Assembly (NCBI RefSeq): GCF_018687575.1 | Contig: NZ_CP061297.1 | Coordinates: 558,001 to 622,000, forward strand | DNA length: 64,000 nucleotides | From: Polynucleobacter asymbioticus | GTDB taxonomy: Bacteria; Pseudomonadota; Gammaproteobacteria; Burkholderiales; Burkholderiaceae | Direction: 5' to 3' | In this document: in pieces, positions 1-64,000 of the stretch | Numbering within the stretch: the first letter of the stretch is position 1 | Layout: every line of letters begins with the position of its first letter | Position numbers and translations under genes: made by a program | The notes under the pieces: generated by a model | Seen by the model: only the letters and a program-made list of their open reading frames with translations | Database searches by the model: none | What the model was told of the DNA's origin: nothing

Positions 1-2
1 CA

Positions 3-137
3 TCGGGACAGGTATATGTCGCACTAAGCCGTTGCACCTCGATTGAGGGCATTACCCTAGAGCAACCCATACAGCCCAAAGATGTAAGCTGTGATCAAGA
101 GGTGAAACGCTTTTATCTTAATTGCTTACCAGCTTAA
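3..137 (+). CDS. PIF1/RecD-like DNA helicase, C-terminal end only
   Basis: An open frame enters from the left edge and stops at 135-137, giving 44 residues. It contains G-Q-V-Y-V-A-L-S-R-C-T-S followed by G-I-T-L. This is the last helicase motif of superfamily 1B (PIF1/RecD-like) ATP-dependent 5'-3' DNA helicases, where the arginine contacts ATP. Everything upstream lies outside the window, so the full domain layout cannot be judged. The gene converges on the minus-strand gamma-glutamyltranspeptidase, with 6 bp between the stop codons and no clear terminator. Confidence 0.8.
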   Translation, partial: SGQVYVALSRCTSIEGITLEQPIQPKDVSCDQEVKRFYLNCLPA

Positions 138-143
138 TTTGCC

Positions 144-1733
144 TTAGAAGCCGGCAGCTAAGCCATCGCGGCGATGATCACTACCAGCAATATAGGCTTC
201 ATTCGTTGTTTCACTCAATAGGGCAATCGCTTGAGCACTTCCAAAGTCCAAACTATTGGCTGGCATCACAGTCAGCTCATGCCCCATTGCCTTTAGTCCC
301 TCGACTACTGCAGTTGGCATAGAGGCTTCAACAGTCAGTTTGCCCACATCATCAATTCTCCAGCGCGGTGCATCTGAGCAGGCTTGGGGGTTGAGATATT
401 CATCAACAAAGCGCATCACAAACTGAAGATGTCCTTGTGGCTGCATATTGCCACCCATCACGCCAAATGCCATTGCTGGCTGACTACCTTTGATCAGGAA
501 TGCTGGAATGATCGTATGGAAAGGGCGCTTGCCCGGCGCTACTTGATTGGGATGGCCATCGACCAAACTAAAACTCATACCGCGGTTATGGAAAGCAATG
601 CCGCCAGGAGCAACCACTCCAGAACCAAAGCCTTTGAAGTTCGACTGAATATAAGAAATCATCATGCCGGATTCATCAGCGGCGCACAGGTAAACGGTGC
701 CACCAGCATGAGGATCTCCGGCGCCATAAGTACCTGCTTGATTGTGATTAATGAGTGCAGCACGGCTGGCCAAATAGTCTCTATCTAGTAGGGCGCTGGT
801 TGGTACCTTCATCGTACTGGCGTCAGACACGTGTGCGTAAGCATCAGCAAAAGCAATCCGCATCGCTTCTACTTGTAGATGAATACGCTGTGCAGAGTTT
901 GCTGGATATTGCTTCACATTTGCCGCTTGCAAAATACCAAGCGCCATCTGCGCAACGATGCCTGAACCATTTGGTGGAATCTCATGCAGGGTGTAGTCGC
1001 CATAGTCAAAAGCCAATGGCTCTACCCAATCGGTTTTATTGGCGGCGAAGTCTGCCATCGTAAAACAGCCGCCAGTGCTTTGGGCAAAGTCGACCATGCT
1101 TTGAGCTAGCTTGCCAGTGTAAAAAGATTCACCTTCAGTTTCAGCAATCTCGCGAAGTGTTTTCGCTTGAGCAGGGTAACGCCAGATTTGACCAGCCGCA
1201 GGAGACTTGCCTTCAATTAAGAATGACTCACTAAAGCCAGGTTGATTTTTGAGAATCGGAATCGCTTCACGCCATTGGCGCGCAATCACTGGCGAAACAG
1301 GAAAGCCATTCTCGGCATAGTCAATTGCACGCTGAAAGAGTTGCGCAAAAGGCAATTTGCCAAATTTGCGAGATAACTCAATCCATCCCGAAACCATGCC
1401 TGGGACTGTTACGGTATTCCAGCCAATCAAATCCATGGCCGCTTTGCCAGAAAAGTAGTCTGGCGTCCAGGCTGCTGGAGCGCGACCGGAGGCATTCATG
1501 CCATGCAGCTTTTTACCATCCCAAATTAATGCAAAGCCATCACCACCTAAACCATTCATGGTGGGCTCAACCACAGTCAGTGTGATTGCTGTAGCGAGAG
1601 CTGCATCGACAGCATTACCCCCGTTTTGTAAAGCCTCGATACCGGCTTGTGTTGCTAATGGCTGAGAGCTTGCAACAGCATTCTTAGCTAAGACTGGGGC
1701 GCGGCCGCCACCAAAAGGGGGTGATATCAACAT
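144..1733 (-). CDS. Gamma-glutamyltranspeptidase family protein (YwrD-like)
   Basis: A 529-residue protein of the gamma-glutamyltransferase N-terminal nucleophile hydrolase family, which cleaves and transfers gamma-glutamyl groups of glutathione-like substrates. The N-terminus carries G-G-N-A-V-D-A-A and G-L-G-G-D-G-F, the usual large-subunit signature. The likely autoprocessing nucleophile is Thr346 in G-G-T-V-Y-L, followed by a G-G-M/N-M-Q-P-Q-G-H segment as in YwrD-type members. No signal peptide is visible, so it is probably cytoplasmic, unlike periplasmic Ggt. It lies 47 bp downstream of a Bug-family binding protein on the same strand and may be co-transcribed with it. The true substrate cannot be told from sequence. 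Confidence 0.85.
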   Translation of the reverse strand: MLISPPFGGGRAPVLAKNAVASSQPLATQAGIEALQNGGNAVDAALATAITLTVVEPTMNGLGGDGFALIWDGKKLHGMNASGRAPAAWTPDYFSGKAAMDLIGWNTVTVPGMVSGWIELSRKFGKLPFAQLFQRAIDYAENGFPVSPVIARQWREAIPILKNQPGFSESFLIEGKSPAAGQIWRYPAQAKTLREIAETEGESFYTGKLAQSMVDFAQSTGGCFTMADFAANKTDWVEPLAFDYGDYTLHEIPPNGSGIVAQMALGILQAANVKQYPANSAQRIHLQVEAMRIAFADAYAHVSDASTMKVPTSALLDRDYLASRAALINHNQAGTYGAGDPHAGGTVYLCAADESGMMISYIQSNFKGFGSGVVAPGGIAFHNRGMSFSLVDGHPNQVAPGKRPFHTIIPAFLIKGSQPAMAFGVMGGNMQPQGHLQFVMRFVDEYLNPQACSDAPRWRIDDVGKLTVEASMPTAVVEGLKAMGHELTVMPANSLDFGSAQAIALLSETTNEAYIAGSDHRRDGLAAGF

Positions 1734-1780
1734 GGATCTAATCTATTCAATAAATGGGTGTGTGCAAAACGAATGGGCAA

Positions 1781-2770
1781 TTAATCGATTTTAATGTTTG
1801 CTGCTTTAACTACTTTGGCCCACTTTTCCTGCTCACTTTGGGTGATCACAGCCAATTGCTCTGAGTTCGCAAATTGTGGGTGAATACCTTGGGTAGCAAG
1901 ACGCGCCTTGAAGTCAGGGTTCGTGAGAATCTTACGGATTTCTCTTTCCATTTTTGCAATGATGGCTGGTGAAGTACCTTTGGGAACATAGATCGCGTAA
2001 AAGTTTTCAACATCAAATTGCTTCATGCCGTCTTGGCCCAATGTAGGTACATTAGGCATGAGTGGTGAGCGTTCTGCAGCGGCAATAGCAATAGGGCGTA
2101 ACTTACCACTCTGAATATGCGGCAAGGATGCTGTCACGCTATCAAACATCATAAGTGTATTGCCAGCAATTAAATCTGGTAACGCAAAAGAGCTACCCTT
2201 GTATGGGATGTGTGTGCCGGTAGCGCCAATACGTTGCATAAACATGGTGGACTCAAGGTGAGAGAGACTACCGTTACCTTGGGAGGCGTAATTAAAGTCA
2301 CCCTTTTTAGATTTAATAAAGGCAATGAGCTCTGTTAAGTTCTTAGCGGGGACTGTGGGGTTAATCACAATCAGGTGTGGAATGGTGCCGATCAGGGCAA
2401 CAGGCGCAAAATCCTTTGTCAGGTCTGCTGGAGGATTTTTAAAGAGTGCCTGTGAAATAGACTGATTAGTCATCGCACTAATATGGATCGTATAGCCATC
2501 TGGAGCAGCTTTTGCAGCAGCGCCCAAACCAATCATGCCGCCAGCACCGGGTTTATTTTCAATCACGATAGACTGCCCAAGCGCCTCACCAAGTGGGGCT
2601 GCTACTGCACGTGCAAACACGTCAGTCGAGCCGCCTGCAGGGAATGACAGGATGGCAACAATCGGTTTTTTAGGCCAATCCGTATCTGGTGCTGACATGA
2701 CTTGTCCAGATAAGCCGCTGAGTAGCAAGAGTCCGAGGAGTGTTTTGGAGAGGCAACGTAAAGTATTCAT
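1781..2770 (-). CDS. Bug-family tripartite tricarboxylate transporter substrate-binding protein
   Basis: A 329-residue periplasmic solute-binding protein of the Bug/TctC family. Residues 1-26 form a signal peptide ending in V-M-S-A. The mature part has the family landmarks W-P-x-K-P-I at the start, F-P-A-G-G-S-T-D near residue 44 and N-K-P-G-A-G-G near residue 77. Bug proteins capture carboxylates, amino acids or aromatic acids, often as orphans without adjacent TctAB membrane genes, and none is adjacent here. It precedes the gamma-glutamyltranspeptidase on the same strand and is divergent from a class III aminotransferase, so a nitrogenous ligand is possible but not shown. Confidence 0.9.
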   Translation of the reverse strand: MNTLRCLSKTLLGLLLLSGLSGQVMSAPDTDWPKKPIVAILSFPAGGSTDVFARAVAAPLGEALGQSIVIENKPGAGGMIGLGAAAKAAPDGYTIHISAMTNQSISQALFKNPPADLTKDFAPVALIGTIPHLIVINPTVPAKNLTELIAFIKSKKGDFNYASQGNGSLSHLESTMFMQRIGATGTHIPYKGSSFALPDLIAGNTLMMFDSVTASLPHIQSGKLRPIAIAAAERSPLMPNVPTLGQDGMKQFDVENFYAIYVPKGTSPAIIAKMEREIRKILTNPDFKARLATQGIHPQFANSEQLAVITQSEQEKWAKVVKAANIKID

Positions 2771-2858
2771 TTCAGTATCCAGTTAGTTAATGAGTAATAT
2801 AGTATTGGAAAACGCACCCTCAGGTGTGAGACAAATTAAAAATAACATCGAGACAAAT

Positions 2859-4208
2859 ATGACAGTAGCTGCAAACACTCCTAGCGCGATTGATATGTCC
2901 GCCTATTGGCTGCCATACACACCGAATCGCTACTTTCATCAAAATCCAAAAGTGATGCAGTCGGCTAAAGGAGCTTACTACTTTGATGACCATGGTCGAA
3001 AATTATTTGACGGTCTTTCAGGTCTGTGGTGCTCTCCATTGGGGCATGCCGATCCACGTATTGGTGCAGCGATTCAAAAGCAGTACGAAACCATGGATTA
3101 CTGCCCTGCATTTCAGATGGCAAGTGAGGCTACCTTTACCCTAGCCAGTCGCATTGTTGACATGGCACCAGCCGGTTTAGATAAAGTCTTCTTTACTAAC
3201 TCAGGATCTGAAGCAGTAGATACCGCACTCAAAATGGCTGTTGCCTATCATCGTTGTATGGGTAATGCTTCACGCTTTCGCATGATTGGTCGTGAGCGTG
3301 CCTATCACGGTGTGGGTATTGGCGGTATTTCTGTTGGCGGCATTGTTGCTAATCGCAAAGCATTCGCGAACATGATGATGAATGGCGTTGATCATCTTCC
3401 GCATACATTCAATCTTTCTCAAATGGCGTTCTCTAAAGGGCAGCCTACTTGGGGTGCGCACCTGGCTGACGAGCTAGAAAACATTGTCACCTTGCATGAT
3501 GCCAATACGATTGCTGCAGTGATTTTGGAGCCAGTACAGGGCTCAACAGGAGTGCTTGTCCCGCCACAAGGGTACTTACAAAAGATTCGAGATATTTGTA
3601 CAAAGCACGGCATCTTACTGATCTTTGATGAAGTGATTACAGGTTTTGGTCGCCTAGGTGCAAACTTTGGCGCAGATCGATTTGGTGTCACTCCAGACAT
3701 GATCACCTTTGCTAAAGCGATTACCAATGGTGTGATTCCAATGGGGGGTGTGTTGGTGCGTGGAGATATTTACGATGCCATCATGTCGCAAGGTGGACAA
3801 GAGCAGGCTATTGAATTCTTCCACGGCTACACTTACTCTGGTCATCCAATTCCAACGGCTGCTGCCCATGCAGTCTTGGATATTTTTGAGTCTGATGATC
3901 TAGTGAATCGCGCTAAAGCCCTAGAGCCCGTCTTGGAAAATTCCTTACATGCCCTCAAAGGAAAAACAGGCTTACTGGATATTCGCAACTTTGGTCTTTC
4001 GGGCGCGGTGGACTTGGTTCCCATTGCCGGAAAACCAGGCTTGAGAGCAATGAAGACCTTGGAAGCCTGTATTCAAAGAGGTGCATTAGTCCGCATTACA
4101 AACGACACGATTGCTGTTGGCCCTCCATTTATTTCAACGCCTGCAGAGGTTGAATTTTTGGTGAGCGTATTAAGTGATGCGATTGATGATGCGATGAAGA
4201 TCGCTTAA
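2859..4208 (+). CDS. Class III (omega) aminotransferase, beta-alanine:pyruvate type
   Basis: A PLP-dependent fold-type I aminotransferase of 449 residues, the usual length for omega-amino acid:pyruvate transaminases. The substrate-side motif N-S-G-S-E-A-V-D lies near residue 110. The cofactor Asp is in F-D-E-V-I-T-G-F-G-R-L-G, and the PLP lysine is probably Lys286 in F-A-K-A-I-T-N-G. I chose the ATG at 2859 over the in-frame ATG at 2790. The upstream 23 residues look unlike the family, the 2790 start has no ribosome site, and 2859 leaves room for a divergent promoter with the Bug gene. Members move amino groups from beta-alanine, putrescine or similar amines to pyruvate. Confidence 0.85.
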   Translation: MTVAANTPSAIDMSAYWLPYTPNRYFHQNPKVMQSAKGAYYFDDHGRKLFDGLSGLWCSPLGHADPRIGAAIQKQYETMDYCPAFQMASEATFTLASRIVDMAPAGLDKVFFTNSGSEAVDTALKMAVAYHRCMGNASRFRMIGRERAYHGVGIGGISVGGIVANRKAFANMMMNGVDHLPHTFNLSQMAFSKGQPTWGAHLADELENIVTLHDANTIAAVILEPVQGSTGVLVPPQGYLQKIRDICTKHGILLIFDEVITGFGRLGANFGADRFGVTPDMITFAKAITNGVIPMGGVLVRGDIYDAIMSQGGQEQAIEFFHGYTYSGHPIPTAAAHAVLDIFESDDLVNRAKALEPVLENSLHALKGKTGLLDIRNFGLSGAVDLVPIAGKPGLRAMKTLEACIQRGALVRITNDTIAVGPPFISTPAEVEFLVSVLSDAIDDAMKIA

Positions 4209-4240
4209 TGTCATCAAGCAGTCGGTGGGACCTTAGTTGC

Positions 4241-4966
4241 TTAGTTGAATAGGTGATACAGAATGGGGATGGCTACTGCGCTAATCACCCCATTCATTCC
4301 CATCGCTAGACTGGCATAAGTCCCAGCTTCTGGGTGAATGCTAAATGCACGTGAGGTTCCAATGCCATGTGCGCCGATACCAATTGCAAAACCACGCTGC
4401 CACCAAGCCTTCATTCCGAGTGCATTCAGAATAAATGGCGCCAAAATCGCCCCTAGTATTCCGGTGGTAACAGCAAAGATGGCTGTCAAAGTTGGGGATA
4501 CGCCAATACGCTCAGCAATACCCATGGCGATTGGTGCCGTTACAGATTTGGGGTACATGGCCCCGGTAATGCTGGAGTCAGCCCCCAATAATTTAGCGAT
4601 GTTGACGGCGCCCACAATCGACACCAAGCCGCCTGCAATCAAAGATGCTAGCAAGGGAAGTGATCGACCCTTCAAGCTACTTAAGCCTCTGTAGATGGGT
4701 ATGGCCAGCGAGACGGTTGCCGAGCCCAATAAGAAGTGAATAAACTGCGCACCTTCAAAGTAGGTGGAATACGGCATCTCAACAAATTGAATAATGCTGG
4801 CCACCAAGATAATCGCAATTGCTACAGGATTGGCCAAAGGATTCTGTTTTGTAGCTTTATAAATAGTTAGGCCAATTTGATAGGCGGCCAAGGTAATAAA
4901 AAGTGCAAATAAAGGGCTGCCCGATAAGTAAACCCAGATCTCGACGATGGAGTGCTTTTCGCTCAC
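4241..4966 (-). CDS. LrgB/CidB-family membrane protein
   Basis: A 241-residue, highly hydrophobic protein with about seven membrane segments. It carries the conserved LrgB core T-A-P-I-A-M-G-I-A near residue 145, followed by G-I-G-A-H-G-I-G-T-S-R-A. LrgB/CidB/YohK proteins act with small holin-like LrgA partners in murein hydrolase control. Plant and several bacterial homologues instead export glycolate, glycerate or pyruvate. The gene overlaps the upstream lrgA-like gene by 4 bp, so the pair is almost certainly one translationally coupled unit. No adjacent LytTR or LysR regulator is seen. Confidence 0.9.
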   Translation of the reverse strand: MSEKHSIVEIWVYLSGSPLFALFITLAAYQIGLTIYKATKQNPLANPVAIAIILVASIIQFVEMPYSTYFEGAQFIHFLLGSATVSLAIPIYRGLSSLKGRSLPLLASLIAGGLVSIVGAVNIAKLLGADSSITGAMYPKSVTAPIAMGIAERIGVSPTLTAIFAVTTGILGAILAPFILNALGMKAWWQRGFAIGIGAHGIGTSRAFSIHPEAGTYASLAMGMNGVISAVAIPILYHLFN

Positions 4967-5316
4967 TGATTTACCTCTTTAGGTTTTGAGCTTAAAAAGC
5001 GAACAACGATTGCACTGGTGGCAATGGTCAAAATGACGCTACCTACCAATGCACTCACAATTGCTAGTGCATTGGCTTTGAGTTGGGGTAGAAATAGCAC
5101 TACACCAACCGCTGCAGGAACAAATAAGAGACCAAGATACTGGCTAAAGCCATCCGCTACCATGGCGAGCTCATGATTGATGCCCTTGCGCAGTACCAAC
5201 CAAACAATCAGAAGTACAAGCCCAATAACGGGGCCAGGGAGGGTGGGTAAGACAAACTTGGAAACAAGTTCACCTAAGCTTTGAAATAGAAGAATTTGGA
5301 CAAGGCCAGAGATCAT
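4963..5316 (-). CDS. LrgA/CidA-family holin-like protein
   Basis: A 117-residue inner-membrane protein with four predicted transmembrane segments. It has the family pattern F-V-L-P-x-L-P-G-P-V-I-G-L-V-L-L near residues 21-37 and F-V-P-A-A-V-G-V near residue 70. It pairs with the LrgB-like protein, whose start overlaps its stop. LrgA/CidA proteins are small holin-like modulators, or part of a C2/C3 carboxylate exporter. Metabolite export is an attractive inference beside carboxylate and amine genes, but sequence does not prove it. Confidence 0.87.
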   Translation of the reverse strand: MISGLVQILLFQSLGELVSKFVLPTLPGPVIGLVLLIVWLVLRKGINHELAMVADGFSQYLGLLFVPAAVGVVLFLPQLKANALAIVSALVGSVILTIATSAIVVRFLSSKPKEVNQ

Positions 5317-5448
5317 GCTCCGATCTTACTGCTCCGCAATATATGTTGCATAGCAATAAATTATTTCTTGGTTAATATAAACACAACAAAAGCAGGGTCT
5401 TTATCTGATGGGTAAGACTTCAATACAAAAACACTTAGGAGAGCACTC

Positions 5449-5898
5449 ATGGCTGACTTAAACGTCAACGGTAAAAAGTACAAGGTGGATGTTGATCCAG
5501 AAACCCCTTTGTTGTGGGTGATACGAGATCATGTCGGTTTGACGGGTACTAAATATGGTTGTGGCGTGGGTCAGTGCGGTGCTTGCACCGTACTCTTTGA
5601 TGGTCAAGCAATTCGTAGCTGCATGATTCCGGTGAGTGCAGCTGCCGGTAAAAAGATTGAGACGATTGAGAGTCTAGAAAAAAATGGTCAGCTCTCCAAA
5701 GTGCAAAAAGCATGGGTTGATAACCAGGTGCCGCAATGTGGCTACTGCCAGTCCGGCATGGTGATGGCAACTACCGCCTTATTGCGCAACACCCCAAAAC
5801 CTACAGATGCCCAGATTGATGCCGCAGTAACCAACATCTGCCGTTGCGGAACTTTCCAACAAGTGCGTGATGCTATTCATGCTGTGAGCAAGGCATAA
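5449..5898 (+). CDS. 2Fe-2S subunit of molybdenum hydroxylase (IorA/CoxS-like)
   Basis: A 149-residue iron-sulfur subunit of the xanthine oxidase family. The N-terminal plant-type [2Fe-2S] motif reads C-G-V-G-Q-C-G-A-C near residues 39-47 with a further Cys at about 60. The C-terminal [2Fe-2S]-binding domain has C-G-Y-C-Q-S-G-M and C-R-C-G-T-F. It passes electrons from the molybdenum subunit encoded 9 bp downstream. A good ribosome site (aggagag) precedes the ATG. There is no FAD subunit, which fits two-subunit IorAB-type enzymes that deliver electrons to a cytochrome c or quinone instead of oxygen or NAD. Confidence 0.92.
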   Translation: MADLNVNGKKYKVDVDPETPLLWVIRDHVGLTGTKYGCGVGQCGACTVLFDGQAIRSCMIPVSAAAGKKIETIESLEKNGQLSKVQKAWVDNQVPQCGYCQSGMVMATTALLRNTPKPTDAQIDAAVTNICRCGTFQQVRDAIHAVSKA

Positions 5899-5907
5899 GG
5901 AGCGATC

Positions 5908-8133
5908 ATGACTAAAAATACAACTTCTACCAATATTTCACGTCGCCACTTTATTGTTGGCTCTAGTGCTATTGCAACTGGACTGGCAATTGGCTTTGAC
6001 TTCTCTTTCATCTCTTCTGCAAATGCTGCAATGGGAACGGGTGCTACTTCTATGGCGCCCTTGGCCACACCAGAGATTGGTGTGTGGGTAGTGGTCAAGC
6101 CAAACGATGACATCGTTGTCCGTATCGTGCGCTCTGAAATGGGTCAAGGCACCATTACTGGCTTGGCTCAGATGGTTGCCGAAGAATTACAGTGCGACTG
6201 GAAAAAAGTCTCTTATGAGTACCCATCGCCTACCGAGAACCTCAAGCGTAATAAAGTGTGGGGTAGTTACTCCACTGGCGGCAGTCGCGGTATTCGTACG
6301 TCTGAGCAGTATGTGCGTAAGGGCGGCGCAGCTGCTCGCATCATGCTCGTTCAAGCTGCTGCAAACCAATGGAATGTTCCTGCATCCGAGTGCGTTGCTA
6401 AAGACAGTGTGATTACACATACTCCATCTGGCCGCAAAACTACCTTTGGAAAAGTATCAGTTGCTGCATCTCAGTTAGATGTGCCAAAAGAAATCCCTCT
6501 TAAAGATCCTAAAGAGTGGACTGTGATTGGCAAGTCAATGAACCGTATTGATGGAACGGCTGACAAAGTTACCGGCAAGCAAGTCTACGCAATTGACCTC
6601 AAGTTGCCCGGTATGTTGGTTGCCACCATTAAAGAGTCTCCTGTATTTGGGGGCAAGGTAAAAAGCTATGACGCTTCTAAAGCCTCCAGCATGAAGGGAG
6701 TGAAGAAAGTCGTTCAAGTAGGTGATACCGCTATTGCCGTGATTGCAGAAACTTTCTGGCAAGCTAAAACTGGCTTGGATGCAGTCAACATCACTTGGGA
6801 CAACGGCGCAAACGGCGATCTTTCTAGTGCTTCTATTAAGAAGATGTTGGAGGAGGGCCTTACTGCAAACGATACATTTGTAGGTAACTCTAATGGCGAT
6901 GCAAAAGAAGCGATTAGCAAGGCTGCCAAAACCATTGAGGCAACTTACTTTTATCCATTCTTGAATCATGCAACCCTGGAGCCACAAACTGCAACTGCAA
7001 AGTGGACGCCAGATTCTTGTGAGGCCTGGGTTCCTACTCAGGACGGTGAAGCTTCTCTAGCAGCTGTGATCGCAGCATCTGGTTTGCCAGCAGAAAAGTG
7101 CAATGCCTATAAGGTAAACCTCGGTGGAGGATTTGGTCGCCGCGGAGCCTTCCAAGATTACACAACCCAAGCTGTCAATATCGCCAAGCAAATGCCAGGT
7201 ACGCCAATTAAGTTAATTTGGACGCGCGAAGAAGATATGACGCAAGGCCGCTATCACCCAGTCATGATGTGCAAAATGACTGCAGCGCTAGATGATAAGA
7301 AAAATATCGCTGGTCTGAATATGCGTTTGTCTGGCCAATCTATTTTGGCGGCTGTACGCCCAGCAGTGGTTGCTGCGAATAAGGGTAAGGATCCCGTGGT
7401 ATTCCAGGGGCTAGACGCTGCTGGTGAGCATGGTATTACTTACAGCTTCCCGAATTTGATGGTTGATCACGCAATGCGTAACACTACTGTGCCACCAGGT
7501 TTCTGGCGCGGGGTGAACGTCAATCAAAATGCCATCTTCCTGGAAACGTTCATGGATGAGATGGCTGAGGCAGCTGGCGTTGATGCAGTCGAGTTCCGCC
7601 GTAAGCATATGGAAAAGTTCCCGCGTGCAGTAGCGGTATTGAATGCCGTAGCTGATGGTATTGGTTGGACCAAGCCAGCTAAACCAGGCGTCTTCCGTGG
7701 TCTAGCGCAGATGCGTTCATTCGGTAGTTACGTTGCTGCTGCTTGTGAGCTTTCCGTGACCAATGGCAATGAGGTGAAAATTCACCGCATTGTGGCTGCA
7801 ACGGATCCAGGTTACGTAGTGAATCCTGCGCAAGTTGAGCGTCAAGTTTCTGGTTCGTTTGTTTACGGTTTATCTGCTCTCTTCGAAGAAGAAATTACGA
7901 TTGAGAAAGGTGCGGTTGTGCAGAAGAACTTTGATACGTTTAACTCCATTCGCCTATCCCAAATGCCTAAGGTGGAAACCATCATCATCCAAGGTGGTGG
8001 TAAAGACTGGGGTGGCGTTGGTGAACCAACCATTGCAGTTGCAGCGCCAGCTGTTCTGAATGCAATCTACCGCGCCACTGGTAAGCGCTTGCGTACCGTA
8101 CCATTGAAAAACAGTGGCATTAAGTTGGTTTAA
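5908..8133 (+). CDS. Exported molybdopterin-binding aldehyde/isoquinoline oxidoreductase large subunit (IorB-like)
   Basis: A 741-residue molybdenum hydroxylase large subunit. Residues 11-40 form a twin-arginine signal (S-R-R-H-F-I-V-G), so the folded enzyme is moved to the periplasm with its small subunit by hitchhiking. It has the family motifs S-E-M-G-Q-G-T, G-G-G-F-G-R-R-G, P-P-G-F-W-R-G-V and the C-terminal G-G-V-G-E-P-T-I-A with its catalytic-type Glu. IorB-type enzymes oxidise aldehydes or N-heterocycles; the substrate here is unknown. Four Sox-type genes, two of them c-type cytochromes, follow on the same strand, so an electron partner may be encoded next door. Confidence 0.9.
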   Translation: MTKNTTSTNISRRHFIVGSSAIATGLAIGFDFSFISSANAAMGTGATSMAPLATPEIGVWVVVKPNDDIVVRIVRSEMGQGTITGLAQMVAEELQCDWKKVSYEYPSPTENLKRNKVWGSYSTGGSRGIRTSEQYVRKGGAAARIMLVQAAANQWNVPASECVAKDSVITHTPSGRKTTFGKVSVAASQLDVPKEIPLKDPKEWTVIGKSMNRIDGTADKVTGKQVYAIDLKLPGMLVATIKESPVFGGKVKSYDASKASSMKGVKKVVQVGDTAIAVIAETFWQAKTGLDAVNITWDNGANGDLSSASIKKMLEEGLTANDTFVGNSNGDAKEAISKAAKTIEATYFYPFLNHATLEPQTATAKWTPDSCEAWVPTQDGEASLAAVIAASGLPAEKCNAYKVNLGGGFGRRGAFQDYTTQAVNIAKQMPGTPIKLIWTREEDMTQGRYHPVMMCKMTAALDDKKNIAGLNMRLSGQSILAAVRPAVVAANKGKDPVVFQGLDAAGEHGITYSFPNLMVDHAMRNTTVPPGFWRGVNVNQNAIFLETFMDEMAEAAGVDAVEFRRKHMEKFPRAVAVLNAVADGIGWTKPAKPGVFRGLAQMRSFGSYVAAACELSVTNGNEVKIHRIVAATDPGYVVNPAQVERQVSGSFVYGLSALFEEEITIEKGAVVQKNFDTFNSIRLSQMPKVETIIIQGGGKDWGGVGEPTIAVAAPAVLNAIYRATGKRLRTVPLKNSGIKLV

Positions 8134-8179
8134 TTGCAGTAATGAATAGGATGGAGTAGATGGTCATGGGCAAGCAGGA

Positions 8180-8614
8180 ATGAGGCGAACGCTAGCGGCT
8201 TTATTGCTAGGGACATCGACTCTTCTCCTACCTTGCTTAGCGCACTCTCAAACCTGGGTAGGGGATTCGATTGTGAATCCCCTTACTTCTTCTCCGGGTG
8301 ATGTTGCTAGAGGGCGAGCGATTGTGGCAAACCGCCAAGTCGGCTTATGCTTGCTGTGCCATAGCGGACCTTTTCCAGAAGAGCGCTTTCAGGGTAACTT
8401 AGCTCCTGAGCTGACTGCTAGTGTGGGTCGATCTACTCCAGCTCAATTGCGGGCACGATTGGTTGATCCGAGCCGCTTTAATCCAAGCAGCATCATGCCA
8501 GCCTATTACCGTAGCACTGACCTGAACCGTGTAGCCCCTAAGTTTGCCAATCAAACTATCCTCACTGGCCAGGAGATAGAGGATGTTGTTGCATTTTTAG
8601 TAAGTCTTCGATAA
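8180..8614 (+). CDS. soxX: Sulfur-oxidation monohaem cytochrome SoxX
   Basis: A 144-residue exported cytochrome c. The signal peptide spans residues 1-23. A single haem site C-L-L-C-H is near residue 57 and the likely distal Met is in S-S-I-M-P-A-Y-Y. SoxX forms the SoxAX complex that ligates thiosulfate to the SoxY carrier. The gene opens soxXYZA. Its ATG overlaps the stop of a 7-codon reading frame at 8160-8183 that has its own GGAG ribosome site, so translation may be coupled to that leader. No soxB, soxCD or soxV lies in the window. Confidence 0.88.
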   Translation: MRRTLAALLLGTSTLLLPCLAHSQTWVGDSIVNPLTSSPGDVARGRAIVANRQVGLCLLCHSGPFPEERFQGNLAPELTASVGRSTPAQLRARLVDPSRFNPSSIMPAYYRSTDLNRVAPKFANQTILTGQEIEDVVAFLVSLR

Positions 8615-8637
8615 CTAAGCAAAATAACGGAATCAAT

Positions 8638-9102
8638 ATGACTGAATTAAAGCTGAGCCGGCGCAGGTATTTATCCGCACTCGGTCTTTTGGGTATATCA
8701 AGCTGGATAGCTCCGAGTGTAGCTATCGCAAAGAAGCCGGAAGCCATGGAGACGATCGCAAAAATTGTCGGCGCAAATACTGTCCGTGATGGCCGGGTGA
8801 AGTTGGTGATCCCGCCCCTGGTAGAGAGTGGCAACTTGGTAGTTCTCAAGTTGTCCATCGAGAGCCCTATGACGGCAAATGATTACGTTAAGGCGGTGCA
8901 TGTAGTTTCAGAGGCAAATCCATCCCCCAATATGTTTACTGCTTATTTCACGCCACGATCTGGTCGCGCTGAGTTAACTACTCGGGTTAGGCTGGCTGAC
9001 TCGCAACGGGTGTGGGCCATTGCACAAATGAGTGATGGCAGCTTTTGGCGGGGATCTGCTGATACCTTGGTAACGCTTTCTGCTTGCACGGAGATGATAT
9101 GA
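8638..9102 (+). CDS. soxY: Sulfur carrier protein SoxY with atypical C-terminus
   Basis: A 154-residue protein with a Tat signal (S-R-R-R-Y-L-S-A-L-G) in residues 8-30 and an immunoglobulin-like SoxY fold. SoxY covalently holds sulfur intermediates on a cysteine in a flexible C-terminal arm, normally ending G-G-C-G-G. Here the arm reads V-T-L-S-A-C-T-E-M-I, so the cysteine is kept but the flanking glycines are lost and four residues follow it. The stop overlaps the soxZ start by 4 bp (ATGA). Placement between soxX and soxZ makes the identification firm despite the odd arm. Confidence 0.85.
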   Translation: MTELKLSRRRYLSALGLLGISSWIAPSVAIAKKPEAMETIAKIVGANTVRDGRVKLVIPPLVESGNLVVLKLSIESPMTANDYVKAVHVVSEANPSPNMFTAYFTPRSGRAELTTRVRLADSQRVWAIAQMSDGSFWRGSADTLVTLSACTEMI

Positions 9103-9428
9103 GTAAGACCTCTCGTACAGGCATTACGATGCCATCCCAGGCAAAAAAAGATTCCATCATTGAGATTCGGGCAATTGCTCAGCATGATATGGAGACGGGT
9201 TATCGGTATTCAGAGGATGGTAAACGGATACCTCGTGATCTCATTCGTTTGTTTACCTGCCAATACAACGGCGAAGAGGTCTTCAGGGCAGATTTTTATC
9301 CAGGCATCGGCGCTAATCCCCTCGTCATCTTTACAACCGTGGCAGTTGCCTCTGGCACGCTCGTGTTTAAGTGGGTAGGGGATAACGGTTATGAGGCCAC
9401 CAATCAAGCGCAAATTACCGTCTCGTGA
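9099..9428 (+). CDS. soxZ: Sulfur carrier partner SoxZ
   Basis: A 109-residue SoxZ that pairs with SoxY to form the SoxYZ carrier. It shows the family features M-E-T-G-Y-R near residue 29, R-A-D-F-Y-P-G-I-G-A-N-P-L near residues 67-79, and a C-terminal strand with W-V-G-D-N-G-Y. There is no signal peptide, as expected, since it is co-exported with Tat-dependent SoxY. I start it at 9099, where ATG overlaps the soxY stop, not at an upstream in-frame ATG inside soxY. It overlaps the soxA start by 4 bp. Confidence 0.88.
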   Translation: MSKTSRTGITMPSQAKKDSIIEIRAIAQHDMETGYRYSEDGKRIPRDLIRLFTCQYNGEEVFRADFYPGIGANPLVIFTTVAVASGTLVFKWVGDNGYEATNQAQITVS

Positions 9429-10210
9429 ATCTTTTTGCTTTCTGTTGTCGTGCAATACCTGTGTTGGCAATTCTGCTTGGGGTCGATGCCAGCCTAGCGC
9501 TGGAGGCTTCACAAGATGCTCGGCAATCTAGTTATGAGTTAATGACTGCAGAGAACCGGGCAATGCAAGATGACCCCAATTTAAATCCGGCCCTGTTTTG
9601 GGTGATGGATGGTCATAGCCTCTGGAAAGAAAAGGCTGGAAAGAAGGATGTGTCTTGTGCAACTTGCCACGGCGATTCTGGAAAAAAGATGACCGGTGTT
9701 GCGACACAGTTTCCTAAGATGATGAAGGGTAAGTTGCAGACCCTAGAGGGGCAAATCAATCAGTGCCGTGTTTCACAGCAAGCAGCCCCAGCTCTTGCCT
9801 ATGAAAGCAAAGAGTTATTGGCGTTGACAACATTTGTGGCGACACAATCTAAGGGCTTGCCAATCGCCATTCAAGAAACGCCTCAGAATAAAAAAGACCT
9901 GCAACAAGGTCGTCAATTCTTCAATGAAAGAATGGGGCAACTCAATTTGTCTTGCGCCCAATGCCATCAAGATCGTGCTGGTCTAAAGCTGGGTGGAAGC
10001 CTTATTCCCCAGGGACATCCGACTGCATACCCCATTTATCGGATTGAATGGCAGACCATGGGATCCTTGCAAAGACGCCTACGCAACTGTATGAGTGGGG
10101 TGCGCGCTCAGCAGTTTGAGTATGGCTCGAAAGAGATGGCTCAGTTAGAGCTATTTTTGATGTGGCGAGCGAGGGGAATGCCCCTGGAAACTCCAGGGGT
10201 TCGCCCATAA
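9425..10210 (+). CDS. soxA: Dihaem cytochrome SoxA
   Basis: A 261-residue exported cytochrome, the catalytic partner of SoxX. After a signal peptide ending near residue 25, it has two haem c sites: C-A-T-C-H near residue 77 and C-A-Q-C-H near residue 177. A Cys in the first half (Q-C-R-V-S-Q) is a candidate axial ligand to haem 1. The C-terminal N-C-M-S-G-V-R-A supplies the Cys expected to ligate the active-site haem and receive thiosulfate sulfur. All key residues for SoxAX chemistry are present. The gene ends the soxXYZA run; a GC-rich hairpin sits in its last codons. Confidence 0.9.
   Translation: MNLFAFCCRAIPVLAILLGVDASLALEASQDARQSSYELMTAENRAMQDDPNLNPALFWVMDGHSLWKEKAGKKDVSCATCHGDSGKKMTGVATQFPKMMKGKLQTLEGQINQCRVSQQAAPALAYESKELLALTTFVATQSKGLPIAIQETPQNKKDLQQGRQFFNERMGQLNLSCAQCHQDRAGLKLGGSLIPQGHPTAYPIYRIEWQTMGSLQRRLRNCMSGVRAQQFEYGSKEMAQLELFLMWRARGMPLETPGVRP
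10181..10199. terminator. Perfect 8-bp hairpin between convergent soxA and purU
   Basis: CCCCTGGA, a 3-base loop, then TCCAGGGG, lying in the last codons of soxA about 20 bp before the purU stop. It has no long T-run on either side, so it may act as a weak bidirectional terminator or mRNA 3' stabiliser. Confidence 0.35.
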
Positions 10211-10218
10211 AGTGCAAC

Positions 10219-11073
10219 TTAGTCTGAGAAGACTACCGAAGTTGCACCATTAATCAAGACGCGGTCATGCAGGTAGTAACGTAGGGCGCGAGATAGTACT
10301 GTACGCTCTAAGTCACGACCTTTGCGAACCAAGTCTTCAGGCGTGTCACCATGGGTAACACGAGTCACATCTTGCTCAATAATTGGGCCTTCATCCAAAT
10401 CACTGGTAACAAAGTGCGCTGTAGCGCCAATCAACTTGATGCCGCGGGCATGAGCCTGATGGTAAGGTTTTGCGCCTTTAAAGCTTGGTAAGAAAGAGTG
10501 ATGAACGTTGATGCAGCGTCCAGATAGCTTGGTAGATAAGTCATCAGACAGAATTTGCATATAACGAGCCAAGATCACCATATCGACTTTTGAATCCGCA
10601 ACGATTTCTAATAGTTTGGCTTCTTGTGCTGGCTTAGTCTCCGGTGTTACGGGGAGGTGATAAAACGGAATATCGGAAAAATCAATGCTGGAGTACACCT
10701 CGCGTGGATGGTTAGAGACAATTCCACAAATGATCATTGGCAATTCACCGATACGCCAGCGGTAGAGAAGATCCACCAAGCAATGATCCAGCTTAGATGC
10801 CATGATCAATACGCGCTTTAAATCCTTCACTGCACGTAAGTCCCAAGTCAGGTCAAAACGTTTAGCGATCTCTACAAAACCAGTCCTCAAAGTATTGCTA
10901 TCAGCGCTGCAGCTAAAGCTCACGCGCATAAAGAAGCGTTTGGATGCTTTGTCATCAAATTGCTGAGCCTCTTCAATGTCACCACCTAATTCAAAGATGT
11001 AAGTTGAAACTGCGGCAACAATTCCTGGCCGATTAGGACAGGTAAGTGTGAGGTAGTAATTTTCTGTGGTCAT
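10219..11073 (-). CDS. purU: Formyltetrahydrofolate deformylase
   Basis: A 284-residue PurU that hydrolyses 10-formyl-tetrahydrofolate to tetrahydrofolate and formate. Residues 1-85 form an ACT regulatory domain ([10 protein letters not shown]). The rest is a formyltransferase fold with the catalytic [10 protein letters not shown] motif, the downstream G-A-T-A-H-F and D-E-G-P-I-I-E-Q-D. Length matches E. coli PurU. It stands alone on the minus strand, convergent with soxA. The formate it releases could feed the formate dehydrogenase encoded at 34312-39042. Confidence 0.95.
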
Positions 11074-11121
11074 GGCTTTGATAGAAAGAAAGATTGCTAA
11101 TAAGACGTAATTTTAGACTGC

Positions 11122-11523
11122 TTATTTGGATGGGGCTAGGCTATCTGCTAGGCCTGGATAAGGTTCGCTCATATCCTTGATGGTCGGAACGGGAATATCG
11201 CTGCAAATAGGCTTAGGCCCTAGGGCATTGAGGAAATTACAGTCTTGCTTTGTTGCTGCAGAGGCTGCATGCTCCAAAGGGGACTTTCCTGTAGCAGCGG
11301 TAGAAATAGCGCTGGCTGCAGTCGAGGGATTTGCTACTGCTACAGATGCAGCTGCAGTTCCAGCGGAACTGGCTACGCTAGTTGCCGAGCTTCCCAGGGC
11401 AAGCAATGGCGCCGCGCAACCACTTAAATTAAGGCAGAGAAAAATGCCCCCAAAAGTAAGGCCCCAATAAATGCAAAAAGCAGACCAACCCGATGGGCTT
11501 GATCTGCTTAAGTGGGTATTCAA
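11122..11523 (-). CDS. Putative small lipoprotein, Ala/Ser-rich
   Basis: An Ala/Ser-rich exported protein with a lipobox L-N-L-S-G-C, so it is probably anchored in the outer membrane. About 95 residues follow the lipidated cysteine, with A-A-S-A-A-T-K and a Cys pair near the end. The frame is open back to 11604 inside the upstream gene. The only credible start after that gene's stop is the TTG at 11523, giving 133 residues. A hairpin ending in T5 for the upstream gene lies within the first codons of this reading frame, so start and expression are uncertain. No family recognised. Confidence 0.5.
   Translation of the reverse strand: MNTHLSRSSPSGWSAFCIYWGLTFGGIFLCLNLSGCAAPLLALGSSATSVASSAGTAAASVAVANPSTAASAISTAATGKSPLEHAASAATKQDCNFLNALGPKPICSDIPVPTIKDMSEPYPGLADSLAPSK
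11475..11509 (-). terminator. Rho-independent terminator after the adhesin-E-like gene
   Basis: On the minus strand AAGCAGATCAAGCCC pairs with GGGTTGGTCTGCTT around a 3-base loop, with one wobble and one mismatch, and five T follow. It lies 25 bp past the stop at 11534 and inside the 5' part of the lipoprotein frame. Confidence 0.65.
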
Positions 11524-11533
11524 TCTGATGTAT

Positions 11534-11947
11534 TTATTTACGCTGGCAGACAACGTTAAATACTCCTGCTGTCCAAGACTCATTGATGACAGGCTCAAAT
11601 TCACTATTAGGGGTCTTGTTATCTGAGACTACTTTGCCAGTTCCTTTATTGCCAGCGAACTCCTTGTATTCGATTGGACGGTAGCTAACGGCTGGACAGT
11701 TGTATTCATTGAGTCCGATAATTGAGCTTACTGGCTGCTTCGTTTTTGGATTCATGCCTGGTTTTTTAAGGTCCAGCATTGACATGATTTGTGCTTTTTC
11801 GCCGGAAGTGCTCACGGTATCTACATCTACATAAACCACCATGACTTCATTGGAGCCCAATTCTTTCCACTCAGCGAAGCTGCTAGAAAAAGGCAATAAG
11901 GAGAGGGCGGTAAAAATAGTGAGTGCGTGTAATTTTTTCATAATCAA
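11534..11947 (-). CDS. Surface-adhesin protein E-like exported protein
   Basis: A 137-residue exported protein with a clear signal peptide ending S-S-F-A near residue 25. The mature part starts E-W-K-E-L-G-S and has Y-V-D-V-D-T-V followed by repeated Y-N-C and V-C-Q-R-K cysteines near the end. That layout resembles the small surface-adhesin E-like domain, named after Haemophilus protein E and common as single-copy periplasmic proteins in Betaproteobacteria. Binding activity cannot be inferred from the fold. It has its own terminator downstream. It is transcribed in the same direction as the penicillin acylase but separated from it by 70 bp. Confidence 0.65.
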   Translation of the reverse strand: MIMKKLHALTIFTALSLLPFSSSFAEWKELGSNEVMVVYVDVDTVSTSGEKAQIMSMLDLKKPGMNPKTKQPVSSIIGLNEYNCPAVSYRPIEYKEFAGNKGTGKVVSDNKTPNSEFEPVINESWTAGVFNVVCQRK

Positions 11948-12017
11948 TAGTGTTATAGATCAATCGGTTAATCCCTAAACGGGCCTGTGTATCTATTCTA
12001 AACGCCCCAGCCTATTT

Positions 12018-14477
12018 CTACTTAATATTCAGATCCAGTTGTCGAGTGATCTTTGCAGGTTTCATTTGCAGGGGAAGATATTCATTGCGAGCCCAAGGCC
12101 CACTCATATTGCGGTAGAGCTTATTCTGTACCCAGCCAGACTGCCCAGACTGATAAATAAAGAGAGACTGCTCTAGGTCGGAGAGGTCAAAGAGGGTTCT
12201 AAGACTGGGGGCCTGCTTGGTTTCAAAAGGATTTTCAGCTCTTAGAAGTTCAAGACGCCCTACGTTAATGCTGAAGCTATCTCCAGGAAAGGGTTGGGTC
12301 AAATTAAAGAGGCTACCAAGAAAGGGAACCTTACTGAGTGGACGGTGCTCAGAAACTGCCATGTGCGCATTACCCCACTTCCAATTTTTAGGATTATTGC
12401 CAAATTGCGCGCTCAGTTGCTCAAGTGCTTTATCAAAGGCGGCATTTGACGCATCAGCACAACTTTCGATCTGTTCAGTTTGCGGATCATTGCACCAAGG
12501 ACTATTGGGATTTTGTAATTGCAGAATCAAGGGATGTCTAAAGTTACGTGCCCCATAATTTTCAGTGAATAAATAACCCAGACGTGAAAAGAGTTTGCGT
12601 GAGAGTTGATCGGCCCAGGCGTTGAATATGAGTGCACCAGTGCTATCGATTTTCATATCGCCATCAAAGTTACTGCTGAGTTCAATGGCCTGTTGTGCCA
12701 GGGGATGTTTTGATTGGGCGGATTTAAATAATTCCAATAATGGTGTGGCGCCTAAGGAAAGCGTATCAGCCTGCATGGACTTCATTGAAGTCAGGTCGTG
12801 CACCGACTTGCCTTTAATTAATTCCACAATTCGGTCGTAACGGGTTGGCAAATCCCAGTCACCAGTAAGTGGGTTCGGATCGTTATTAGCCAATATTTTT
12901 TGATTGGCTGTGGCGATCCAGCTTGCGTCTGGGTTATTGCTGCTTGGGAGTTGGTCAAATGGGACGTACCCGACCCAGTCATATTGCTTCTCCCAGCCTA
13001 AGGCTGGCGCTACGCCATACAAGCCTTGGTGCAAGGTGCGCTTAGGTGCGATACCAGCTGTTTGAAGTGAAATATTGCCATCGACATCTGCCATCACAAC
13101 GTTTTGCATTGGGGCATAGTTTTTACGTAGTGCTTGCTTAAATGTATCCAAATCTTTGGCGTGATTCATATCCAGCAAGCCAGCAACAGACTGATTTTCA
13201 ACATCCAAGGCAGTCCAGCGCAATGCCAAGGCAAAGCGATCGGTATCAATGGCTCGTTTTGCGCGCGCATAAGATTCAGAGATCACTGGACCATGTCGAG
13301 TCTCTTTCACTAAAAAGCGTACAGGGGGCTCGCCTTTGATGTCGATGATTTCTTGGCGCACTTTAAAAGATAGTGGGCCCTCTGGGCCTCGATATGTACC
13401 AGGATTTTTTGGATCTAACTGCTCAATGTATAAATCCTGAACATCCGGACCTGTATTGGTAAAGCTCCAAGCAAATTTATCAGTGCGACCCAGTACTACC
13501 GCTGGAATACCGGGGAGGGTGGCACCAATGACATTGAGCCCTGGAGCCTCCAAGTGCGCCATATACCAAATTGCCGGGGCTGATAAGCCCAAGTGCGGGT
13601 CGTTCGCTAGTAAGGGCTTGCCAGAGGTGGTGAGCTTGCCGCTCAGCGCCCAATTGTTCGAGCCAATACCATCTTTGCCACCGGGCACTTCATTAATAGC
13701 AAGTTCTGTTGCAGGCAGTTTCTTAGACTTTTGATCTCGTGTGAGTGGATTGGGATTAAAGACATTGATATCCCGATACATCTTGGCAAAGTCAACATTG
13801 CTTACAGGTTCACCTGGCGTATATGCTGGCATCACTTCCCATACTTGTTTAGTCGTTAAGAATTGCGAGAGCTCAAGGCGTTGTAATTCTTTATGCCAGT
13901 TACCGCCAAGATCGAGCGCCATCATCAACATCCATGCCACGCTATCAGTAGGTGACCAATGCCCTGGCTTAGAGCCAGTTAAAAAGTATTCAACTGGTAG
14001 CGCCCAGCCCAAGTGAGTATTACCAGCATTGACGCCATCTGCATAGGATTGCAGTAATCGCTTAGTAGCAATAGGGTAGCGATCGAATTGTTTTTCAGCA
14101 GCATGTTTAATGCCTAGCGTGCGAATAAAACGATCAATTGCGACAGTTTCTTTGCCGAGGATTTCTGAGAGTCGCCCACTAGAGAGTCGACGGTTAATTT
14201 CCATTTGCCAGGAACGTTCACTTGCATGCAAATAGCCCAAAGCAAAGAGGGCATCAGTAGAGCTTTTTGCCTGAATATGGGGAATATCACTCTCATCAAA
14301 AGTGATCGCTACTGAATCCCCTAGAGATTTGATGATCCGCTTGCCTGAGGGGTTGGTTTGAGCTGAAACTAAGTAGAAGACTCCAGCTGCGATGATCAGC
14401 AGCAATGTCCCAGAACTAAGCCAAAAGATGGCTTTAAATAGGGTTTTGAGACCTGGGCTTAGCGTGGGTATTTTCAT
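12018..14477 (-). CDS. Penicillin acylase family protein (Ntn hydrolase)
   Basis: An 819-residue protein of the penicillin amidase family, which hydrolyses amide bonds of penicillins, acyl-homoserine lactones and related compounds. A hydrophobic N-terminal segment at residues 14-38 serves as signal or membrane anchor. The nucleophile is Ser273 in I-G-S-N-N-W-A-L-S-G, exposed by autoproteolysis between alpha and beta chains. L-L-A-N-D-P-H-L-G follows about 20 residues later, as in all family members. It ends 70 bp from the adhesin-E-like gene start. Natural substrate unknown; lactone quenching is only one possibility. Confidence 0.92.
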   Translation of the reverse strand: MKIPTLSPGLKTLFKAIFWLSSGTLLLIIAAGVFYLVSAQTNPSGKRIIKSLGDSVAITFDESDIPHIQAKSSTDALFALGYLHASERSWQMEINRRLSSGRLSEILGKETVAIDRFIRTLGIKHAAEKQFDRYPIATKRLLQSYADGVNAGNTHLGWALPVEYFLTGSKPGHWSPTDSVAWMLMMALDLGGNWHKELQRLELSQFLTTKQVWEVMPAYTPGEPVSNVDFAKMYRDINVFNPNPLTRDQKSKKLPATELAINEVPGGKDGIGSNNWALSGKLTTSGKPLLANDPHLGLSAPAIWYMAHLEAPGLNVIGATLPGIPAVVLGRTDKFAWSFTNTGPDVQDLYIEQLDPKNPGTYRGPEGPLSFKVRQEIIDIKGEPPVRFLVKETRHGPVISESYARAKRAIDTDRFALALRWTALDVENQSVAGLLDMNHAKDLDTFKQALRKNYAPMQNVVMADVDGNISLQTAGIAPKRTLHQGLYGVAPALGWEKQYDWVGYVPFDQLPSSNNPDASWIATANQKILANNDPNPLTGDWDLPTRYDRIVELIKGKSVHDLTSMKSMQADTLSLGATPLLELFKSAQSKHPLAQQAIELSSNFDGDMKIDSTGALIFNAWADQLSRKLFSRLGYLFTENYGARNFRHPLILQLQNPNSPWCNDPQTEQIESCADASNAAFDKALEQLSAQFGNNPKNWKWGNAHMAVSEHRPLSKVPFLGSLFNLTQPFPGDSFSINVGRLELLRAENPFETKQAPSLRTLFDLSDLEQSLFIYQSGQSGWVQNKLYRNMSGPWARNEYLPLQMKPAKITRQLDLNIK

Positions 14478-14559
14478 GGGAATAGTTTAGTGGGTTTGCC
14501 TTTGCTTCGAGCTCAGGCTTGATGAATGCAGGCTTCCCGCCTTCAATGACTCTCACATG

Positions 14560-14568
14560 CTAAAATTT
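14560..14568 (+). promoter_or_regulatory. Possible extended -10 element upstream of tRNA-Leu
   Basis: TGCTAAAAT resembles an extended -10 box (TG-n-TAAAAT) 44 bp before the tRNA. No convincing -35 hexamer is seen at 16-18 bp, so this is tentative. Confidence 0.3.
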
Positions 14569-14611
14569 TGCTTGTCTTGATTTATTTAGTACGGCTTTAT
14601 TGCTCGTGCGA

Positions 14612-14700
14612 GCCCGAGTGGTGAAATCGGTAGACACAGCAGATTTAAAATCTGCCGACTCAAAAAAGTCGTGCCGGTTCGATTCCGGCCTCGGGCACCA
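14612..14700 (+). tRNA. tRNA-Leu (anticodon TAA), CCA encoded
   Basis: The acceptor stem GCCCGAG pairs with CTCGGGC, and the D-loop contains GGTAGACA. The anticodon loop is centred on TAA within AGATTTAAAATCT. A long variable arm (class II) and the T-arm GGTTCGATTCC follow. The sequence ends in discriminator A and an encoded CCA at 14698-14700. Its last 14 bases recur exactly at 23295-23308, marking it as the probable integration site of the downstream island. Confidence 0.97.
14687..14700 (+). repeat. Putative attachment-site copy 1 (tRNA 3' end)
   Basis: GGCCTCGGGCACCA, the end of tRNA-Leu including CCA. It is identical to 23295-23308 in direct orientation. Flanking bases differ on both sides apart from scattered matches. 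Confidence 0.65.
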
Positions 14701-14704
14701 TAGT

Positions 14705-14745
14705 AAAACCCTGTAAGCCAACAGGGAGTAGCGTAGCGGGTTTTC
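14705..14745 (+). terminator. Terminator of tRNA-Leu with alternative hairpins
   Basis: AAAACCC at 14705-14711 pairs with GGGTTTT at 14738-14744, giving a stem that ends in T4. A competing inner hairpin CCCTGT/ACAGGG lies at 14709-14726. It is a likely intrinsic terminator, just inside the left end of the island. Confidence 0.6.
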
Positions 14746-14828
14746 ACCCTACCTTGATTTAGATAGAAATTAGATAGATCTAAATGAGTGGTAACCAAGC
14801 CTCCGTAAGAAATAACCAGGAGACGCAT

Positions 14829-14873
14829 GTGAAATTCAAATCACTGCTTCTAGTGGTTTGTTTTATTGCTTAA
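14829..14873 (+). pseudogene. Orphan signal-peptide fragment, probably start of a broken exported-protein gene
   Basis: A GTG start with a strong AGGAG ribosome site 9 bp upstream reads M-K-F-K-S-L-L-L-V-V-C-F-I-A and then TAA. The peptide has the positive N-terminus and hydrophobic core of a signal peptide but stops before any cleavage site. The downstream reading frame at 14933 is out of phase and lacks a signal. I read both as pieces of one exported-protein gene broken by a nonsense change and at least one frameshift. A regulatory 14-residue leader peptide is the alternative. Confidence 0.4.
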
Positions 14874-14932
14874 GAGGGACCAGCTTTTGAGCTGCTATTA
14901 GCTACATTTGCTAGAAAGCGCGATCCAACTAC

Positions 14933-15325
14933 ATGCCTCACTACACCACATTCGATGTCAATCCGGCAGTGCAGTCCACACAAGTCATGACCGTGCCACA
15001 GGCATCCGAGCCTAAGCCACCAACAGTATCTTATTCTCAAATAGATCAAGCACAAGCTCGAATAGATACCACATCTTCCCAAATTGAAGGCGCCAAAATT
15101 CAAGCTGGAACACAAGGCGTTAATCAAGCCCAGCAATTGGCTGAGCAATTAAGGCAATCTGCGAGTTCAGTAGCGCAGGATATGAGCTCGATGATTAGTT
15201 CTACTAGAGCTGCCGCAGAAATGCCAAATGCTAATGATTCAGCAGCTACCGCGCAAAGCTACAACATGGATCAGTCTCCAAAAACTGGTATTGACGCAAC
15301 ACCACCGCTGCCAACAGCAAAGTAG
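14933..15325 (+). CDS. Hypothetical protein, probably remnant of a disrupted exported protein
   Basis: A 130-residue reading frame of low complexity. It has a Pro/Val-rich N-terminus, a central Gln/Ala-rich helical stretch (residues 36-95) of coiled-coil character, and a Pro-rich end with P-P-L-P. No family recognised. The ATG has no ribosome site, and an in-frame TAG lies seven codons upstream. A well-formed signal peptide with a good ribosome site lies about 100 bp upstream in another frame. It precedes the TolC-family gene and shares the small, Pro-rich, low-complexity style of the exported proteins farther down the island. Likely inactive as it stands. Confidence 0.4.
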   Translation: MPHYTTFDVNPAVQSTQVMTVPQASEPKPPTVSYSQIDQAQARIDTTSSQIEGAKIQAGTQGVNQAQQLAEQLRQSASSVAQDMSSMISSTRAAAEMPNANDSAATAQSYNMDQSPKTGIDATPPLPTAK

Positions 15326-15490
15326 AGGGTAGTGGGGGCTCAACTTAGTTGCACCCCCTCCGTGTGGCAAGTTATCGGCTAAACCCGCTTGATAACGACT
15401 TCATTGCACGCCTGGCTATATGCCGGGCTCTAGCTTGTCGGTCATGCGTGATAATGGGCTTATTCCCAATTCGTTTAAATATGCTGATTT

Positions 15491-16717
15491 ATGCGCACAC
15501 CATTAATTCGTTTATCCGCCGCACTTGGCGCATCGCTAATTTCCAGTGTTTCACTGGCTCAATCGTCGGCTTCTGGATTGAATGAGTACACTCCTATTCC
15601 CTTGGCGCAATATCTGCAAGTTGTTAAAGAAAACAATGCAATTATTGGCAATAAGAGACTTGGCAAAGAAACAGCAGCTGCCATTAAAGAATCACTGGCC
15701 CTTTATCAATTTAGACCAAGTGTTAGTTATACAAAGGGCACTTTCTATCAACAGGTTCCTTACACTCCATATTCAACCCCTACATCCAATACCTATGGCG
15801 TCAACTTCAATTTAGAAGGCTGGGGGAAAAGGTCTGCTAGGTCTGAGTATGGTGATGCTGAAATTGGTAGAAGTGAAACTGATTACCAGGCTACCGAAGC
15901 CGACGTTCAAACTGTTGCAACTCTGGGCTATGTAGATGCCTTAAGAAATCGTTTACTGTTTAACTCCTACGCTAAGGCAGCAAAAAGAATATCTACACTG
16001 CCAGCTAATGCACAAACAAAAGATTCAGCTCAATTCTTACAGTATTACGAAAACGCAAGCGCTAAGGATCTGCAATTTACCTCCCTGAGCCTTTTGAACT
16101 ACTCCGGTGGCGCCTTAAAGAATCTGCCGCTACCTATTGGTAACCTCAATGTTGCCCCACAGGCGTTTGATCCAGATAAGTTAATCAACCAAGCGCTGAA
16201 TAGTCGCTCTGACATATTGGCCTTGCAGGCAGCTATGAACTCAGCCGAGAAAAACATCAGCATGACCAAGGCTAATCGCAATTGGGATGTGATGCCCTAT
16301 GTTTCATACACCACAACACCTCAATATGATTCAAGTGGATATACCTACGCCCCGCAAAATGGTTTTTCTGCTGGCATACAAATACCGCTCCCAGTAAGTA
16401 ACTTTTTACAAAATGCCGATATTGTTCAGGCGGCCAATCAAAAGCTAGGCATTGAAATGCAGTTGCGTGATCTCAAGGAGCAGGTTCGTGTGCAGGTCAT
16501 GCAGGCCTTGTTGCAGTACGAGTCTGCAAAGCAAATATTGGCGCAGGCGAATGATGGTTTGAATGGCGTTTCAAAAACTGCTAATCAATCAAGTGCAAAA
16601 GGCGTAATGGATGTGCGCGACAAAGAGGGCGCTTTAATTGATGCCCAGACAAATCATGTCAAGGCCCTGGTTAATATTTGGCGTCAATCTGGAAACTACA
16701 GCATGCCTCCACTATGA
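15491..16717 (+). CDS. TolC-family outer-membrane protein
   Basis: A 408-residue protein with a signal peptide ending S-L-A-Q near residue 24. It has the two-repeat layout of outer-membrane efflux proteins: a helical segment I-P-L-A-Q-Y-L-Q-V-V-K-E-N-N near residue 38, beta strands with P-S-V-S-Y-T-K-G, and a second repeat starting L-I-N-Q-A-L-N-S-R-S-D-I-L-A-L near residue 231. It is shorter than typical TolC (450-490) but otherwise complete. TolC proteins form exit ducts for type I secretion or efflux, but no periplasmic adaptor or inner-membrane pump is adjacent. The stop overlaps the next gene's start (ATGA), so the two are coupled. Confidence 0.85.
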   Translation: MRTPLIRLSAALGASLISSVSLAQSSASGLNEYTPIPLAQYLQVVKENNAIIGNKRLGKETAAAIKESLALYQFRPSVSYTKGTFYQQVPYTPYSTPTSNTYGVNFNLEGWGKRSARSEYGDAEIGRSETDYQATEADVQTVATLGYVDALRNRLLFNSYAKAAKRISTLPANAQTKDSAQFLQYYENASAKDLQFTSLSLLNYSGGALKNLPLPIGNLNVAPQAFDPDKLINQALNSRSDILALQAAMNSAEKNISMTKANRNWDVMPYVSYTTTPQYDSSGYTYAPQNGFSAGIQIPLPVSNFLQNADIVQAANQKLGIEMQLRDLKEQVRVQVMQALLQYESAKQILAQANDGLNGVSKTANQSSAKGVMDVRDKEGALIDAQTNHVKALVNIWRQSGNYSMPPL

Positions 16718-18129
16718 GAAAACTTATAGTTCAATTTCTCATAGTGGCCTTGTTCTCGTTAAATAGTTATGCGGGCCCATTGGTCGATAGAAATCGCCCA
16801 GACATCAGGCCAGGGCAGAGAGGATCGATTGCACAGAATGCGCTGGGATCGAACCATGATCAGTACTCCATCCTAAATCCCGGCTCCAATCAGTCTGTCT
16901 TTGTGCGCAACAACATTCTCTTGCAGCAGCAGTATGGAAATAATGCCAATACAAACGGTTACCTGACTTTCAATCCACAAAGCTCTTTGCTTGGCAGTGG
17001 AGCTACCGCCTCCCTTGATGCAATGGCAAAACATTTATTGGAAACAAATGGTGGCAATGCGCAGGCCAATAGAGTTACTCCTTCCCCATTTGCATCAAAG
17101 GTTGCAAAAAGCCAAACACAAGGGATTATTTTTTTGACTCAGGACTCTCAATCCTATGTAAGAGCATCGAAGGAGTCGTTACCTTTCCCAGAGATCCAAA
17201 ATCTTCCTGGGCTGACTATGATCCCATATATTTTTGCTTCGATTGCGCTTATTGACACGGGATTGTTCGCGCCAATTGGTGCGTCTATGTTGGTTGCTAG
17301 TGCTATAAGTATTTTGGAGTCGGGCAATATTCAAAGAGCAAAAATTATCCAGAAAAAACTAAGCTCTCCTGAGCAGGATAAGGCTCAATTGGAGGCGGTG
17401 AATCTGGTTGCAAAGGATATGGCTGACAAGGGGATTCCTTCTTCAGAGGCAAAAAAAATTGCACCTGCATTAATTGCAATTGCATTAGTTTTAAATTTAG
17501 AGCAAGCTAAATTGGGTCAAGGTGATAAAGAGGGTATTTATACGAGTTTGCAAACGTCATGCCCTGATTGCTCAATTGAGGAGGTAAAAAGTACCTTCTT
17601 AATTGCCCAAAACTTAGTCAGCAAGAATCCTGCGATGTGGCTTAGGAGTGACCAGTTAGAGGCTGCCGTCTCCCAGGTATTCAGTTCAGATTATGGTGTC
17701 GTTGCCCCAGTAGTTTCAGATGAGTCTGGAAAAAGAAACTTGTCTAATGTTGTATTGGCGAGACCATCATCAAAAAATATACAGAACGAAATCCCATCAG
17801 AGAAGCCGCCCAATATTAAGTCAAGCATGCAGAGTGGGTATAAGGCTCGGCATTCTGATGTCGGAGATCAAGGCATAAGTACTGCATTTGTTTATGCAGT
17901 TAATGCCATTGAAATTGCGGTTGGTAAGGCTACTGACGATCCAGTATTAGTTGGAGCTGGCGTCGTAGGCATCCTAACGACAGCTGGTTCAAGCCCTAAT
18001 CAGGAGAGAGTTGCCGTAAGCGGTGGCGCCAATACTTCTATAGACCCAGTCGCCACCACAAATTCACTGACTACACCCATTCCACCGCAACAGAACTCTA
18101 ACGAATCCACGCCTAGGGTAAGTAAATGA
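16714..18129 (+). CDS. Exported protein of unknown function coupled to TolC
   Basis: A 471-residue protein starting at the ATG that overlaps the TolC stop. The signal peptide ends S-Y-A-G near residue 22. Residues 23-110 are Asn/Gln/Gly-rich (L-Q-Q-Q-Y-G-N-N-A-N-T-N-G). A hydrophobic stretch around residues 170-205 could be a membrane segment. The middle is helical with a C-P-D-C pair near residue 287, and the C-terminal 100 residues are Ser/Thr/Pro-rich. No family recognised. Coupling on both sides (TolC upstream, a small exported protein downstream through ATGA at 18126) points to a shared function, perhaps as the periplasmic partner of the TolC duct. Confidence 0.7.
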   Translation: MRKLIVQFLIVALFSLNSYAGPLVDRNRPDIRPGQRGSIAQNALGSNHDQYSILNPGSNQSVFVRNNILLQQQYGNNANTNGYLTFNPQSSLLGSGATASLDAMAKHLLETNGGNAQANRVTPSPFASKVAKSQTQGIIFLTQDSQSYVRASKESLPFPEIQNLPGLTMIPYIFASIALIDTGLFAPIGASMLVASAISILESGNIQRAKIIQKKLSSPEQDKAQLEAVNLVAKDMADKGIPSSEAKKIAPALIAIALVLNLEQAKLGQGDKEGIYTSLQTSCPDCSIEEVKSTFLIAQNLVSKNPAMWLRSDQLEAAVSQVFSSDYGVVAPVVSDESGKRNLSNVVLARPSSKNIQNEIPSEKPPNIKSSMQSGYKARHSDVGDQGISTAFVYAVNAIEIAVGKATDDPVLVGAGVVGILTTAGSSPNQERVAVSGGANTSIDPVATTNSLTTPIPPQQNSNESTPRVSK

Positions 18130-19037
18130 AAACAAACCTCTTAATCACCTCATTGGGCTTAATAGCAACATCTGTTTATGCTCAGCCATCAGTACCCTCT
18201 GTTGGTGTGCCACCTCCAACTGTCAGAGCAGAGATGCCCGGCCAAGGTATGCCATCTATGCCCCAGCCACAAATGACACCAACAATTCCAAATCATGGGG
18301 GACGTCCTCCACTTCCTTCTCAAGCCCTCCCTCAACCAATGCCACAAATGAATCAAAGTGGTCCACAGCCTGCTGTCGGAGCTACTGGCGGCACTGGTGG
18401 TAATGGTGGAAATGGCGGCTTAATAATTGGCACTGGTGGTACTGGTGGTGCTGGTGCAACACCAAAGTCTGCGAATGATGTAAAGGCTCCAGCTAGTGTT
18501 GGCGTTAGCTTAAACGAAACGCAGGCTAGGGCTGAGGCTCAGAAGGCTAAGAGTGAGGCTCAGGATGTGGCTCAGAAGGCTCTGGCTAGGGCTGGTGCAA
18601 GTGCTGGCACTGGTGTTCATGCTGGTAATGTTGGTGCTACTGGTGTTACAACACCAATGCCTCCATTGCCCGGCAATGATGCAAAAGGTCCAACTAGTGT
18701 TGGTGATACTGGTCTTGCAACACTACTGGCCAGAGGAGTAGGGCCGACGCCTTTGAAAAATGACGATGTTGGAACTGGTTTTATTGTCACGAACCCTCCC
18801 CTGATCACGACTGTTGTCGTGAGTTTTACGGTTTCTAGGATAACTTCAAAGATAGCTGAGGCTGCGGCTAAGGCTCAGAAGCTTGAAAAAGCAGCGGAAG
18901 GTCCAACTCCTGTTGGCGCTACTGGTGTTTCAACACCAATGCCTCCAATTCCTGGCAATGATGCAAAAGGCCCAACTAGTGTTGGTGTTGACATTGACTA
19001 TAACGATATAGTTATGAGATTGGTTCCGCAAATATGA
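18126..19037 (+). CDS. Gly/Pro-rich exported protein with three P-T-S-V-G boxes
   Basis: A 303-residue exported protein that opens the island's small-protein family. The signal ends V-Y-A near residue 20 and the mature part begins Q-P-S-V-P. A Pro/Met-rich segment follows, then a glycine tract (G-G-T-G-G-N-G-G-N-G-G) near residues 90-115. The box N-D-x-K-x-P-x-S-V-G occurs three times (near residues 116, 179 and 278), the last two preceded by M-P-P-[LI]-P-G, which indicates internal duplication. Between them lie Ala/Lys-rich helical segments. It overlaps the upstream gene by 4 bp and the next gene by 4 bp. Function unknown. Confidence 0.7.
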   Translation: MKTNLLITSLGLIATSVYAQPSVPSVGVPPPTVRAEMPGQGMPSMPQPQMTPTIPNHGGRPPLPSQALPQPMPQMNQSGPQPAVGATGGTGGNGGNGGLIIGTGGTGGAGATPKSANDVKAPASVGVSLNETQARAEAQKAKSEAQDVAQKALARAGASAGTGVHAGNVGATGVTTPMPPLPGNDAKGPTSVGDTGLATLLARGVGPTPLKNDDVGTGFIVTNPPLITTVVVSFTVSRITSKIAEAAAKAQKLEKAAEGPTPVGATGVSTPMPPIPGNDAKGPTSVGVDIDYNDIVMRLVPQI

Positions 19038-19966
19038 TGCAAAAACTCCTACTAGTGCTGGGGCTGGTCGCCTCGTTGGGCATGTTGGCAACATCTGCAT
19101 ATGCTCAGCCATCAATGTCTGCTGGTGCATCACCATCAGTTAATAGGCCTGAAGTCTCTCGTCAGCTGGCCCCATCAATGCCAAGCCCATCAGGGTCAAT
19201 GGGTAGTCCACAGCCTGCTGCTGGCGCTACTAGTGGTGAGGGTGTTGCTAAACCCTCCATCGTTGCCCCGAGTCTCGGTGAAATTAATGGCAGGATTCCA
19301 CCTTTGCCTCCGCTTCCACCGACATCAACACCAGCAGTTAAGCTTGTAAATCCTCGCACTGGTGAAGTAGCCAGTGAAATCAAGGCATCCGGAGAAGGAA
19401 AGGGTGCAATTAAGGCGGCAGCTGCAGGGGCGTCTGGTTCACAAGCTAATGCAAGGCCACCTTTGTCCGATAGCCAGGCTGGCAATAGTGGGGTGTCGCT
19501 AAGTGATAAGAAAGATATTCAGAGTGTTGGTTCAACTCAATCTAAATCACAAGGCATGCTTTCTCGTCCCGCATATATTATTCCTATGACACCCGGCAAA
19601 GTTGTTTTTTCAATAGCTGGTGCTGATGGCTTATTTCACGGCCCCGGCGTATTGCATTCCAATAATGAAGTTGGTGCTAGCGCCCCGAGCCAAGAGAAGA
19701 TTCAACAGCGACAAGAGAAGGTTGTGCAGCTACAGCAGGAGAGAGGGGTAGTTCAAGAGGAGAGAGCGCTGATTGAGCAGAAGAGAGCGCCTATTGAGCA
19801 GAAGAGAGCGCCGCGTGAGCAACATAGAGAGGAAAAAAAAGAAGAGATTGAGTGGAATATGCAGATGTACGGTCGTCCATTTGACATTGACATATTTACA
19901 ACTTGGGCTGTATGTATTCATCCTCCGGGGCCTATTGATTGGGATACTTTGTACCACGATCAATGA
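19034..19966 (+). CDS. Exported family protein with heptad-repeat C-terminus
   Basis: A 310-residue exported protein. The signal ends A-Y-A near residue 24, and the mature N-terminus Q-P-S-M-S-A-G-A-S-P-S-V-N-R-P-E-V-S-R is the family signature. The Pro/Ser-rich middle is followed by a charged coiled-coil region (residues 215-275) containing three tandem 7-residue units of the type R-A-x-x-E-Q-K (19763-19825). The final 35 residues are unlike the rest and include Cys, Trp and P-G-P-I-D-W, suggesting a small folded end domain. No P-T-S-V-G box is seen. Coupled to the upstream gene by 4 bp. Confidence 0.65.
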   Translation: MMQKLLLVLGLVASLGMLATSAYAQPSMSAGASPSVNRPEVSRQLAPSMPSPSGSMGSPQPAAGATSGEGVAKPSIVAPSLGEINGRIPPLPPLPPTSTPAVKLVNPRTGEVASEIKASGEGKGAIKAAAAGASGSQANARPPLSDSQAGNSGVSLSDKKDIQSVGSTQSKSQGMLSRPAYIIPMTPGKVVFSIAGADGLFHGPGVLHSNNEVGASAPSQEKIQQRQEKVVQLQQERGVVQEERALIEQKRAPIEQKRAPREQHREEKKEEIEWNMQMYGRPFDIDIFTTWAVCIHPPGPIDWDTLYHDQ

Positions 19967-20072
19967 GTCAAAATAGTTTTGCAAGAGCATCTTTTTTAAC
20001 GCAGGAGTTGCAGACCCCTCATCAATAGCATTGCTAGCTGCAGTAATTTAATAAGTCTTACTAGAAAATCAA

Positions 20073-20723
20073 ATGAAATCAAAACTCCTAATCACCTCAT
20101 TGAGCCTAATAGCAACATCTGCTTATGCTCAGCCATCAATACCTGCTGGTGTTTCACCACCAGTCAATAGACCTGAAGTGTCTCGTGGGGTAGAGCCATC
20201 AATGACTCAATCAGCTATGCCAAGACCAATGCAGTCCAATCAAGTTTCAAGCAGCGTAGGCGCAGTGCCGGTCACCCCTCAGACGATGAATAAGCTTGAA
20301 GGTGCTACCCAAAAAGCGCAAAGCGCACAGCAGGTGTACGCCAAAAAAGTTAATGAGGTAAAGAGAGGTATAGAAAGCAAAGGGTATGAAGTTACTACGG
20401 TTGTGCAGCGTGGTGGAGGTCCTAAATCCCATGCAGGTAGTTATTACATAGTAGGGCCAGATGGAGGCTACGTTGAAGTTAGCACCAGTACCAAAGATGA
20501 TGTGATTGGGAATACTGTGACAAAAACCATTGAGGTTTATAAGCCAGGCCAAAGTAATGGCGAAGGTGTAGTCATTGAGTTAGCCCATCCTGATGCAAAG
20601 GTTGCAATACTCGCTGAGTCAGATGTGACTCCAAGCGCTGAATCGGTAAAGGCTGGTTTAAAGGTTATATCTAGAGAGCAAGAAAACATTGTAAGAGTGG
20701 TTACTCCACCCATAACGCAATAA
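20073..20723 (+). CDS. Exported family protein with basic/charged C-terminal domain
   Basis: A 216-residue exported protein with the family leader (M-K-S-K-L-L-I-T-S-L-S-L-I-A) and mature start Q-P-S-I-P-A-G-V-S-P-P-V-N-R-P-E-V-S-R. After residue 70 it diverges into a mixed alpha/beta segment with G-P-D-G-G-Y-V-E-V and a Val-rich end. There is no glycine tract and no P-T-S-V-G box. It is separated from its neighbours by about 106 and 36 bp, so it is not coupled like the first genes. No fold recognised for the C-terminal part. It shows that the shared N-terminus is attached to different C-terminal bodies. Confidence 0.65.
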   Translation: MKSKLLITSLSLIATSAYAQPSIPAGVSPPVNRPEVSRGVEPSMTQSAMPRPMQSNQVSSSVGAVPVTPQTMNKLEGATQKAQSAQQVYAKKVNEVKRGIESKGYEVTTVVQRGGGPKSHAGSYYIVGPDGGYVEVSTSTKDDVIGNTVTKTIEVYKPGQSNGEGVVIELAHPDAKVAILAESDVTPSAESVKAGLKVISREQENIVRVVTPPITQ

Positions 20724-20759
20724 TACTTTGAGCGAATCCTTAAGGAATAGGGCAAAAAA

Positions 20760-21134
20760 ATGAAAACAAAAATCTTAATCAGCTCTTTGAGCCTAATAGC
20801 AGCATCTGTTAATGCTCAGCCATCAATACCTGCTGGTGCATCACCAGTTAATAAGCCTGAAGTGTCTCGTCCAGCAACACCATCTATACCTCAACCAGCA
20901 ATGCAAAGACCAGCGCCACAGCCTGCTGTTGGAGCTACTGGTGGAAATGGTGGGAACAGCGGCTTGATGATTGGTAACGGTGGTAATGGTGGTAATAGTG
21001 CGAGACCAGCCCCACCATCTACTATCTCCAGCGGTCCATTACCTGCGAATAATGCAAAAGCTCCAACTAGTGTTGGCGACGATGTCGTACCCCCACCTCC
21101 ACTATATCCACCACCTCCACCACCACCTTATTAG
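20760..21134 (+). CDS. Small Gly/Pro-rich exported family protein with polyproline end
   Basis: A 124-residue family member with leader, Q-P-S-I-P-A-G mature start, P-A-P-Q-P-A-V-G-A-T-G-G linker, a glycine/asparagine tract (G-N-G-G-N) and the box N-N-A-K-A-P-T-S-V-G near residue 100. It ends in an unusual polyproline tail (P-P-P-P-x-Y-P then six Pro and Y). Its central 116 bp are nearly identical to those of the gene at 21924, so one copied or converted the other recently. The 3' end overlaps by a few bases the antisense integrase relic, which may have supplied or truncated the tail. Confidence 0.65.
   Translation: MKTKILISSLSLIAASVNAQPSIPAGASPVNKPEVSRPATPSIPQPAMQRPAPQPAVGATGGNGGNSGLMIGNGGNGGNSARPAPPSTISSGPLPANNAKAPTSVGDDVVPPPPLYPPPPPPPY
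20961..21076 (+). repeat. 116-bp near-identical repeat, copy 1
   Basis: Matches 22131-22246 in direct orientation with a single difference (T at 20990, C at 22160). It encodes the glycine tract and the P-T-S-V-G box of two family members. Confidence 0.9.
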
Positions 21135-21325
21135 GGGAAAAGCATTTTTGGTTTAGGTGCCGTCCAAACCTTATTTTCAAGGTCAATTTGCTTCCAAGTT
21201 GCTGAGCTTACTGAGTCAGAGTGAACGGCAGTAAGGATTAAGAATTCCATTGCTTTGAAAGCCTCTCGGTTGAAAGCAAATATTTCACTGGGAATAGCTT
21301 GATAAGATAAGGTAATTACAGGAAA
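21131..21325 (-). pseudogene. P4-type tyrosine integrase, internal fragment
   Basis: The minus strand encodes about 60 residues ending at TAA (21131-21133). They align by eye with the start of the catalytic domain of P4-type integrases: S-Y-Q-A-I-P, then M-E-F-L-I-L-T-A-V-H-S-D-S-V, then A-T-W-K-Q-I-D-L-E-N-K-V-W-T-A-P. In active enzymes the middle reads L-T-A-x-R-S-G-E, with the Arg catalytic; here that Arg is His. There is no start codon, no N-terminal DNA-binding part and no C-terminal H-x-x-R/Tyr. It is a relic, fitting the tRNA-Leu attachment repeats. Confidence 0.65.
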
Positions 21326-21328
21326 AAA

Positions 21329-21808
21329 ATGAAAACAAAAATCTTAATCAGCTCTTTGAGTCTAATTGCAGCATCTGCATATGCTCAGCCATCAATACCT
21401 GCTGGTGTATCACCACCAGTTAATAGACCTGAAGTTTCTCGTCCAGCAATGCAATCTATGCCTCAAGTGGGATCAGCGGCTAAACCGCTCTCAGGGCCCG
21501 CTCTTAATGCCGCGGTTCCTGTAATGGAAAGTAGGATTGTTCCTTTTACAGGTAATGACGCAACTAACTCCGTGAGCGCAGGAGCCTCCGGTTTAGTTGG
21601 TGGCGTTAGTGGTAGTGGTGGGGATGGTAGTCGCGGCGGAAATGTTACAACACCAAAACCTCCGTCAACTATGTACAGCGGAGTTGGCCCATTGCCTGCG
21701 AATGATGCAAAAGCTCCAACTAGTGTTGGTGCTACTGAAAGAGAATACGCGCTTTTCATGGGGGCTGAGATAGTATTGGAGCAAAAAATAATAAATGTTG
21801 TTGATTAA
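21329..21808 (+). CDS. Small Gly/Pro-rich exported family protein
   Basis: A 159-residue family member with the leader ending A-Y-A, then Q-P-S-I-P-A-G-V-S-P-P-V-N-R-P-E-V-S-R. A Gly/Ser tract (G-G-V-S-G-S-G-G-D-G-S) lies around residues 90-105. The box N-D-A-K-A-P-T-S-V-G-A-T lies near residue 133. It ends in a short amphipathic helix with acidic residues. A ribosome site (acagga) precedes the ATG, and it is followed by its own intrinsic terminator at 21863-21882. Function unknown. Confidence 0.65.
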   Translation: MKTKILISSLSLIAASAYAQPSIPAGVSPPVNRPEVSRPAMQSMPQVGSAAKPLSGPALNAAVPVMESRIVPFTGNDATNSVSAGASGLVGGVSGSGGDGSRGGNVTTPKPPSTMYSGVGPLPANDAKAPTSVGATEREYALFMGAEIVLEQKIINVVD

Positions 21809-21862
21809 GCTGTTGATACGCAGCTTACTTACACAGGCGATCACTTTACAGGGGATTAAGAG

Positions 21863-21882
21863 ACCTGCTTCGGCAGGTTTTA
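21863..21882 (+). terminator. Rho-independent terminator (ACCTGC-TTCG-GCAGGT)
   Basis: A 6-bp GC-rich stem with a TTCG tetraloop, followed by T4. The same stem-loop recurs at 22406-22427. Confidence 0.8.
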
Positions 21883-21923
21883 ATACAAATCTAATTGTCA
21901 AAACTTAAGGAATAGGAGAAAAA

Positions 21924-22352
21924 ATGAAATCAAAACTTTTAATCGCTTCATTGGGCCTAGTGGCAGCATCAGCTTATGCTCAGCCATCAATACCAGCTGG
22001 TGGCGCGTCACCATCAGTCAATAGACCTGAAGTATCGCCAACATCTATGCCTCAACCAGCAATGCAAAGACCAGCGCCACAGCCTGCTGTTGGAGCGACT
22101 GGCGGTAATGGTGGTAACGGTGGTAATGGGGGCTTGATGATTGGTAACGGTGGTAATGGCGGTAATAGTGCGAGACCAGCCCCACCATCTACTATCTCCA
22201 GCGGTCCATTACCTGCGAATAATGCAAAAGCTCCAACTAGTGTTGGGTCTATGAGTGAGGCTCAGGCTGAGTCTTTGAAGGAAATTCAGACCCAGCAGCA
22301 ATTGGCACTCCAATCATTGAGTTTGGCAAATGAAACTGAGCAAGGAAAATGA
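21924..22352 (+). CDS. Small Gly/Pro-rich exported family protein with helical tail
   Basis: A 142-residue family member: leader, Q-P-S-I-P-A-G-G-A-S-P-S-V-N-R-P-E-V, then P-A-P-Q-P-A-V-G-A-T-G-G, a long glycine/asparagine tract and N-N-A-K-A-P-T-S-V-G. The helical tail includes L-K-E-I-Q-T-Q-Q-Q-L-A-L-Q-S-L-S. A closely similar tail ends the inverted gene at 22572-23048, linking that gene to the family. An aggaga ribosome site lies upstream and an intrinsic terminator downstream at 22406-22427. No known function. Confidence 0.68.
   Translation: MKSKLLIASLGLVAASAYAQPSIPAGGASPSVNRPEVSPTSMPQPAMQRPAPQPAVGATGGNGGNGGNGGLMIGNGGNGGNSARPAPPSTISSGPLPANNAKAPTSVGSMSEAQAESLKEIQTQQQLALQSLSLANETEQGK
22131..22246 (+). 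repeat. 116-bp near-identical repeat, copy 2
   Basis: Direct repeat of 20961-21076 with one mismatch. The flanking coding sequence upstream is also very similar, with insertions of GGT-AAT units in the glycine tract. Confidence 0.9.
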
Positions 22353-22405
22353 TGCAGTATCAACGGTGTTAATAGTTGCTCAAGTGCCAAGAGAAATAAT
22401 GAGAG

Positions 22406-22427
22406 ACCTGCTTCGGCAGGTTTTTTT
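22406..22427 (+). terminator. Rho-independent terminator, same stem-loop as at 21863
   Basis: ACCTGC, TTCG, GCAGGT and a run of seven T. Also preceded by GAG like the copy at 21863. Strong intrinsic terminator. Confidence 0.88.
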
Positions 22428-22571
22428 GTAGGTGAAGAGCCTCTATTTGCTTAGTAAATACCACCCGTTCAAAAGCTTAAATCTTTCCTATATTGTAGAG
22501 CGCAAGGCAGGATCACAATTACCTGCAAGAGGGTTTACAAAGTTGATGGGTTAGAAAAGCAAAATTGGGGG

Positions 22572-23048
22572 CTACTTATCAGTAGCAGTGATTACGTTGG
22601 AGCTAGAACTATTTGCAATCGATAACGACTGAATGGCAAGCTGTTGCTGGGTTTGCAGCGCTTTTAATTTAGTGGATTCTTCCTCCATATTGGCATCAAT
22701 TAAAGATCCCACGCCAACATCCTTGACTTCACTTAGAGTCGTAGCTTTCGTAGAGGTGGTGTTTGGATTTTGCTGGGGCGTACTAGAGGCTGCGGAAGAT
22801 GTTGTTGAATATGATGCTGGCTTGTAAGACTCCAATTGCTCTTTTTTTTGTGTGGGTGCGGGTGCATAAGTTCCGGCAGCATTATTTTGTTTATTGGGTA
22901 GAGAGGTTTGCCCAATATTATTTTGGCTTGCTGATCCAGGGGTTGAGCTAATGGCGCCCATGGAGCTACTTGGATGCAAAGGTTGGGCGTAACTCAAAGG
23001 TGAGAGGATGGCTATTGATAATGAGTGGATTAAAAATATTTTCTTCAT
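22572..23048 (-). CDS. Exported Ser/Thr/Gln-rich protein sharing the family tail
   Basis: A 158-residue exported protein in the opposite orientation to the rest of the cluster. The signal ends S-Y-A near residue 21 and the mature part begins Q-P-L-H-P. The middle is a Ser/Thr/Asn/Gln-rich, probably unfolded linker. Residues 125-150 are helical with L-K-A-L-Q-T-Q-Q-Q-L-A-I-Q-S-L-S, nearly the same as the tail of the 21924 gene. It lacks the glycine tract and the P-T-S-V-G box. I infer a divergent member of the same exported system. Function unknown. Confidence 0.6.
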   Translation of the reverse strand: MKKIFLIHSLSIAILSPLSYAQPLHPSSSMGAISSTPGSASQNNIGQTSLPNKQNNAAGTYAPAPTQKKEQLESYKPASYSTTSSAASSTPQQNPNTTSTKATTLSEVKDVGVGSLIDANMEEESTKLKALQTQQQLAIQSLSIANSSSSNVITATDK

Positions 23049-23080
23049 GGCATCTCCCAGAGTTTTCGCTTAAGTTTAAT

Positions 23081-23317
23081 CTGACTATAACCAATCAAAA
23101 TACCACTGTCAATGCTTGGTCCCAAGGTAGCGGAGCCACCATCCCAGCTGCCAGTCAGTCTGAATATCTGGCACAGAAAGGAAATGCTATAGATGGCTTA
23201 GGGTATCTTGATTTTGTTGCATGGGCTAAATCGCTGTGTACAATGGGTCAATGTGTATATGGCTTTGAGGGCCGAATCAGTCTGGGGATATGCTGGCCTC
23301 GGGCACCAATCGATTGA
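23081..23317 (+). pseudogene. Coding remnant at the right end of the island
   Basis: An open frame of about 78 codons reads like real protein (S-E-Y-L-A-Q-K-G-N-A-I-D-G-L-G-Y-L-D-F, then C-T-M-G-Q-C-V-Y-G-F-E-G-R) but has no ATG, GTG or TTG with a ribosome site outside the neighbouring minus-strand gene. Its last codons are made by the attachment repeat (W-P-R-A-P-I-D). I read it as a gene truncated at its 5' end, possibly joined to the host junction at integration. Family not recognised. Confidence 0.35.
23295..23308 (+). repeat. Putative attachment-site copy 2
   Basis: Exact 14-bp copy of the tRNA-Leu 3' end (14687-14700) in the same orientation, with no tRNA body attached. A chance 14-bp match within about 9 kb is unlikely. 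Confidence 0.65.
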
Positions 23318-23329
23318 TTTCAGGCATTC

Positions 23330-23776
23330 TTGAAATACCTCCATCTCCTTTTCTTGCTTTTATTTGCCACCCCCAGTTTGGCTGTGGAACCCCTGGTGTT
23401 TATTTGCGAGCGTTCAGAAAAGAATTACACCGAAACCTATGAGTTCAAAGTCGTTCCCGCTTCAAAAAATCAGAAAGCTAAAGTCTTTTTTGATAATCGA
23501 GATTTAGATCGGTCGAATGAGTTGGGCAAACAAACCGTGAAGAATGTGTTGATCACCGAACCTACAGTCCTTGTGTCAATAGAGGCGCATTTCCCACCAG
23601 AGATTTTTGATGGCGTGCAATATGGAGCTGGTTTGGTTACCACGGCGATTGTGATTAATCGCTCAACTGGTCAGCTTAGAAAAGCGGAGACCGTAAAAGG
23701 TGGAATTCTCTCTGCAACCCTTGGTGAGGGTACGAAGACTTATCAAGAGCAATGCGCTGCTACTAACAAGCCTTAA
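23330..23776 (+). CDS. Small exported protein of unknown function
   Basis: A 148-residue protein with signal peptide M-K-Y-L-H-L-L-F-L-L-L-F-A-T-P-S-L-A. The start is TTG at 23330, preceded by a weak CAGG; no in-frame ATG precedes the signal. The mature protein is a mixed beta protein with two cysteines (I-C-E-R-S near residue 26 and E-Q-C-A near the end), probably disulfide-bonded in the periplasm. No family recognised. It begins 21 bp beyond the right attachment repeat, so it may be the first host gene after the island. It converges with exbD, overlapping by 4 bp. Confidence 0.65.
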   Translation: MKYLHLLFLLLFATPSLAVEPLVFICERSEKNYTETYEFKVVPASKNQKAKVFFDNRDLDRSNELGKQTVKNVLITEPTVLVSIEAHFPPEIFDGVQYGAGLVTTAIVINRSTGQLRKAETVKGGILSATLGEGTKTYQEQCAATNKP

Positions 23777-24186
23777 TTAGGCTCAGTGACAAACCCCAGT
23801 TTTGTTAAGCCAGCGCGACGTGATGCGGCTAATACCTGAGCAACATATTCATACTTCACAGATTTATCAGCGCGTAAATTGATTTCTGGTTGCGGCTCCT
23901 TTTGAGCTGCTTTTTCTGCATAGCCATCAAAAGTCTTTAAATCAATCGGTGTGCTATTCCAAAATATTTGACCCTGAGCATCAATCGAGAGTTGAACTGA
24001 CTCTGGCTTGACCTCATTGCGCACGCTATTAGCCTTAGGCAATTCAACCTTTACCGCTTGTTGAATCACTGGCAAGGTAATGATGAAAATAATTAAGAGC
24101 ACCAACATGACATCCACCATCGGAGTCATATTGATTTCAGCCATGATGCCGCTTTCTTCTTGATCGTTCTGAAGATTAAAAGACAT
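23773..24186 (-). CDS. exbD: Biopolymer transport protein ExbD
   Basis: A 137-residue ExbD/TolR-family protein. A short cytoplasmic N-terminus is followed by M-A-E-I-N-M-T-P-M-V-D-V-M-L-V-L-L-I-I-F, whose single membrane helix carries the essential proton-coupling Asp. The periplasmic domain follows, with L-R-A-D-K-S-V-K-Y. With ExbB it energises TonB using the proton gradient. Third gene of tonB-exbB-exbD, 2 bp after exbB. Confidence 0.93.
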   Translation of the reverse strand: MSFNLQNDQEESGIMAEINMTPMVDVMLVLLIIFIITLPVIQQAVKVELPKANSVRNEVKPESVQLSIDAQGQIFWNSTPIDLKTFDGYAEKAAQKEPQPEINLRADKSVKYEYVAQVLAASRRAGLTKLGFVTEPN

Positions 24187-24188
24187 AT

Positions 24189-24881
24189 TTATTCTCCAGA
24201 TTTCACACGGGCACCAGTTGCAAAGTAAGCGAGGAGATCATTGCCAAAGCGATTGAGGTCAGCGATCAATAATTTATTGGCGCGATTAATGGCATTAAAT
24301 CCCAGTACGGCTGGAATCGCTACCGCCAAACCTAAGGCAGTCATGATGAGCGCTTCACCAATTGGACCGGCGACTTGATCAATCTGGGCGCTACCTGAGC
24401 TACTAATGGCAATCAAAGCGTGATAGATACCCCATACCGTTCCAAACAGACCGACAAAGGGTGATATTGCGCCAGTAGAGCCCAAGAAGGTAAGTCCTTT
24501 TTGGAATTGCGCTGCTACACCATCAATGCTGTTCTTGAGACTTCTTGCCATCCACTCGGAGTAATTCAGCGTTTGCAGAAGCTCGCGATGGTTGGTGGAT
24601 TGACTTTGATGGTGGATGGAGGCGCTACTTGCTGCCTTAGCAACGTGATAGTAGGGATTACTTGCATGATTCGTGAATGCGTTCAGACCTTGATCATATG
24701 AGGTGGCACGCCAAAATTGATCTATTTCTACCTTCAATTTATTCAGAGTGCGCAAATCCCAAAAGCGTGACAGGATGATGACCCAGGTTACAACAGAGCA
24801 AGTGAGCAGGATGATTGCTACAAAGCGGGTAACCGCATCGCCTTCAAGCCATAAATTGGCTAATCCAAATGGTGTATTCAT
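24189..24881 (-). CDS. exbB: Biopolymer transport protein ExbB (MotA/TolQ/ExbB family)
   Basis: A 230-residue inner-membrane channel protein with three membrane helices (near residues 15-37, 130-160 and 175-200). It has the diagnostic G-L-F-G-T-V-W-G-I-Y-H-A-L and the G-P-I-G-E-A-L-I-M-T-A-L-G-L-A-V-A-I-P-A segment. It forms the pentameric ring around ExbD. Tight spacing (5 bp after tonB, 2 bp before exbD) makes a single operon. Confidence 0.95.
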   Translation of the reverse strand: MNTPFGLANLWLEGDAVTRFVAIILLTCSVVTWVIILSRFWDLRTLNKLKVEIDQFWRATSYDQGLNAFTNHASNPYYHVAKAASSASIHHQSQSTNHRELLQTLNYSEWMARSLKNSIDGVAAQFQKGLTFLGSTGAISPFVGLFGTVWGIYHALIAISSSGSAQIDQVAGPIGEALIMTALGLAVAIPAVLGFNAINRANKLLIADLNRFGNDLLAYFATGARVKSGE

Positions 24882-24886
24882 AATAG

Positions 24887-25579
24887 TTAATTCTTTAAAT
24901 TGAATTTAATTAAAAGGTTGGTAGAAATTCTTTGAGGCGAACCATTTACGAGAAATGGCTTAAAGCGATAGCGACGACCAATCTCTGTTGCTGCACGATC
25001 TAATCTTGGAAAGGAGCTGGAGCGTAATAAAGCTACATCTTCAACATTCCCTGACTCATCAATAATCAATCTCACCACTACTTCACCTTGCTCCCCAGAT
25101 CTTTTTGAGAAAGAAGGGTAGTAAGCATCGGCATCAGGCTGATATACGACAACCAGTTTACCAATGTCAGTCTGAATCGGTGTGCCGCTAGACCCGGAGG
25201 TCGTGGCAGGCGCAACAGTGGCATTGGGTGCTTGGGATTCGCTTTTGGACTGCGGTGTTGGTGGAGTTGCTGCCTGTTGCTGGGTTTGTGGTGGGCTTGG
25301 CGCTTGGGTGGATTTCTCATCCACAGTTTTCTTCTTTTGCTCTTGCTTGGGTTTTGGCGGGGGTGCGGCTGGAGTAGCTTGAGGCTGCTTAGCGGCCTCA
25401 GGACTTACAAGATTAGCCATGACTCGTGCATCGTCAAGATTATTTTCATGATCGGGTTTCATGCCACTCTGAAAACCAATTAAAAATAGTAGGTGTAATG
25501 CAATGACGATGCCGATGATGATCCGCTCGGTTTTATCGAAGGGTAGACGCGCATTCATTTGACTTAAGAAGGTGCTCAT
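24887..25579 (-). CDS. tonB: Energy transducer TonB
   Basis: A 230-residue TonB. An N-terminal membrane anchor lies at residues 21-38, followed by a long Pro/Lys/Gln-rich periplasmic spacer (P-P-P-K-P-K-Q-E-Q-K-K-K) and a C-terminal TonB fold from about residue 150 with Y-P-S-F-S-K-R-S-G-E-Q-G-E-V-V-V-R and F-K-P-F-L-V-N-G. It links the ExbBD motor to outer-membrane receptors. No TonB-dependent receptor lies in the window. Its start overlaps the murI stop by 4 bp, so it may be transcribed through from murI. Confidence 0.93.
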   Translation of the reverse strand: MSTFLSQMNARLPFDKTERIIIGIVIALHLLFLIGFQSGMKPDHENNLDDARVMANLVSPEAAKQPQATPAAPPPKPKQEQKKKTVDEKSTQAPSPPQTQQQAATPPTPQSKSESQAPNATVAPATTSGSSGTPIQTDIGKLVVVYQPDADAYYPSFSKRSGEQGEVVVRLIIDESGNVEDVALLRSSSFPRLDRAATEIGRRYRFKPFLVNGSPQRISTNLLIKFNLKN

Positions 25580-26382
25580 CTAAAGGCGCTCACTAACTGA
25601 GATTGGGTGCTGTGCTCCTTGAGATCTGTTTGCATGAGCTCATGCGCCATTTGATGCAAACGCCCGGCATCTTTACTGCTGATGAACTGAATGGAGCCAT
25701 ACTCACCTTCATCCAATTGCTTGCCTTGCGCCTCTAATTTTCTTTTGAGTTGGCGCACTACAGCATCACTGGTATCAATGAGATTAATTGAATCACCCAA
25801 CAGCTTGCGGATAGCTTTACGTAAAAAAGGATAGTGCGTACATCCCAGAACCAGGGTGTCAGCACCTGCAAGCTGAATGGGTTCAAGATGCTCAGCAAGT
25901 AACTCTAAAGTTTCTTCGCTATTGGCTTGGCCTGCCTCAATAAGTGCCACTAAACCAGCTCCGGCTTGTTTTACAAACTGGCAGTTCGGAAGGGTAGCCA
26001 GTAAGGCGCTAAATTTATCGCTCTTAAGTGTGGCCTCGGTTGCAAGTACGCCAACAATCCCATTGGCCGACTGCATTGCTGCAGGTTTGATACCAGGCTC
26101 TACGCCGATGATGGGGATATTGCACAGTTCATCACGAATATTGGCAATCGCTTCGGCGGTAGCGGTATTGCACGCAACCATAATTGCATCGCATCCCTGT
26201 GCTGCTAAAAATTGGCATAACTCCATACTGCGTGAAGCAATCCACTCACTGGATTTTTCTCCATAGGGAGCATTGATCGAGTCTGCCAAATACATATAGT
26301 CATGCTCGGGAAGCTGGCGCAGAGCCTCATCCAAAATGGATAAGCCTCCCACGCCAGAATCAAAAACCCCGATGAGTGCCAA
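25576..26382 (-). CDS. murI: Glutamate racemase
   Basis: A 268-residue MurI that converts L- to D-glutamate for peptidoglycan. It has G-V-F-D-S-G-V-G-G-L-S at residues 5-15, the first catalytic Cys in V-A-C-N-T-A-T-A near residue 70 and the second in L-G-C-T-H-Y-P-F near residue 181. It overlaps tonB by 4 bp. Confidence 0.95.
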   Translation of the reverse strand: MALIGVFDSGVGGLSILDEALRQLPEHDYMYLADSINAPYGEKSSEWIASRSMELCQFLAAQGCDAIMVACNTATAEAIANIRDELCNIPIIGVEPGIKPAAMQSANGIVGVLATEATLKSDKFSALLATLPNCQFVKQAGAGLVALIEAGQANSEETLELLAEHLEPIQLAGADTLVLGCTHYPFLRKAIRKLLGDSINLIDTSDAVVRQLKRKLEAQGKQLDEGEYGSIQFISSKDAGRLHQMAHELMQTDLKEHSTQSQLVSAFR

Positions 26383-26440
26383 GTAAGTTCGCTTAACTAA
26401 GAGGTGCTTGATTGAATGAGTAAATGACGCACTAATTCAC

Positions 26441-27964
26441 TTAAGCGATCTTGACTGGAATGCCAGCAATCTTGGCTTGCCATTCCTTGGGACCCGTATC
26501 ATGCATTGAAATGCCGGCCGAACTGACGGCTACCGTCACTGGCATGTCTTTGACATCGAATTCATAAATCGCCTCCATACCCAGGTCAGCAAAGCCAACC
26601 ACCTTGGCCGTCTGAATCGCTTTAGAGACTAAGTAAGCAGCACCACCAACAGCCATGAGGTAGGCTGACTTATGTTTCTTGATTGCTTCAATTGCAGTAG
26701 GACCACGTTCTGCTTTACCAATCATGGAGATCAAACCAGTTTGAGCCAGCATCATCTCCGTGAACTTATCCATACGAGTTGAGGTGGTTGGGCCTGCTGG
26801 ACCAACTGCTTCGCCCGCTACCGGATCGACCGGGCCAACGTAATAGATCACGCGGTTCTTAAAGCTCACTGGTAATTCTTCGCCTTTGGCGAGCATGTCC
26901 TGAATACGCTTATGAGCAGCATCACGACCAGTCAAAATTTTGCCGTTCAGGAGCAGTGTTTCGCCTTCTTTCCAGCCAGCTACTTCTTCTGCGGTCAAAG
27001 TATCCAAATTTACGCGCTTGGACTTCTTGGTATCTGGCGTCCAAGTCACATCTGGCCAATCCGATAAGGAAGGCTTTTCTAGTATCGCTGGACCATCGCC
27101 ATGCAAGTGGAAATGTACGTGACGGGTTGCGGCACAGTTTGGAATCATCGCTACTGGCAATGAAGCTGCATGCGTTGGGTATTCCATGATCTTGATGTCA
27201 AGAACAGTAGCTAAACCACCGAGACCTTGTGCGCCAATGCCGAGCTGATTCACCTTCTCGTATAACTCTAAGCGTAGCTCTTCAGCACGCGTTTTTGCAC
27301 CGCGTGCAATCAGCTCCTGAATATCCACAGGACCCATCAAAGACTCTTTAGCCATCAACATGGCTTTTTCTGGAGTTCCGCCAATACCGATGCCTAGGAT
27401 GCCAGGAGGGCACCAACCAGCACCCATCGTTGGGACAGTCTTGAGTACCCAATCTACGATCGAGTCAGAAGGGTTGAGCATGACCATCTTGGCTTTATTT
27501 TCAGAGCCACCACCCTTGGCTGCGCAAATGACTTCAACATCATCGCCCGGGACAATTTCGTAATGAATGACGGCGGGGGTGTTATCACCTGTATTTTTGC
27601 GTTTACCTGCTGGATCAGCCAATACGGAAGCTCGTAATGGGTTCTCTGGATTCATATAGGCGCGACGAACGCCTTCATTCACCATTTCGGTGACGCTCAT
27701 GGTGGCATCGCCCCATTGGACGTTCATACCAATTTTGAGAAAAACAACTGCAATACCGGTGTCCTGACACATTGGGCGGTGGCCTTCTGCGCACATGCGG
27801 CTATTGGTCAAAATCTGCGCAATCGCATCTTTGGCGGCGGCACCTTGCTCCAGCTCATAAGCCTTACCCATGGCTGAGATGAAGTCCTTGGGGTGGTAAT
27901 AAGAGATGAACTGGAATGCGTCTGCAACGCTTTGAATGAGGTCGTTTTGTTTGATATTTGTCAT
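26441..27964 (-). CDS. Class I fumarate hydratase (iron-sulfur, oxygen-sensitive)
   Basis: A 507-residue single-chain class I fumarase combining the alpha and beta domains as in E. coli FumA/FumB. The N-terminal domain carries C-Q-D-T-G-I near residue 65, A-A-K-G-G-G-S-E-N-K and P-P-G-I-L-G-I-G-I-G-G. The C-terminal domain has G-P-T-T-S-T-R-M-D and E-A-I-Y-E-F. The [4Fe-4S] cluster cysteines are present. It catalyses fumarate to malate in the TCA cycle. It is divergent from acs with a 167-bp intergenic gap. Confidence 0.93.
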   Translation of the reverse strand: MTNIKQNDLIQSVADAFQFISYYHPKDFISAMGKAYELEQGAAAKDAIAQILTNSRMCAEGHRPMCQDTGIAVVFLKIGMNVQWGDATMSVTEMVNEGVRRAYMNPENPLRASVLADPAGKRKNTGDNTPAVIHYEIVPGDDVEVICAAKGGGSENKAKMVMLNPSDSIVDWVLKTVPTMGAGWCPPGILGIGIGGTPEKAMLMAKESLMGPVDIQELIARGAKTRAEELRLELYEKVNQLGIGAQGLGGLATVLDIKIMEYPTHAASLPVAMIPNCAATRHVHFHLHGDGPAILEKPSLSDWPDVTWTPDTKKSKRVNLDTLTAEEVAGWKEGETLLLNGKILTGRDAAHKRIQDMLAKGEELPVSFKNRVIYYVGPVDPVAGEAVGPAGPTTSTRMDKFTEMMLAQTGLISMIGKAERGPTAIEAIKKHKSAYLMAVGGAAYLVSKAIQTAKVVGFADLGMEAIYEFDVKDMPVTVAVSSAGISMHDTGPKEWQAKIAGIPVKIA

Positions 27965-28131
27965 GGTTTTGGGCTGAATTATGTAAGGTTTCTTCTATTT
28001 TAAGGGTTTGCCATAGAGCAAATCTAGCGTGTTTTCACTTATCTTATTAGCTCTTGGGGATGCGTTTCCCTAACTCTGCGCTATTTTTGCAGAAAAAGAC
28101 GACTGATTATTGAATAGAAGGGCTGTGAAGC

Positions 28132-30105
28132 ATGGAACCATTGATGCAAGAAAACCGCGTATTTAACCCACCTGCAGACTTTATTAAATCTGCAGCCATT
28201 CCTGGGATGGAAGCTTATAACAAGCTTTGTGCTGAAGCTAACCAGGATTATGACGGTTTCTGGGGTCGTCTTGCTAAGGAAAATCTCTTCTGGAAAAAGC
28301 CTTTCACTAAAGTTTTAGATGAATCTAAAGCACCTTTTTATAAATGGTTTGAAGATGGCACAACAAATGCCTCATATAACTGTTTAGATCGCCAAGTTGA
28401 AAATGGTCTGGGTAATAAGACTGCGATTATTTTTGAAGCGGATGACGGATCTGTTACCAATGTAACTTACCAAGAATTACTCGAGCGCGTTTGCAAAATG
28501 GCAAATGCACTTCGTAAGATGGGCATTAAGTCTGGCGATAGCGTCATCATTTACATGGCAATGACGATTGAAGGCGTTGTTGCAATGCAAGCTTGCGCAC
28601 GCATCGGTGCAATTCACTCTGTAGTGTTTGGTGGTTTTTCTGCTCAAGCTTTGCGTGATCGAATTATTGACGTAGGTGCTGTTGCTGTGATTACAGCTGA
28701 CGGCCAATTCCGTGGTGGCAAATCATTGCCATTAAAAGCGATTTGTGACGAAGCGCTGTCTACCGGTGAATGCCCGAAGGTAAAGCATGTCATTGTCAAC
28801 AAACGTACTGGTTCTGAAGTCACGATGACTGCAGGTCGCGATGTCTGGATGCAAGAAATCGTTGCCAATGAATCCGCTACTTGTGAGCCAGAGTGGGTCA
28901 GCGCTGAGCATCCACTGTTCATTCTTTACACCTCTGGATCTACTGGTAAGCCAAAGGGTGTTCAGCACTCCACTGGTGGTTACCTCTTGTGGGCGATTCT
29001 CACAATGAAGTGGACTTTCGACATCAAGCCAAATGACGTCTTCTGGTGTACTGCTGACATCGGCTGGGTAACGGGCCACTCTTACATTACTTACGGGCCA
29101 CTCGCAGTAGGCGCTACTGAGATCGTATTTGAGGGTGTTCCAACTTATCCCAATGCTGGTCGTTTCTGGGACATGATTCAGAAACACAAAGCAACGATCT
29201 TCTACACAGCCCCAACAGCCATTCGTTCATTGATCAAAGCATCTAGCAATGATCAAGCAGTGCATCCAAAGAGCTATGACTTATCCTCACTGCGCCTCTT
29301 AGGTTCAGTGGGTGAGCCGATCAATCCAGAGGCTTGGATGTGGTACTACGAGAATGTGGGTGGCTCACGTTGCCCAATCGCCGATACTTTCTGGCAAACA
29401 GAAACTGGTGGCCACATGATTTCACCATTGCCAGGTGCAACACCGATGATTCCAGGTTCATGCACATTGCCATTGCCAGGTATTCAGGCAGCGATTGTGG
29501 ACGAAGCTGGTGCGGATGTTCCAAACGGTCAAGGTGGTATTTTGGTTGTGAAGCGACCATGGCCATCGATGATTCGCACGATTTGGGGTGATCCTGATCG
29601 CTTCGTGAAATCCTATTTCCCAGAAGAATTGGGCGGCACTTTGTATTTGGCAGGTGACGGTGCAATCCGTAATAAAGATACTGGCTACTTCACGATTACT
29701 GGCCGTATCGATGACGTATTGAACGTCTCTGGTCACCGCATGGGCACGATGGAAATTGAATCTTGCTTAGTTGCTAACCCATTGGTTGCTGAAGCTGCGG
29801 TAGTGGGTCGTCCAGACGATATGACTGGTGAAGCGATTTGCGTATTCGTGGTTCTGAAGGGCGGACGCCCAACAGGGGATGAAGCCAAGAAGATTGCAAC
29901 TGAGTTGCGTAACTGGGTTGGTAAAGAGATCGGTCCGATCGCTAAACCAAAAGATGTTCGTTTCGGTGATAACTTGCCTAAGACCCGCTCTGGCAAGATC
30001 ATGCGCCGCTTGTTACGTGTGATTGCAAAGGGCGAAGAAGTGACTCAAGATACTTCCACCCTTGAAAATCCAGCAATCTTGGACCAACTGAAAGAGTCTG
30101 TCTAA
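28132..30105 (+). CDS. acs: Acetate--CoA ligase (acetyl-CoA synthetase)
   Basis: A 657-residue AMP-forming acetyl-CoA synthetase, of family length. It contains the ATP/AMP signature [11 protein letters not shown] near residue 266, F-W-Q-T-E-T-G-G-H near residue 421, the hinge region [13 protein letters not shown], and the C-terminal lysine in [13 protein letters not shown] that is the known acetylation site. It activates acetate for the TCA cycle. A second in-frame ATG four codons in (28144) is an alternative start. Confidence 0.96.
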
Positions 30106-30147
30106 GTAGTCAAATAGGCTTTTAGAGGCAAACCCTTCTGGCAAACG

Positions 30148-30153
30148 TATAAT
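30148..30153 (+). promoter_or_regulatory. -10 box of tRNA-Ser promoter
   Basis: Consensus TATAAT lies 12 bp before the tRNA 5' end. The hexamer 17 bp upstream (GAGGCA) is a poor -35, common for strong -10 tRNA promoters. Confidence 0.6.
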
Positions 30154-30165
30154 CAACGTCAGTAC

Positions 30166-30256
30166 GGAAGGGTGGATGAGCGGTTTAAGTCACACGCCTG
30201 GAAAGCGTGCGTAGGTTAATAGCCTACCGCGGGTTCGAATCCCGCCTCTTCCGCCA
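30166..30256 (+). tRNA. tRNA-Ser (anticodon GGA), CCA encoded
   Basis: The acceptor stem GGAAGGG pairs with CTCTTCC with one G-T pair, and the D-loop is GGTTTAAGT. The anticodon stem ACGCCT-GGA-AAGCGT is followed by a long class II variable arm (GTAGGTTAATAGCCTAC), a T-loop GTTCGAATC, discriminator G and encoded CCA. No att-like copy of its end is seen downstream in this window. Confidence 0.97.
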
Positions 30257-30264
30257 GTAGTTTG

Positions 30265-30287
30265 AAACCACCTTCGGGTGGTTTTTT
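30265..30287 (+). terminator. Rho-independent terminator after tRNA-Ser
   Basis: AAACCACC, TTCG, GGTGGTTT and a T-run. Strong UUCG-capped hairpin starting 9 bp after CCA. Confidence 0.88.
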
Positions 30288-30413
30288 CTTTGTTTTTACC
30301 TGATTTTTACCCTAAATTGACCCTCATCCAGAAATGATTTAAGCCCTCAACCCTCTGTTTTTAATCAAATAAAGGGATTTTTGATTTATTTGTTGCGTTG
30401 CCGCAAATAATTC

Positions 30414-30442
30414 TTGCAGTGCAACAAAAAACTTCTTACAAT
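30414..30442 (+). promoter_or_regulatory. Sigma-70-type promoter of the phasin gene
   Basis: TTGCAG (30414-30419), a 17-bp spacer and TACAAT (30437-30442), ending 45 bp before the phasin ATG. A TTAGGA ribosome site lies at the expected distance. Short TTGTTGCGTTGCCGCAA repeats just upstream could bind a regulator. Confidence 0.7.
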
Positions 30443-30487
30443 GGTGCATCGCAATAAAATTCATCAATTTAAAAGTTAGGAAAAATC

Positions 30488-31060
30488 ATGTTCCAAAATC
30501 AATTAAACGACCAACTCACACAAGCTCAAGCTAAAGCAGTTGAAAACGCAAAGTACTTGGCTCAAGTAGCTGTTGAAAGTGCAAAAGAATTAGCTGAAAT
30601 CAACCAAGCTGCTGCTAAAGATGCTTTAGTTGCTGCTCAAGATACAAGCGCACAATTGTTGGCAATTAAAGATGCACAACAATTGGCAAAATTGGCTCAG
30701 CCAGAAACTGCTCAAGAAGCTGCTAAGTACGCTGCTGCTTACCAAGCTAAAGTAAACAAAGTTGTACGTAACGGTAACAAAGAAGTTGCTCAAGTAGTTG
30801 ACGCTTCTATTGATGACGCACGTGCTGACATGGTTAAGTTTGTCAAAGAAGCTACTAAGACAGCTCCTGCTGGTTCTGAGGCATTTGTATCTGCATTCAA
30901 AACTGCATTTGAAACTTCACTCCAACAGTTTGATCAAGTTCGCGCTTCAGCAACTGACGCATTCGCAAACTTTGAGAAAAGTGTTGACGCTGCAATGGCT
31001 AACATTCAAGGCCAATACGCTGTAGCTAAGCCTGCTGCAAAAAGCCGTAAAGCTGCTTAA
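30488..31060 (+). CDS. Phasin family protein (polyhydroxyalkanoate granule coat)
   Basis: A 190-residue, Ala/Lys/Gln-rich, almost wholly helical protein. Its start F-x-x-Q-L-N-D-Q-L-T-Q-A-Q and the segment A-A-A-Y-Q-A-K-V-N-K-V are typical of Burkholderiales phasins, which coat PHA storage granules. Codon use is strongly biased (GCT, GAA, CAA), suggesting high expression, as does the good promoter. PhaC or PhaB are not in the window. Monocistronic, between a promoter and a terminator. Confidence 0.9.
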   Translation: MFQNQLNDQLTQAQAKAVENAKYLAQVAVESAKELAEINQAAAKDALVAAQDTSAQLLAIKDAQQLAKLAQPETAQEAAKYAAAYQAKVNKVVRNGNKEVAQVVDASIDDARADMVKFVKEATKTAPAGSEAFVSAFKTAFETSLQQFDQVRASATDAFANFEKSVDAAMANIQGQYAVAKPAAKSRKAA

Positions 31061-31084
31061 TTCGTTTTAATCGCTTTGCACGAG

Positions 31085-31110
31085 AAACCGCCTTCGGGTG
31101 GTTTTTCTTT
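31085..31110 (+). terminator. Rho-independent terminator of the phasin gene
   Basis: AAACCGCC, TTCG, GGTGGTTT then T-rich. Near-copy of the tRNA-Ser terminator. Confidence 0.85.
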
Positions 31111-31157
31111 TTCTGCTTGCCGTAAGATCTAGGTATTCAAGTCAAATGGGGGAAAGT

Positions 31158-31463
31158 ATGATCTTCGCAATCCTTTTAATGGATCGTCCTGGTACAGCAG
31201 AATTACGCATTCAGGTGCGACCAGAGCATCGCGCCTATTTGGGTCAGCTTGCAGACAAGATGGCCTTTGCTGGCCCCCTGACATCTGAAGATGGCAAGAC
31301 CACGGTGGGCAGTTTGCTAGTGATGGATTTTCCTAGCAAGGCAGATGTAGAGGCTTGGTTAGCAGATGAGCCATTCACTAAGGCGGGCGTCTATGAAAAG
31401 CCCATCATTCATGTGTTTAACAATAGCTGGCAGCAAAAGGTAGGATTTCCTCCGGCACTCTAA
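31158..31463 (+). CDS. YciI-like protein
   Basis: A 101-residue protein of the YciI/YCII family, a ferredoxin-like dimeric alpha+beta barrel. It shows M-I-F-A-I-L-L-M-D-R-P at the start, R-P-E-H-R-A-Y-L near residue 21 with the conserved His, G-P-L-T-S-E-D-G and A-E-A-type D-D/E-P-F near residue 77. I place the start at 31158, right after a GGGGGAAAG ribosome site. Biochemical role of the family is mostly unknown; some act on chlorinated or lactone compounds. It lies 8 bp before the DUF748 gene. Confidence 0.85.
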   Translation: MIFAILLMDRPGTAELRIQVRPEHRAYLGQLADKMAFAGPLTSEDGKTTVGSLLVMDFPSKADVEAWLADEPFTKAGVYEKPIIHVFNNSWQQKVGFPPAL

Positions 31464-31471
31464 ATCCTTCA

Positions 31472-33877
31472 ATGATTTCCTTCAATTTTTCAATCATACG
31501 AACCTGGCTAATTCGAATTGCCGGGATCTTGCTTGCGCTCACTTTTGTATTCTGGGCCGCTTGCCATCTTTGGATTCCTGGCGCTATCAAGAATGCAACA
31601 GAGTCCTATGGAAAAAAGATTGGCTATGACATTAGCTATCAAAATCTCAGCATCTCTCCATTGCGATTACGTGTTGAGCTTGATGGCTTGGCATTAGTTG
31701 ATCAGCAGAAACTAAAGTTGCTGGAGCTCAAGAGATCGGTAGTGATGCTGAAGTGGTCTCATCTCATCATTGGTGAAGTGGGATTCGATGAGATTCTGTT
31801 TGATGAGCCAAGTCTATTGCTTGAAAAGCAAGATGCTAAAGGTAAATCAGCTCTATGGAACTGGCAGGAACTCATTACGGCTATTACACGCAATTTGCCT
31901 CCAGTAGATTCAAGCACGCCCAAGAAGAGCATCAAAATATCAATTGACCAATTGAAGGTCACCAACGGCGCATTTGAGATATTAGATCCAAAGAGCAATT
32001 TGCACGAGCAATTTAAATCACTTTCTGTCGAGCTGCTGAATATTGCAAACTACGATAAGCAAGGTGATGTCAATGGTGTTCGGGGTCAGTACGGATTCAA
32101 TTTGGGCGCGCTGAACTTTACTTTGCCAGGCCTGAATAAAAAAATTGCCTTTAAACGTTTTGCTGTTAAGGGCGCTTTAGATAATCCTGCGCCAGATACG
32201 CTGGGCGCTCAGATTGACCTAGAGATTGATGATGGGCGAATTAGCTCCCATTGGGATTTCAGATCCGATAAATCAATTACCGCTAGAGTTCAGCTGGAGA
32301 ATGTATCAATTGCACCTTTGATTGCATTACTTCCAGCTAATAAAGAGTTATTGACCCAGGGTGGAGTGATTCAGTCTGCTGTAGATGTCAGTCTGAAAGG
32401 TGATGAGCTAGTCATGTCAGGTGATTTGCATTTGCAGGACTTGGATTTACTTGAGCAAGGACAAAAGCAATCGCTCATAAAATGGAGTTCGGGTGATGTC
32501 AATCGATTTGCTTATAAGCGCTCAAAAAGCTCTGGCGCAAGTCTTGGCATTGATGAATTATCGGTTTCTCAACCGGCACTCCGGTTTGAAATTGATGAAA
32601 AAGGTTTCTCTAATTTCAGGCGTTTATTTTCCAAGCAGGAGGGCGAGCTTGCGGCAGTGGAGAAGTTGCCTGAAGGTGTAAAAGAAAAACAATCCTTTTC
32701 CTTGGATATCAAGGCATTGAGATTGCGTGATGGCGAAGTGCAGTTTTCTGATTTGGCTATGAAGCCTAATTTCAAAGTGAACTTGAGAAAATTCAATGCT
32801 AGCTTTGCCAATATCAATAATCTCCCAGGACATTCAACGGCAATGGCTATGGATGGCGTTTTGGCTGAGTCTGGATCACTGCGCGGCAAGGGGCAGATTT
32901 CATTTGATGACCCACGTCGGAATAATGATGTGACACTCAACTTTAAGAATGTACCTCTCAATGCATTTAATCCGGCCGTCATGACCTTTGCTGGATACCA
33001 AATCGCAAGTGGTCGAGTCAATTTGAATTTGCACTACAGCGCAAAGGATGGTGAGCTTAAGGGCAATAATCAGATTGTCATTAAGAAGATCGAGCTTGGT
33101 GAAGAGGTGGCTGATTTTCAGGGGAAAAAACTGCCACTGGGTTTGGCAATTGCGCTACTCGAAGATTCTGACGATACGATTGATGTCACCATCAATATTG
33201 CCGGTAATGTGGACTCACCTGAATTTAGTGCAAGCGGCCTGGTGTGGCAGGCAATTAGCAACGTGCTAACGAATGTCGCCACTGCACCATTTAGAGCCTT
33301 GGGCGCTTTACTTGGCATGGGTGCTAACGATGGGGTCAATGCAGTTTTAGGGGAAGCCTTGTTCTTGCCGCCTGATCAAGATCGCCTGGAAAAGTTTGGC
33401 GATTTTCTGGCGAAGAAGCCTCATGCCACCCTAGAGCTCGCAGGTACTTATGACCCCAATTCGGACAAAGTTGCCCTAGCCCGTGCGATTGCAGATCGCG
33501 CTATTCTGAAGGCCGCTGGCATGAATATTTCCCCTCAGGACTTCATTCCGACGCTCGATTTTTCTGATGCGAAGCTCCAGTCTGGCTTGAAATCTGCATA
33601 TGCTCAGTATGTCGGCAGAATCAAATTAGGCCAACGTTTAATTTCCCTCCCAGAGGGCGCCGCACGCAGCGAGCAGTTACATGCAGAGCTGATTGCTAGC
33701 ATTCCTGTGACGGATGAAGATCTAATCACTTTGGCTAAAAATCGGGCTAAGCTCGCCTCGGACTTCATGGTGAAAGGTAATCCAGCCCTGCAGGATCGAA
33801 TTAAATTGGGCGAGGTCAAAACGGTCAGTGCAGGCAAAGAGGGTATTCCCCTCGAAGTTGAGCTCAGAATCAAGTAG
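31472..33877 (+). CDS. DUF748/AsmA-like envelope protein
   Basis: An 801-residue protein with one N-terminal membrane helix (residues 10-32), then a very long periplasmic beta-rich repeat region of the AsmA/DUF748 type (I-S-Y-Q-N-L-S-I-S-P-L-R near residue 55, F-E-I-L-D-P near residue 165). The last 170 residues form an OmpA-like or DUF748-tail helical domain with L-P-P-D-Q-D-R-L-E-K and L-E-L-A-G-T-Y-D-P. AsmA-family proteins bridge inner and outer membranes and move lipids; this is a family-level inference. It is the likely second gene after the YciI-like gene. Confidence 0.8.
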   Translation: MISFNFSIIRTWLIRIAGILLALTFVFWAACHLWIPGAIKNATESYGKKIGYDISYQNLSISPLRLRVELDGLALVDQQKLKLLELKRSVVMLKWSHLIIGEVGFDEILFDEPSLLLEKQDAKGKSALWNWQELITAITRNLPPVDSSTPKKSIKISIDQLKVTNGAFEILDPKSNLHEQFKSLSVELLNIANYDKQGDVNGVRGQYGFNLGALNFTLPGLNKKIAFKRFAVKGALDNPAPDTLGAQIDLEIDDGRISSHWDFRSDKSITARVQLENVSIAPLIALLPANKELLTQGGVIQSAVDVSLKGDELVMSGDLHLQDLDLLEQGQKQSLIKWSSGDVNRFAYKRSKSSGASLGIDELSVSQPALRFEIDEKGFSNFRRLFSKQEGELAAVEKLPEGVKEKQSFSLDIKALRLRDGEVQFSDLAMKPNFKVNLRKFNASFANINNLPGHSTAMAMDGVLAESGSLRGKGQISFDDPRRNNDVTLNFKNVPLNAFNPAVMTFAGYQIASGRVNLNLHYSAKDGELKGNNQIVIKKIELGEEVADFQGKKLPLGLAIALLEDSDDTIDVTINIAGNVDSPEFSASGLVWQAISNVLTNVATAPFRALGALLGMGANDGVNAVLGEALFLPPDQDRLEKFGDFLAKKPHATLELAGTYDPNSDKVALARAIADRAILKAAGMNISPQDFIPTLDFSDAKLQSGLKSAYAQYVGRIKLGQRLISLPEGAARSEQLHAELIASIPVTDEDLITLAKNRAKLASDFMVKGNPALQDRIKLGEVKTVSAGKEGIPLEVELRIK

Positions 33878-33886
33878 ACTTGAGGC

Positions 33887-34111
33887 ATGAATTTACCTAC
33901 TTTGCGCCCCTTAGCCATCCTTGCCTCTATTGCCACCATTGCCTTATCTGGATGCGGCTCCATTGAGTCAGCAGCCCAAGATGATTGCACCTCCATCGGC
34001 TGGCAAATTGGTAGCAAGGGCTACAACGACTGCTTTAAAGCACGTGTTTATGAGCGTAAGTTGGACTACTCGCTCCCACCTGGCGACAAGCCATCCCCAT
34101 CAGTTATTTAA
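33887..34111 (+). CDS. Small outer-membrane lipoprotein
   Basis: A 74-residue protein with a lipoprotein signal: positively charged start, hydrophobic core and lipobox I-A-L-S-G-C near residue 23. The mature part is about 52 residues with two further cysteines (D-C-T-S and D-C-F-K) that could form a disulfide. It begins 9 bp after the DUF748 gene and may be part of the same transcript. No family recognised. Confidence 0.7.
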   Translation: MNLPTLRPLAILASIATIALSGCGSIESAAQDDCTSIGWQIGSKGYNDCFKARVYERKLDYSLPPGDKPSPSVI

Positions 34112-34172
34112 TCTAGGGTTTACCCTGAATAAATTCACTTGAGCTCCGTCAAGGACTTGAGTGTAGAAATAA

Positions 34173-34196
34173 CCCAAAATCGATCGTGATTTTGGG
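34173..34196 (+). other. 9-bp hairpin in the formate dehydrogenase leader region
   Basis: CCCAAAATC, a 6-base loop, GATTTTGGG. No T-run follows, so it is not a canonical terminator. It lies 116 bp before the start of the formate dehydrogenase genes, in a 200-bp gap with no other evident feature, and could be an operator or mRNA structure. Confidence 0.4.
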
Positions 34197-34311
34197 AATT
34201 CCCTATTAATGTGAGTCAAAGCATTCCTCGCTGATTTGGGCATTCTCAAGCGGGATTTATGACACATCAAAACAGCATCATTATTGCGATTAGAAATTAG
34301 AGACTATTACT

Positions 34312-36114
34312 ATGAATCACCCAAAACCCTCTGGAGAAATCAAGGCTGTTGCTGTGGCAACTGCAGATGATTTAAGGGAAACCATTCGTCGCAAAAGCAA
34401 ACTCAAGGGACGTCAAGCGGATGATGTGTCCTTGGCTGAGGTGCGCCAGTTAATTGGTGCTGCAGCTGAACGTCGCGATTTACTCATTGAAAATTTACAT
34501 AAGCTCAATGATGAATATCGTGCCTTGCATGATCGTCATTTGGTTGCCCTCGCAAAGGAAATGAATTTGCCGATGGCAGAGGTTTATGAAGTAGCTACTT
34601 TCTATCACCACTTTGAAGTGGTGCGTGGCAATGATCCGGTTGCCGATATCACCTTACGCGTATGCGATGGCATTGCTTGTGAGCTTGCTGGTGCGCAAAA
34701 TCTATTGGCAAAGTTGCCAGCAATCCTGGGTAACCCCAAGATCAAGGTAGAGGCTGCTCCATGTGTGGGCCGTTGTGAGCAGGCTCCAGTAGCGGTTGTG
34801 CATCAGTACCCAGTATTGTTCGCAACCACCGATAAAGTAGCTGCGGCCGTCAAAAACAATTTGACTACGCATCCAATGGCCAAAGATAGTGCCAATTTTG
34901 ATCCTGCAGCTCTGGCAGAAAAGGGCGTATCCCCACAAGGCGAAAACCAAGCGGTTTCACCAGACTATGTTGGTTACGAGTCATATCGCGCGCAGGGTGG
35001 CTATGCTTTAGCTAAAGAAATTATTGATGGCAAAAAAGATTCTGAAAGCATCATCAAAGCCATGGAGAACTCTGGCCTTCGTGGTCTCGGTGGTGCAGGT
35101 TTCCCAGCAGGCCGTAAGTGGCGGATTGTGAAGGATCAGCCTGCTCCGAAGCTGATGGCAGTAAACATTGACGAAGGTGAGCCGGGTACATTTAAAGACC
35201 GTACTTATTTAGAGCGCGATCCCCATCGCTTCTTAGAGGGCTTGCTGATTGCAGCCAATGTTGTCGGCATTGATGCTTGCTATATCTATTTGCGCGATGA
35301 GTATCACGGTTGCCGCGAATTACTCGAAGTAGAGTTAGCCAAACTCAAAGCCAATCCCCCATTTAAGTTGCCTTTAATTGAATTGCGTCGTGGCGCAGGT
35401 GCTTACATTTGCGGTGAAGAATCCGCCATGATTGAGAGTATCGAAGGTAAGCGCGGTGAACCCCGCATGCGTCCTCCGTATATTGCGCAGGTTGGATTGT
35501 TTGGTCGCCCGACACTAGAGCACAACTTTGAAACTCTTTACTGGGTGCGCGATATTGTTCAACGTGGCCCTGAGTGGTTTAGCTCTTTTGGTCGCCATGA
35601 TCGCAAAGGCTTACGTAGCTATAGCGTGAGTGGGCGCGTTAAGAACCCAGGCGTGAAATTGGCCCCTGCTGGCATCACGATTCAAGAATTGATTGATGAG
35701 TATTGCGGCGGCATGCAAGATGGCCACAAGTTCTATGGCTATTTGCCTGGTGGCGCTTCGGGCGGTATCTTGCCAGCAACCATGAATGACATTCCACTGG
35801 ACTTTGATACCTTGCAACCTTATGGATGCTTTATTGGCTCAGCTGCAGTGATGGTCTTTGGTGATAAAGATAAAGCGCGCGATATGGCGCTCAACGTCAT
35901 GCACTTCTTTGAGCATGAGAGCTGCGGACAATGCACTCCATGTCGTGTTGGTACGAGCAAGGCTGCGAAGTTAATGCAGTCCAAATCTTGGGACCAAGAC
36001 ACTCTGGAAGATTTAGCAACCGTGATGGTCGATGCCTCCATTTGCGGTCTAGGTCAAGCTGCACCCAATCCAATTCGCTGTATTGCTAAATATTTCCCGC
36101 AAGAAGTTGCTTAA
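34312..36114 (+). CDS. NAD-dependent formate dehydrogenase beta subunit, NuoE-NuoF fusion
   Basis: A 600-residue diaphorase subunit. Residues 1-185 are a NuoE-like thioredoxin-fold [2Fe-2S] domain with Cys118, Cys123, Cys151 and Cys155. From about residue 215 it is NuoF-like: the NADH/FMN site with G-L-R-G-L-G-G-A-G-F-P and the [4Fe-4S] motif S-C-G-Q-C-T-P-C-R near residues 537-545, plus a final Cys in N-P-I-R-C. In Fds-type enzymes these are separate FdsG and FdsB; the fusion resembles the two-subunit Fdh1 type of Methylobacterium. It passes electrons from formate to NAD+. It lies 33 bp before the alpha subunit. Confidence 0.92.
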   Translation: MNHPKPSGEIKAVAVATADDLRETIRRKSKLKGRQADDVSLAEVRQLIGAAAERRDLLIENLHKLNDEYRALHDRHLVALAKEMNLPMAEVYEVATFYHHFEVVRGNDPVADITLRVCDGIACELAGAQNLLAKLPAILGNPKIKVEAAPCVGRCEQAPVAVVHQYPVLFATTDKVAAAVKNNLTTHPMAKDSANFDPAALAEKGVSPQGENQAVSPDYVGYESYRAQGGYALAKEIIDGKKDSESIIKAMENSGLRGLGGAGFPAGRKWRIVKDQPAPKLMAVNIDEGEPGTFKDRTYLERDPHRFLEGLLIAANVVGIDACYIYLRDEYHGCRELLEVELAKLKANPPFKLPLIELRRGAGAYICGEESAMIESIEGKRGEPRMRPPYIAQVGLFGRPTLEHNFETLYWVRDIVQRGPEWFSSFGRHDRKGLRSYSVSGRVKNPGVKLAPAGITIQELIDEYCGGMQDGHKFYGYLPGGASGGILPATMNDIPLDFDTLQPYGCFIGSAAVMVFGDKDKARDMALNVMHFFEHESCGQCTPCRVGTSKAAKLMQSKSWDQDTLEDLATVMVDASICGLGQAAPNPIRCIAKYFPQEVA

Positions 36115-36147
36115 GCGACAAATTACCAAGGGAAAAACGAGACAAAT

Positions 36148-39042
36148 ATGAACGCACCAGTAAATCCTAAAGAACTTGAATTACAAACCGTTGAGTTCAA
36201 ATTAGACGGGCAAACCATCGTTTCTTACGAAGGCGAGACTATTCTCAAAGCCGCCAAACGACACGGCATTGATATTCCACATCTGTGTTTTAAAGACGGC
36301 TACCGTCCTGATGGTAACTGCCGCGCTTGCGTTGTAGAGATTAACGGTGAACGTACGTTAGCACCAAGCTGCTGCCGCAGTGCCACTCCAGGAATGGATG
36401 TCAAAGCCAATAGCGAGCGTGCATTAAAGAGTCAAAAGTTGGTGCTCGAGATGTTGTTGTCCGATATGCCTGATGAAGGATTTAAGTGGGTTGGCGATAG
36501 CAAAGAAGAGGAGCAAAAAAATCAACATGGCGAGCTCAGCACCTGGGCTGCCCGCATGGATGTCACAGTACGTCCAGAGCTCAAGGCATTGCGCCGTGAC
36601 AAAGTCAGCAATGACGTATCTCATCCAGCGATGGCTGTGAACTTAGATGCTTGTATTCAATGTAATCGTTGCGTGCGTGCTTGTCGTGAAGAGCAGGTGA
36701 ATGATGTGATCGGCTACGCTATGCGTGGTGCGCATAGCGAGATCGTATTTGATCTGAATGACCCAATGGGTGACAGTACTTGCGTTGCTTGTGGTGAGTG
36801 TGTTCAGGCTTGCCCAACAGGTGCATTGATGCCTAAGGGATTGATCGGCTCACAAACTGTCGATCGCAAAGTAGATTCAGTATGTCCTTTCTGCGGCGTC
36901 GGTTGCCAAATTACTTACAACGTTAAGGATGAGAAGATTGTGAGTGTTGAGGGTCGTGATGGCCCAGCTAACCACCATCGTCTTTGCGTTAAAGGTCGCT
37001 TTGGTATGGACTACATCCATAACCCACAACGCTTAACCAAGCCGCTGATTCGTAAAGCAGGCGTTGCTAAAGATGAAGCCTTGCTAGAAGGCAAGCAGGA
37101 TTGGTCTGACATCTTCCGTGAAGCAACATGGGAAGAGGCTCTAGAAGTTGCTGGTGGCGGCCTTAAAAAACTAAAAGATCAATACGGCAATAAAGTATTG
37201 GCTGGCTTTGGTTCCGCAAAAGGCAGCAACGAAGAAGCTTACTTATTCCAAAAACTGGTACGTACTGGTTTTGGTAGCAACAACGTAGACCATTGCACAC
37301 GACTTTGCCACGCATCATCTGTGGCTGCATTGCTAGAGGGCGTTGGTTCGGGCGCTGTTAGTAACCAAGTAAACGATGTAGAGCACTCAAGTCTGATTTT
37401 CTTGATCGGCTCAAACCCAACAGCAAACCATCCTGTTGCTGCTACCTGGTTTAAGAATGCTGCTAAACGCGGTGCCAAAATTGTATTGTGCGACCCACGT
37501 GCGACCGATATCAGTAAGCACGCTTGGCGCACTATGCAGTTCAAGCCTGATACTGACGTTGCCATGCTCAATGCCCTGATTTATACAGTCATTGAAGAGG
37601 GTCTGGTTGATAAAGACTTCGTTCAGAACCGCTCCAATAATTTTGAAGCGCTCAAAGAAAATATCAAGGGCTACAGCCCTGAAGCCATGGCACCAATCTG
37701 CGGTATTCCAGCAGAGACATTGCGTGAAGTGGCAAGAGAATTTGCCACAACTAAATCTGCCATGATCTTGTGGGGTATGGGTGTCAGTCAGCACGTTCAC
37801 GGTACTGACAATGCTCGCTGCTTAATTGCCTTGGTCAGTATTACTGGCCAAATTGGTAAGCCTGGATCTGGCTTGCATCCACTGCGTGGACAAAATAACG
37901 TCCAAGGTGCTAGTGATGCAGGATTAATTCCGATGATGTTCCCGAACTATCAACGCGTTGACAATCCAGAAGCGCATGCGTGGTTTGAGAAGTTCTGGGA
38001 TACCCCATTAGATAAGAAGCCTGGCTATACCGTTGTAGAGATCATGCATAAGATCACTGCGCCGGATAGTGATCCAGACAAGATTCGCGGCATGTACGTC
38101 GAGGGTGAGAACCCTGCGATGAGTGACCCTGATTTGAACCATGCACGTCATGCTTTGGCAGCCTTAGATCTACTGGTCGTACAAGATATCTTCATGACTG
38201 AGACCGCACTCCTTGCAGACGTAGTATTGCCAGCAAGTGCATGGCCAGAGAAGGTCGGTACTGCAAGCAATACTGACCGTATGGTGCAGATGGGTAAGAA
38301 GGCGATTAATCCTCCGGGAGATGCGAAGCCTGATTTATGGATCATTCAGCAAATTGCGAAACGCATGGGCTTGAACTGGAACTATCAAGGTCCAGATGAT
38401 GGTGTTGCTGAGGTGTATGACGAAATGCGTCAAGCAATGCATGCAGCCATTAACGGCATCACTTGGGATCGCCTAGAAAAAGAATCTAGCGTGACATACC
38501 CATGCTTGTCTGCTGAAGACCCAGGTCGTCCAATTGTGTTTAACGACAAGTTTGATACTAAAGATGGCAGAGTGAAGTTGGTACCAGCCGATATTATTCC
38601 TGCAAATGAGCGCCCAGATGCAGAGTATCCATTTGTGCTGATTACAGGTCGTCAGTTAGAGCATTGGCATACCGGCAGTATGACTCGCCGCGCAACTGTC
38701 TTGGATGCGATTGAGCCGATGGCTACCGTGTCCATGCATGGTGAAGACATGACCCAGTTGGGCGTTTCAGCTGGCGATGTCATTACCGTCCAATCTCGTC
38801 GCGGTGAAGTTGGTATCCATGTCCGTAGAGATGATGGCACTCCACGTGGTGTGATCTTTATTCCATTTGCTTACTATGAAGCTGCAGCCAACTTAATAAC
38901 CAACTCTGCCTTAGATCCTTTTGGCAAGATTCCGGAGTTTAAGTATTGCGCTGTGAAACTGGCTAAAGGTGGTCAGGCTGCCGCAGTGATGGGTTATGGC
39001 ACTAATGATCCTAGTCGGCAAAAAGTTACATCTGTTTCGTAA
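36148..39042 (+). CDS. NAD-dependent formate dehydrogenase alpha subunit (Mo/W-bisPGD)
   Basis: A 964-residue catalytic subunit. A NuoG-like [2Fe-2S] domain (C-F-K-D-G-Y-R-P-D-G-N-C-R-A-C) occupies residues 1-100. Two [4Fe-4S] ferredoxin motifs (C-I-Q-C-N-R-C, C-V-A-C-G-E-C) lie near residues 170-225, then the [4Fe-4S] of the molybdopterin domain (C-P-F-C-G-V-G-C) near residue 250. The metal-binding Cys387-His388 pair is in H-C-T-R-L-C-H-A, the cysteine form rather than selenocysteine. Its C-terminal molybdopterin-binding domain is complete. Cytoplasmic, no Tat signal. No FdsC/FdhD chaperone or FdsD subunit is adjacent; transcription ends at the hairpin at 39061. Confidence 0.95.
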   Translation: MNAPVNPKELELQTVEFKLDGQTIVSYEGETILKAAKRHGIDIPHLCFKDGYRPDGNCRACVVEINGERTLAPSCCRSATPGMDVKANSERALKSQKLVLEMLLSDMPDEGFKWVGDSKEEEQKNQHGELSTWAARMDVTVRPELKALRRDKVSNDVSHPAMAVNLDACIQCNRCVRACREEQVNDVIGYAMRGAHSEIVFDLNDPMGDSTCVACGECVQACPTGALMPKGLIGSQTVDRKVDSVCPFCGVGCQITYNVKDEKIVSVEGRDGPANHHRLCVKGRFGMDYIHNPQRLTKPLIRKAGVAKDEALLEGKQDWSDIFREATWEEALEVAGGGLKKLKDQYGNKVLAGFGSAKGSNEEAYLFQKLVRTGFGSNNVDHCTRLCHASSVAALLEGVGSGAVSNQVNDVEHSSLIFLIGSNPTANHPVAATWFKNAAKRGAKIVLCDPRATDISKHAWRTMQFKPDTDVAMLNALIYTVIEEGLVDKDFVQNRSNNFEALKENIKGYSPEAMAPICGIPAETLREVAREFATTKSAMILWGMGVSQHVHGTDNARCLIALVSITGQIGKPGSGLHPLRGQNNVQGASDAGLIPMMFPNYQRVDNPEAHAWFEKFWDTPLDKKPGYTVVEIMHKITAPDSDPDKIRGMYVEGENPAMSDPDLNHARHALAALDLLVVQDIFMTETALLADVVLPASAWPEKVGTASNTDRMVQMGKKAINPPGDAKPDLWIIQQIAKRMGLNWNYQGPDDGVAEVYDEMRQAMHAAINGITWDRLEKESSVTYPCLSAEDPGRPIVFNDKFDTKDGRVKLVPADIIPANERPDAEYPFVLITGRQLEHWHTGSMTRRATVLDAIEPMATVSMHGEDMTQLGVSAGDVITVQSRRGEVGIHVRRDDGTPRGVIFIPFAYYEAAANLITNSALDPFGKIPEFKYCAVKLAKGGQAAAVMGYGTNDPSRQKVTSVS

Positions 39043-39060
39043 GAGATAGTGCCTCAATCA

Positions 39061-39090
39061 AACCCCACCTTTAAGGTGGGGTTTTTATTT
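39061..39090 (+). terminator. Rho-independent terminator of the formate dehydrogenase genes
   Basis: CCCCACC, TTTAA, GGTGGGG and T5 at 39063-39086. Confidence 0.88.
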
Positions 39091-39097
39091 TTTAGGT

Positions 39098-39126
39098 TTG
39101 ACCATCTGTAAAAATGTATCTACAAT
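39098..39126 (+). promoter_or_regulatory. Promoter of the toxin-antitoxin operon
   Basis: TTGACC at 39098-39103, a 17-bp spacer, and TACAAT at 39121-39126. The -10 lies inside a 27-bp palindrome, as expected for autorepression. Confidence 0.75.
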
Positions 39127-39138
39127 GTAGATACATTT
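39112..39138 (+). promoter_or_regulatory. Palindromic operator overlapping the -10 box
   Basis: AAATGTATCTAC and its exact reverse complement are separated by AAT, a perfect 12-bp inverted repeat. It covers the -10 and ends 18 bp before the antitoxin ATG. Likely binding site for the MazE-like antitoxin dimer. Confidence 0.75.
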
Positions 39139-39156
39139 GAAACAACGAGGGCATCT

Positions 39157-39399
39157 ATGCAAACTATTATTAAAAAGTGGGGCAATAGTCCTGCACTGCG
39201 TCTAAATACTGCTGTTATGAAGTCTGCCCACTTGAATATTGATCAGATTGTTTCGGTTAAGGTGCAGAGAGGTCGCATCGTTATTGAGCCTATTGTTCAG
39301 AAGGAATACCAGCTCGATGACTTGCTTGCTGGGATAACTGCGAAAAATATTCATCATGAAAATGATTTTGGTGAGCCCGTAGGTAAAGAATTGCTCTGA
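39157..39399 (+). CDS. MazE/AbrB-type antitoxin
   Basis: An 80-residue protein with the swapped-hairpin AbrB fold of MazE in residues 1-48: I-I-K-K-W-G-N-S-P-A-L-R-L near the start and the strand V-K-V-Q-R-G-R-I-V-I-E-P. The acidic C-terminal tail (residues 52-80) would wrap the toxin. It represses its own operon through the palindrome at 39112-39138. The TGA stop shares its A with the toxin ATG, typical of coupled toxin-antitoxin pairs. Confidence 0.88.
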   Translation: MQTIIKKWGNSPALRLNTAVMKSAHLNIDQIVSVKVQRGRIVIEPIVQKEYQLDDLLAGITAKNIHHENDFGEPVGKELL

Positions 39400-39740
39400 T
39401 GGCTAAGACTTATATTCCAAATGCAGGGGATATTGTTTGGTTAGAGTTTGATCCTCAAGCTGGGCATGAGCAAGCGGGGCGACGTCCCGCCGTAGTTTTG
39501 ACGCCAGAAGCGTATAACAAAAAAACAAATTTGATGATTTGTTGCCCTTTGACTACAAAAATTAAGGGCTATCCATTTGAAGTTCTGGTGGAAATTGATG
39601 GCATTCAATCCGCGATTCTTTCTGATCAGGTTAAATCTCTGGATTGGAAAACTCGAAAAGCAAAATATAAGGGTGCAGTCAGTACATTTGCTCTTGCTGA
39701 GGTGCGAAGTAAGGCTAAAGCGCTTCTGTCAATAACGTAA
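39399..39740 (+). CDS. MazF/PemK-type endoribonuclease toxin
   Basis: A 113-residue toxin of the MazF/ChpB/PemK family that cleaves mRNA at short motifs. It has P-x-x-G-D-I-V-W-L-E-F-D-P at residues 7-20, the catalytic R-R-P-A-V-V-L near residue 28, C-C-P-L-T-T near residue 49 and the C-terminal L-S-D-Q-V-K-S-L-D-W. All features of an active enzyme are present. The third gene starts 2 bp downstream. Confidence 0.9.
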   Translation: MAKTYIPNAGDIVWLEFDPQAGHEQAGRRPAVVLTPEAYNKKTNLMICCPLTTKIKGYPFEVLVEIDGIQSAILSDQVKSLDWKTRKAKYKGAVSTFALAEVRSKAKALLSIT

Positions 39741-39742
39741 AT

Positions 39743-39970
39743 ATGTCGCAATTAATTCATTTAAATTTAAGTGGGCATATGCTGATATTGCTTCGAAAGG
39801 AGGGCAATCAGCATGCTATTGATCGGCACGTCAATTTTTGGGTAAGACTGGGTAAGGCATGTATAGAAAACCCAGAATTACCAACCAGCTTTGTGGCTGA
39901 GTGCTTAACATCGCTTAGCGAGGTTAAAGATAAGGGATTTATACCTTTTGTCCCTCGAACGGCTGATTAA
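39743..39970 (+). CDS. Small ParD-like protein, third gene of the toxin-antitoxin operon
   Basis: A 75-residue protein. It starts with M-S-Q-L-I-H-L-N-L-S and continues Q-H-A-I-D-R-H-V-N-F-W-V-R-L-G-K-A-C-I-E-N-P-E-L-P. The pattern [IV]-x-x-W-x-R-[LI]-G-K-x-x-x-x-N-P-x-L-P matches ParD-like ribbon-helix-helix-type antitoxins as I remember them; this is not certain. It lies 2 bp after the toxin with no separate promoter, so it is almost certainly co-transcribed. It could be a second antitoxin or a co-regulator. A frameshift-free, intact gene. Confidence 0.6.
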   Translation: MSQLIHLNLSGHMLILLRKEGNQHAIDRHVNFWVRLGKACIENPELPTSFVAECLTSLSEVKDKGFIPFVPRTAD

Positions 39971-40019
39971 TCGGATCAAAAATACCAAGAATCCTATTGC
40001 CCTTTAGAATTAACCCTCC

Positions 40020-41681
40020 ATGGCTAGTTCAAAACCCTCAACACCACAAACTGATACCAAAGCAGAGCTTCCAGTTCTGATTATTGGAGCAGGCTTAGCT
40101 GGGCTAACTGTTGCCCTGCACATGGCCGAATCCCAGCCAGTGATTCTCATGGCCAAGCGTGGTCTTGGTGAAGCGGCGACAGCTTGGGCGCAAGGCGGCA
40201 TTGTGGGGGTCGTAGATAAAGAGCATGACAGTATTGATTCTCATGTGTCCGACACCTTAGATGCGGGCGCAGGCCTTGTAGTGGAGTCGACCGCACGTTA
40301 CATTGCCGAAGAAAGTGCTGAAGCTATTCGTTGGTTGGTTGAACAGGGCGTACCGTTTACTACGGATGAGTCAGGGCCAATGGGATTGCATTTAACTCGT
40401 GAAGGTGGCCATAGTCACCGTCGCATTGCGCATGCTGCTGATGCTACTGGTAAAGCCATCCATGAAGTGCTTCTGGATAAAGCTAGGGAGCATAAAAACA
40501 TTCAGATCTTGGAGCATTGGATTGCTTTAGACCTGATTACCAATCGCCATTTAGATGCGAAGACTCAACGTACCAAGCCTAATCGTTGCTACGGTGTGTA
40601 TGCACTCGATATTAAAAACAATCGCGTCGAAACGATTGAAGCCAAGTCAGTCGTCTTGGCTACCGGTGGTGTGGGTAAAGTCTACCGATATACCAGCAAC
40701 CCAGATACGGCTACTGGCGATGGTATTGCCATGGCCTGGCGGGCAGGTTGCCGCGTCGGTAATATGGAATTTATTCAGTTTCATCCGACGTGTTTGTATC
40801 ACCCTAGTGATCGTACCTTCCTCATTACCGAAGCAATGCGGGGAGAGGGTGGCTTACTCAAGCTGCCAAACGGCACTCGCTTTATGCCTGAGCATGATGA
40901 GCGCAATGAGTTAGCGCCTCGCGATATTGTTGCCCGAGCAATCGACTTTGAGATGAAGAAGCATGGTTTGGATTATGTTCATCTGGATGCCACCCATTTG
41001 GGTGAGGCCTTCATTAAAGAGCATTTCCCGATGATTTATGCGCGTTGCATGACTCTGGGCTTAGATATCACTAAAGAGCCAATACCAGTCGTGCCAGCAG
41101 CACATTACACCTGTGGTGGTGTGGTGACCGATCTCAAAGGAAAAACAGACTTACCGGGTTTGTATGCTGTCGGTGAAGCGACTTACACAGGCCTTCATGG
41201 CGCCAATCGCTTGGCAAGCAATTCATTATTGGAGTGCATAGTGATTGGTAAGGCTGCTGCTGCAGATATCTCCACATTAAAAACACCAGCGATGCCAACA
41301 TTGCCGTTGTGGGATGAGAGTCAGGTTGAAGATGCGGATGAGCAAGTGGTGATTGCCCATAACTGGGATGAGCTACGTTCATTAATGTGGAATTACGTTG
41401 GTATTGTGAGAACCAATCGAAGGCTGGAGCGTGCATTACACCGCATCAAACTCCTCAGATATGAAGTGCAAGAGTATTACGCGAACTTTAAAGTGACGCG
41501 CGACCTTATTGAGCTGCGTAACCTTTTGGAATGCGCAGAGCTGATTGTGAGATCAGCCCTGATGCGCAGAGAGAGTAGGGGATTGCACTACAGCCGCGAT
41601 TACCCAGGGACTTGGGCGGTTTCTTATCCGACAATATTGACCCCACAAGCTGAAGGTAATTCAGAAACTCCCGAGACCTAA
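40020..41681 (+). CDS. nadB: L-aspartate oxidase
   Basis: A 553-residue flavoprotein that oxidises L-aspartate to iminoaspartate for NAD synthesis. The FAD-binding [10 protein letters not shown] is near residue 23, [14 protein letters not shown] near residue 136, E-F-I-Q-F-H-P-T near residue 249, and H-Y-T-C-G-G-V near residue 362. All are typical of NadB rather than succinate dehydrogenase. It converges on nadC-nadA, so the three quinolinate-pathway genes form a local cluster in two orientations. Confidence 0.95.
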
Positions 41682-41719
41682 ATTAAGATATTTATTTAGA
41701 CCGCTATGGGGGTGAACTG

Positions 41720-41866
41720 ATGATGGATGCAAAGAGCAAGCCTGAAGAAAAAACAGTTTTAGCTGAACTGCTAGAGATAGCCGAAGACCTTGATAAGCAT
41801 GATTTGTTATCCCCAAATGATAGGGAAATGATTAATTCCCTGTGCCTTGAGGATCGTCAAAATTGA
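41720..41866 (+). CDS. 48-residue protein resembling the N-terminus of XRE-type antitoxins
   Basis: A short gene with a strong ribosome site (GGGGGTGA) before tandem ATG codons at 41720 and 41723. It encodes a very acidic helical protein: L-A-E-L-L-E-I-A-E-D-L-D-K-H-D-L-L, then M-I-N-S-L-C-L-E-D. That pattern (E-x-A-x-D-L-x-x-x-x-x-[LI], then [FIN]-x-x-L-C-L) is the short segment that precedes the helix-turn-helix in HigA/NadS-like antitoxins, but here the protein ends before any DNA-binding domain. Either a truncated relic or a free-standing small protein. No toxin is adjacent. Confidence 0.5.
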   Translation: MMDAKSKPEEKTVLAELLEIAEDLDKHDLLSPNDREMINSLCLEDRQN

Positions 41867-41877
41867 CTTCAGCGGAA

Positions 41878-42732
41878 CTATAAAATACGCATCGAGAAAT
41901 CCACCGCTTTAATATCCTTAGTGAGCTTCCCAAGGGATATGCGATCAACACCAGTAGCAGCTATCGCACGCATCTGGTCTAAATCGATGCCACCAGATGC
42001 TTCCAATAGGGCGCGGCCATTAGTAAAGGCAACAGCCTCTTTCATCTGATCAGTAGTGAAGTTATCAATCAAGATGCTCTTTGCTCCGGCATCTAAAGCC
42101 TCTTTTAATTCGGCAAAATTCTCCACCTCAATCTGAATATCTACTCCCGAATTAAGAGCTTGCGCAGCTTTAATGGCAGCAGCAACACCACCTGCAGCAG
42201 CGATGTGATTCTCTTTAATCAGAATGCCATGCCAAAGTGCAAGACGTTGGTTTTGACCGCCACCAATACGTACTGCGTATTTCTGCGCCTGACGTAGGCC
42301 AGGAATCGTTTTGCGGGTATCGAGTACCGCACAACCTTTGGGATTTGGGCTAACTCCTGCAATGGCTTCAACATGTTGACGAGCAATGCTGGCAGTCCAA
42401 GACAATGTTTGTAAGAAATTAATACAGGGACGCTCAGCTGAGAGTAGGGCGCGAGAGTTGGCTTCAATGTCGCAAACCTTGGTATCGGGCTTCATTAAGT
42501 CACCCTCCAGGTAGTACCAAGTCACTTTTGCTGCAGGATCTAGTTTCTTGAGTGTGCCCTCAAACCAATCTACCCCACACAGTACCGCTTCTTCACGAAC
42601 GATCAGTTGTGCCTGAACGGGTTTACTGGGAACTAACTGAGCAGTCCAGTCACACTTACCAATATCTTCCATGAGTGCATCGGCAATATTGCGTTGACGG
42701 GCTTGCTCTAAAGTTTCGTTGTAATCAAACAT
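41878..42732 (-). CDS. nadC: Quinolinate phosphoribosyltransferase (nicotinate-nucleotide pyrophosphorylase)
   Basis: A 284-residue NadC that joins quinolinate with PRPP to give nicotinate mononucleotide. It shows N-F-L-Q-T-L-S near residue 104, D-T-R-K-T-I-P-G-L-R near residue 138 and E-A-S-G-G-I near residue 245. It lies 12 bp after nadA and is co-transcribed with it. Confidence 0.95.
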   Translation of the reverse strand: MFDYNETLEQARQRNIADALMEDIGKCDWTAQLVPSKPVQAQLIVREEAVLCGVDWFEGTLKKLDPAAKVTWYYLEGDLMKPDTKVCDIEANSRALLSAERPCINFLQTLSWTASIARQHVEAIAGVSPNPKGCAVLDTRKTIPGLRQAQKYAVRIGGGQNQRLALWHGILIKENHIAAAGGVAAAIKAAQALNSGVDIQIEVENFAELKEALDAGAKSILIDNFTTDQMKEAVAFTNGRALLEASGGIDLDQMRAIAATGVDRISLGKLTKDIKAVDFSMRIL

Positions 42733-42744
42733 ATTTTCTTTTAA

Positions 42745-43872
42745 TTAAGCAACGCCAATATTCTTTACAAAACCATGCTGGGCTTTGGCTAGAAGGTCAG
42801 GATGGTTTTGTGTGAAATCCAGCATGCGCTCGATGCAGCCAAGAGCCTTCACTCGCACATCTTCTTCAATGAAGATTTCGCCAGAAGCATTCTCTAGGCA
42901 ATCCAAAATGCCTTGCAAGCCATTCATGGCCATCCAAGGGCAGTGGGCACAGCTCTTACAAGTAGCGCTGTTACCAGCAGTAGGGGCTTCAATCAATACC
43001 TTGTTGGGTGCTAGTTGGCGCATGCGATGCAGGATGCCATTGTCAGTGGCCACAATATATTCAGTGGCACTACCTTCTACTACAGCTTTAATCATGGCTG
43101 AAGTCGATCCCACTACATCTGCTAAATCTACTACTGCTTGTGGAGATTCGGGGTGCACCAACACCATGGCATTGGGATGTGCGGCCATCAACATTTCTAA
43201 TTCAACCGCTTTAAACTCATCATGAACAATGCAAGCGCCATTCCAAAGCAACATATCAGCACCAGTCTGTTCTTGAATATAGCGACCTAGATGACGATCT
43301 GGTGCCCACAGAATTTTCTTGCCTTCAACTTTGAGTTGATGAACGATCGCTAAAGCGCAGGAGCTCGTTACCATCCAATCAGCTTGTGCTTTCACTGCAG
43401 CGCTAGTATTGGCATAGACAACTACAGTGCGATCAGGGTGCAATGCTCTAAACGCAGCAAAGTCACTCGCTTCGCAACCTAAATCCAAAGAGCAGGTCGC
43501 CTCTAAGTCTGGCATAAAGACGCGCTTCTCAGGACTCAAAATTTTCGCAGACTCACCCATAAAACGGACACCAGCCACAATCAAATTCTTGGCAGAGTGA
43601 TTCTTGCCAAAGCGTGCCATCTCCAAAGAGTCAGCTACGAAACCACCAGTTGATAAAGCCAAGTCCTGGATATCACCATCTACATAGTAGTGAGCCACTA
43701 ATGCAGCATCTTTCTCGATTAGCAATTGCTTGATACGAGCAATGACAGTGGCTTTTTCAGCTCCATGTAGTTGTGGTGGTGTTTTGGCCCAGGCTTGGGC
43801 GGTACAGGTGGTACCAGCAGCATTCTGCTGGGGGTAGTCAAAGGCGATGGGGGTGCTAATGGTTGAATTCAT
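42745..43872 (-). CDS. nadA: Quinolinate synthase
   Basis: A 375-residue NadA that condenses iminoaspartate with dihydroxyacetone phosphate. The [4Fe-4S] cluster cysteines are in A-T-C-S-L-D-L-G-C (residues 126-133), S-S-C-A-L-A-I (near 173) and [12 protein letters not shown] near residue 305. The [10 protein letters not shown] motif near residue 60 binds substrate. First gene of nadA-nadC. Confidence 0.95.
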
Positions 43873-43935
43873 ATCAAATCTTAAACGAGAGAAGGTATTT
43901 TCACCTGAAAACTCATAAATCGAATCTATCGGATG

Positions 43936-43951
43936 TTAGCCGAGAGGCTAA
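43936..43951 (+). promoter_or_regulatory. Inverted repeat upstream of the tpsB promoter
   Basis: TTAGCC, GAGA, GGCTAA: a perfect 6-bp inverted repeat directly upstream of the tpsB -35 region. Candidate operator. Confidence 0.4.
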
Positions 43952-43973
43952 TGGGATTCTCCCTTATTGGTAA

Positions 43974-43979
43974 TATAAT
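43974..43979 (+). promoter_or_regulatory. -10 box of the two-partner secretion locus
   Basis: Consensus TATAAT 59 bp before the chosen TTG start of tpsB. No good -35 at 17 bp, so an activator may be needed. It lies downstream of the alternative ATGs at 43933 and 43951. Confidence 0.5.
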
Positions 43980-44037
43980 TTATGCATTATTTATCAGGCA
44001 CTTAGCTTGGTTTGGCATTTTTATTAGGTTATTAATC

Positions 44038-45774
44038 TTGAAATATAAAACCCCATCTACCCATTTTCACAAATCCTTATTTGCTCTCGCTGTAATGGGT
44101 GCGCTCTCGGTCGGACAAGCTTATGCACAAATTGATGCCGGTGCGCTGCAGCAGGGCCTCGAAAGACAGTTACCAAGCCCATCTCCATTGGGATTGCCAG
44201 AGCCAACCGAAAGAGATCCACAGCGTGCAGCTCCAACAGCTCAGAGTGCGGTGACGTTTGAGGTGAAATCATTTGTATTAGAGGGTGTGAGTATTTTGCC
44301 AGCGGATACAGTGCAGGCTGTTTTGAAATCGTGGCTTGATCGCGCGGTGAGTTTTGATGATCTGCAAAAAGCCTGTGATGCAGTTGTTGAGCTCTATCGT
44401 AAAAATGGCTATACAGTCCAAGCTATATTGCCCCCACAAAAAATTGCCAATGGTGTTGTGAAGATTTTGGTAACTGAGGCAAAGTTAAGTAGTGTGTTTG
44501 TTGACACACCCAGTGGAGCAACTCGTTTTAGTAAAGAAACTGCAGCTGAATATATTACTTACGCGAACCCAATTGGCGAGCCACTCAATACCAAGGCAAT
44601 TGAGCGTGCCCTGATCATCCTGAATGAAACACCTGGTGTCATGGTTTCTAGTCAGTTAGAGCCCGGTCAAAAAGATGGTGAAACTGCCTTACGTTTGCAG
44701 CTGACTCAGCCGCAGTGGTACCAAGGCAAGGTAGAGGCTAATAACTACGGTAGCCGCTCAACCGGAGCTAATCAAGGCGTGATTGCATTGAGTGCCATTA
44801 ACCCAACTGGTATTGGTGATTCAGCATCCGTCAACGGTATTTACTCCGAGGGTTCACAGTACGTGCAAGGCGCCTACTCGCTACCAGGCTCTAAGAATGG
44901 CTTGCGCCTGGGTTTGTCAGGTACTTTCTTGAACTATAAGAACGTGAGTAACTACGCATCTAGCGCTGGCGGTGGCTATGGTGATGCATGGACAACTGGT
45001 GTCAGTGCTGCCTACCCATTGGTTCGTCAACAAGGTACTAACGTGAACGTCACAATGAACTATGACGTGAAGAGTTATACCAATAAAAATATGCTGACTT
45101 TATCTACCATCAGCGCCTACACCATTAATAATGGATCTCTTGGTATTTCTGGCAATCATTACGATAGCTTCGGTGGTGGTGGCATCAGCGCTGGTTCTGC
45201 CAATATCGTGTTGGGCAGTCTCAATATTTCGAATACGAGTACCCAGGGTTATGGTGAGTACACACCACAAAGCTTTGCTAAATTCACCTTTGCTGGCAAT
45301 CGTACTCAGCAACTATCCGAGGATGGAACGACCACGGCATTCGTATCGATTAGCGGACAGCTGGCCTCCGTGAATCTGAACTCTGCAGAACAAATTTATA
45401 TGGGTGGCCCCTATGCTATTCGCGCCTATCCTGTAGCTCAGGGCGGCGGTTCACAGGGCGGTATTGGGACCATCGAGTTGCGTCAACAATTCCCAGAGCG
45501 CATTCTGGCGAGCGTCTTCTTTGATGCCGGTGTGGTGCAGCAATACAAAAACCCTTATAACAATTGGCAGGGTCAAACCAATGCGAATAACACCTACTCA
45601 TTAATGGGCGCTGGTATGGGCTTGAAGTGGGATTGGGAGGGTTGGAACTTAGGGGCTATGGTTGCTTGGCAGGTTGGCAAGAACCCTCTGTATAGCACCT
45701 CAGGACAGGCAGTCAACACCGATGGAACTACAACCAATCCACGTGGATGGGTAACAGCAAGTTATCAGTTTTAA
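44038..45774 (+). CDS. TpsB outer-membrane transporter (ShlB/FhaC/HecB family)
   Basis: A 578-residue two-partner secretion pore. The signal peptide spans residues 1-30 (F-A-L-A-V-M-G-A-L-S, ending A-Y-A-Q). A POTRA domain follows: F-E-V-K-S-F-V-L-E-G-V-S-I-L near residue 74 and L-Y-R-K-N-G-Y-T-V near residue 118. The C-terminal 16-strand barrel carries the Omp85 loop motif I-R-A-Y-P (near residue 460) and ends in Y-Q-F. I use the TTG at 44038 because earlier in-frame ATGs (43933, 43951) lie upstream of the TATAAT box and would add a second hydrophobic leader. Its cargo is almost certainly the adhesin at 48086. Confidence 0.9.
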   Translation: MKYKTPSTHFHKSLFALAVMGALSVGQAYAQIDAGALQQGLERQLPSPSPLGLPEPTERDPQRAAPTAQSAVTFEVKSFVLEGVSILPADTVQAVLKSWLDRAVSFDDLQKACDAVVELYRKNGYTVQAILPPQKIANGVVKILVTEAKLSSVFVDTPSGATRFSKETAAEYITYANPIGEPLNTKAIERALIILNETPGVMVSSQLEPGQKDGETALRLQLTQPQWYQGKVEANNYGSRSTGANQGVIALSAINPTGIGDSASVNGIYSEGSQYVQGAYSLPGSKNGLRLGLSGTFLNYKNVSNYASSAGGGYGDAWTTGVSAAYPLVRQQGTNVNVTMNYDVKSYTNKNMLTLSTISAYTINNGSLGISGNHYDSFGGGGISAGSANIVLGSLNISNTSTQGYGEYTPQSFAKFTFAGNRTQQLSEDGTTTAFVSISGQLASVNLNSAEQIYMGGPYAIRAYPVAQGGGSQGGIGTIELRQQFPERILASVFFDAGVVQQYKNPYNNWQGQTNANNTYSLMGAGMGLKWDWEGWNLGAMVAWQVGKNPLYSTSGQAVNTDGTTTNPRGWVTASYQF

Positions 45775-45808
45775 CTCCCTCACATGATCTTTTGAGATAG
45801 GCTTACCG

Positions 45809-46660
45809 ATGCAAATGAAACGCTTTCTTCCTGCTACATTCTTTGCATTAGTTAGCTTAGTCAACTTCAGCAGTCTCAATCCAGCGCTAGCCCAAACAAA
45901 ATCCGAGGCCAAAGAGACTAAGCCTGATTACGAATTTGTTGCCACTGTGAATGGCGTAGCTATCACTCAGGGCTTACTCAATCTCAATATCCGCGCACTG
46001 GTCAATCAAGGTCAACGCGACACGCCTGAGTTACGCCAAGCGATCAAAGAAGATTTAATTAACAAAGAGTTAATTGCGCAAGAGGCAACCAAACAGGGGC
46101 TAGCAAAGGAAATTGACTTCCCGGATCAAGTAACGCAGCTCAAGCAAAATTTACTGTTGCAAGCATTCTTAGAGAATCACTTTAAGAGCAATCCCATCTC
46201 TGATGCTAAGTTACGCGAAGAATACGATCGCCAACGTAAGTTGATGGGGGATGGCAGCAATAGTGTTCAGTACCGCATCAGTCAAATTGTGGTCGCCAAT
46301 GAAACTGATGCCCTAGATCTGATCCGTCGCATTCAGAAGGGTGAGCTATTTGGTAAGTTAGCTACGGAATACTCTATTGATACCAATTCAAAGGCGCAGG
46401 GCGGAGCGCTAGGATGGCTTATGGCTGGTCAAGTAATTCCTGCGGTAGCCAATGTTCTGCCTGGAATGGCCAAGGGTTCAATCACGGTAACCCCAGTCCA
46501 GACGCCTGTAGGTTGGGTCATTCTCAAGCTAGACGATAAGCGCAACTTTAAGATTCCGAGCTTTGAAGAGTCCAAACCCCAGTTAAGACAGGCCTTAGTC
46601 CAGCAATACCTGGGTGAGGTGGTTAAAGGCCTCAGAAGTAATGCCAAGATTGTCCAATGA
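45809..46660 (+). CDS. Periplasmic PpiC-type peptidyl-prolyl isomerase/chaperone
   Basis: A 283-residue exported foldase with a signal peptide ending A-L-A-Q near residue 29. A SurA N-like chaperone domain occupies residues 45-150 (R-Q-A-I-K-E-D-L-I-N-K-E-L-I). A parvulin (PpiC) domain runs from 150 to 245 (Y-R-I-S-Q-I-V-V, G-G-A-L-G-W-L, V-Q-T-P-V-G-W-V-I-L-K-L). It sits between tpsB and tpsA and overlaps the next gene by 4 bp, so it probably keeps the giant adhesin secretion-competent in the periplasm. SurA/Par27-like chaperones are known for this in Bordetella. Confidence 0.88.
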   Translation: MQMKRFLPATFFALVSLVNFSSLNPALAQTKSEAKETKPDYEFVATVNGVAITQGLLNLNIRALVNQGQRDTPELRQAIKEDLINKELIAQEATKQGLAKEIDFPDQVTQLKQNLLLQAFLENHFKSNPISDAKLREEYDRQRKLMGDGSNSVQYRISQIVVANETDALDLIRRIQKGELFGKLATEYSIDTNSKAQGGALGWLMAGQVIPAVANVLPGMAKGSITVTPVQTPVGWVILKLDDKRNFKIPSFEESKPQLRQALVQQYLGEVVKGLRSNAKIVQ

Positions 46661-47187
46661 AGCCTATTAAGAGTCTCCTGCTCATCTGCATTCTGCTGAT
46701 ATCCCCGTCAGTCCATGCCGAGAAGCTGCTATCTCAGAACTGGGTTGTGGACCTCAACGGTCAAGCCAATGAGGCCCATACCGCAAACGATTCCAAATCT
46801 ACCTTTGGCGTCTTCTGTTCTGGTGAAAAGTGCCTTTTTTACCTCCAGCAGGGCCTTAAATGCGACCCAGGCACCAAATACTCTGTATTAATGAACAGTC
46901 AGGCCGTTTCAACCGCTTTAAGCATGGAATGTACCCTGATTGGGGGCAACTTATTCCAGATTTTGGACCCTTTTGAGGCCGTCTTAAGGGCTACCCAAAC
47001 TGGGGAAATCATCGGTTTTGCAGTGGCCCTCCAGTCGGGTGCTTTTGCGGTAAATCGCTTCAGTTTGGTGGGGGTAAAACCCGCTATAGAAAGGGTGCTT
47101 TTAGAGGCTGCAAAAAGCAAGTTTTTAGAGCCAAAAACACCCCCAGCAAACACACCAAAATCCGCTCCAAAAGCCATTCAAATTTAA
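46657..47187 (+). CDS. Exported protein of the two-partner secretion locus, IalB-like at best
   Basis: A 176-residue exported protein with a signal peptide ending V-H-A near residue 21, overlapping the upstream isomerase stop by 4 bp. It has three cysteines (F-C-S-G-E-K-C, G-L-K-C-D) and a later E-C-T, plus a G-F-A-V-A-L-Q-S-G-A-F-A-V-N-R-F-S-L-V-G stretch recalling invasion-associated locus B proteins. That match is weak. The C-terminus is Lys/Pro-rich and probably disordered. Co-transcription with tpsB suggests a helper for adhesin secretion or anchoring. Confidence 0.6.
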   Translation: MKPIKSLLLICILLISPSVHAEKLLSQNWVVDLNGQANEAHTANDSKSTFGVFCSGEKCLFYLQQGLKCDPGTKYSVLMNSQAVSTALSMECTLIGGNLFQILDPFEAVLRATQTGEIIGFAVALQSGAFAVNRFSLVGVKPAIERVLLEAAKSKFLEPKTPPANTPKSAPKAIQI

Positions 47188-47267
47188 TGTGATTTTGTAG
47201 TTCACGCTGCAATCTTTTTGCTTGATGATCCACATCAAAAGATAAAACATCATCGTGAAAATAACGG

Positions 47268-47287
47268 CATTGCATGATGATGCAATG
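47268..47287 (+). repeat. Hairpin 1 of three upstream of tpsA
   Basis: CATTGCAT, GATG, ATGCAATG: a perfect 8-bp stem with a 4-base loop. Confidence 0.7.
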
Positions 47288-47290
47288 CAT

Positions 47291-47311
47291 AGTTCATGTG
47301 AAAAATGAACT
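47291..47311 (+). repeat. Hairpin 2 of three upstream of tpsA
   Basis: AGTTCAT, GTGAAAA, ATGAACT: a 7-bp stem, 3 bp after hairpin 1. Confidence 0.7.
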
Positions 47312-47333
47312 TGCAATACATATTTATGCGAAC

Positions 47334-47354
47334 ACTTCATGTATCACATGAAGT
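47334..47354 (+). repeat. Hairpin 3 of three upstream of tpsA
   Basis: ACTTCATGT, ATC, ACATGAAGT: a perfect 9-bp stem, 22 bp after hairpin 2. No T-run follows any of the three. Confidence 0.7.
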
Positions 47355-48049
47355 ATGAAATCGAGAAAAAAATAGCAAATGAGAAGCAAAATCGAGATAA
47401 AAAATAGCATCCCATAAATGTAAAAACTGGAGAAGAGAAATTTAAAAATTAGGAGCAAAAGGTAGGCAAAAATCGGGTCCAAAATTAGAGTAAACCTGCA
47501 CCAAAAAAGAGCGTAATTTGAAAGCTGAAAATGACAGCAAAAATAGCCAAGGAAAAAAATAAGTAACTCAAAAAGATCGTCAAATTTTTACCCAAATGAG
47601 TGTTGAAAAAATCATCCTGAAAAATCAAAAAAGACTCAAAAATTGAGCGAAAAATATTCTAAAAATTTAGGAGGATTCGATCAGAGAAATGAGTCACTTT
47701 TTAGATCAAAAAATACACACAATTTGCATCCGATCTGGGGTAAAAAAATATTCAAAAAACGAGTCAAACTTGCCAATTTTTAGGTCTAAAAGCGACCCGG
47801 AAAAAGAGGTCTTTTGCAGGCCCGATCATCACAATAATCCCCCACATTACACCGGGAAATAAGCTTTTAGATTTAAGGGTGCTTCTAAACCCTTGAATTT
47901 ATTGAGTCAAAATGCGCTCAAAAAACCCCTCTAGTCAGAGTGCAAAAGCGCAATTCATGTTTAGTAAACTATCAGACCCAAAGCCATATATCTAAAGGCT
48001 TGCAGGGAAAATTCAGCAGCAAATATGTGTAGTAATTTTGAGTAAATTT

Positions 48050-48065
48050 TTGCTCACATGAGCAA
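48050..48065 (+). promoter_or_regulatory. Palindrome just before the tpsA start
   Basis: TTGCTCA, CA, TGAGCAA: a perfect 7-bp inverted repeat ending 20 bp before the TTG start. Candidate operator or mRNA hairpin covering the ribosome-binding region. Confidence 0.45.
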
Positions 48066-48085
48066 GTATTAAAGACGTAATTTTT

Positions 48086-51000
48086 TTGAAAAATTCTGTA
48101 ACAAAAATTCTCGATCAGTTTGCATTTTCGTTTGCAAAAACGAAGGGGATTTTTGTCGTCAAAAAATCACAAATCTTTGCTGGATTTTTGGTTCTTAGCC
48201 AATGCAATTTCGTAGTCGCACAGACTGCTGCAAATGCACTCCCAACTGGTGGAAATGTTGTTGCTGGAAGCGCCACAATTTCGCAGACTCAAACAGCGAA
48301 TTCAGCGACGATGAACATCAATCAAACTTCACAACGCGCAGTTGTGAATTGGGATAGTTTTAACGTTGGCAAAAATGCCCAAGTCAATTTCAATCAACCA
48401 AATGCACAAGCAGTTACTCTCAATCGCGTAACAAGCGCTAGCGCATCGATGATCGATGGTGCAGTGCGGGCAAATGGACAAGTTGTACTAGTTAATCCAA
48501 ACGGTGTGACCTTTGGTAAGGGCGCCGATATCAATGCAGCTGCTGTAGTTGCCACCACCATGAACATCGCAAATAAAGATTTCATGGAGGGAAAATCGAC
48601 CTATAAAGGCAATGGAAAAGGGGCGGTCGTAAATGAGGGAAAAATCAGCGTAAATGACCCTAACGGATACATCGCTCTTTTGGCCCCAGAAATTCGTAAT
48701 GAAGGCTACCTTTTGGCCCGAAAAGGACCCAATAATGGGGTGGCATTAGCGGCAGGTGAGCAAATTACCCTCGATTTCCGGGGTGACCAGCTGATTTCAG
48801 TCAATGTAGACAAGGCAACCTACGGTGCCCTGATTGAAAATAAGCGGGTTATCGAGGTTAAAGGGGGTCTGATTGTGGTGGCCGCCGGATCCGCTAACCA
48901 GCTCATGGGATCCGTTATTAAGAACACAGGTCGTATTTCAGCATCCACCATGGTGAACAACGGCGGCGTTATCGAATTAGTCGCTGCTAACGTGACTCAG
49001 GCCGGTACAGTGGCTGCAAATGGCAAGGGAACCAATTCCAAGGGTGGTCAGGTCAATATCGTTGGTGAGAACATCACCTTGGCCCAAGACTCCAAAACTA
49101 CAGCTACCGGTAAAGCGGGTGGCGGCAATATTGAGATTGGTCTAGGTAGAACTCAGGCCACTAACGTAAATCAAGCGCCAGTTCAGGCTGTTGCTCAAGC
49201 TGCTGCTCCATTGGCTGCGGCAACTACTGTCGAAGAACGTCAAACTGCTATCAAGCAGGTTGCTGCTGTTGCAAGTGAATCTAAGCAATTGGCAAAAACA
49301 GTCAGCGTTGAAGCAAATGCAAAAGTAAATACATCTGCAACACAAAATGGTGATGCTGGAAACATTGCAATTTGGTCAGAAGTAAAAACCACAGTTAATG
49401 GAATTCTCAAAGCAGTAGGCGGAGCACTTGGTGGTAATGGTGGCTTTATTGAAACCAGCTCTAAAGGAAGTGTCGTTCTTGGTAAGCAATTTACTGTTGA
49501 TACCAGTGCAACAAATAAAACTTCTGGCAAGTCTGGATTGTGGTTCTTAGACCCGATTGATTTGATCATTGACTCTAGCGCTGCGAATGTCATTTCTGCT
49601 GCGCTCTCACGTAACAACGTCACCATTGAAGTGAATGGCAATGTTTGCCCAAGCCTTGGCAGCTGTACACAGAACGGTAGTGGCAGCCTGACTATTGCTA
49701 GTGGCGCAGACATTCTGAAGCAGGGCAATACGCTGACAACATTGAAATTAAATTCTTCAGGAATCTTTAATCTCAATGCAAATATTTCTGGTGAAAATCT
49801 CAACGTCATCATCAACAGTTCAATTGCATTCTTGAACGTGGGCACAACGATTAGTGCATCGCAAGTAACCGTACAAGCGCAAACAATTTATGCGAACGGC
49901 ACGATCAATGCGTATGGTGTGAGTGGTGTATCAACACCATTAGGTGCAGCGATTCAATTGCTTGCACAAGTACTCTATGTTTCTGGAAGATTGAATGTTG
50001 CGAGCAATGTAAATACAAGCAACAACACAAACACGAGCACAAATACAAACACAAACAGAAACACAATTACCTATAACGGTAGTGTGATTCGTGAAGAAGA
50101 CTTGCCAACGTTCTTAACTGCGCAAAATAATTCAAGCAACAACGCAAACAACGCAAACAACGTAACAAATTCACTCGAAGTGGTGTATTCAAGCACTGCT
50201 GCGAACGATGCAGTAGCAGATCGCATCAATACGCAGACCAATGTCATCTATTTGAATGCAGTAAATGACATCACTCTCTATAGCATTGCAGAAATCAAGG
50301 CAAATGGCACCACTGGTGGCTATGTCAACATCACTGCACAAGCTTTGAATGCACAAAGTGGTTCACTCATACAAGCCAACGGCAACAACGGCCCCGGTGG
50401 CGTTATCAACATAACAACTAGTGATGTCCACCTCTCAGGAGCGATCAGTGCCAATGGCGCAAACGGTGGCTCTTTTGTGCTTTCTGCTCAAAACGCCCAA
50501 ATTGATGATCAAGCAGTCATTCAAACCAATGGCTCGAACGGCCCTGGAGGCACCATATCTATTGATATTTCACAAGATATTTATTTTGTCAATAGTGGTT
50601 TATACGCAAATGGCAGCACAGACGGTGGAAGCATCCGCATCCTCAGTCGCGCAGGGAATTTAAGTCTCTTCGACTCATTAATTCAGACCAACGGCTCAAA
50701 CGGCCGCGGCGGAAGCATTCAGCTTTCCGCAAACAATGGCAGCACCAGCATCTCTAGCGCCCTCGAATCTAGCGGCGCCACCCAAGGCGGCAACATTCTC
50801 ATCACCGCCAACAACATTACCCTAGAAAACAACGCAAATATCTTTGCAACAGGTAACACTGGCGGCGGAACTGTGCTCGTGGGTGGCGATTGGCAAGGCA
50901 CTAACGGTGTATATCAAGCAACTACAGTCACGATGAACCAAGGTGCAGTGATTAATGCAAGCGCATTGATCAATGGTGATGGCGGTAAGGTGGTTCTCTG

Positions 51001-54000
51001 GAGTGATATCAAGAATCCAAATTCCATAAGCGCCATTAACGGCATTATTAGCGCAAAGGCAGGCTTGCAAGGCGGCAATGGTGGTCGAGTTGAAACATCC
51101 AGTAGTTGGTTACAGTTGGGTGATGAAATTACGGTATCTACAAAAGCTGCAAATGGTATTGATGGTGAGTGGTTATTAGATCCTGAGCATTTATGGATTA
51201 GAGACCCAAGTTGGTCGGGTGTTAACTATTCAACCTCTGGTACTACCACCTATACAGCTTTAGCTGCAAATCGATGGGGAACAATTCTTGTCTCTGGCGC
51301 GGACACTAGAGATAGGGGGCCTACGGTTGATGGTGTTTTCTACCAAGGGGTCAGCACAATTAGAACCGATACGATTGTTACTGCGCTGAATTCCGGTAGC
51401 GTAAGAATTGTGGCTACAGGACTAATTGACGTATGGGGTTGGCAGGGATCTGGATTAGATAATTATTATATTAATTCCACTACGGCAAATAAACTAACCC
51501 TTGAGGCTGGTACGTCCATCTATTTTGGAGCTGGAACTGGAAATAAGGTAGTTAATCTACCAAATGGAACTCTCGAATTGCTGGCAGGCACAACTATCTC
51601 TCAAGATGTCTCGGCCATTGGTAGCGGGCTCTATGCCAAGAATCTTATCTTAGGAAAGTGCAGTTTCGTCGGTTGCACCAGCAATCCTTCGGTAAATCTG
51701 AGTGGAACTAATAATCAGTTTGCCAACCTACAAGGCGCTAATCTGAGCTCTGTAAATCTTAAAAATAACGTCTCATTAACTGTCAATTCTTCCGGTCTTA
51801 CGGTGGCAGGGCCAGTAACAATTGTTGGAACATCCATTATTGTGAACGGCAATATCACCAGTACCTTAGCGGGGTCAACAATCCTGCTGAAAACATCTGG
51901 CAGTATTGAGTTAGGAGCCTCTAAGACAATTCAATCCAATAACGGAAACATTATTTTATGGAGTGACACCGGTGCAATTGGTGGTTTAAGTGGTGGTAAT
52001 GGTGGCTATATCTACCTTAATGCAGGCTCACAAATCATCTCAAATGGTGGAAAAATTGTTCTAGCGGGTGGTGCTGATCCCAATGGTGATGGAATCCCGG
52101 ATGGATATGCATGGAATGCCCTTACGGGGACTCAGGCGGGTATCACACTCGGCCCTATTGGCGGGGTGGGATCTTCAGTTAACTTGCTGAGTAGCGGTGG
52201 AGACATCATTATGCGGGGTTATACATCTGGATCAACTACTTATCCAGGTATGACCACACAAAAAACTTTCAAGATTGATTCTGGTGCTGGGACCATTCTG
52301 ATTAATGCTGGAAGTTCAAGCGGCCATGGTTTTGAGTGGGTGTACGGAATTGATGGCGCTGATTTTGTCATTACCTCAGCCAGCACAAGTTCAAATGCGA
52401 TTTCTATTACTGGCTCCACTTCAAAAGCTGGTGGATATTCAGCGGGCATTATTGCCCTCAGATCTGGTAACTATCTCATTCAGTCAACCGCTACTACTGG
52501 CGGCGGTATTCAATTTATTGCAAATAATATGACCGCAGCCGGTAATCAAATGTTCTTTACTGGTACGGGTGGTACTGGATATATTCTTTCAAAAAATGGC
52601 CCGATTGAATTTTCAGGCACTGGTGGAGGTGCCGGCTTTATAAACGGAGGAGCAATTAGACTGGGGAGTAATTCTGCGGTAACGATTAACGGCGTTACCT
52701 CTAGCGTTGCGTCGTCAACGAGTAATGTCACCATCACAACAGATTATTTCTCTTTTGGCGCTAGCTCAGCCATCAACACTGCTGGCTCATTAACCATTCA
52801 GCCTTATGGAACTTCTTTCGGCAGCATACAAACCCTGTCAAATCTGAGCTTTTCCTCAAGCTTGAGTCAAGTAATGCTTGGTAAATCTGGTAACACCGGT
52901 GGAATTACCATCGGCAGTAGCTTTAATGCGGCTGGTACGCTCACCATTTATGGTGGCCGCGTCATTATTAATAGCAATATTTCTGTAATAGCGGCGGGTA
53001 ATGTCAATGTGACAGCCATTTACTCTAGTGCCGATATTGGTCTTTATTTGTATAGCGGAGCACTACTGGAGTCTACTGGCGGCACCATGAGTATTACTGC
53101 TGGCTCGGTAGGTTCCTATGATTTGTATACGACCAATGCAACAATCCGCTCTTATGGCAATTTAACAATTACTGCTAACGCCACGACTAATAGGGCTGTC
53201 TGGCTGGATCCGAATAGCTTGATTCGCTCCACTAATGGTGGCATCACTATCACCTCGACATCTACAAATGAGATCCCGGTCTACCTGAATACCAGCAGTC
53301 AGATTTTGGCATCAGGTGCAATTTCAATTACAGGAACTTCTTCTACTCATGAAGGTTTGTTCATGGAGGCAAGTGCAAAGATTCAGTCTACCGGTAGCAC
53401 ATTAGATATTTCAGCCGTTGGTGGAATTCTATTAAGGAGTGGAACTCAGCTTTTATCAAATGGCAACTTGAATATTTATAGCAATGGAACTGCAACCAGT
53501 AGAGAGGGCATAGATGTTTATGAGGGCGGCTCTGTTGTGGTTCAATCTAGTGCAGGTAATGTCAACATTAACGCAATTGGTTATCAGGGTATTTATTTGC
53601 ATAATGCCTCGACAACGATTCGTGCTTACGGCGATTTAAACATCAATGCGCTTGCAGGCACCCAAATTGCTCTTTATGGCGAAGCCTCTGGTACCTGTGC
53701 AACTAGTCAGTGCGGATTAATTTCTGATACCGGTAATATCACTATTAATGCTATCTCTAGAGATAACAGTGCAAATAGTTTTTACGCATATTATTTACGT
53801 AACCCTGTAGTAGCTAATGGCACGGATAGTGGAAAAGGAAATATTTATATTTCTGCCACCGGTAAATATGGAGCTGTGACTTTTGATGGCGCGGCTTATG
53901 GATACATCAAAGCTCAGAGCGATATCAATTTAATTGGATACAGTGGTGCGATTGGTGCAACTTATGCTATCTACATAGGCGCGGCTGGCCCAAGCTTAAC

Positions 54001-57000
54001 AAGCAGTGGTGGTGGTTTATTACGGGCTGCAACCGGTAACATCACTATTTCTGCTTTTGGATATGACAGGGCCTTATTTGGAAATAATAGCTCTGCAAAT
54101 ATTGTTGCATTGGCGGGCAATATAGTGGTGCAAGGTTCGACACTGCCTACCAATCCTAGCGGTACATTTACTAGTGTTAATACCGCTATTCAAACCTCAT
54201 ATGACAATATTTACTCCACTATTACTGGCGCAACGAATCCTCGCACACTGCAACCAACGGGTTTTGCTACAGCAAATCCTGGTTCTGCTGCCACCGCCCA
54301 TTACTGGGGAATCACTTGGACTGGCAACTTCTTAGCAGTAAATAATCCCCATTCAGTTACCACTGGAACGGCCCCAACTTCAGGAGGAACAGTCACTATT
54401 GCCGGAAGTATTTTAAATGCCGTAACACCGACTACTGTAGATACAGGAACTGGATTTTCTATTTCCGATGGTGGCAATATTTATTCATATGGCGCTCTCA
54501 GTCTTGCGGGTTATGCAATTGGAGGCAGAACTATTGCTGATGGCGTCAATGCCAGCACCGGGGGGAACCATGGTTTGGTAATCTGGGGTACTACCACAAC
54601 GATTCGTAGCTATTCCTCATCAGTCTCTTTGGCTGGATATGCAAATGGATACGCTACGAACGGCAACTACACTCCCAACCTTGAGTCTGCTGGCATATTG
54701 ATTTATTCGGACCACAACCTAATCAAGGGTTATACGAATGTTAGCTTGACCGGTATTGATATGAGAGGCATTGGCATCTATTTAGCTACGTATGCATCTG
54801 GATCGAATGGCATCGTTGCCGATACTGGTTCCGTAACTATTAATAGTATTAATAACAATTCAAACTGGTACTCAACTTACTTACGCCAGTCAATTACCGC
54901 TTCAGCGGGCTCTGTAAATATTAATGCGGCTGGTCAATTTGGGCTTGCAATCGATCATTCGCAAGGCACTATTGCTGCAGCAGGCAATGTCAACATCAAC
55001 ACCTATACAAGTTTGTATACCTCGCTTTATATGCACACTGGTATAAGCAATACGATTCAGTCAACTGCAGGTAGCATTATTATTTCTGCAACAAATGCTG
55101 GTAGCAATACAGACAATTACGCCATCAACGAGGGCTCTACTACTAGTATTACTGCTGATCAAAATATTATTTTCCAGGGTGCTAGCTTAGCTGCAGCTAC
55201 TCCAGGAAGTCTTACAAGTGCTGCTGGAGCCGCTACACCAGTATTCGCTTCAGCAAATACTGGCTCGGTGATGACAGGACCAAGTGCGACACGTACTCTT
55301 TCATGGCTTGGTGCGATGACTGCAACGAATGGTTATATTTCTCTGAACGGTAGCTCCGTCGTAAGTGGCTTGATAACTGCAAGTGGCGCCAGCGGTGGCG
55401 TAGTCCTTAATGGGGCGGGGACATATAACATTTCAAATACCTCCAACAATATTTCTACAATCGCAGCTAGTGTTGGCACTTCAGGCGTAACCTTCGTAAA
55501 CGGAAGTTCTCTAAAAATTGGAGCAGTAAATAGCATCACAGGTATTACTTCTGGTGCTTTGACTCTGACTGCAGCGGGATTGACTGGATCAGCCAATATC
55601 ACTCCAAGCTCCTCAAGCACCATCACGATTAATAACTCAAGCGGTAGTCCTGAATACAGCGGTATTATTTCTGGATCTACGGCTGTTGCTAAGTCAGGTA
55701 ATGGCACTCAGATATTCTCAGGCGCTAATACATATAGCGCGGGCACCACACTCAGTGGCGGCACGCTGCAAGTAAATGATGGTGGCGCATTTGGAAGCAG
55801 CACCGTATCGGCTACTGCAACTATCAAGTTCAATCTCACAACTGATGCAACATTTGCAAATGGATTTACCTTAACCAGTAACGGCACGCTGATGAATATC
55901 GGTACAGCAGTGCCCACCTTTACTGGCGTGATTAATACTGGCGCAGTTTCTACAACACTCTTAGATGGTGGAACGGCGGGGCTTATCGTCTCAGGTAATG
56001 CCACACCAACTGCTTCTGGTGCAGGGTACTGGGTTAAAGGCAATATCACCTTCACTGGCAATGCTCTGAATACGCTGGTCATTAGAGGCGTAAGCAGTGG
56101 GGTGGCAACCATAACATTTGCATCCTCAAACGGGGTGACTACCTTTACACCATGGTTTGTCGGTACAAGTGAATCCACAGCCCCAATGAATATCATCGTG
56201 AATTCTGGGGTGACCGTTACCGAAGATGCTTCACAAGCTGCGGGCAGCTTGTACTTTGGAAATATTAGTGGCGCAGGAACATTTAATCTTCGCGGTGCAT
56301 CTGCTACTAACTACATTCTTGGCCAGTCAACGATTGCCACTTTGACCGCAAGCTCCAATATCGCCTTAAATGTTGGCAATAACACTACTTCTGGCTCTAT
56401 TACTTCTGGAAATATTACTGCTAGCGGCGGGATTACTTTAAATTCATCGTCAGCTTCCTATACCTACGCTGGTATTTTGAGTGGCACAACACTCACTAAG
56501 AGTGGTTCAGGTACAGTTACCTTGACAGGTGCCAATGACTACACCGGTACAACAACAATTAGTGCGGGTACTCTCCAAATTGGTGCCAGCGGAACTATTG
56601 GCACTTTGGGTACAGCAGCGGTCGTTAACAATGCGACTTTAGCAGTTAGCCGTTCTGATGATGTCACGATCACCAATGCCATGTCCGGGACTGGCGCATT
56701 ATCAAAATTAGGTACTAATACACTCACCTTAATTGGTGCAGTGACTTATTCAGGGGCGACGGCAGTAGCAGGTAGCATTATTTTCCGTAATGCAGCCACT
56801 CCGTCAACTTCTGGCTTTACTGGTACCGGCACCGTAACTATTGAGCCATCTTCTACTAGCTTCACTGCTGCAGTATCGAAGTCATATACCTTTGCAAGCA
56901 CAATTACTGGCTTTACTTTAGGTAAGGCTGGTAATGCATCGGATATGACTATTGGTGCGGCAATTAGTATTGCTGGCCCAATTTCCATCTATGGCGGAAC

Positions 57001-60000
57001 AATTGCGATTAATGGAAATCTCAATACTACGGCCGGTACTACTAGCGGCGATATCCTTCTTAAATCGTCTGGTGATATTTCAGTTGCAGCAAGTAAGTCA
57101 ATTACTACTAGTGGTGGTGATGTGGTGCTCTGGGCTAATAGCGACAATCAAACAAGCAGTGGAAGTATTGCATTAAGAAGCGGCTCCTCGATTGTGACTG
57201 GCTCTCTTTCAGTAGCTGGTGGTGCCATTTGGATAGGTGGCGGTAGCGACGGCGCTACATGGAACGGATTAAGTGTTGGCAGCGGATATGGCGTACCCGG
57301 AACATCCTTTACCTCCCCAACAGGTGGAGGCGTGACCGCAGCTGTGTATTTAGAGGGTAGCTCTATTTCCTCTTTTGGGGGCGCCGTTAAAATTACCGGG
57401 GATACTGCAGCGGGTAGTTGGGGTATTGTCACCTATGGGCAGGTTAGTGTAAATGCTGGAAGCGGCACTATTGAGTTTGACGGGCAGTCAAGAACAGAAG
57501 GAAATCGCTTAGGCATCTTATTTGGAGTGCATGATCTCTCCCTTGCTTCAACAGTAAGCATTTCATCCTCTGCTTCCGGTAATGCCATCACAATCAGGGG
57601 GGTCGGAAGAGGTACTGAAGATGCAATCGGCCTAAGTGGTACGGTGAACATCACCTCTTCTGGTGCTGGAAGTATTGAAATCAATGGTAATGCCCTGGGA
57701 ACAGGTAGAAGTATCGTTGCTGGAAACTATTACAACGGCATCTTAAATGTGTACGCTAGTTCAGGTGACATAACACTGAACGGCAACTCAAAAGCTGTGC
57801 AAGTGGCAACGCGTGTTATGGCTGGAGGAACTGCAGGTCCATCGAAAATTAATATTGGTCAGGGTGGCAGTATCACAAGTTCTACAAGTAACGTATTTAT
57901 CATCGGCGACACCATTGCACTTGCCGATGGCGGAATGGCGATTACTTCATCGGGACAAGTCTCTGTTCAGTCTTCTGGCAGCAGTTTTGCAAACCCGCTT
58001 AGCTTCCCAATATCTAATCTCTCGCTATCATCATCGATTACTGGATTGACACTAGGCAAGGTCGGTAATACAGCGAATATTACGATCGCAGGAAACACTA
58101 CCATTGCCGGACCAATTACCATTCATGGTGGTGCAGTTACGCTAAGCAGTGGCTTAAGTACAAGCAATGCAACTACAGGCAATATTGCCATCACTACAAC
58201 CGGCCTAACTGGTTCTGGTGCAGTTGCACTAGCCAATAACCGAAGTCTAACCATTACCCAATCAGGTGCATCGATTTATAGCGGTTCTATTTCTGGAGCA
58301 TCAGCCACCGTAAACAAATCAGGTAATGGTACGCTTACTTTAGCTGGCAACAACAGCTATACCGGCATCACCACCATTTCTGGTGGCATCTTATCGATCA
58401 GTTCAGATGCTAATTTGGGTGCCGTACCTGGATCGGTAACTGCAAATTCGATTACCTTGGCTGGTGGTGCATTGCAAGCCACTGCAAGCATGGCACTGAA
58501 TAGTTATCGCGGCATTACGCTAACTGCTGATAGTGGTTTGGCTGCCACCTCCTCTAACGCATTGATTTATGCAGGTGTCATCACTGGTGGTTATGCATTA
58601 ACTATCAATGGATCAAGTCAGACTGGCACTGTTTCTTTGGTAGCGGCAAATACCTACACTGGTGGCACAACACTTTCTGTTGGTACTTTAGGTGCATATA
58701 ACAACAGCTCTTTAGGAAGTGGGGCGTTGATATTGGCTGCAAACACTAATTTGCTAATTGGTCGCGCGGTAACTGATATCGCAAACGATATTACGCTTAC
58801 TGGTAATGCTACGGTTTCGTTTGATACTAATGTTGAATACCTCATAGTAGCGGGTGGTGGTAGTGGAGGCGTAGGACGAGGCGGTGGCGGTGGTGCCGGC
58901 GGAGTTCTTACGGGTACAGCAAGCCTGACGGATCTTTCTTACAACGTAACTGTGGGCGCTGGTGGTGCCGCAGTTATCAATGATCAAAGAGGACTTAATG
59001 GTTCGAATTCCTCCTTAGGAACGGTTGCAGTTGCAACTGGAGGTGGAGGTGGTGGTGGCTGGACTGCTTGTGGCGGCCTAAGCGGCGGATCTGGTGGTGG
59101 AGCATCGGGTTGCGGTGGATCTGGTGGCACTGGAGTAGCAGGTCAGGGGTATGCGGGAGCTGCCGTGGTTGGGGTTAATCAAACTAATGGCGGCGGCGGT
59201 GGTGGTGCTGGCGCAGCTGCAACTAACCAAAATGGTGGTATCGGTATCGAGTCATACATCACTGGCTCTTCACTTTGGGTTGGTGGCGGTGGCGGTGCAG
59301 GTTCCATAAATGGCGGCGGTACACCGGGTACAGGTGGAACAGGTGGTGGAGCCAATGGTAAGAATCAAGTTACAACTGGAAATTCTGGAACTCCAAATAC
59401 TGGCGGCGGTGGTGGTGGTGTAGAGGGTTATGCTGGAACTTCTGGTGCGGGTGGTTCAGGCATCATCATCGTCCGCTATTTAGGTGCGGACGCAGGTTCT
59501 GGCGGTGCCGAATCTGCAGGTACGGGTACAGCCGCTGGATATAGCTTGCATAGCTTTACATCTATTGTGCCCAGCGCGCTTTCCTTAAACGCTATATCCG
59601 TGAAATTATCTGGAGTGATTAGCGGTTCAAATGGATTAACTGTAAATGCTGCGCCTGGCACATTAACTCTTTCAGGTACAAATACCTATAGCGGTGGAAC
59701 TACAGTTGCTGGAGGAACAGTTAAAGCTGATGCAAGTTCTGTGGGCTCAATTACTTCGGGCGCATTTGGTACAGGTACCGTCACAGTGAGCTCTGGATAT
59801 ACCCTAGACCTGAATGGTCGTAATGTATCGAATGCCTTAAATATTAGAGGTACCGGTATTGGCGCTAACGGAGTGCTAATTAACTCCAGTGGTAATGCAG
59901 CAACCGCAAGCGGTGCATTGACCTTAGCTGCAGCAACCACAATTGGTGGATCTGGATCTATTACTCTAGGGGGATCTATTTCAGGCGCTTATGCACTAAC

Positions 60001-63000
60001 TAAGATCGGCTCAAATACTTTGGTATTGACCGGGTCTAGCAATGGATCGACCACTACGACAATTTCCTCTGGAACATTACAAGTTGGAAGTTCTGCAGCT
60101 GCTGGTGCACTGGGATCCGGCAATGTTGTTAATAGTGCTGCGCTAGTATTTAGTAGTAATAGCGATTTATCAGTATCTAATGCCATTTCTGGATCTGGAA
60201 CATTAACTAAGCAAGAAGGTGGCGTTCTTACTCTTGCAGTATCAAACTCTTATACCGGCTTAACAACCATTTCAGCTGGTACCTTGAAGTTAGGTAATGC
60301 TGCAGCTTTGGGGACAACTGCCGCCGGAACCACCATTACTTCGGGCGCAGTTCTTGATCTTAATGGTCAAACCATTAGTAATGCTGAAGCTTTAACAGTG
60401 AACGGCACTGGTATTAGTAGTGGCGGAGCAGTAATCAATAGTAGTTCAACAGCTGCTTCTTATGCAGGCCTACTAACACTAGGCAGCGCTAGCTCAATCG
60501 TGGGTGACACTGGCACCATTGCTTTAAGTCATGCGGGTACGATTTCCGGGGCTTACAACTTAACTCTCGGTGGAGCACAAGGCGGCTCGATCACATCAAT
60601 CATTGGAATTTCCACAGGTGCTTTGACTAAGATTGGCGCTGGTACTTGGACTATGAGTGGAGCCAATACTTATAGCGGTGGCACTACTATCAGTGCCGGC
60701 ACATTGAAGGCAGGTAGTACCACTGCATTTGGCGCATCTTCTGGAGCAATCAGCATTGCCGATGGCGCAGCACTTGATCTCAATGGTAAAGCCTTAGCCA
60801 ATACCAATGCTCTGACATTAAATGGCACAGGCGTTAGCGCAGCTGGCGCTCTGACAAACTCAAGCTCAACCGCGGGTACTTATGCGGGTGCAATTACTCT
60901 AGGTAGCATCTCTTCAATCGGTAGTACTTCTGGCGCAATCACTATCTCTGGTGCGATCTCTGCAAGTTCAAGCAACTATGGCTTGGCTCTAGTGGGTGAT
61001 AAAGCGATCACCATGAGCAATACCAGCAATGCCTTAAGTACCATTGCCTCTGGTTCTTCATTAGGTGCTCTGACTGTTGTTAGCACTGGAGATCTGGCTA
61101 TTGGATCGGTAGTAGCAGGAGCCACTACTTACAACGGACTTAACTCCACTGGCGTAATTTCAGTGAAGACCACTGGTGATTTGAATATTTCACAAAACGT
61201 CGCCACCACAAGTACTTCAGCAGTTGCATCTGCTCCAGCAATGCTCTTGGCCGCTGGTTACCTGGAGTCCTCAGGATCAGTTACTAAAAACATTAAGCTC
61301 AGTGGTTCACCCACATTTACCGTTGGTACTAACGGCATTATTGATTTCTACTCAGGCGATAGTGCAGGTAGCACCGGCTTATCTACGTATGTTGACCTAC
61401 AAACTAGTAAGTCGTATACCTATAGCGCTACCTTAAGCACTAAGCCAACGGCGGCTGGATACAACGTGATTTATCGTGGTGCTGCACCATATATCTATTT
61501 GACGGTAGTAGATTCACAAACGGGCACTTATGGCACAGCCTCGGCTCTGAGCTATTGGTATTCCACTAGCCCAACTCTATATGGCTCTGCATATCTGCCG
61601 GCATCACTTTCTGCATTTGATTCTGCGCAAATATTTACAGCGGGCCAAACCACCATCAACATCAATTCAGGTGGTTTAAGTGGCTCGATCACAATTAGCA
61701 CCGCGCTAACTAGCACAACTAATGCTCGCACTTATAGCTTGACTTTGAATCCAACGCTAACTCTATCTGGGTCGAGCTCTATCTTTGTTCCTGGTGCTGC
61801 GAAAGATTTTGTTGTAAATCCAAAAACAGTGACGTTATCCGCTGCTAAGACTTATGACGCTTCTACAGATTTAACTGGTTATGTGACAGTAGGTACTGGC
61901 GTAGGCTCACAGACCTTAACTTACACCGGCGCTACTGCAAATAATGCCAACGTCGCCACAGCTAACAAGTACATCAACGCCATTACCTTGGCCAATGCAA
62001 CTGATGGCTCAGGTGGCTTAGCTTCGAACTACCAACTGCCAACCCTGAATGCCGCTAATGCGCCGGTCACCATCAATGCTGCAACTGCTACTGTTGCTGC
62101 TACTAAGACCTATGATGGCAACACTACGCTTACCGATGGACAAATGAGTATTACTGGTGTCGGCGGGGTAGCCATCGCCTTCACTTTAGGCACTGCCGCA
62201 GCCAATGACGCTAACGTAGCTACTGCGAATAAGTACGTCAGCCTAGGCACCTTAGCTCTGACCGGTGGTAGCAATGCAACTGCAGCAAGTAACTATGCAT
62301 TGCCAGCCTCTAGCAATAGCGCTAATAACAGTCTGACTATTAACACCGCTACTGCTACTGTCTCAGCCACGAAGACTTACGATGGCGCTACTACACTGAC
62401 TAAACCACAAATCAGTATTACTGGTATCGGTGGGGCAGTGATCGACTTTAACTTAGGCACTGCAGCAGCTAGCGATGCCAACGTAGCTACTGCGAATAAG
62501 TACGTCAGCCTAGGTACCCTGGCATTGACTGGCGGTACCGGCACTACAGCTGCAACTAACTATGCCTTGCCAGCATCTAGCAATAGCGCTAACAATAGCG
62601 CCACAATCAACGCTGCTACCGTGACTTTATCTGCCACTAAGACCTACGATGGTAATGACACTCTAGGTGCTGGTACGGTTACAGTTGGAACTGGCGTTGC
62701 GGGTCAAACATTGACCTATAGTTCAGCAACTGCCAGCGACATCAATGTGGCAACAGCTAATAAATATATCTCCGCAATTACCCTGGGTGATTGCACAGGC
62801 GTTTCGTGCGTTGGTCTAGTAAGTAACTATCAACTACCAACTCTAAATGCCGCTAATGCACCTGTGAATATTGGCCAGCTATCTTCTGTTACCTATAGCG
62901 GTAGTGCAGGCGGTTTGTGGTCAAGCGGCTCCAACTGGACTACAACAAGCACGCTAGGAACAACGAACGTAACTGGCGCTACTCCTACTCTGGGTAACGT

Positions 63001-64000
63001 TGCCACAATCATCGTCCCAGCAGGAACAACGGTTGCCTACAGTAATGCCATGTCTGGTTTAACCCCAACTGCAGCAGTGGCTATTACCAACAACGGTACG
63101 ATTAATTTCACGAATACCGGTGCGGTAACTCTGGATACCCCAATTAGCGGTACTGGTGCAATCACGATTAGTGGTAGCGGTGGTAGTGTGAACTTGGGCG
63201 CTACTAATAGCTATAGTGGAAGCACCACTATCAATTCGGGTTCCACATTGCAATTAGGCAACACCAGTGCAATTGGTACTGGCTCTGCGGTAATCATTAA
63301 TGGCACCTTGGATTTGAATGGCTATTCACCATCGTTGGCCTCATTGGCAGGTACAACTGGAGCTATCACTACTACTGCAGCTGGTACACAAACCATAACT
63401 GTTGGTAGTAGTAATGCGACAACCAATTATGGTGGCGTTATTCAGAATGGATCAGGCACGATTGCACTTATCCAGAGTGGTAGTGGTACCCAAACCCTAT
63501 CCGGAAATAATACTTACACCGGTGGCACAACTATTACAGCAGGCACAATTAGCGCTGGTAGTGCTAACGCCCTAGGTACTGGCGCAGTAGGTATAGGTTC
63601 CTCGGGAACTCTTGATCTATCCTACAGTGGTGCTGTGACTTTGGGCTCTGCTTTGAGCATGGTCACAGGTTCTGCAATTACGAATAGTGCCAATACCTCT
63701 AATCTTTATGTCACTGGTACTAGCACCATTAATGGCTCTATTAATACTGCTGGCAATCAAACATATAACGGTGCTGTGACTCTTGGTGGAAATTCCATCC
63801 TAACAACACTCAATACCAGTGCTACCAACACCAATGGCAGTATTACTTTTACCTCTACAGTGAATGGTTCAGCTGGAACTGAGACTTTGACAATTACCAA
63901 CGGAAGTGGGGCGGTTACATTTGGCTCTAACGTCGGTGCTAATGTTGGTTTGGGTTCTCTCACCATTACTGGTGGCGCTACAGCGACTGCACAAACAACC
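48086..64000 (+). CDS. Giant TpsA filamentous-haemagglutinin-type adhesin, 3' end outside window
   Basis: A single frame runs open from a TTG at 48086 to the window end, over 5,300 codons. An extended signal region (about 45 residues, ending V-V-A-Q-T) is followed by the TPS secretion domain (residues 48-350), with N-P-N-G-V near residue 137. Filamentous-haemagglutinin-type modules follow, with G-L-W-F-L-D-P-I-D-L-I-I near residue 482 and G-E-W-L-L-D-P near 1025. From about residue 2540 many autotransporter-type repeats occur (T-L-T-G-A-N-D-Y-T-G-T-T-T-I-S-A-G-T-L pattern). A glycine-rich domain lies at 3584-3800 and four YDG-type repeats at about 4580-4930. TTG is the only plausible start after an in-frame TGA at 48059. 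Confidence 0.92.
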   Translation, partial: MKNSVTKILDQFAFSFAKTKGIFVVKKSQIFAGFLVLSQCNFVVAQTAANALPTGGNVVAGSATISQTQTANSATMNINQTSQRAVVNWDSFNVGKNAQVNFNQPNAQAVTLNRVTSASASMIDGAVRANGQVVLVNPNGVTFGKGADINAAAVVATTMNIANKDFMEGKSTYKGNGKGAVVNEGKISVNDPNGYIALLAPEIRNEGYLLARKGPNNGVALAAGEQITLDFRGDQLISVNVDKATYGALIENKRVIEVKGGLIVVAAGSANQLMGSVIKNTGRISASTMVNNGGVIELVAANVTQAGTVAANGKGTNSKGGQVNIVGENITLAQDSKTTATGKAGGGNIEIGLGRTQATNVNQAPVQAVAQAAAPLAAATTVEERQTAIKQVAAVASESKQLAKTVSVEANAKVNTSATQNGDAGNIAIWSEVKTTVNGILKAVGGALGGNGGFIETSSKGSVVLGKQFTVDTSATNKTSGKSGLWFLDPIDLIIDSSAANVISAALSRNNVTIEVNGNVCPSLGSCTQNGSGSLTIASGADILKQGNTLTTLKLNSSGIFNLNANISGENLNVIINSSIAFLNVGTTISASQVTVQAQTIYANGTINAYGVSGVSTPLGAAIQLLAQVLYVSGRLNVASNVNTSNNTNTSTNTNTNRNTITYNGSVIREEDLPTFLTAQNNSSNNANNANNVTNSLEVVYSSTAANDAVADRINTQTNVIYLNAVNDITLYSIAEIKANGTTGGYVNITAQALNAQSGSLIQANGNNGPGGVINITTSDVHLSGAISANGANGGSFVLSAQNAQIDDQAVIQTNGSNGPGGTISIDISQDIYFVNSGLYANGSTDGGSIRILSRAGNLSLFDSLIQTNGSNGRGGSIQLSANNGSTSISSALESSGATQGGNILITANNITLENNANIFATGNTGGGTVLVGGDWQGTNGVYQATTVTMNQGAVINASALINGDGGKVVLWSDIKNPNSISAINGIISAKAGLQGGNGGRVETSSSWLQLGDEITVSTKAANGIDGEWLLDPEHLWIRDPSWSGVNYSTSGTTTYTALAANRWGTILVSGADTRDRGPTVDGVFYQGVSTIRTDTIVTALNSGSVRIVATGLIDVWGWQGSGLDNYYINSTTANKLTLEAGTSIYFGAGTGNKVVNLPNGTLELLAGTTISQDVSAIGSGLYAKNLILGKCSFVGCTSNPSVNLSGTNNQFANLQGANLSSVNLKNNVSLTVNSSGLTVAGPVTIVGTSIIVNGNITSTLAGSTILLKTSGSIELGASKTIQSNNGNIILWSDTGAIGGLSGGNGGYIYLNAGSQIISNGGKIVLAGGADPNGDGIPDGYAWNALTGTQAGITLGPIGGVGSSVNLLSSGGDIIMRGYTSGSTTYPGMTTQKTFKIDSGAGTILINAGSSSGHGFEWVYGIDGADFVITSASTSSNAISITGSTSKAGGYSAGIIALRSGNYLIQSTATTGGGIQFIANNMTAAGNQMFFTGTGGTGYILSKNGPIEFSGTGGGAGFINGGAIRLGSNSAVTINGVTSSVASSTSNVTITTDYFSFGASSAINTAGSLTIQPYGTSFGSIQTLSNLSFSSSLSQVMLGKSGNTGGITIGSSFNAAGTLTIYGGRVIINSNISVIAAGNVNVTAIYSSADIGLYLYSGALLESTGGTMSITAGSVGSYDLYTTNATIRSYGNLTITANATTNRAVWLDPNSLIRSTNGGITITSTSTNEIPVYLNTSSQILASGAISITGTSSTHEGLFMEASAKIQSTGSTLDISAVGGILLRSGTQLLSNGNLNIYSNGTATSREGIDVYEGGSVVVQSSAGNVNINAIGYQGIYLHNASTTIRAYGDLNINALAGTQIALYGEASGTCATSQCGLISDTGNITINAISRDNSANSFYAYYLRNPVVANGTDSGKGNIYISATGKYGAVTFDGAAYGYIKAQSDINLIGYSGAIGATYAIYIGAAGPSLTSSGGGLLRAATGNITISAFGYDRALFGNNSSANIVALAGNIVVQGSTLPTNPSGTFTSVNTAIQTSYDNIYSTITGATNPRTLQPTGFATANPGSAATAHYWGITWTGNFLAVNNPHSVTTGTAPTSGGTVTIAGSILNAVTPTTVDTGTGFSISDGGNIYSYGALSLAGYAIGGRTIADGVNASTGGNHGLVIWGTTTTIRSYSSSVSLAGYANGYATNGNYTPNLESAGILIYSDHNLIKGYTNVSLTGIDMRGIGIYLATYASGSNGIVADTGSVTINSINNNSNWYSTYLRQSITASAGSVNINAAGQFGLAIDHSQGTIAAAGNVNINTYTSLYTSLYMHTGISNTIQSTAGSIIISATNAGSNTDNYAINEGSTTSITADQNIIFQGASLAAATPGSLTSAAGAATPVFASANTGSVMTGPSATRTLSWLGAMTATNGYISLNGSSVVSGLITASGASGGVVLNGAGTYNISNTSNNISTIAASVGTSGVTFVNGSSLKIGAVNSITGITSGALTLTAAGLTGSANITPSSSSTITINNSSGSPEYSGIISGSTAVAKSGNGTQIFSGANTYSAGTTLSGGTLQVNDGGAFGSSTVSATATIKFNLTTDATFANGFTLTSNGTLMNIGTAVPTFTGVINTGAVSTTLLDGGTAGLIVSGNATPTASGAGYWVKGNITFTGNALNTLVIRGVSSGVATITFASSNGVTTFTPWFVGTSESTAPMNIIVNSGVTVTEDASQAAGSLYFGNISGAGTFNLRGASATNYILGQSTIATLTASSNIALNVGNNTTSGSITSGNITASGGITLNSSSASYTYAGILSGTTLTKSGSGTVTLTGANDYTGTTTISAGTLQIGASGTIGTLGTAAVVNNATLAVSRSDDVTITNAMSGTGALSKLGTNTLTLIGAVTYSGATAVAGSIIFRNAATPSTSGFTGTGTVTIEPSSTSFTAAVSKSYTFASTITGFTLGKAGNASDMTIGAAISIAGPISIYGGTIAINGNLNTTAGTTSGDILLKSSGDISVAASKSITTSGGDVVLWANSDNQTSSGSIALRSGSSIVTGSLSVAGGAIWIGGGSDGATWNGLSVGSGYGVPGTSFTSPTGGGVTAAVYLEGSSISSFGGAVKITGDTAAGSWGIVTYGQVSVNAGSGTIEFDGQSRTEGNRLGILFGVHDLSLASTVSISSSASGNAITIRGVGRGTEDAIGLSGTVNITSSGAGSIEINGNALGTGRSIVAGNYYNGILNVYASSGDITLNGNSKAVQVATRVMAGGTAGPSKINIGQGGSITSSTSNVFIIGDTIALADGGMAITSSGQVSVQSSGSSFANPLSFPISNLSLSSSITGLTLGKVGNTANITIAGNTTIAGPITIHGGAVTLSSGLSTSNATTGNIAITTTGLTGSGAVALANNRSLTITQSGASIYSGSISGASATVNKSGNGTLTLAGNNSYTGITTISGGILSISSDANLGAVPGSVTANSITLAGGALQATASMALNSYRGITLTADSGLAATSSNALIYAGVITGGYALTINGSSQTGTVSLVAANTYTGGTTLSVGTLGAYNNSSLGSGALILAANTNLLIGRAVTDIANDITLTGNATVSFDTNVEYLIVAGGGSGGVGRGGGGGAGGVLTGTASLTDLSYNVTVGAGGAAVINDQRGLNGSNSSLGTVAVATGGGGGGGWTACGGLSGGSGGGASGCGGSGGTGVAGQGYAGAAVVGVNQTNGGGGGGAGAAATNQNGGIGIESYITGSSLWVGGGGGAGSINGGGTPGTGGTGGGANGKNQVTTGNSGTPNTGGGGGGVEGYAGTSGAGGSGIIIVRYLGADAGSGGAESAGTGTAAGYSLHSFTSIVPSALSLNAISVKLSGVISGSNGLTVNAAPGTLTLSGTNTYSGGTTVAGGTVKADASSVGSITSGAFGTGTVTVSSGYTLDLNGRNVSNALNIRGTGIGANGVLINSSGNAATASGALTLAAATTIGGSGSITLGGSISGAYALTKIGSNTLVLTGSSNGSTTTTISSGTLQVGSSAAAGALGSGNVVNSAALVFSSNSDLSVSNAISGSGTLTKQEGGVLTLAVSNSYTGLTTISAGTLKLGNAAALGTTAAGTTITSGAVLDLNGQTISNAEALTVNGTGISSGGAVINSSSTAASYAGLLTLGSASSIVGDTGTIALSHAGTISGAYNLTLGGAQGGSITSIIGISTGALTKIGAGTWTMSGANTYSGGTTISAGTLKAGSTTAFGASSGAISIADGAALDLNGKALANTNALTLNGTGVSAAGALTNSSSTAGTYAGAITLGSISSIGSTSGAITISGAISASSSNYGLALVGDKAITMSNTSNALSTIASGSSLGALTVVSTGDLAIGSVVAGATTYNGLNSTGVISVKTTGDLNISQNVATTSTSAVASAPAMLLAAGYLESSGSVTKNIKLSGSPTFTVGTNGIIDFYSGDSAGSTGLSTYVDLQTSKSYTYSATLSTKPTAAGYNVIYRGAAPYIYLTVVDSQTGTYGTASALSYWYSTSPTLYGSAYLPASLSAFDSAQIFTAGQTTININSGGLSGSITISTALTSTTNARTYSLTLNPTLTLSGSSSIFVPGAAKDFVVNPKTVTLSAAKTYDASTDLTGYVTVGTGVGSQTLTYTGATANNANVATANKYINAITLANATDGSGGLASNYQLPTLNAANAPVTINAATATVAATKTYDGNTTLTDGQMSITGVGGVAIAFTLGTAAANDANVATANKYVSLGTLALTGGSNATAASNYALPASSNSANNSLTINTATATVSATKTYDGATTLTKPQISITGIGGAVIDFNLGTAAASDANVATANKYVSLGTLALTGGTGTTAATNYALPASSNSANNSATINAATVTLSATKTYDGNDTLGAGTVTVGTGVAGQTLTYSSATASDINVATANKYISAITLGDCTGVSCVGLVSNYQLPTLNAANAPVNIGQLSSVTYSGSAGGLWSSGSNWTTTSTLGTTNVTGATPTLGNVATIIVPAGTTVAYSNAMSGLTPTAAVAITNNGTINFTNTGAVTLDTPISGTGAITISGSGGSVNLGATNSYSGSTTINSGSTLQLGNTSAIGTGSAVIINGTLDLNGYSPSLASLAGTTGAITTTAAGTQTITVGSSNATTNYGGVIQNGSGTIALIQSGSGTQTLSGNNTYTGGTTITAGTISAGSANALGTGAVGIGSSGTLDLSYSGAVTLGSALSMVTGSAITNSANTSNLYVTGTSTINGSINTAGNQTYNGAVTLGGNSILTTLNTSATNTNGSITFTSTVNGSAGTETLTITNGSGAVTFGSNVGANVGLGSLTITGGATATAQTT
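58837..59490 (+). other. Glycine-rich domain within the adhesin
   Basis: About 217 residues: begins V-E-Y-L-I-V-A-G-G-G, has runs of five to eight glycines, Y-N-V-T-V-G-A-G-G-A, and closes with G-G-S-G-I-I-I-V-R-Y. This opening and closing pair matches the stand-alone glycine-rich domain seen in phage tail and bacterial surface proteins. The beta-repeat pattern resumes afterwards. Confidence 0.75.
61826..62870 (+). repeat. Four tandem YDG/MBG-type repeats in the adhesin
   Basis: Units of about 80-90 codons begin near 61826, 62080, 62341 and 62608. Each contains [AS]-A-x-K-T-Y-D-[GA] and ends with A-N-K-Y-[IV]-[NS] ... S-N-Y-x-L-P. The middle two are nearly identical at DNA level over stretches such as 62228-62270 versus 62491-62533. 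Confidence 0.85.

Follow-up and report, generated by a model that had tools for sequence, protein, structure and literature searches.

In the accepted view a TolC duct is the passive terminus of a pump, and the substrates of type I secretion carry no N-terminal leader. Heat-stable enterotoxin-type export proceeds by Sec, after which a periplasmic intermediate exits by the general TolC, while curli and Fap secretion combine small low-complexity proteins exported by Sec with a dedicated outer-membrane pore. In the Aat system (AatPABCD; dispersin/Aap or CexE), as described in PMC7943197, small Sec-exported proteins are placed on the surface via a dedicated TolC homologue, AatA. Aat further requires the adaptor AatB, AatC, AatP and the acyltransferase AatD, which acts on an N-terminal glycine. 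The TolC-associated protein YbjP is described as a DUF3828 lipoprotein (PMC13082787).

Among these, the Aat/dispersin system is the closest analogue of a locus in Polynucleobacter asymbioticus, which we analysed within a window of 64,000 nucleotides (NZ_CP061297.1, positions 558,001 to 622,000; coordinates below are those of the window). The block 14701-23308 is an island of 8,608 bp inserted at tRNA-Leu(TAA). It carries a TolC-duct cassette that lacks the customary pump, an arrangement suggestive of a little-known means of placing proteins on or outside the cell. Its features are as follows, "box" standing for the motif N-x-A-K-x-P-T-S-V-G.

14612..14700, plus strand: tRNA-Leu(TAA), the integration site (ARAGORN; Rfam tRNA)
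14687-14700: left att copy GGCCTCGGGCACCA, the 3' terminal 14 bp of the tRNA (exact repeat)
14933..15325, plus strand: 130-aa frame (sequence reading)
15491..16717, plus strand: TolC-like outer-membrane duct protein, 408 aa (Pfam OEP, 2.4e-18)
16714..18129, plus strand: 471-aa exported partner, ATGA overlap with the TolC-like gene
18126..19037, plus strand: 303-aa exported protein, two exact boxes and one degenerate, glycine tract, ATGA overlap
19034..19966, plus strand: 310-aa exported protein, shared head, no box, ATGA overlap
20073..20723, plus strand: 216-aa exported protein, shared head, own tail, no box
20760..21134, plus strand: 124-aa exported protein, box, glycine tract, poly-proline tail
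21329..21808, plus strand: 159-aa exported protein, box
21924..22352, plus strand: 142-aa exported protein, box, glycine tract, C-terminal residues weakly flagellin-like
22572..23048, minus strand: 158-aa leader protein with a flagellin C-terminal region at residues ~82-154 (Pfam Flagellin_C, over cut-off)
23295..23308, plus strand: right att copy GGCCTCGGGCACCA (exact match)

The module has moved into tRNA-Leu here, and the exact uninterrupted (empty) site is present in 13 relatives. The island boundaries had been absent from the first-pass annotation of this DNA. Directly 5' of the 130-aa frame lies a leader-like frame that is terminated by a stop and is similar to the leaders of small proteins at another locus (L078); the 130-aa frame is perhaps the remnant of a gene for a small exported protein. 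A phage origin of the island was rejected (no PHROG matches; viral contigs without relatives), as were a plasmid origin (a single weak TolC match among 72,556 records) and a defence system (no PADLOC matches). The ExbD, ExbB and TonB genes at 23773-25579 (Pfam) are not favoured as an energy source because they lie outside the island and because ExbB/ExbD-like frames also occur in empty-site relatives, where they flank the same 148-aa gene (L093 and L098).

The TolC-like protein belongs to the OEP/TolC family, scoring 67 bits against Pfam PF02321 (OEP; cut-off 22), and its AF2 model (pLDDT 85.9, pTM 0.74) has the TolC fold (Foldseek against TolC 1ek9, E 4.1e-15). The gene gave dN/dS values of 0.092 (against G082), 0.094 and 0.076 in three pairs, and the frame is interrupted in one genome, G147. 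Family and predicted fold thus liken the locus to type I secretion and tripartite efflux, from which it differs in that the loci of the subfamily yielded neither a HlyD adaptor nor a pump gene and in that the exported proteins, the partner as well as the small proteins, bear Sec-type N-terminal leaders (by eye). It also differs from curli and Fap, since the island pore has the TolC fold rather than being of the CsgG or FapF kind, and no island protein had a curli or Fap Pfam match. The proposed two-step logic is that of the heat-stable enterotoxin route; here, however, the duct, its partner and the presumed substrates form one cassette.

The initial reading of the interval had reported no ABC transporter, adaptor or known pump, and none was found there on re-examination; an ABC transporter and a HlyD-type adaptor encoded together with the outer-membrane factor, the arrangement of type I secretion, was not seen. 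When four HlyD adaptors and one ABC protein of the genome were compared by phmmer with 467 frames of 100 or more aa from 26 loci carrying TolC genes of this subfamily, no adaptor was found, although very divergent adaptors would be missed (as a control, the HlyD proteins were compared among themselves, and 10 of the 12 cross pairs gave a match). The sole match, in L027, was the ABC query recovering its own sequence some 4 kb away from TolC. The loci scanned measured 4.8-19 kb, and for the window the stretch 5-34 kb was used. Within the same genome, four of the five other OEP genes adjoin a HlyD adaptor gene and the island gene does not. Alternatively, the TolC-like protein may be an ordinary duct that serves in trans as the exit of a HlyD-type pump of the genome, its neighbours being periplasmic or surface proteins that are merely co-transcribed. 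We consider this unlikely, even though the genome offers four HlyD adaptor genes adjoining OEP genes and the predicted fold is that of a plain TolC. A pump in trans also draws support from L117, another OEP protein of the genome, whose gene too stands without an adjoining adaptor (by eye). The helix tips speak against such a pump. According to PMC3391258, the barrel tip of TolC is where adaptor tips bind, and a glycine at each helix tip (x-x-G-x) was read by eye in a MAFFT alignment in 4/5 ordinary OEP proteins of the genome vs 0/19 subfamily rows (six near-duplicates left out); the adaptor-linked OEP protein L119 also has no glycine at tip 1 and a displaced one at tip 2. Two sequence patterns for the tips were discarded after failing controls, one missing all controls and the other matching 24 of 25 subfamily rows elsewhere, and the tip statement rests on the alignment, not on these patterns.

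The constant pairing with an exported protein and the tree of the subfamily likewise argue against use in trans. Among the samples searched the subfamily was found only in Polynucleobacter, in 25 of 186 genus genomes, and all 26 loci of the 25 carriers were fetched. A leader-bearing gene lies directly 3' of TolC in every one of them, at several genomic sites, and its called start falls between -29 and +27 nt relative to the stop codon of TolC (at -4 in seven loci). This gene encodes a relative of the 471-residue partner in eight loci and, in the other 18, a low-complexity protein with a common C-terminal motif (P-T-D...Y...S-P-T; 18/18 vs 0.28 expected after shuffling, post hoc, since the pattern had been derived from these very sequences). 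No homology between the two partner types was found (hhalign probability 0.9%). In a tree of 25 TolC rows the two partner types separate without exception, one change being needed vs 6.3 in shuffles; two long rows, L032 and L082, are of unsure placement. A model of the partner, built from the same eight loci, matched in 8/186 genomes, each time adjoining TolC. A TolC subfamily tied to an exported protein and not to a pump wherever it is found would reveal a second way of opening and using TolC ducts, and the gene set is small, testable and present in cultured freshwater bacteria.

The partner had been taken as a fixed 471-residue component, which was not borne out. It measures 124-199 aa in the seven other loci, and the window partner carries an insert of ~300 residues. 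The window protein consists of a conserved N-terminal part of ~145 aa, which ends in SQTQGIIF, and a ~300-aa part with hydrophobic stretches. The N-domain gave a dN/dS of 0.20 (one pair), and the mature protein starts, by eye, with G in the window and S in G082; leaders and cleavage sites were judged by eye throughout, without a predictor. A first scan of genome contigs with the partner as query gave no match. Like YbjP, a lipoprotein partner of E. coli TolC, the exported partner would be a periplasmic-side companion of a TolC; its role may be purely structural, as that of YbjP is, with the small proteins not passing through the duct. Such a role, which we judge distinctly unlikely, fits the binding of YbjP to the periplasmic surface of TolC (PMC13082787). 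It also fits the finding that a single exported protein is all that recurs next to TolC at every locus, and the presence of the P-T-S-V-G family in just 3 of 25 TolC genomes. Unlike YbjP, however, the window partner has no Pfam match, DUF3828 included, and the leaders at the subfamily loci show no convincing lipobox by eye, the closest being LFGC in L080. A cargo-like nature of partner and small proteins alike is suggested by the modules they have in common: the fusion P0154 unites the partner N-domain, a glycine tract and the box, and the C-terminal end of P0152 resembles the small proteins P0137 and P0140. In a profile comparison of partner and small proteins the leader alone was common to both.

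The small proteins extend the likeness to Aat, in that Sec-exported small proteins accompany a dedicated TolC homologue, their placement on the surface being putative here. In contrast to the Aat substrates with their N-terminal glycine, the mature small proteins of the window start with Q-P after A-x-A (cleavage site by eye), and no genes for AatB, AatC, AatP or AatD were noticed on inspection of the DNA covered around the 26 loci. As first annotated, ATGA overlaps at 16714, 18126 and 19034 chain the TolC-like, 471-aa, 303-aa and 310-aa genes, and further relatives of 216, 124, 159 and 142 aa follow downstream. Five proteins had been credited with a common leader and mature N-terminus; leader and head are indeed shared, but the motifs are not exact in all, QPSIPAG occurring in four and QPSMSAG in the 310-aa protein, and NRPEVSR being exact in three, with NKPEVSR in the 124-aa and NRPEVSP in the 142-aa protein. 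The boxes reported for four proteins are there, five exact copies in all (two in the 303-aa and one each in the 124-, 159- and 142-aa proteins; none in the 310-, 216- and 158-aa proteins), alongside a degenerate one, NDVKAPASVG, in the 303-aa protein. At the DNA level, the repeats comprise 140 nt (five times), 101 nt (six times) and a 46-nt box family (seven times). That no described family matches holds for the partner and the P-T-S-V-G proteins at family cut-offs; sub-threshold PGRS matches (Pfam) were seen for the 124- and 142-aa proteins, and no convincing PDB relative for the 216-aa protein (best E 0.52).

A small-protein model matched in 3/186 genomes, from which its own rows came, and all three hold TolC and partner. 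The expected co-occurrence stands for these three genomes; conversely, 22 of the 25 genomes with the TolC subfamily gave no match to the small-protein family. In G082 a second small-protein cluster lies ~195 kb from the TolC gene, with two small proteins far from TolC. The proposal that the box is a general recognition signal of the duct was rejected, because of those 22 genomes and because the box is missing from three of the seven island small proteins (small-protein model 3/186 vs 25 genomes with the TolC subfamily).

Hence, with confidence and doubt evenly balanced, we infer that the module is a mobile, lineage-specific two-step export route that takes surface or released proteins first through Sec and next through a TolC-type duct, the transport, its substrates and its energy source all being putative. 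Such a duct would be produced along with its obligate, leader-bearing partner, joined in this branch by leader-bearing small proteins with variable tails and a constant head, made up of the leader, QPSxPAG...NRPEVSR and often a glycine tract and P-T-S-V-G box. The island proteins would cross the inner membrane via Sec and lose the leader at A-x-A, as features read by eye indicate. The partner may then act where a pump adaptor otherwise would, binding or gating the duct at its periplasmic mouth, possibly through the S-x-x-Q-G-x-x-F motif of its conserved N-terminal domain; partners of the other branch may use their C-terminal P-T-D...Y...S-P-T motif instead. Finally, the small proteins would traverse the duct and either remain on the surface or be released from it, the tails being the varying part. 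Rather doubtful is the fuller picture of a pathway with neither pump nor adaptor, in which a partner-opened TolC-type duct releases Sec-delivered, tail-swapping small proteins from a tRNA-inserted cassette diversified by capturing pieces such as a flagellin C-terminus.

Across 13 partner and 25 small proteins (the window's own included) the N-terminus is conserved and the C-termini are variable. This pattern would also suit polymorphic antagonistic effectors with a constant exported head and variable tails, released against competitors or grazers, a very improbable reading to which the mobility of the island and the differing tails (the hydrophobic part in the partner, flagellin-like, ubiquitin-like and others) are nevertheless congenial. 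Against it, scans of the island proteins and of partner relatives gave no known toxin domain, nor was there an obvious immunity gene or any PADLOC or PHROG match. If the two-step export route holds, the varying tails and the mobile island would illustrate how abundant planktonic bacteria diversify the proteins that they display or secrete. The C-terminal end of the 142-aa protein resembles flagellin weakly, with E 0.01 for the NCBIfam flagellin profile and E 0.056 for PDB flagellin A. The final gene of the originally noted interval (22572-23048) is on the opposite strand and does not encode a box protein; its 158-aa product matches the NCBIfam flagellin profile at 4.2e-16 over the profile's C-terminal part, below the model's full-length cut-off, and PDB flagellin A at 1.1e-13.

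The interval 15491–23048, flagged by the first-pass annotation as a possible export system, does encode a TolC-family protein of 408 residues together with leader-bearing proteins, one of 471 residues and the others small. The sequence also bears out the claimed ATGA overlaps chaining the first four genes, and the shared head and P-T-S-V-G boxes (N-x-A-K-x-P-T-S-V-G) of the small proteins. Pfam families score over their cut-offs in the TolC-like protein (OEP, the family of TolC outer-membrane factors) and in the 22572–23048 protein (Flagellin_C); all other proteins of the interval match no Pfam family over cut-off. The TolC-like gene is paired with a partner gene: at 26 of 26 loci, drawn from all 25 carrier genomes (G095 holds two), TolC is directly followed on its own strand by a gene for a leader-bearing protein, with leaders, low complexity and gene neighbourhoods judged by eye. 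The called partner start lies between -29 and +27 nt relative to the TolC stop and at -4 in seven loci, the two starts at -29 being first in-frame starts that are probably too far upstream. Partners range from 99 to 216 residues across the loci, with 471 in the window. Eight of the 26 are relatives of the 471-residue protein, with S-x-x-Q-G-x-x-F kept in the alignment of all 8, and 18 are low-complexity proteins with little in common beyond the C-terminal end; P-[T/S]-D is present in 13 of these, and a looser C-terminal pattern, written on these same proteins, fits 18/18. No homology is detectable between the two kinds, and a TolC tree of 25 rows, which leaves out the interrupted gene of genome G147, requires one change of partner kind versus a shuffled mean of 6.3. 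In G147 the TolC-like frame (7125–8350 of locus L027) is interrupted and its partner gene is open. At the sequence level, the TolC and partner genes show purifying selection: three TolC pairs give dN/dS values of 0.092, 0.094 and 0.076, with two of these pairs saturated because dS is near 2, and the partner N-domain gives 0.20 in one pair, a second pair not being computable.

A model from ten small proteins matches 3 of the 186 genus genomes (the window's, G082 and G173), and the proposed co-occurrence with TolC and partner held in all three; since the co-occurrence models were built from loci that they later matched, this tests for extra unlinked copies and is not independent support. The 4-bp overlaps from TolC through partner to small protein occur again in G173. 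G082 has a second, unlinked pair of family members (P-T-S-V-G genes), about 195 kb away from its TolC gene, at 5318–7170 of locus L147 beside tRNA-Met. The family as defined comprises these three genomes and metagenome proteins without genomic context; further leader-bearing small genes were read near TolC at 8/8 loci of the 471-residue type. Among 25 protein-database matches of the 142-residue protein (the window's own included), simple patterns find the N-terminal motif in 22, the glycine tract in 17 and the box in 11, the box pattern missing variants such as APANV, and the C-terminal ends differ widely. Sequence comparison indicates that modules move between partners and small proteins, because the database protein P0154 joins the partner N-domain to a glycine tract and box, and the end of P0152 resembles those of the small proteins P0137 and P0140. 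The protein at 22572–23048 (-) reads as a flagellin end on a leader-bearing protein: 33 of 43 C-terminal positions are identical to the end of Flagellin A, a flagellin of known structure (7sn9), the protein is the sole Flagellin_C match in its genome, and a search of the 185 remaining genus genomes found no relative. Among partner-related proteins, which include the metagenomic relatives P0148–P0158, QIFIKTLQGKTITL or a close variant stands at or near the end in 9 of 13 by pattern (the window's own among the 13) and in a tenth, P0151, by eye; this end is absent from the window's 471-aa protein. That of P0148 is identical to the ubiquitin N-terminus at 12 of 15 positions, and single stretches match ubiquitin in the PDB at E of about 0.0003–0.03, a likeness that is suggestive only.

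The TolC-like protein is predicted to have a TolC fold: its AF2 model (pLDDT 85.9, pTM 0.74) matches 42 chains of outer-membrane factors at E up to 0.001, with E. coli TolC first, and its sequence profile retrieved no PDB chain at 0.001. The subfamily model A4 (14 rows) matches 25 of the 186 genus genomes (E 1e-30) and, at 1e-20, 10 of 299 genomes in the family sample, all Polynucleobacter, with no match in the 24 other genera; its sole match among 369 genomes of the class sample is the window's own. TolC relatives bearing a source organism name come from Polynucleobacter, and among named genome contigs a pattern scan picked out 10 loci: 5 from Polynucleobacter, 2 of Burkholderiaceae MAG origin and 3 of uncultured beta proteobacterium MAG origin (two from one MAG). 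A pump encoded elsewhere may serve this duct in trans. The window's genome encodes five further OEP proteins, four of which adjoin HlyD adaptors, and beside the remaining one, L117, no adaptor was seen by eye. Single-sequence queries with the four adaptors and one ABC protein found no relative among 467 frames of at least 100 residues at the 26 loci, some of which lie on contigs that give only a short stretch (L083, 4.8 kb); the sole match was the query ABC protein itself, in L027. Glycine occupies each periplasmic helix tip in 4/5 ordinary OEP proteins of this genome versus 0/19 subfamily rows. The fifth, L119, lacks the tip glycine yet is adaptor-linked, and this residue is therefore not decisive for pump linkage.

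In the working proposed here for duct and partner, the leader-bearing proteins would cross the inner membrane by Sec, as their leaders suggest, the partner would bind the duct, and the small proteins would pass through it to a fate at the surface. Folding or assembly outside, the drive proposed for curli export, might by analogy drive transport here. The closest known system in logic is Aat: CexE or dispersin, exported by Sec, is brought to the surface with AatA, a TolC homologue, and the system further uses an adaptor, AatC, AatP and an acyltransferase whose target is an N-terminal glycine (PMC7943197). These additional components were not seen in the stretches read at the 26 loci, and the N-terminal glycine is absent from the window's small proteins. 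That a TolC can have an additional partner is shown by YbjP (PMC13082787). No description of the TolC–partner module was found in titles and abstract openings of the Polynucleobacter literature on TolC, efflux or secretion, and genomic islands, with few subscription journals covered.

The low-complexity branch appears to sit as in an old fixed locus. An alpha/beta hydrolase gene lies upstream of TolC on the same strand in at least 14 of its 18 loci (that of L039 is cut by the contig end, and Pfam was run on one hydrolase at one locus), and tRNA-Asp, -Glu and -Ala are near TolC in at least 12. Loci L028–L031, L033–L039, L076, L077 and L083–L085 mostly have as neighbours tRNA genes, a DUF4118 gene and one for a glutamyl-tRNA synthetase-like protein. 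Sites vary among the 8 loci with a 471-residue-type partner: tRNA-Leu(TAA) marks the window's and tRNA-Leu(CAG) L025 and L080, and the examined stretch holds no tRNA at five of the eight. On the window's single 1.84-Mb contig, the site is laid out as follows.

14687–14700, last 14 bp of tRNA-Leu(TAA)
14701–23308, 8,608-bp insertion at the tRNA gene
23295–23308, repeat of the 14 bp
23330, start of a 148-aa gene

The insertion is recognized because the tRNA end recurs and an empty site is present in 13 relatives. The 148-aa gene is present in 50 of 81 genus genomes sought, and 30 of its loci were retrieved: in 13 the tRNA 3' end directly joins ATCGATTGA, the sequence after the right 14-bp copy in the window. 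The other 17 comprise the window's own and 16 more, of which base-by-base comparison covered four with a nearby tRNA-Leu; these four have a different junction. No integrase-like gene was noticed in the island (gene list by eye and Pfam). Its G+C content is close to that of the remaining window (45.9% versus 46.6%), which fits a source of similar base composition. Polynucleobacter species exchange genomic islands, according to PMC5644125. Elsewhere in the window, a giant gene begins at 48086 (+), its single open frame continuing for 5,305 codons to 64000 and running off the window; a giant gene region in P. asymbioticus is described as a replacement island (PMC5644125).
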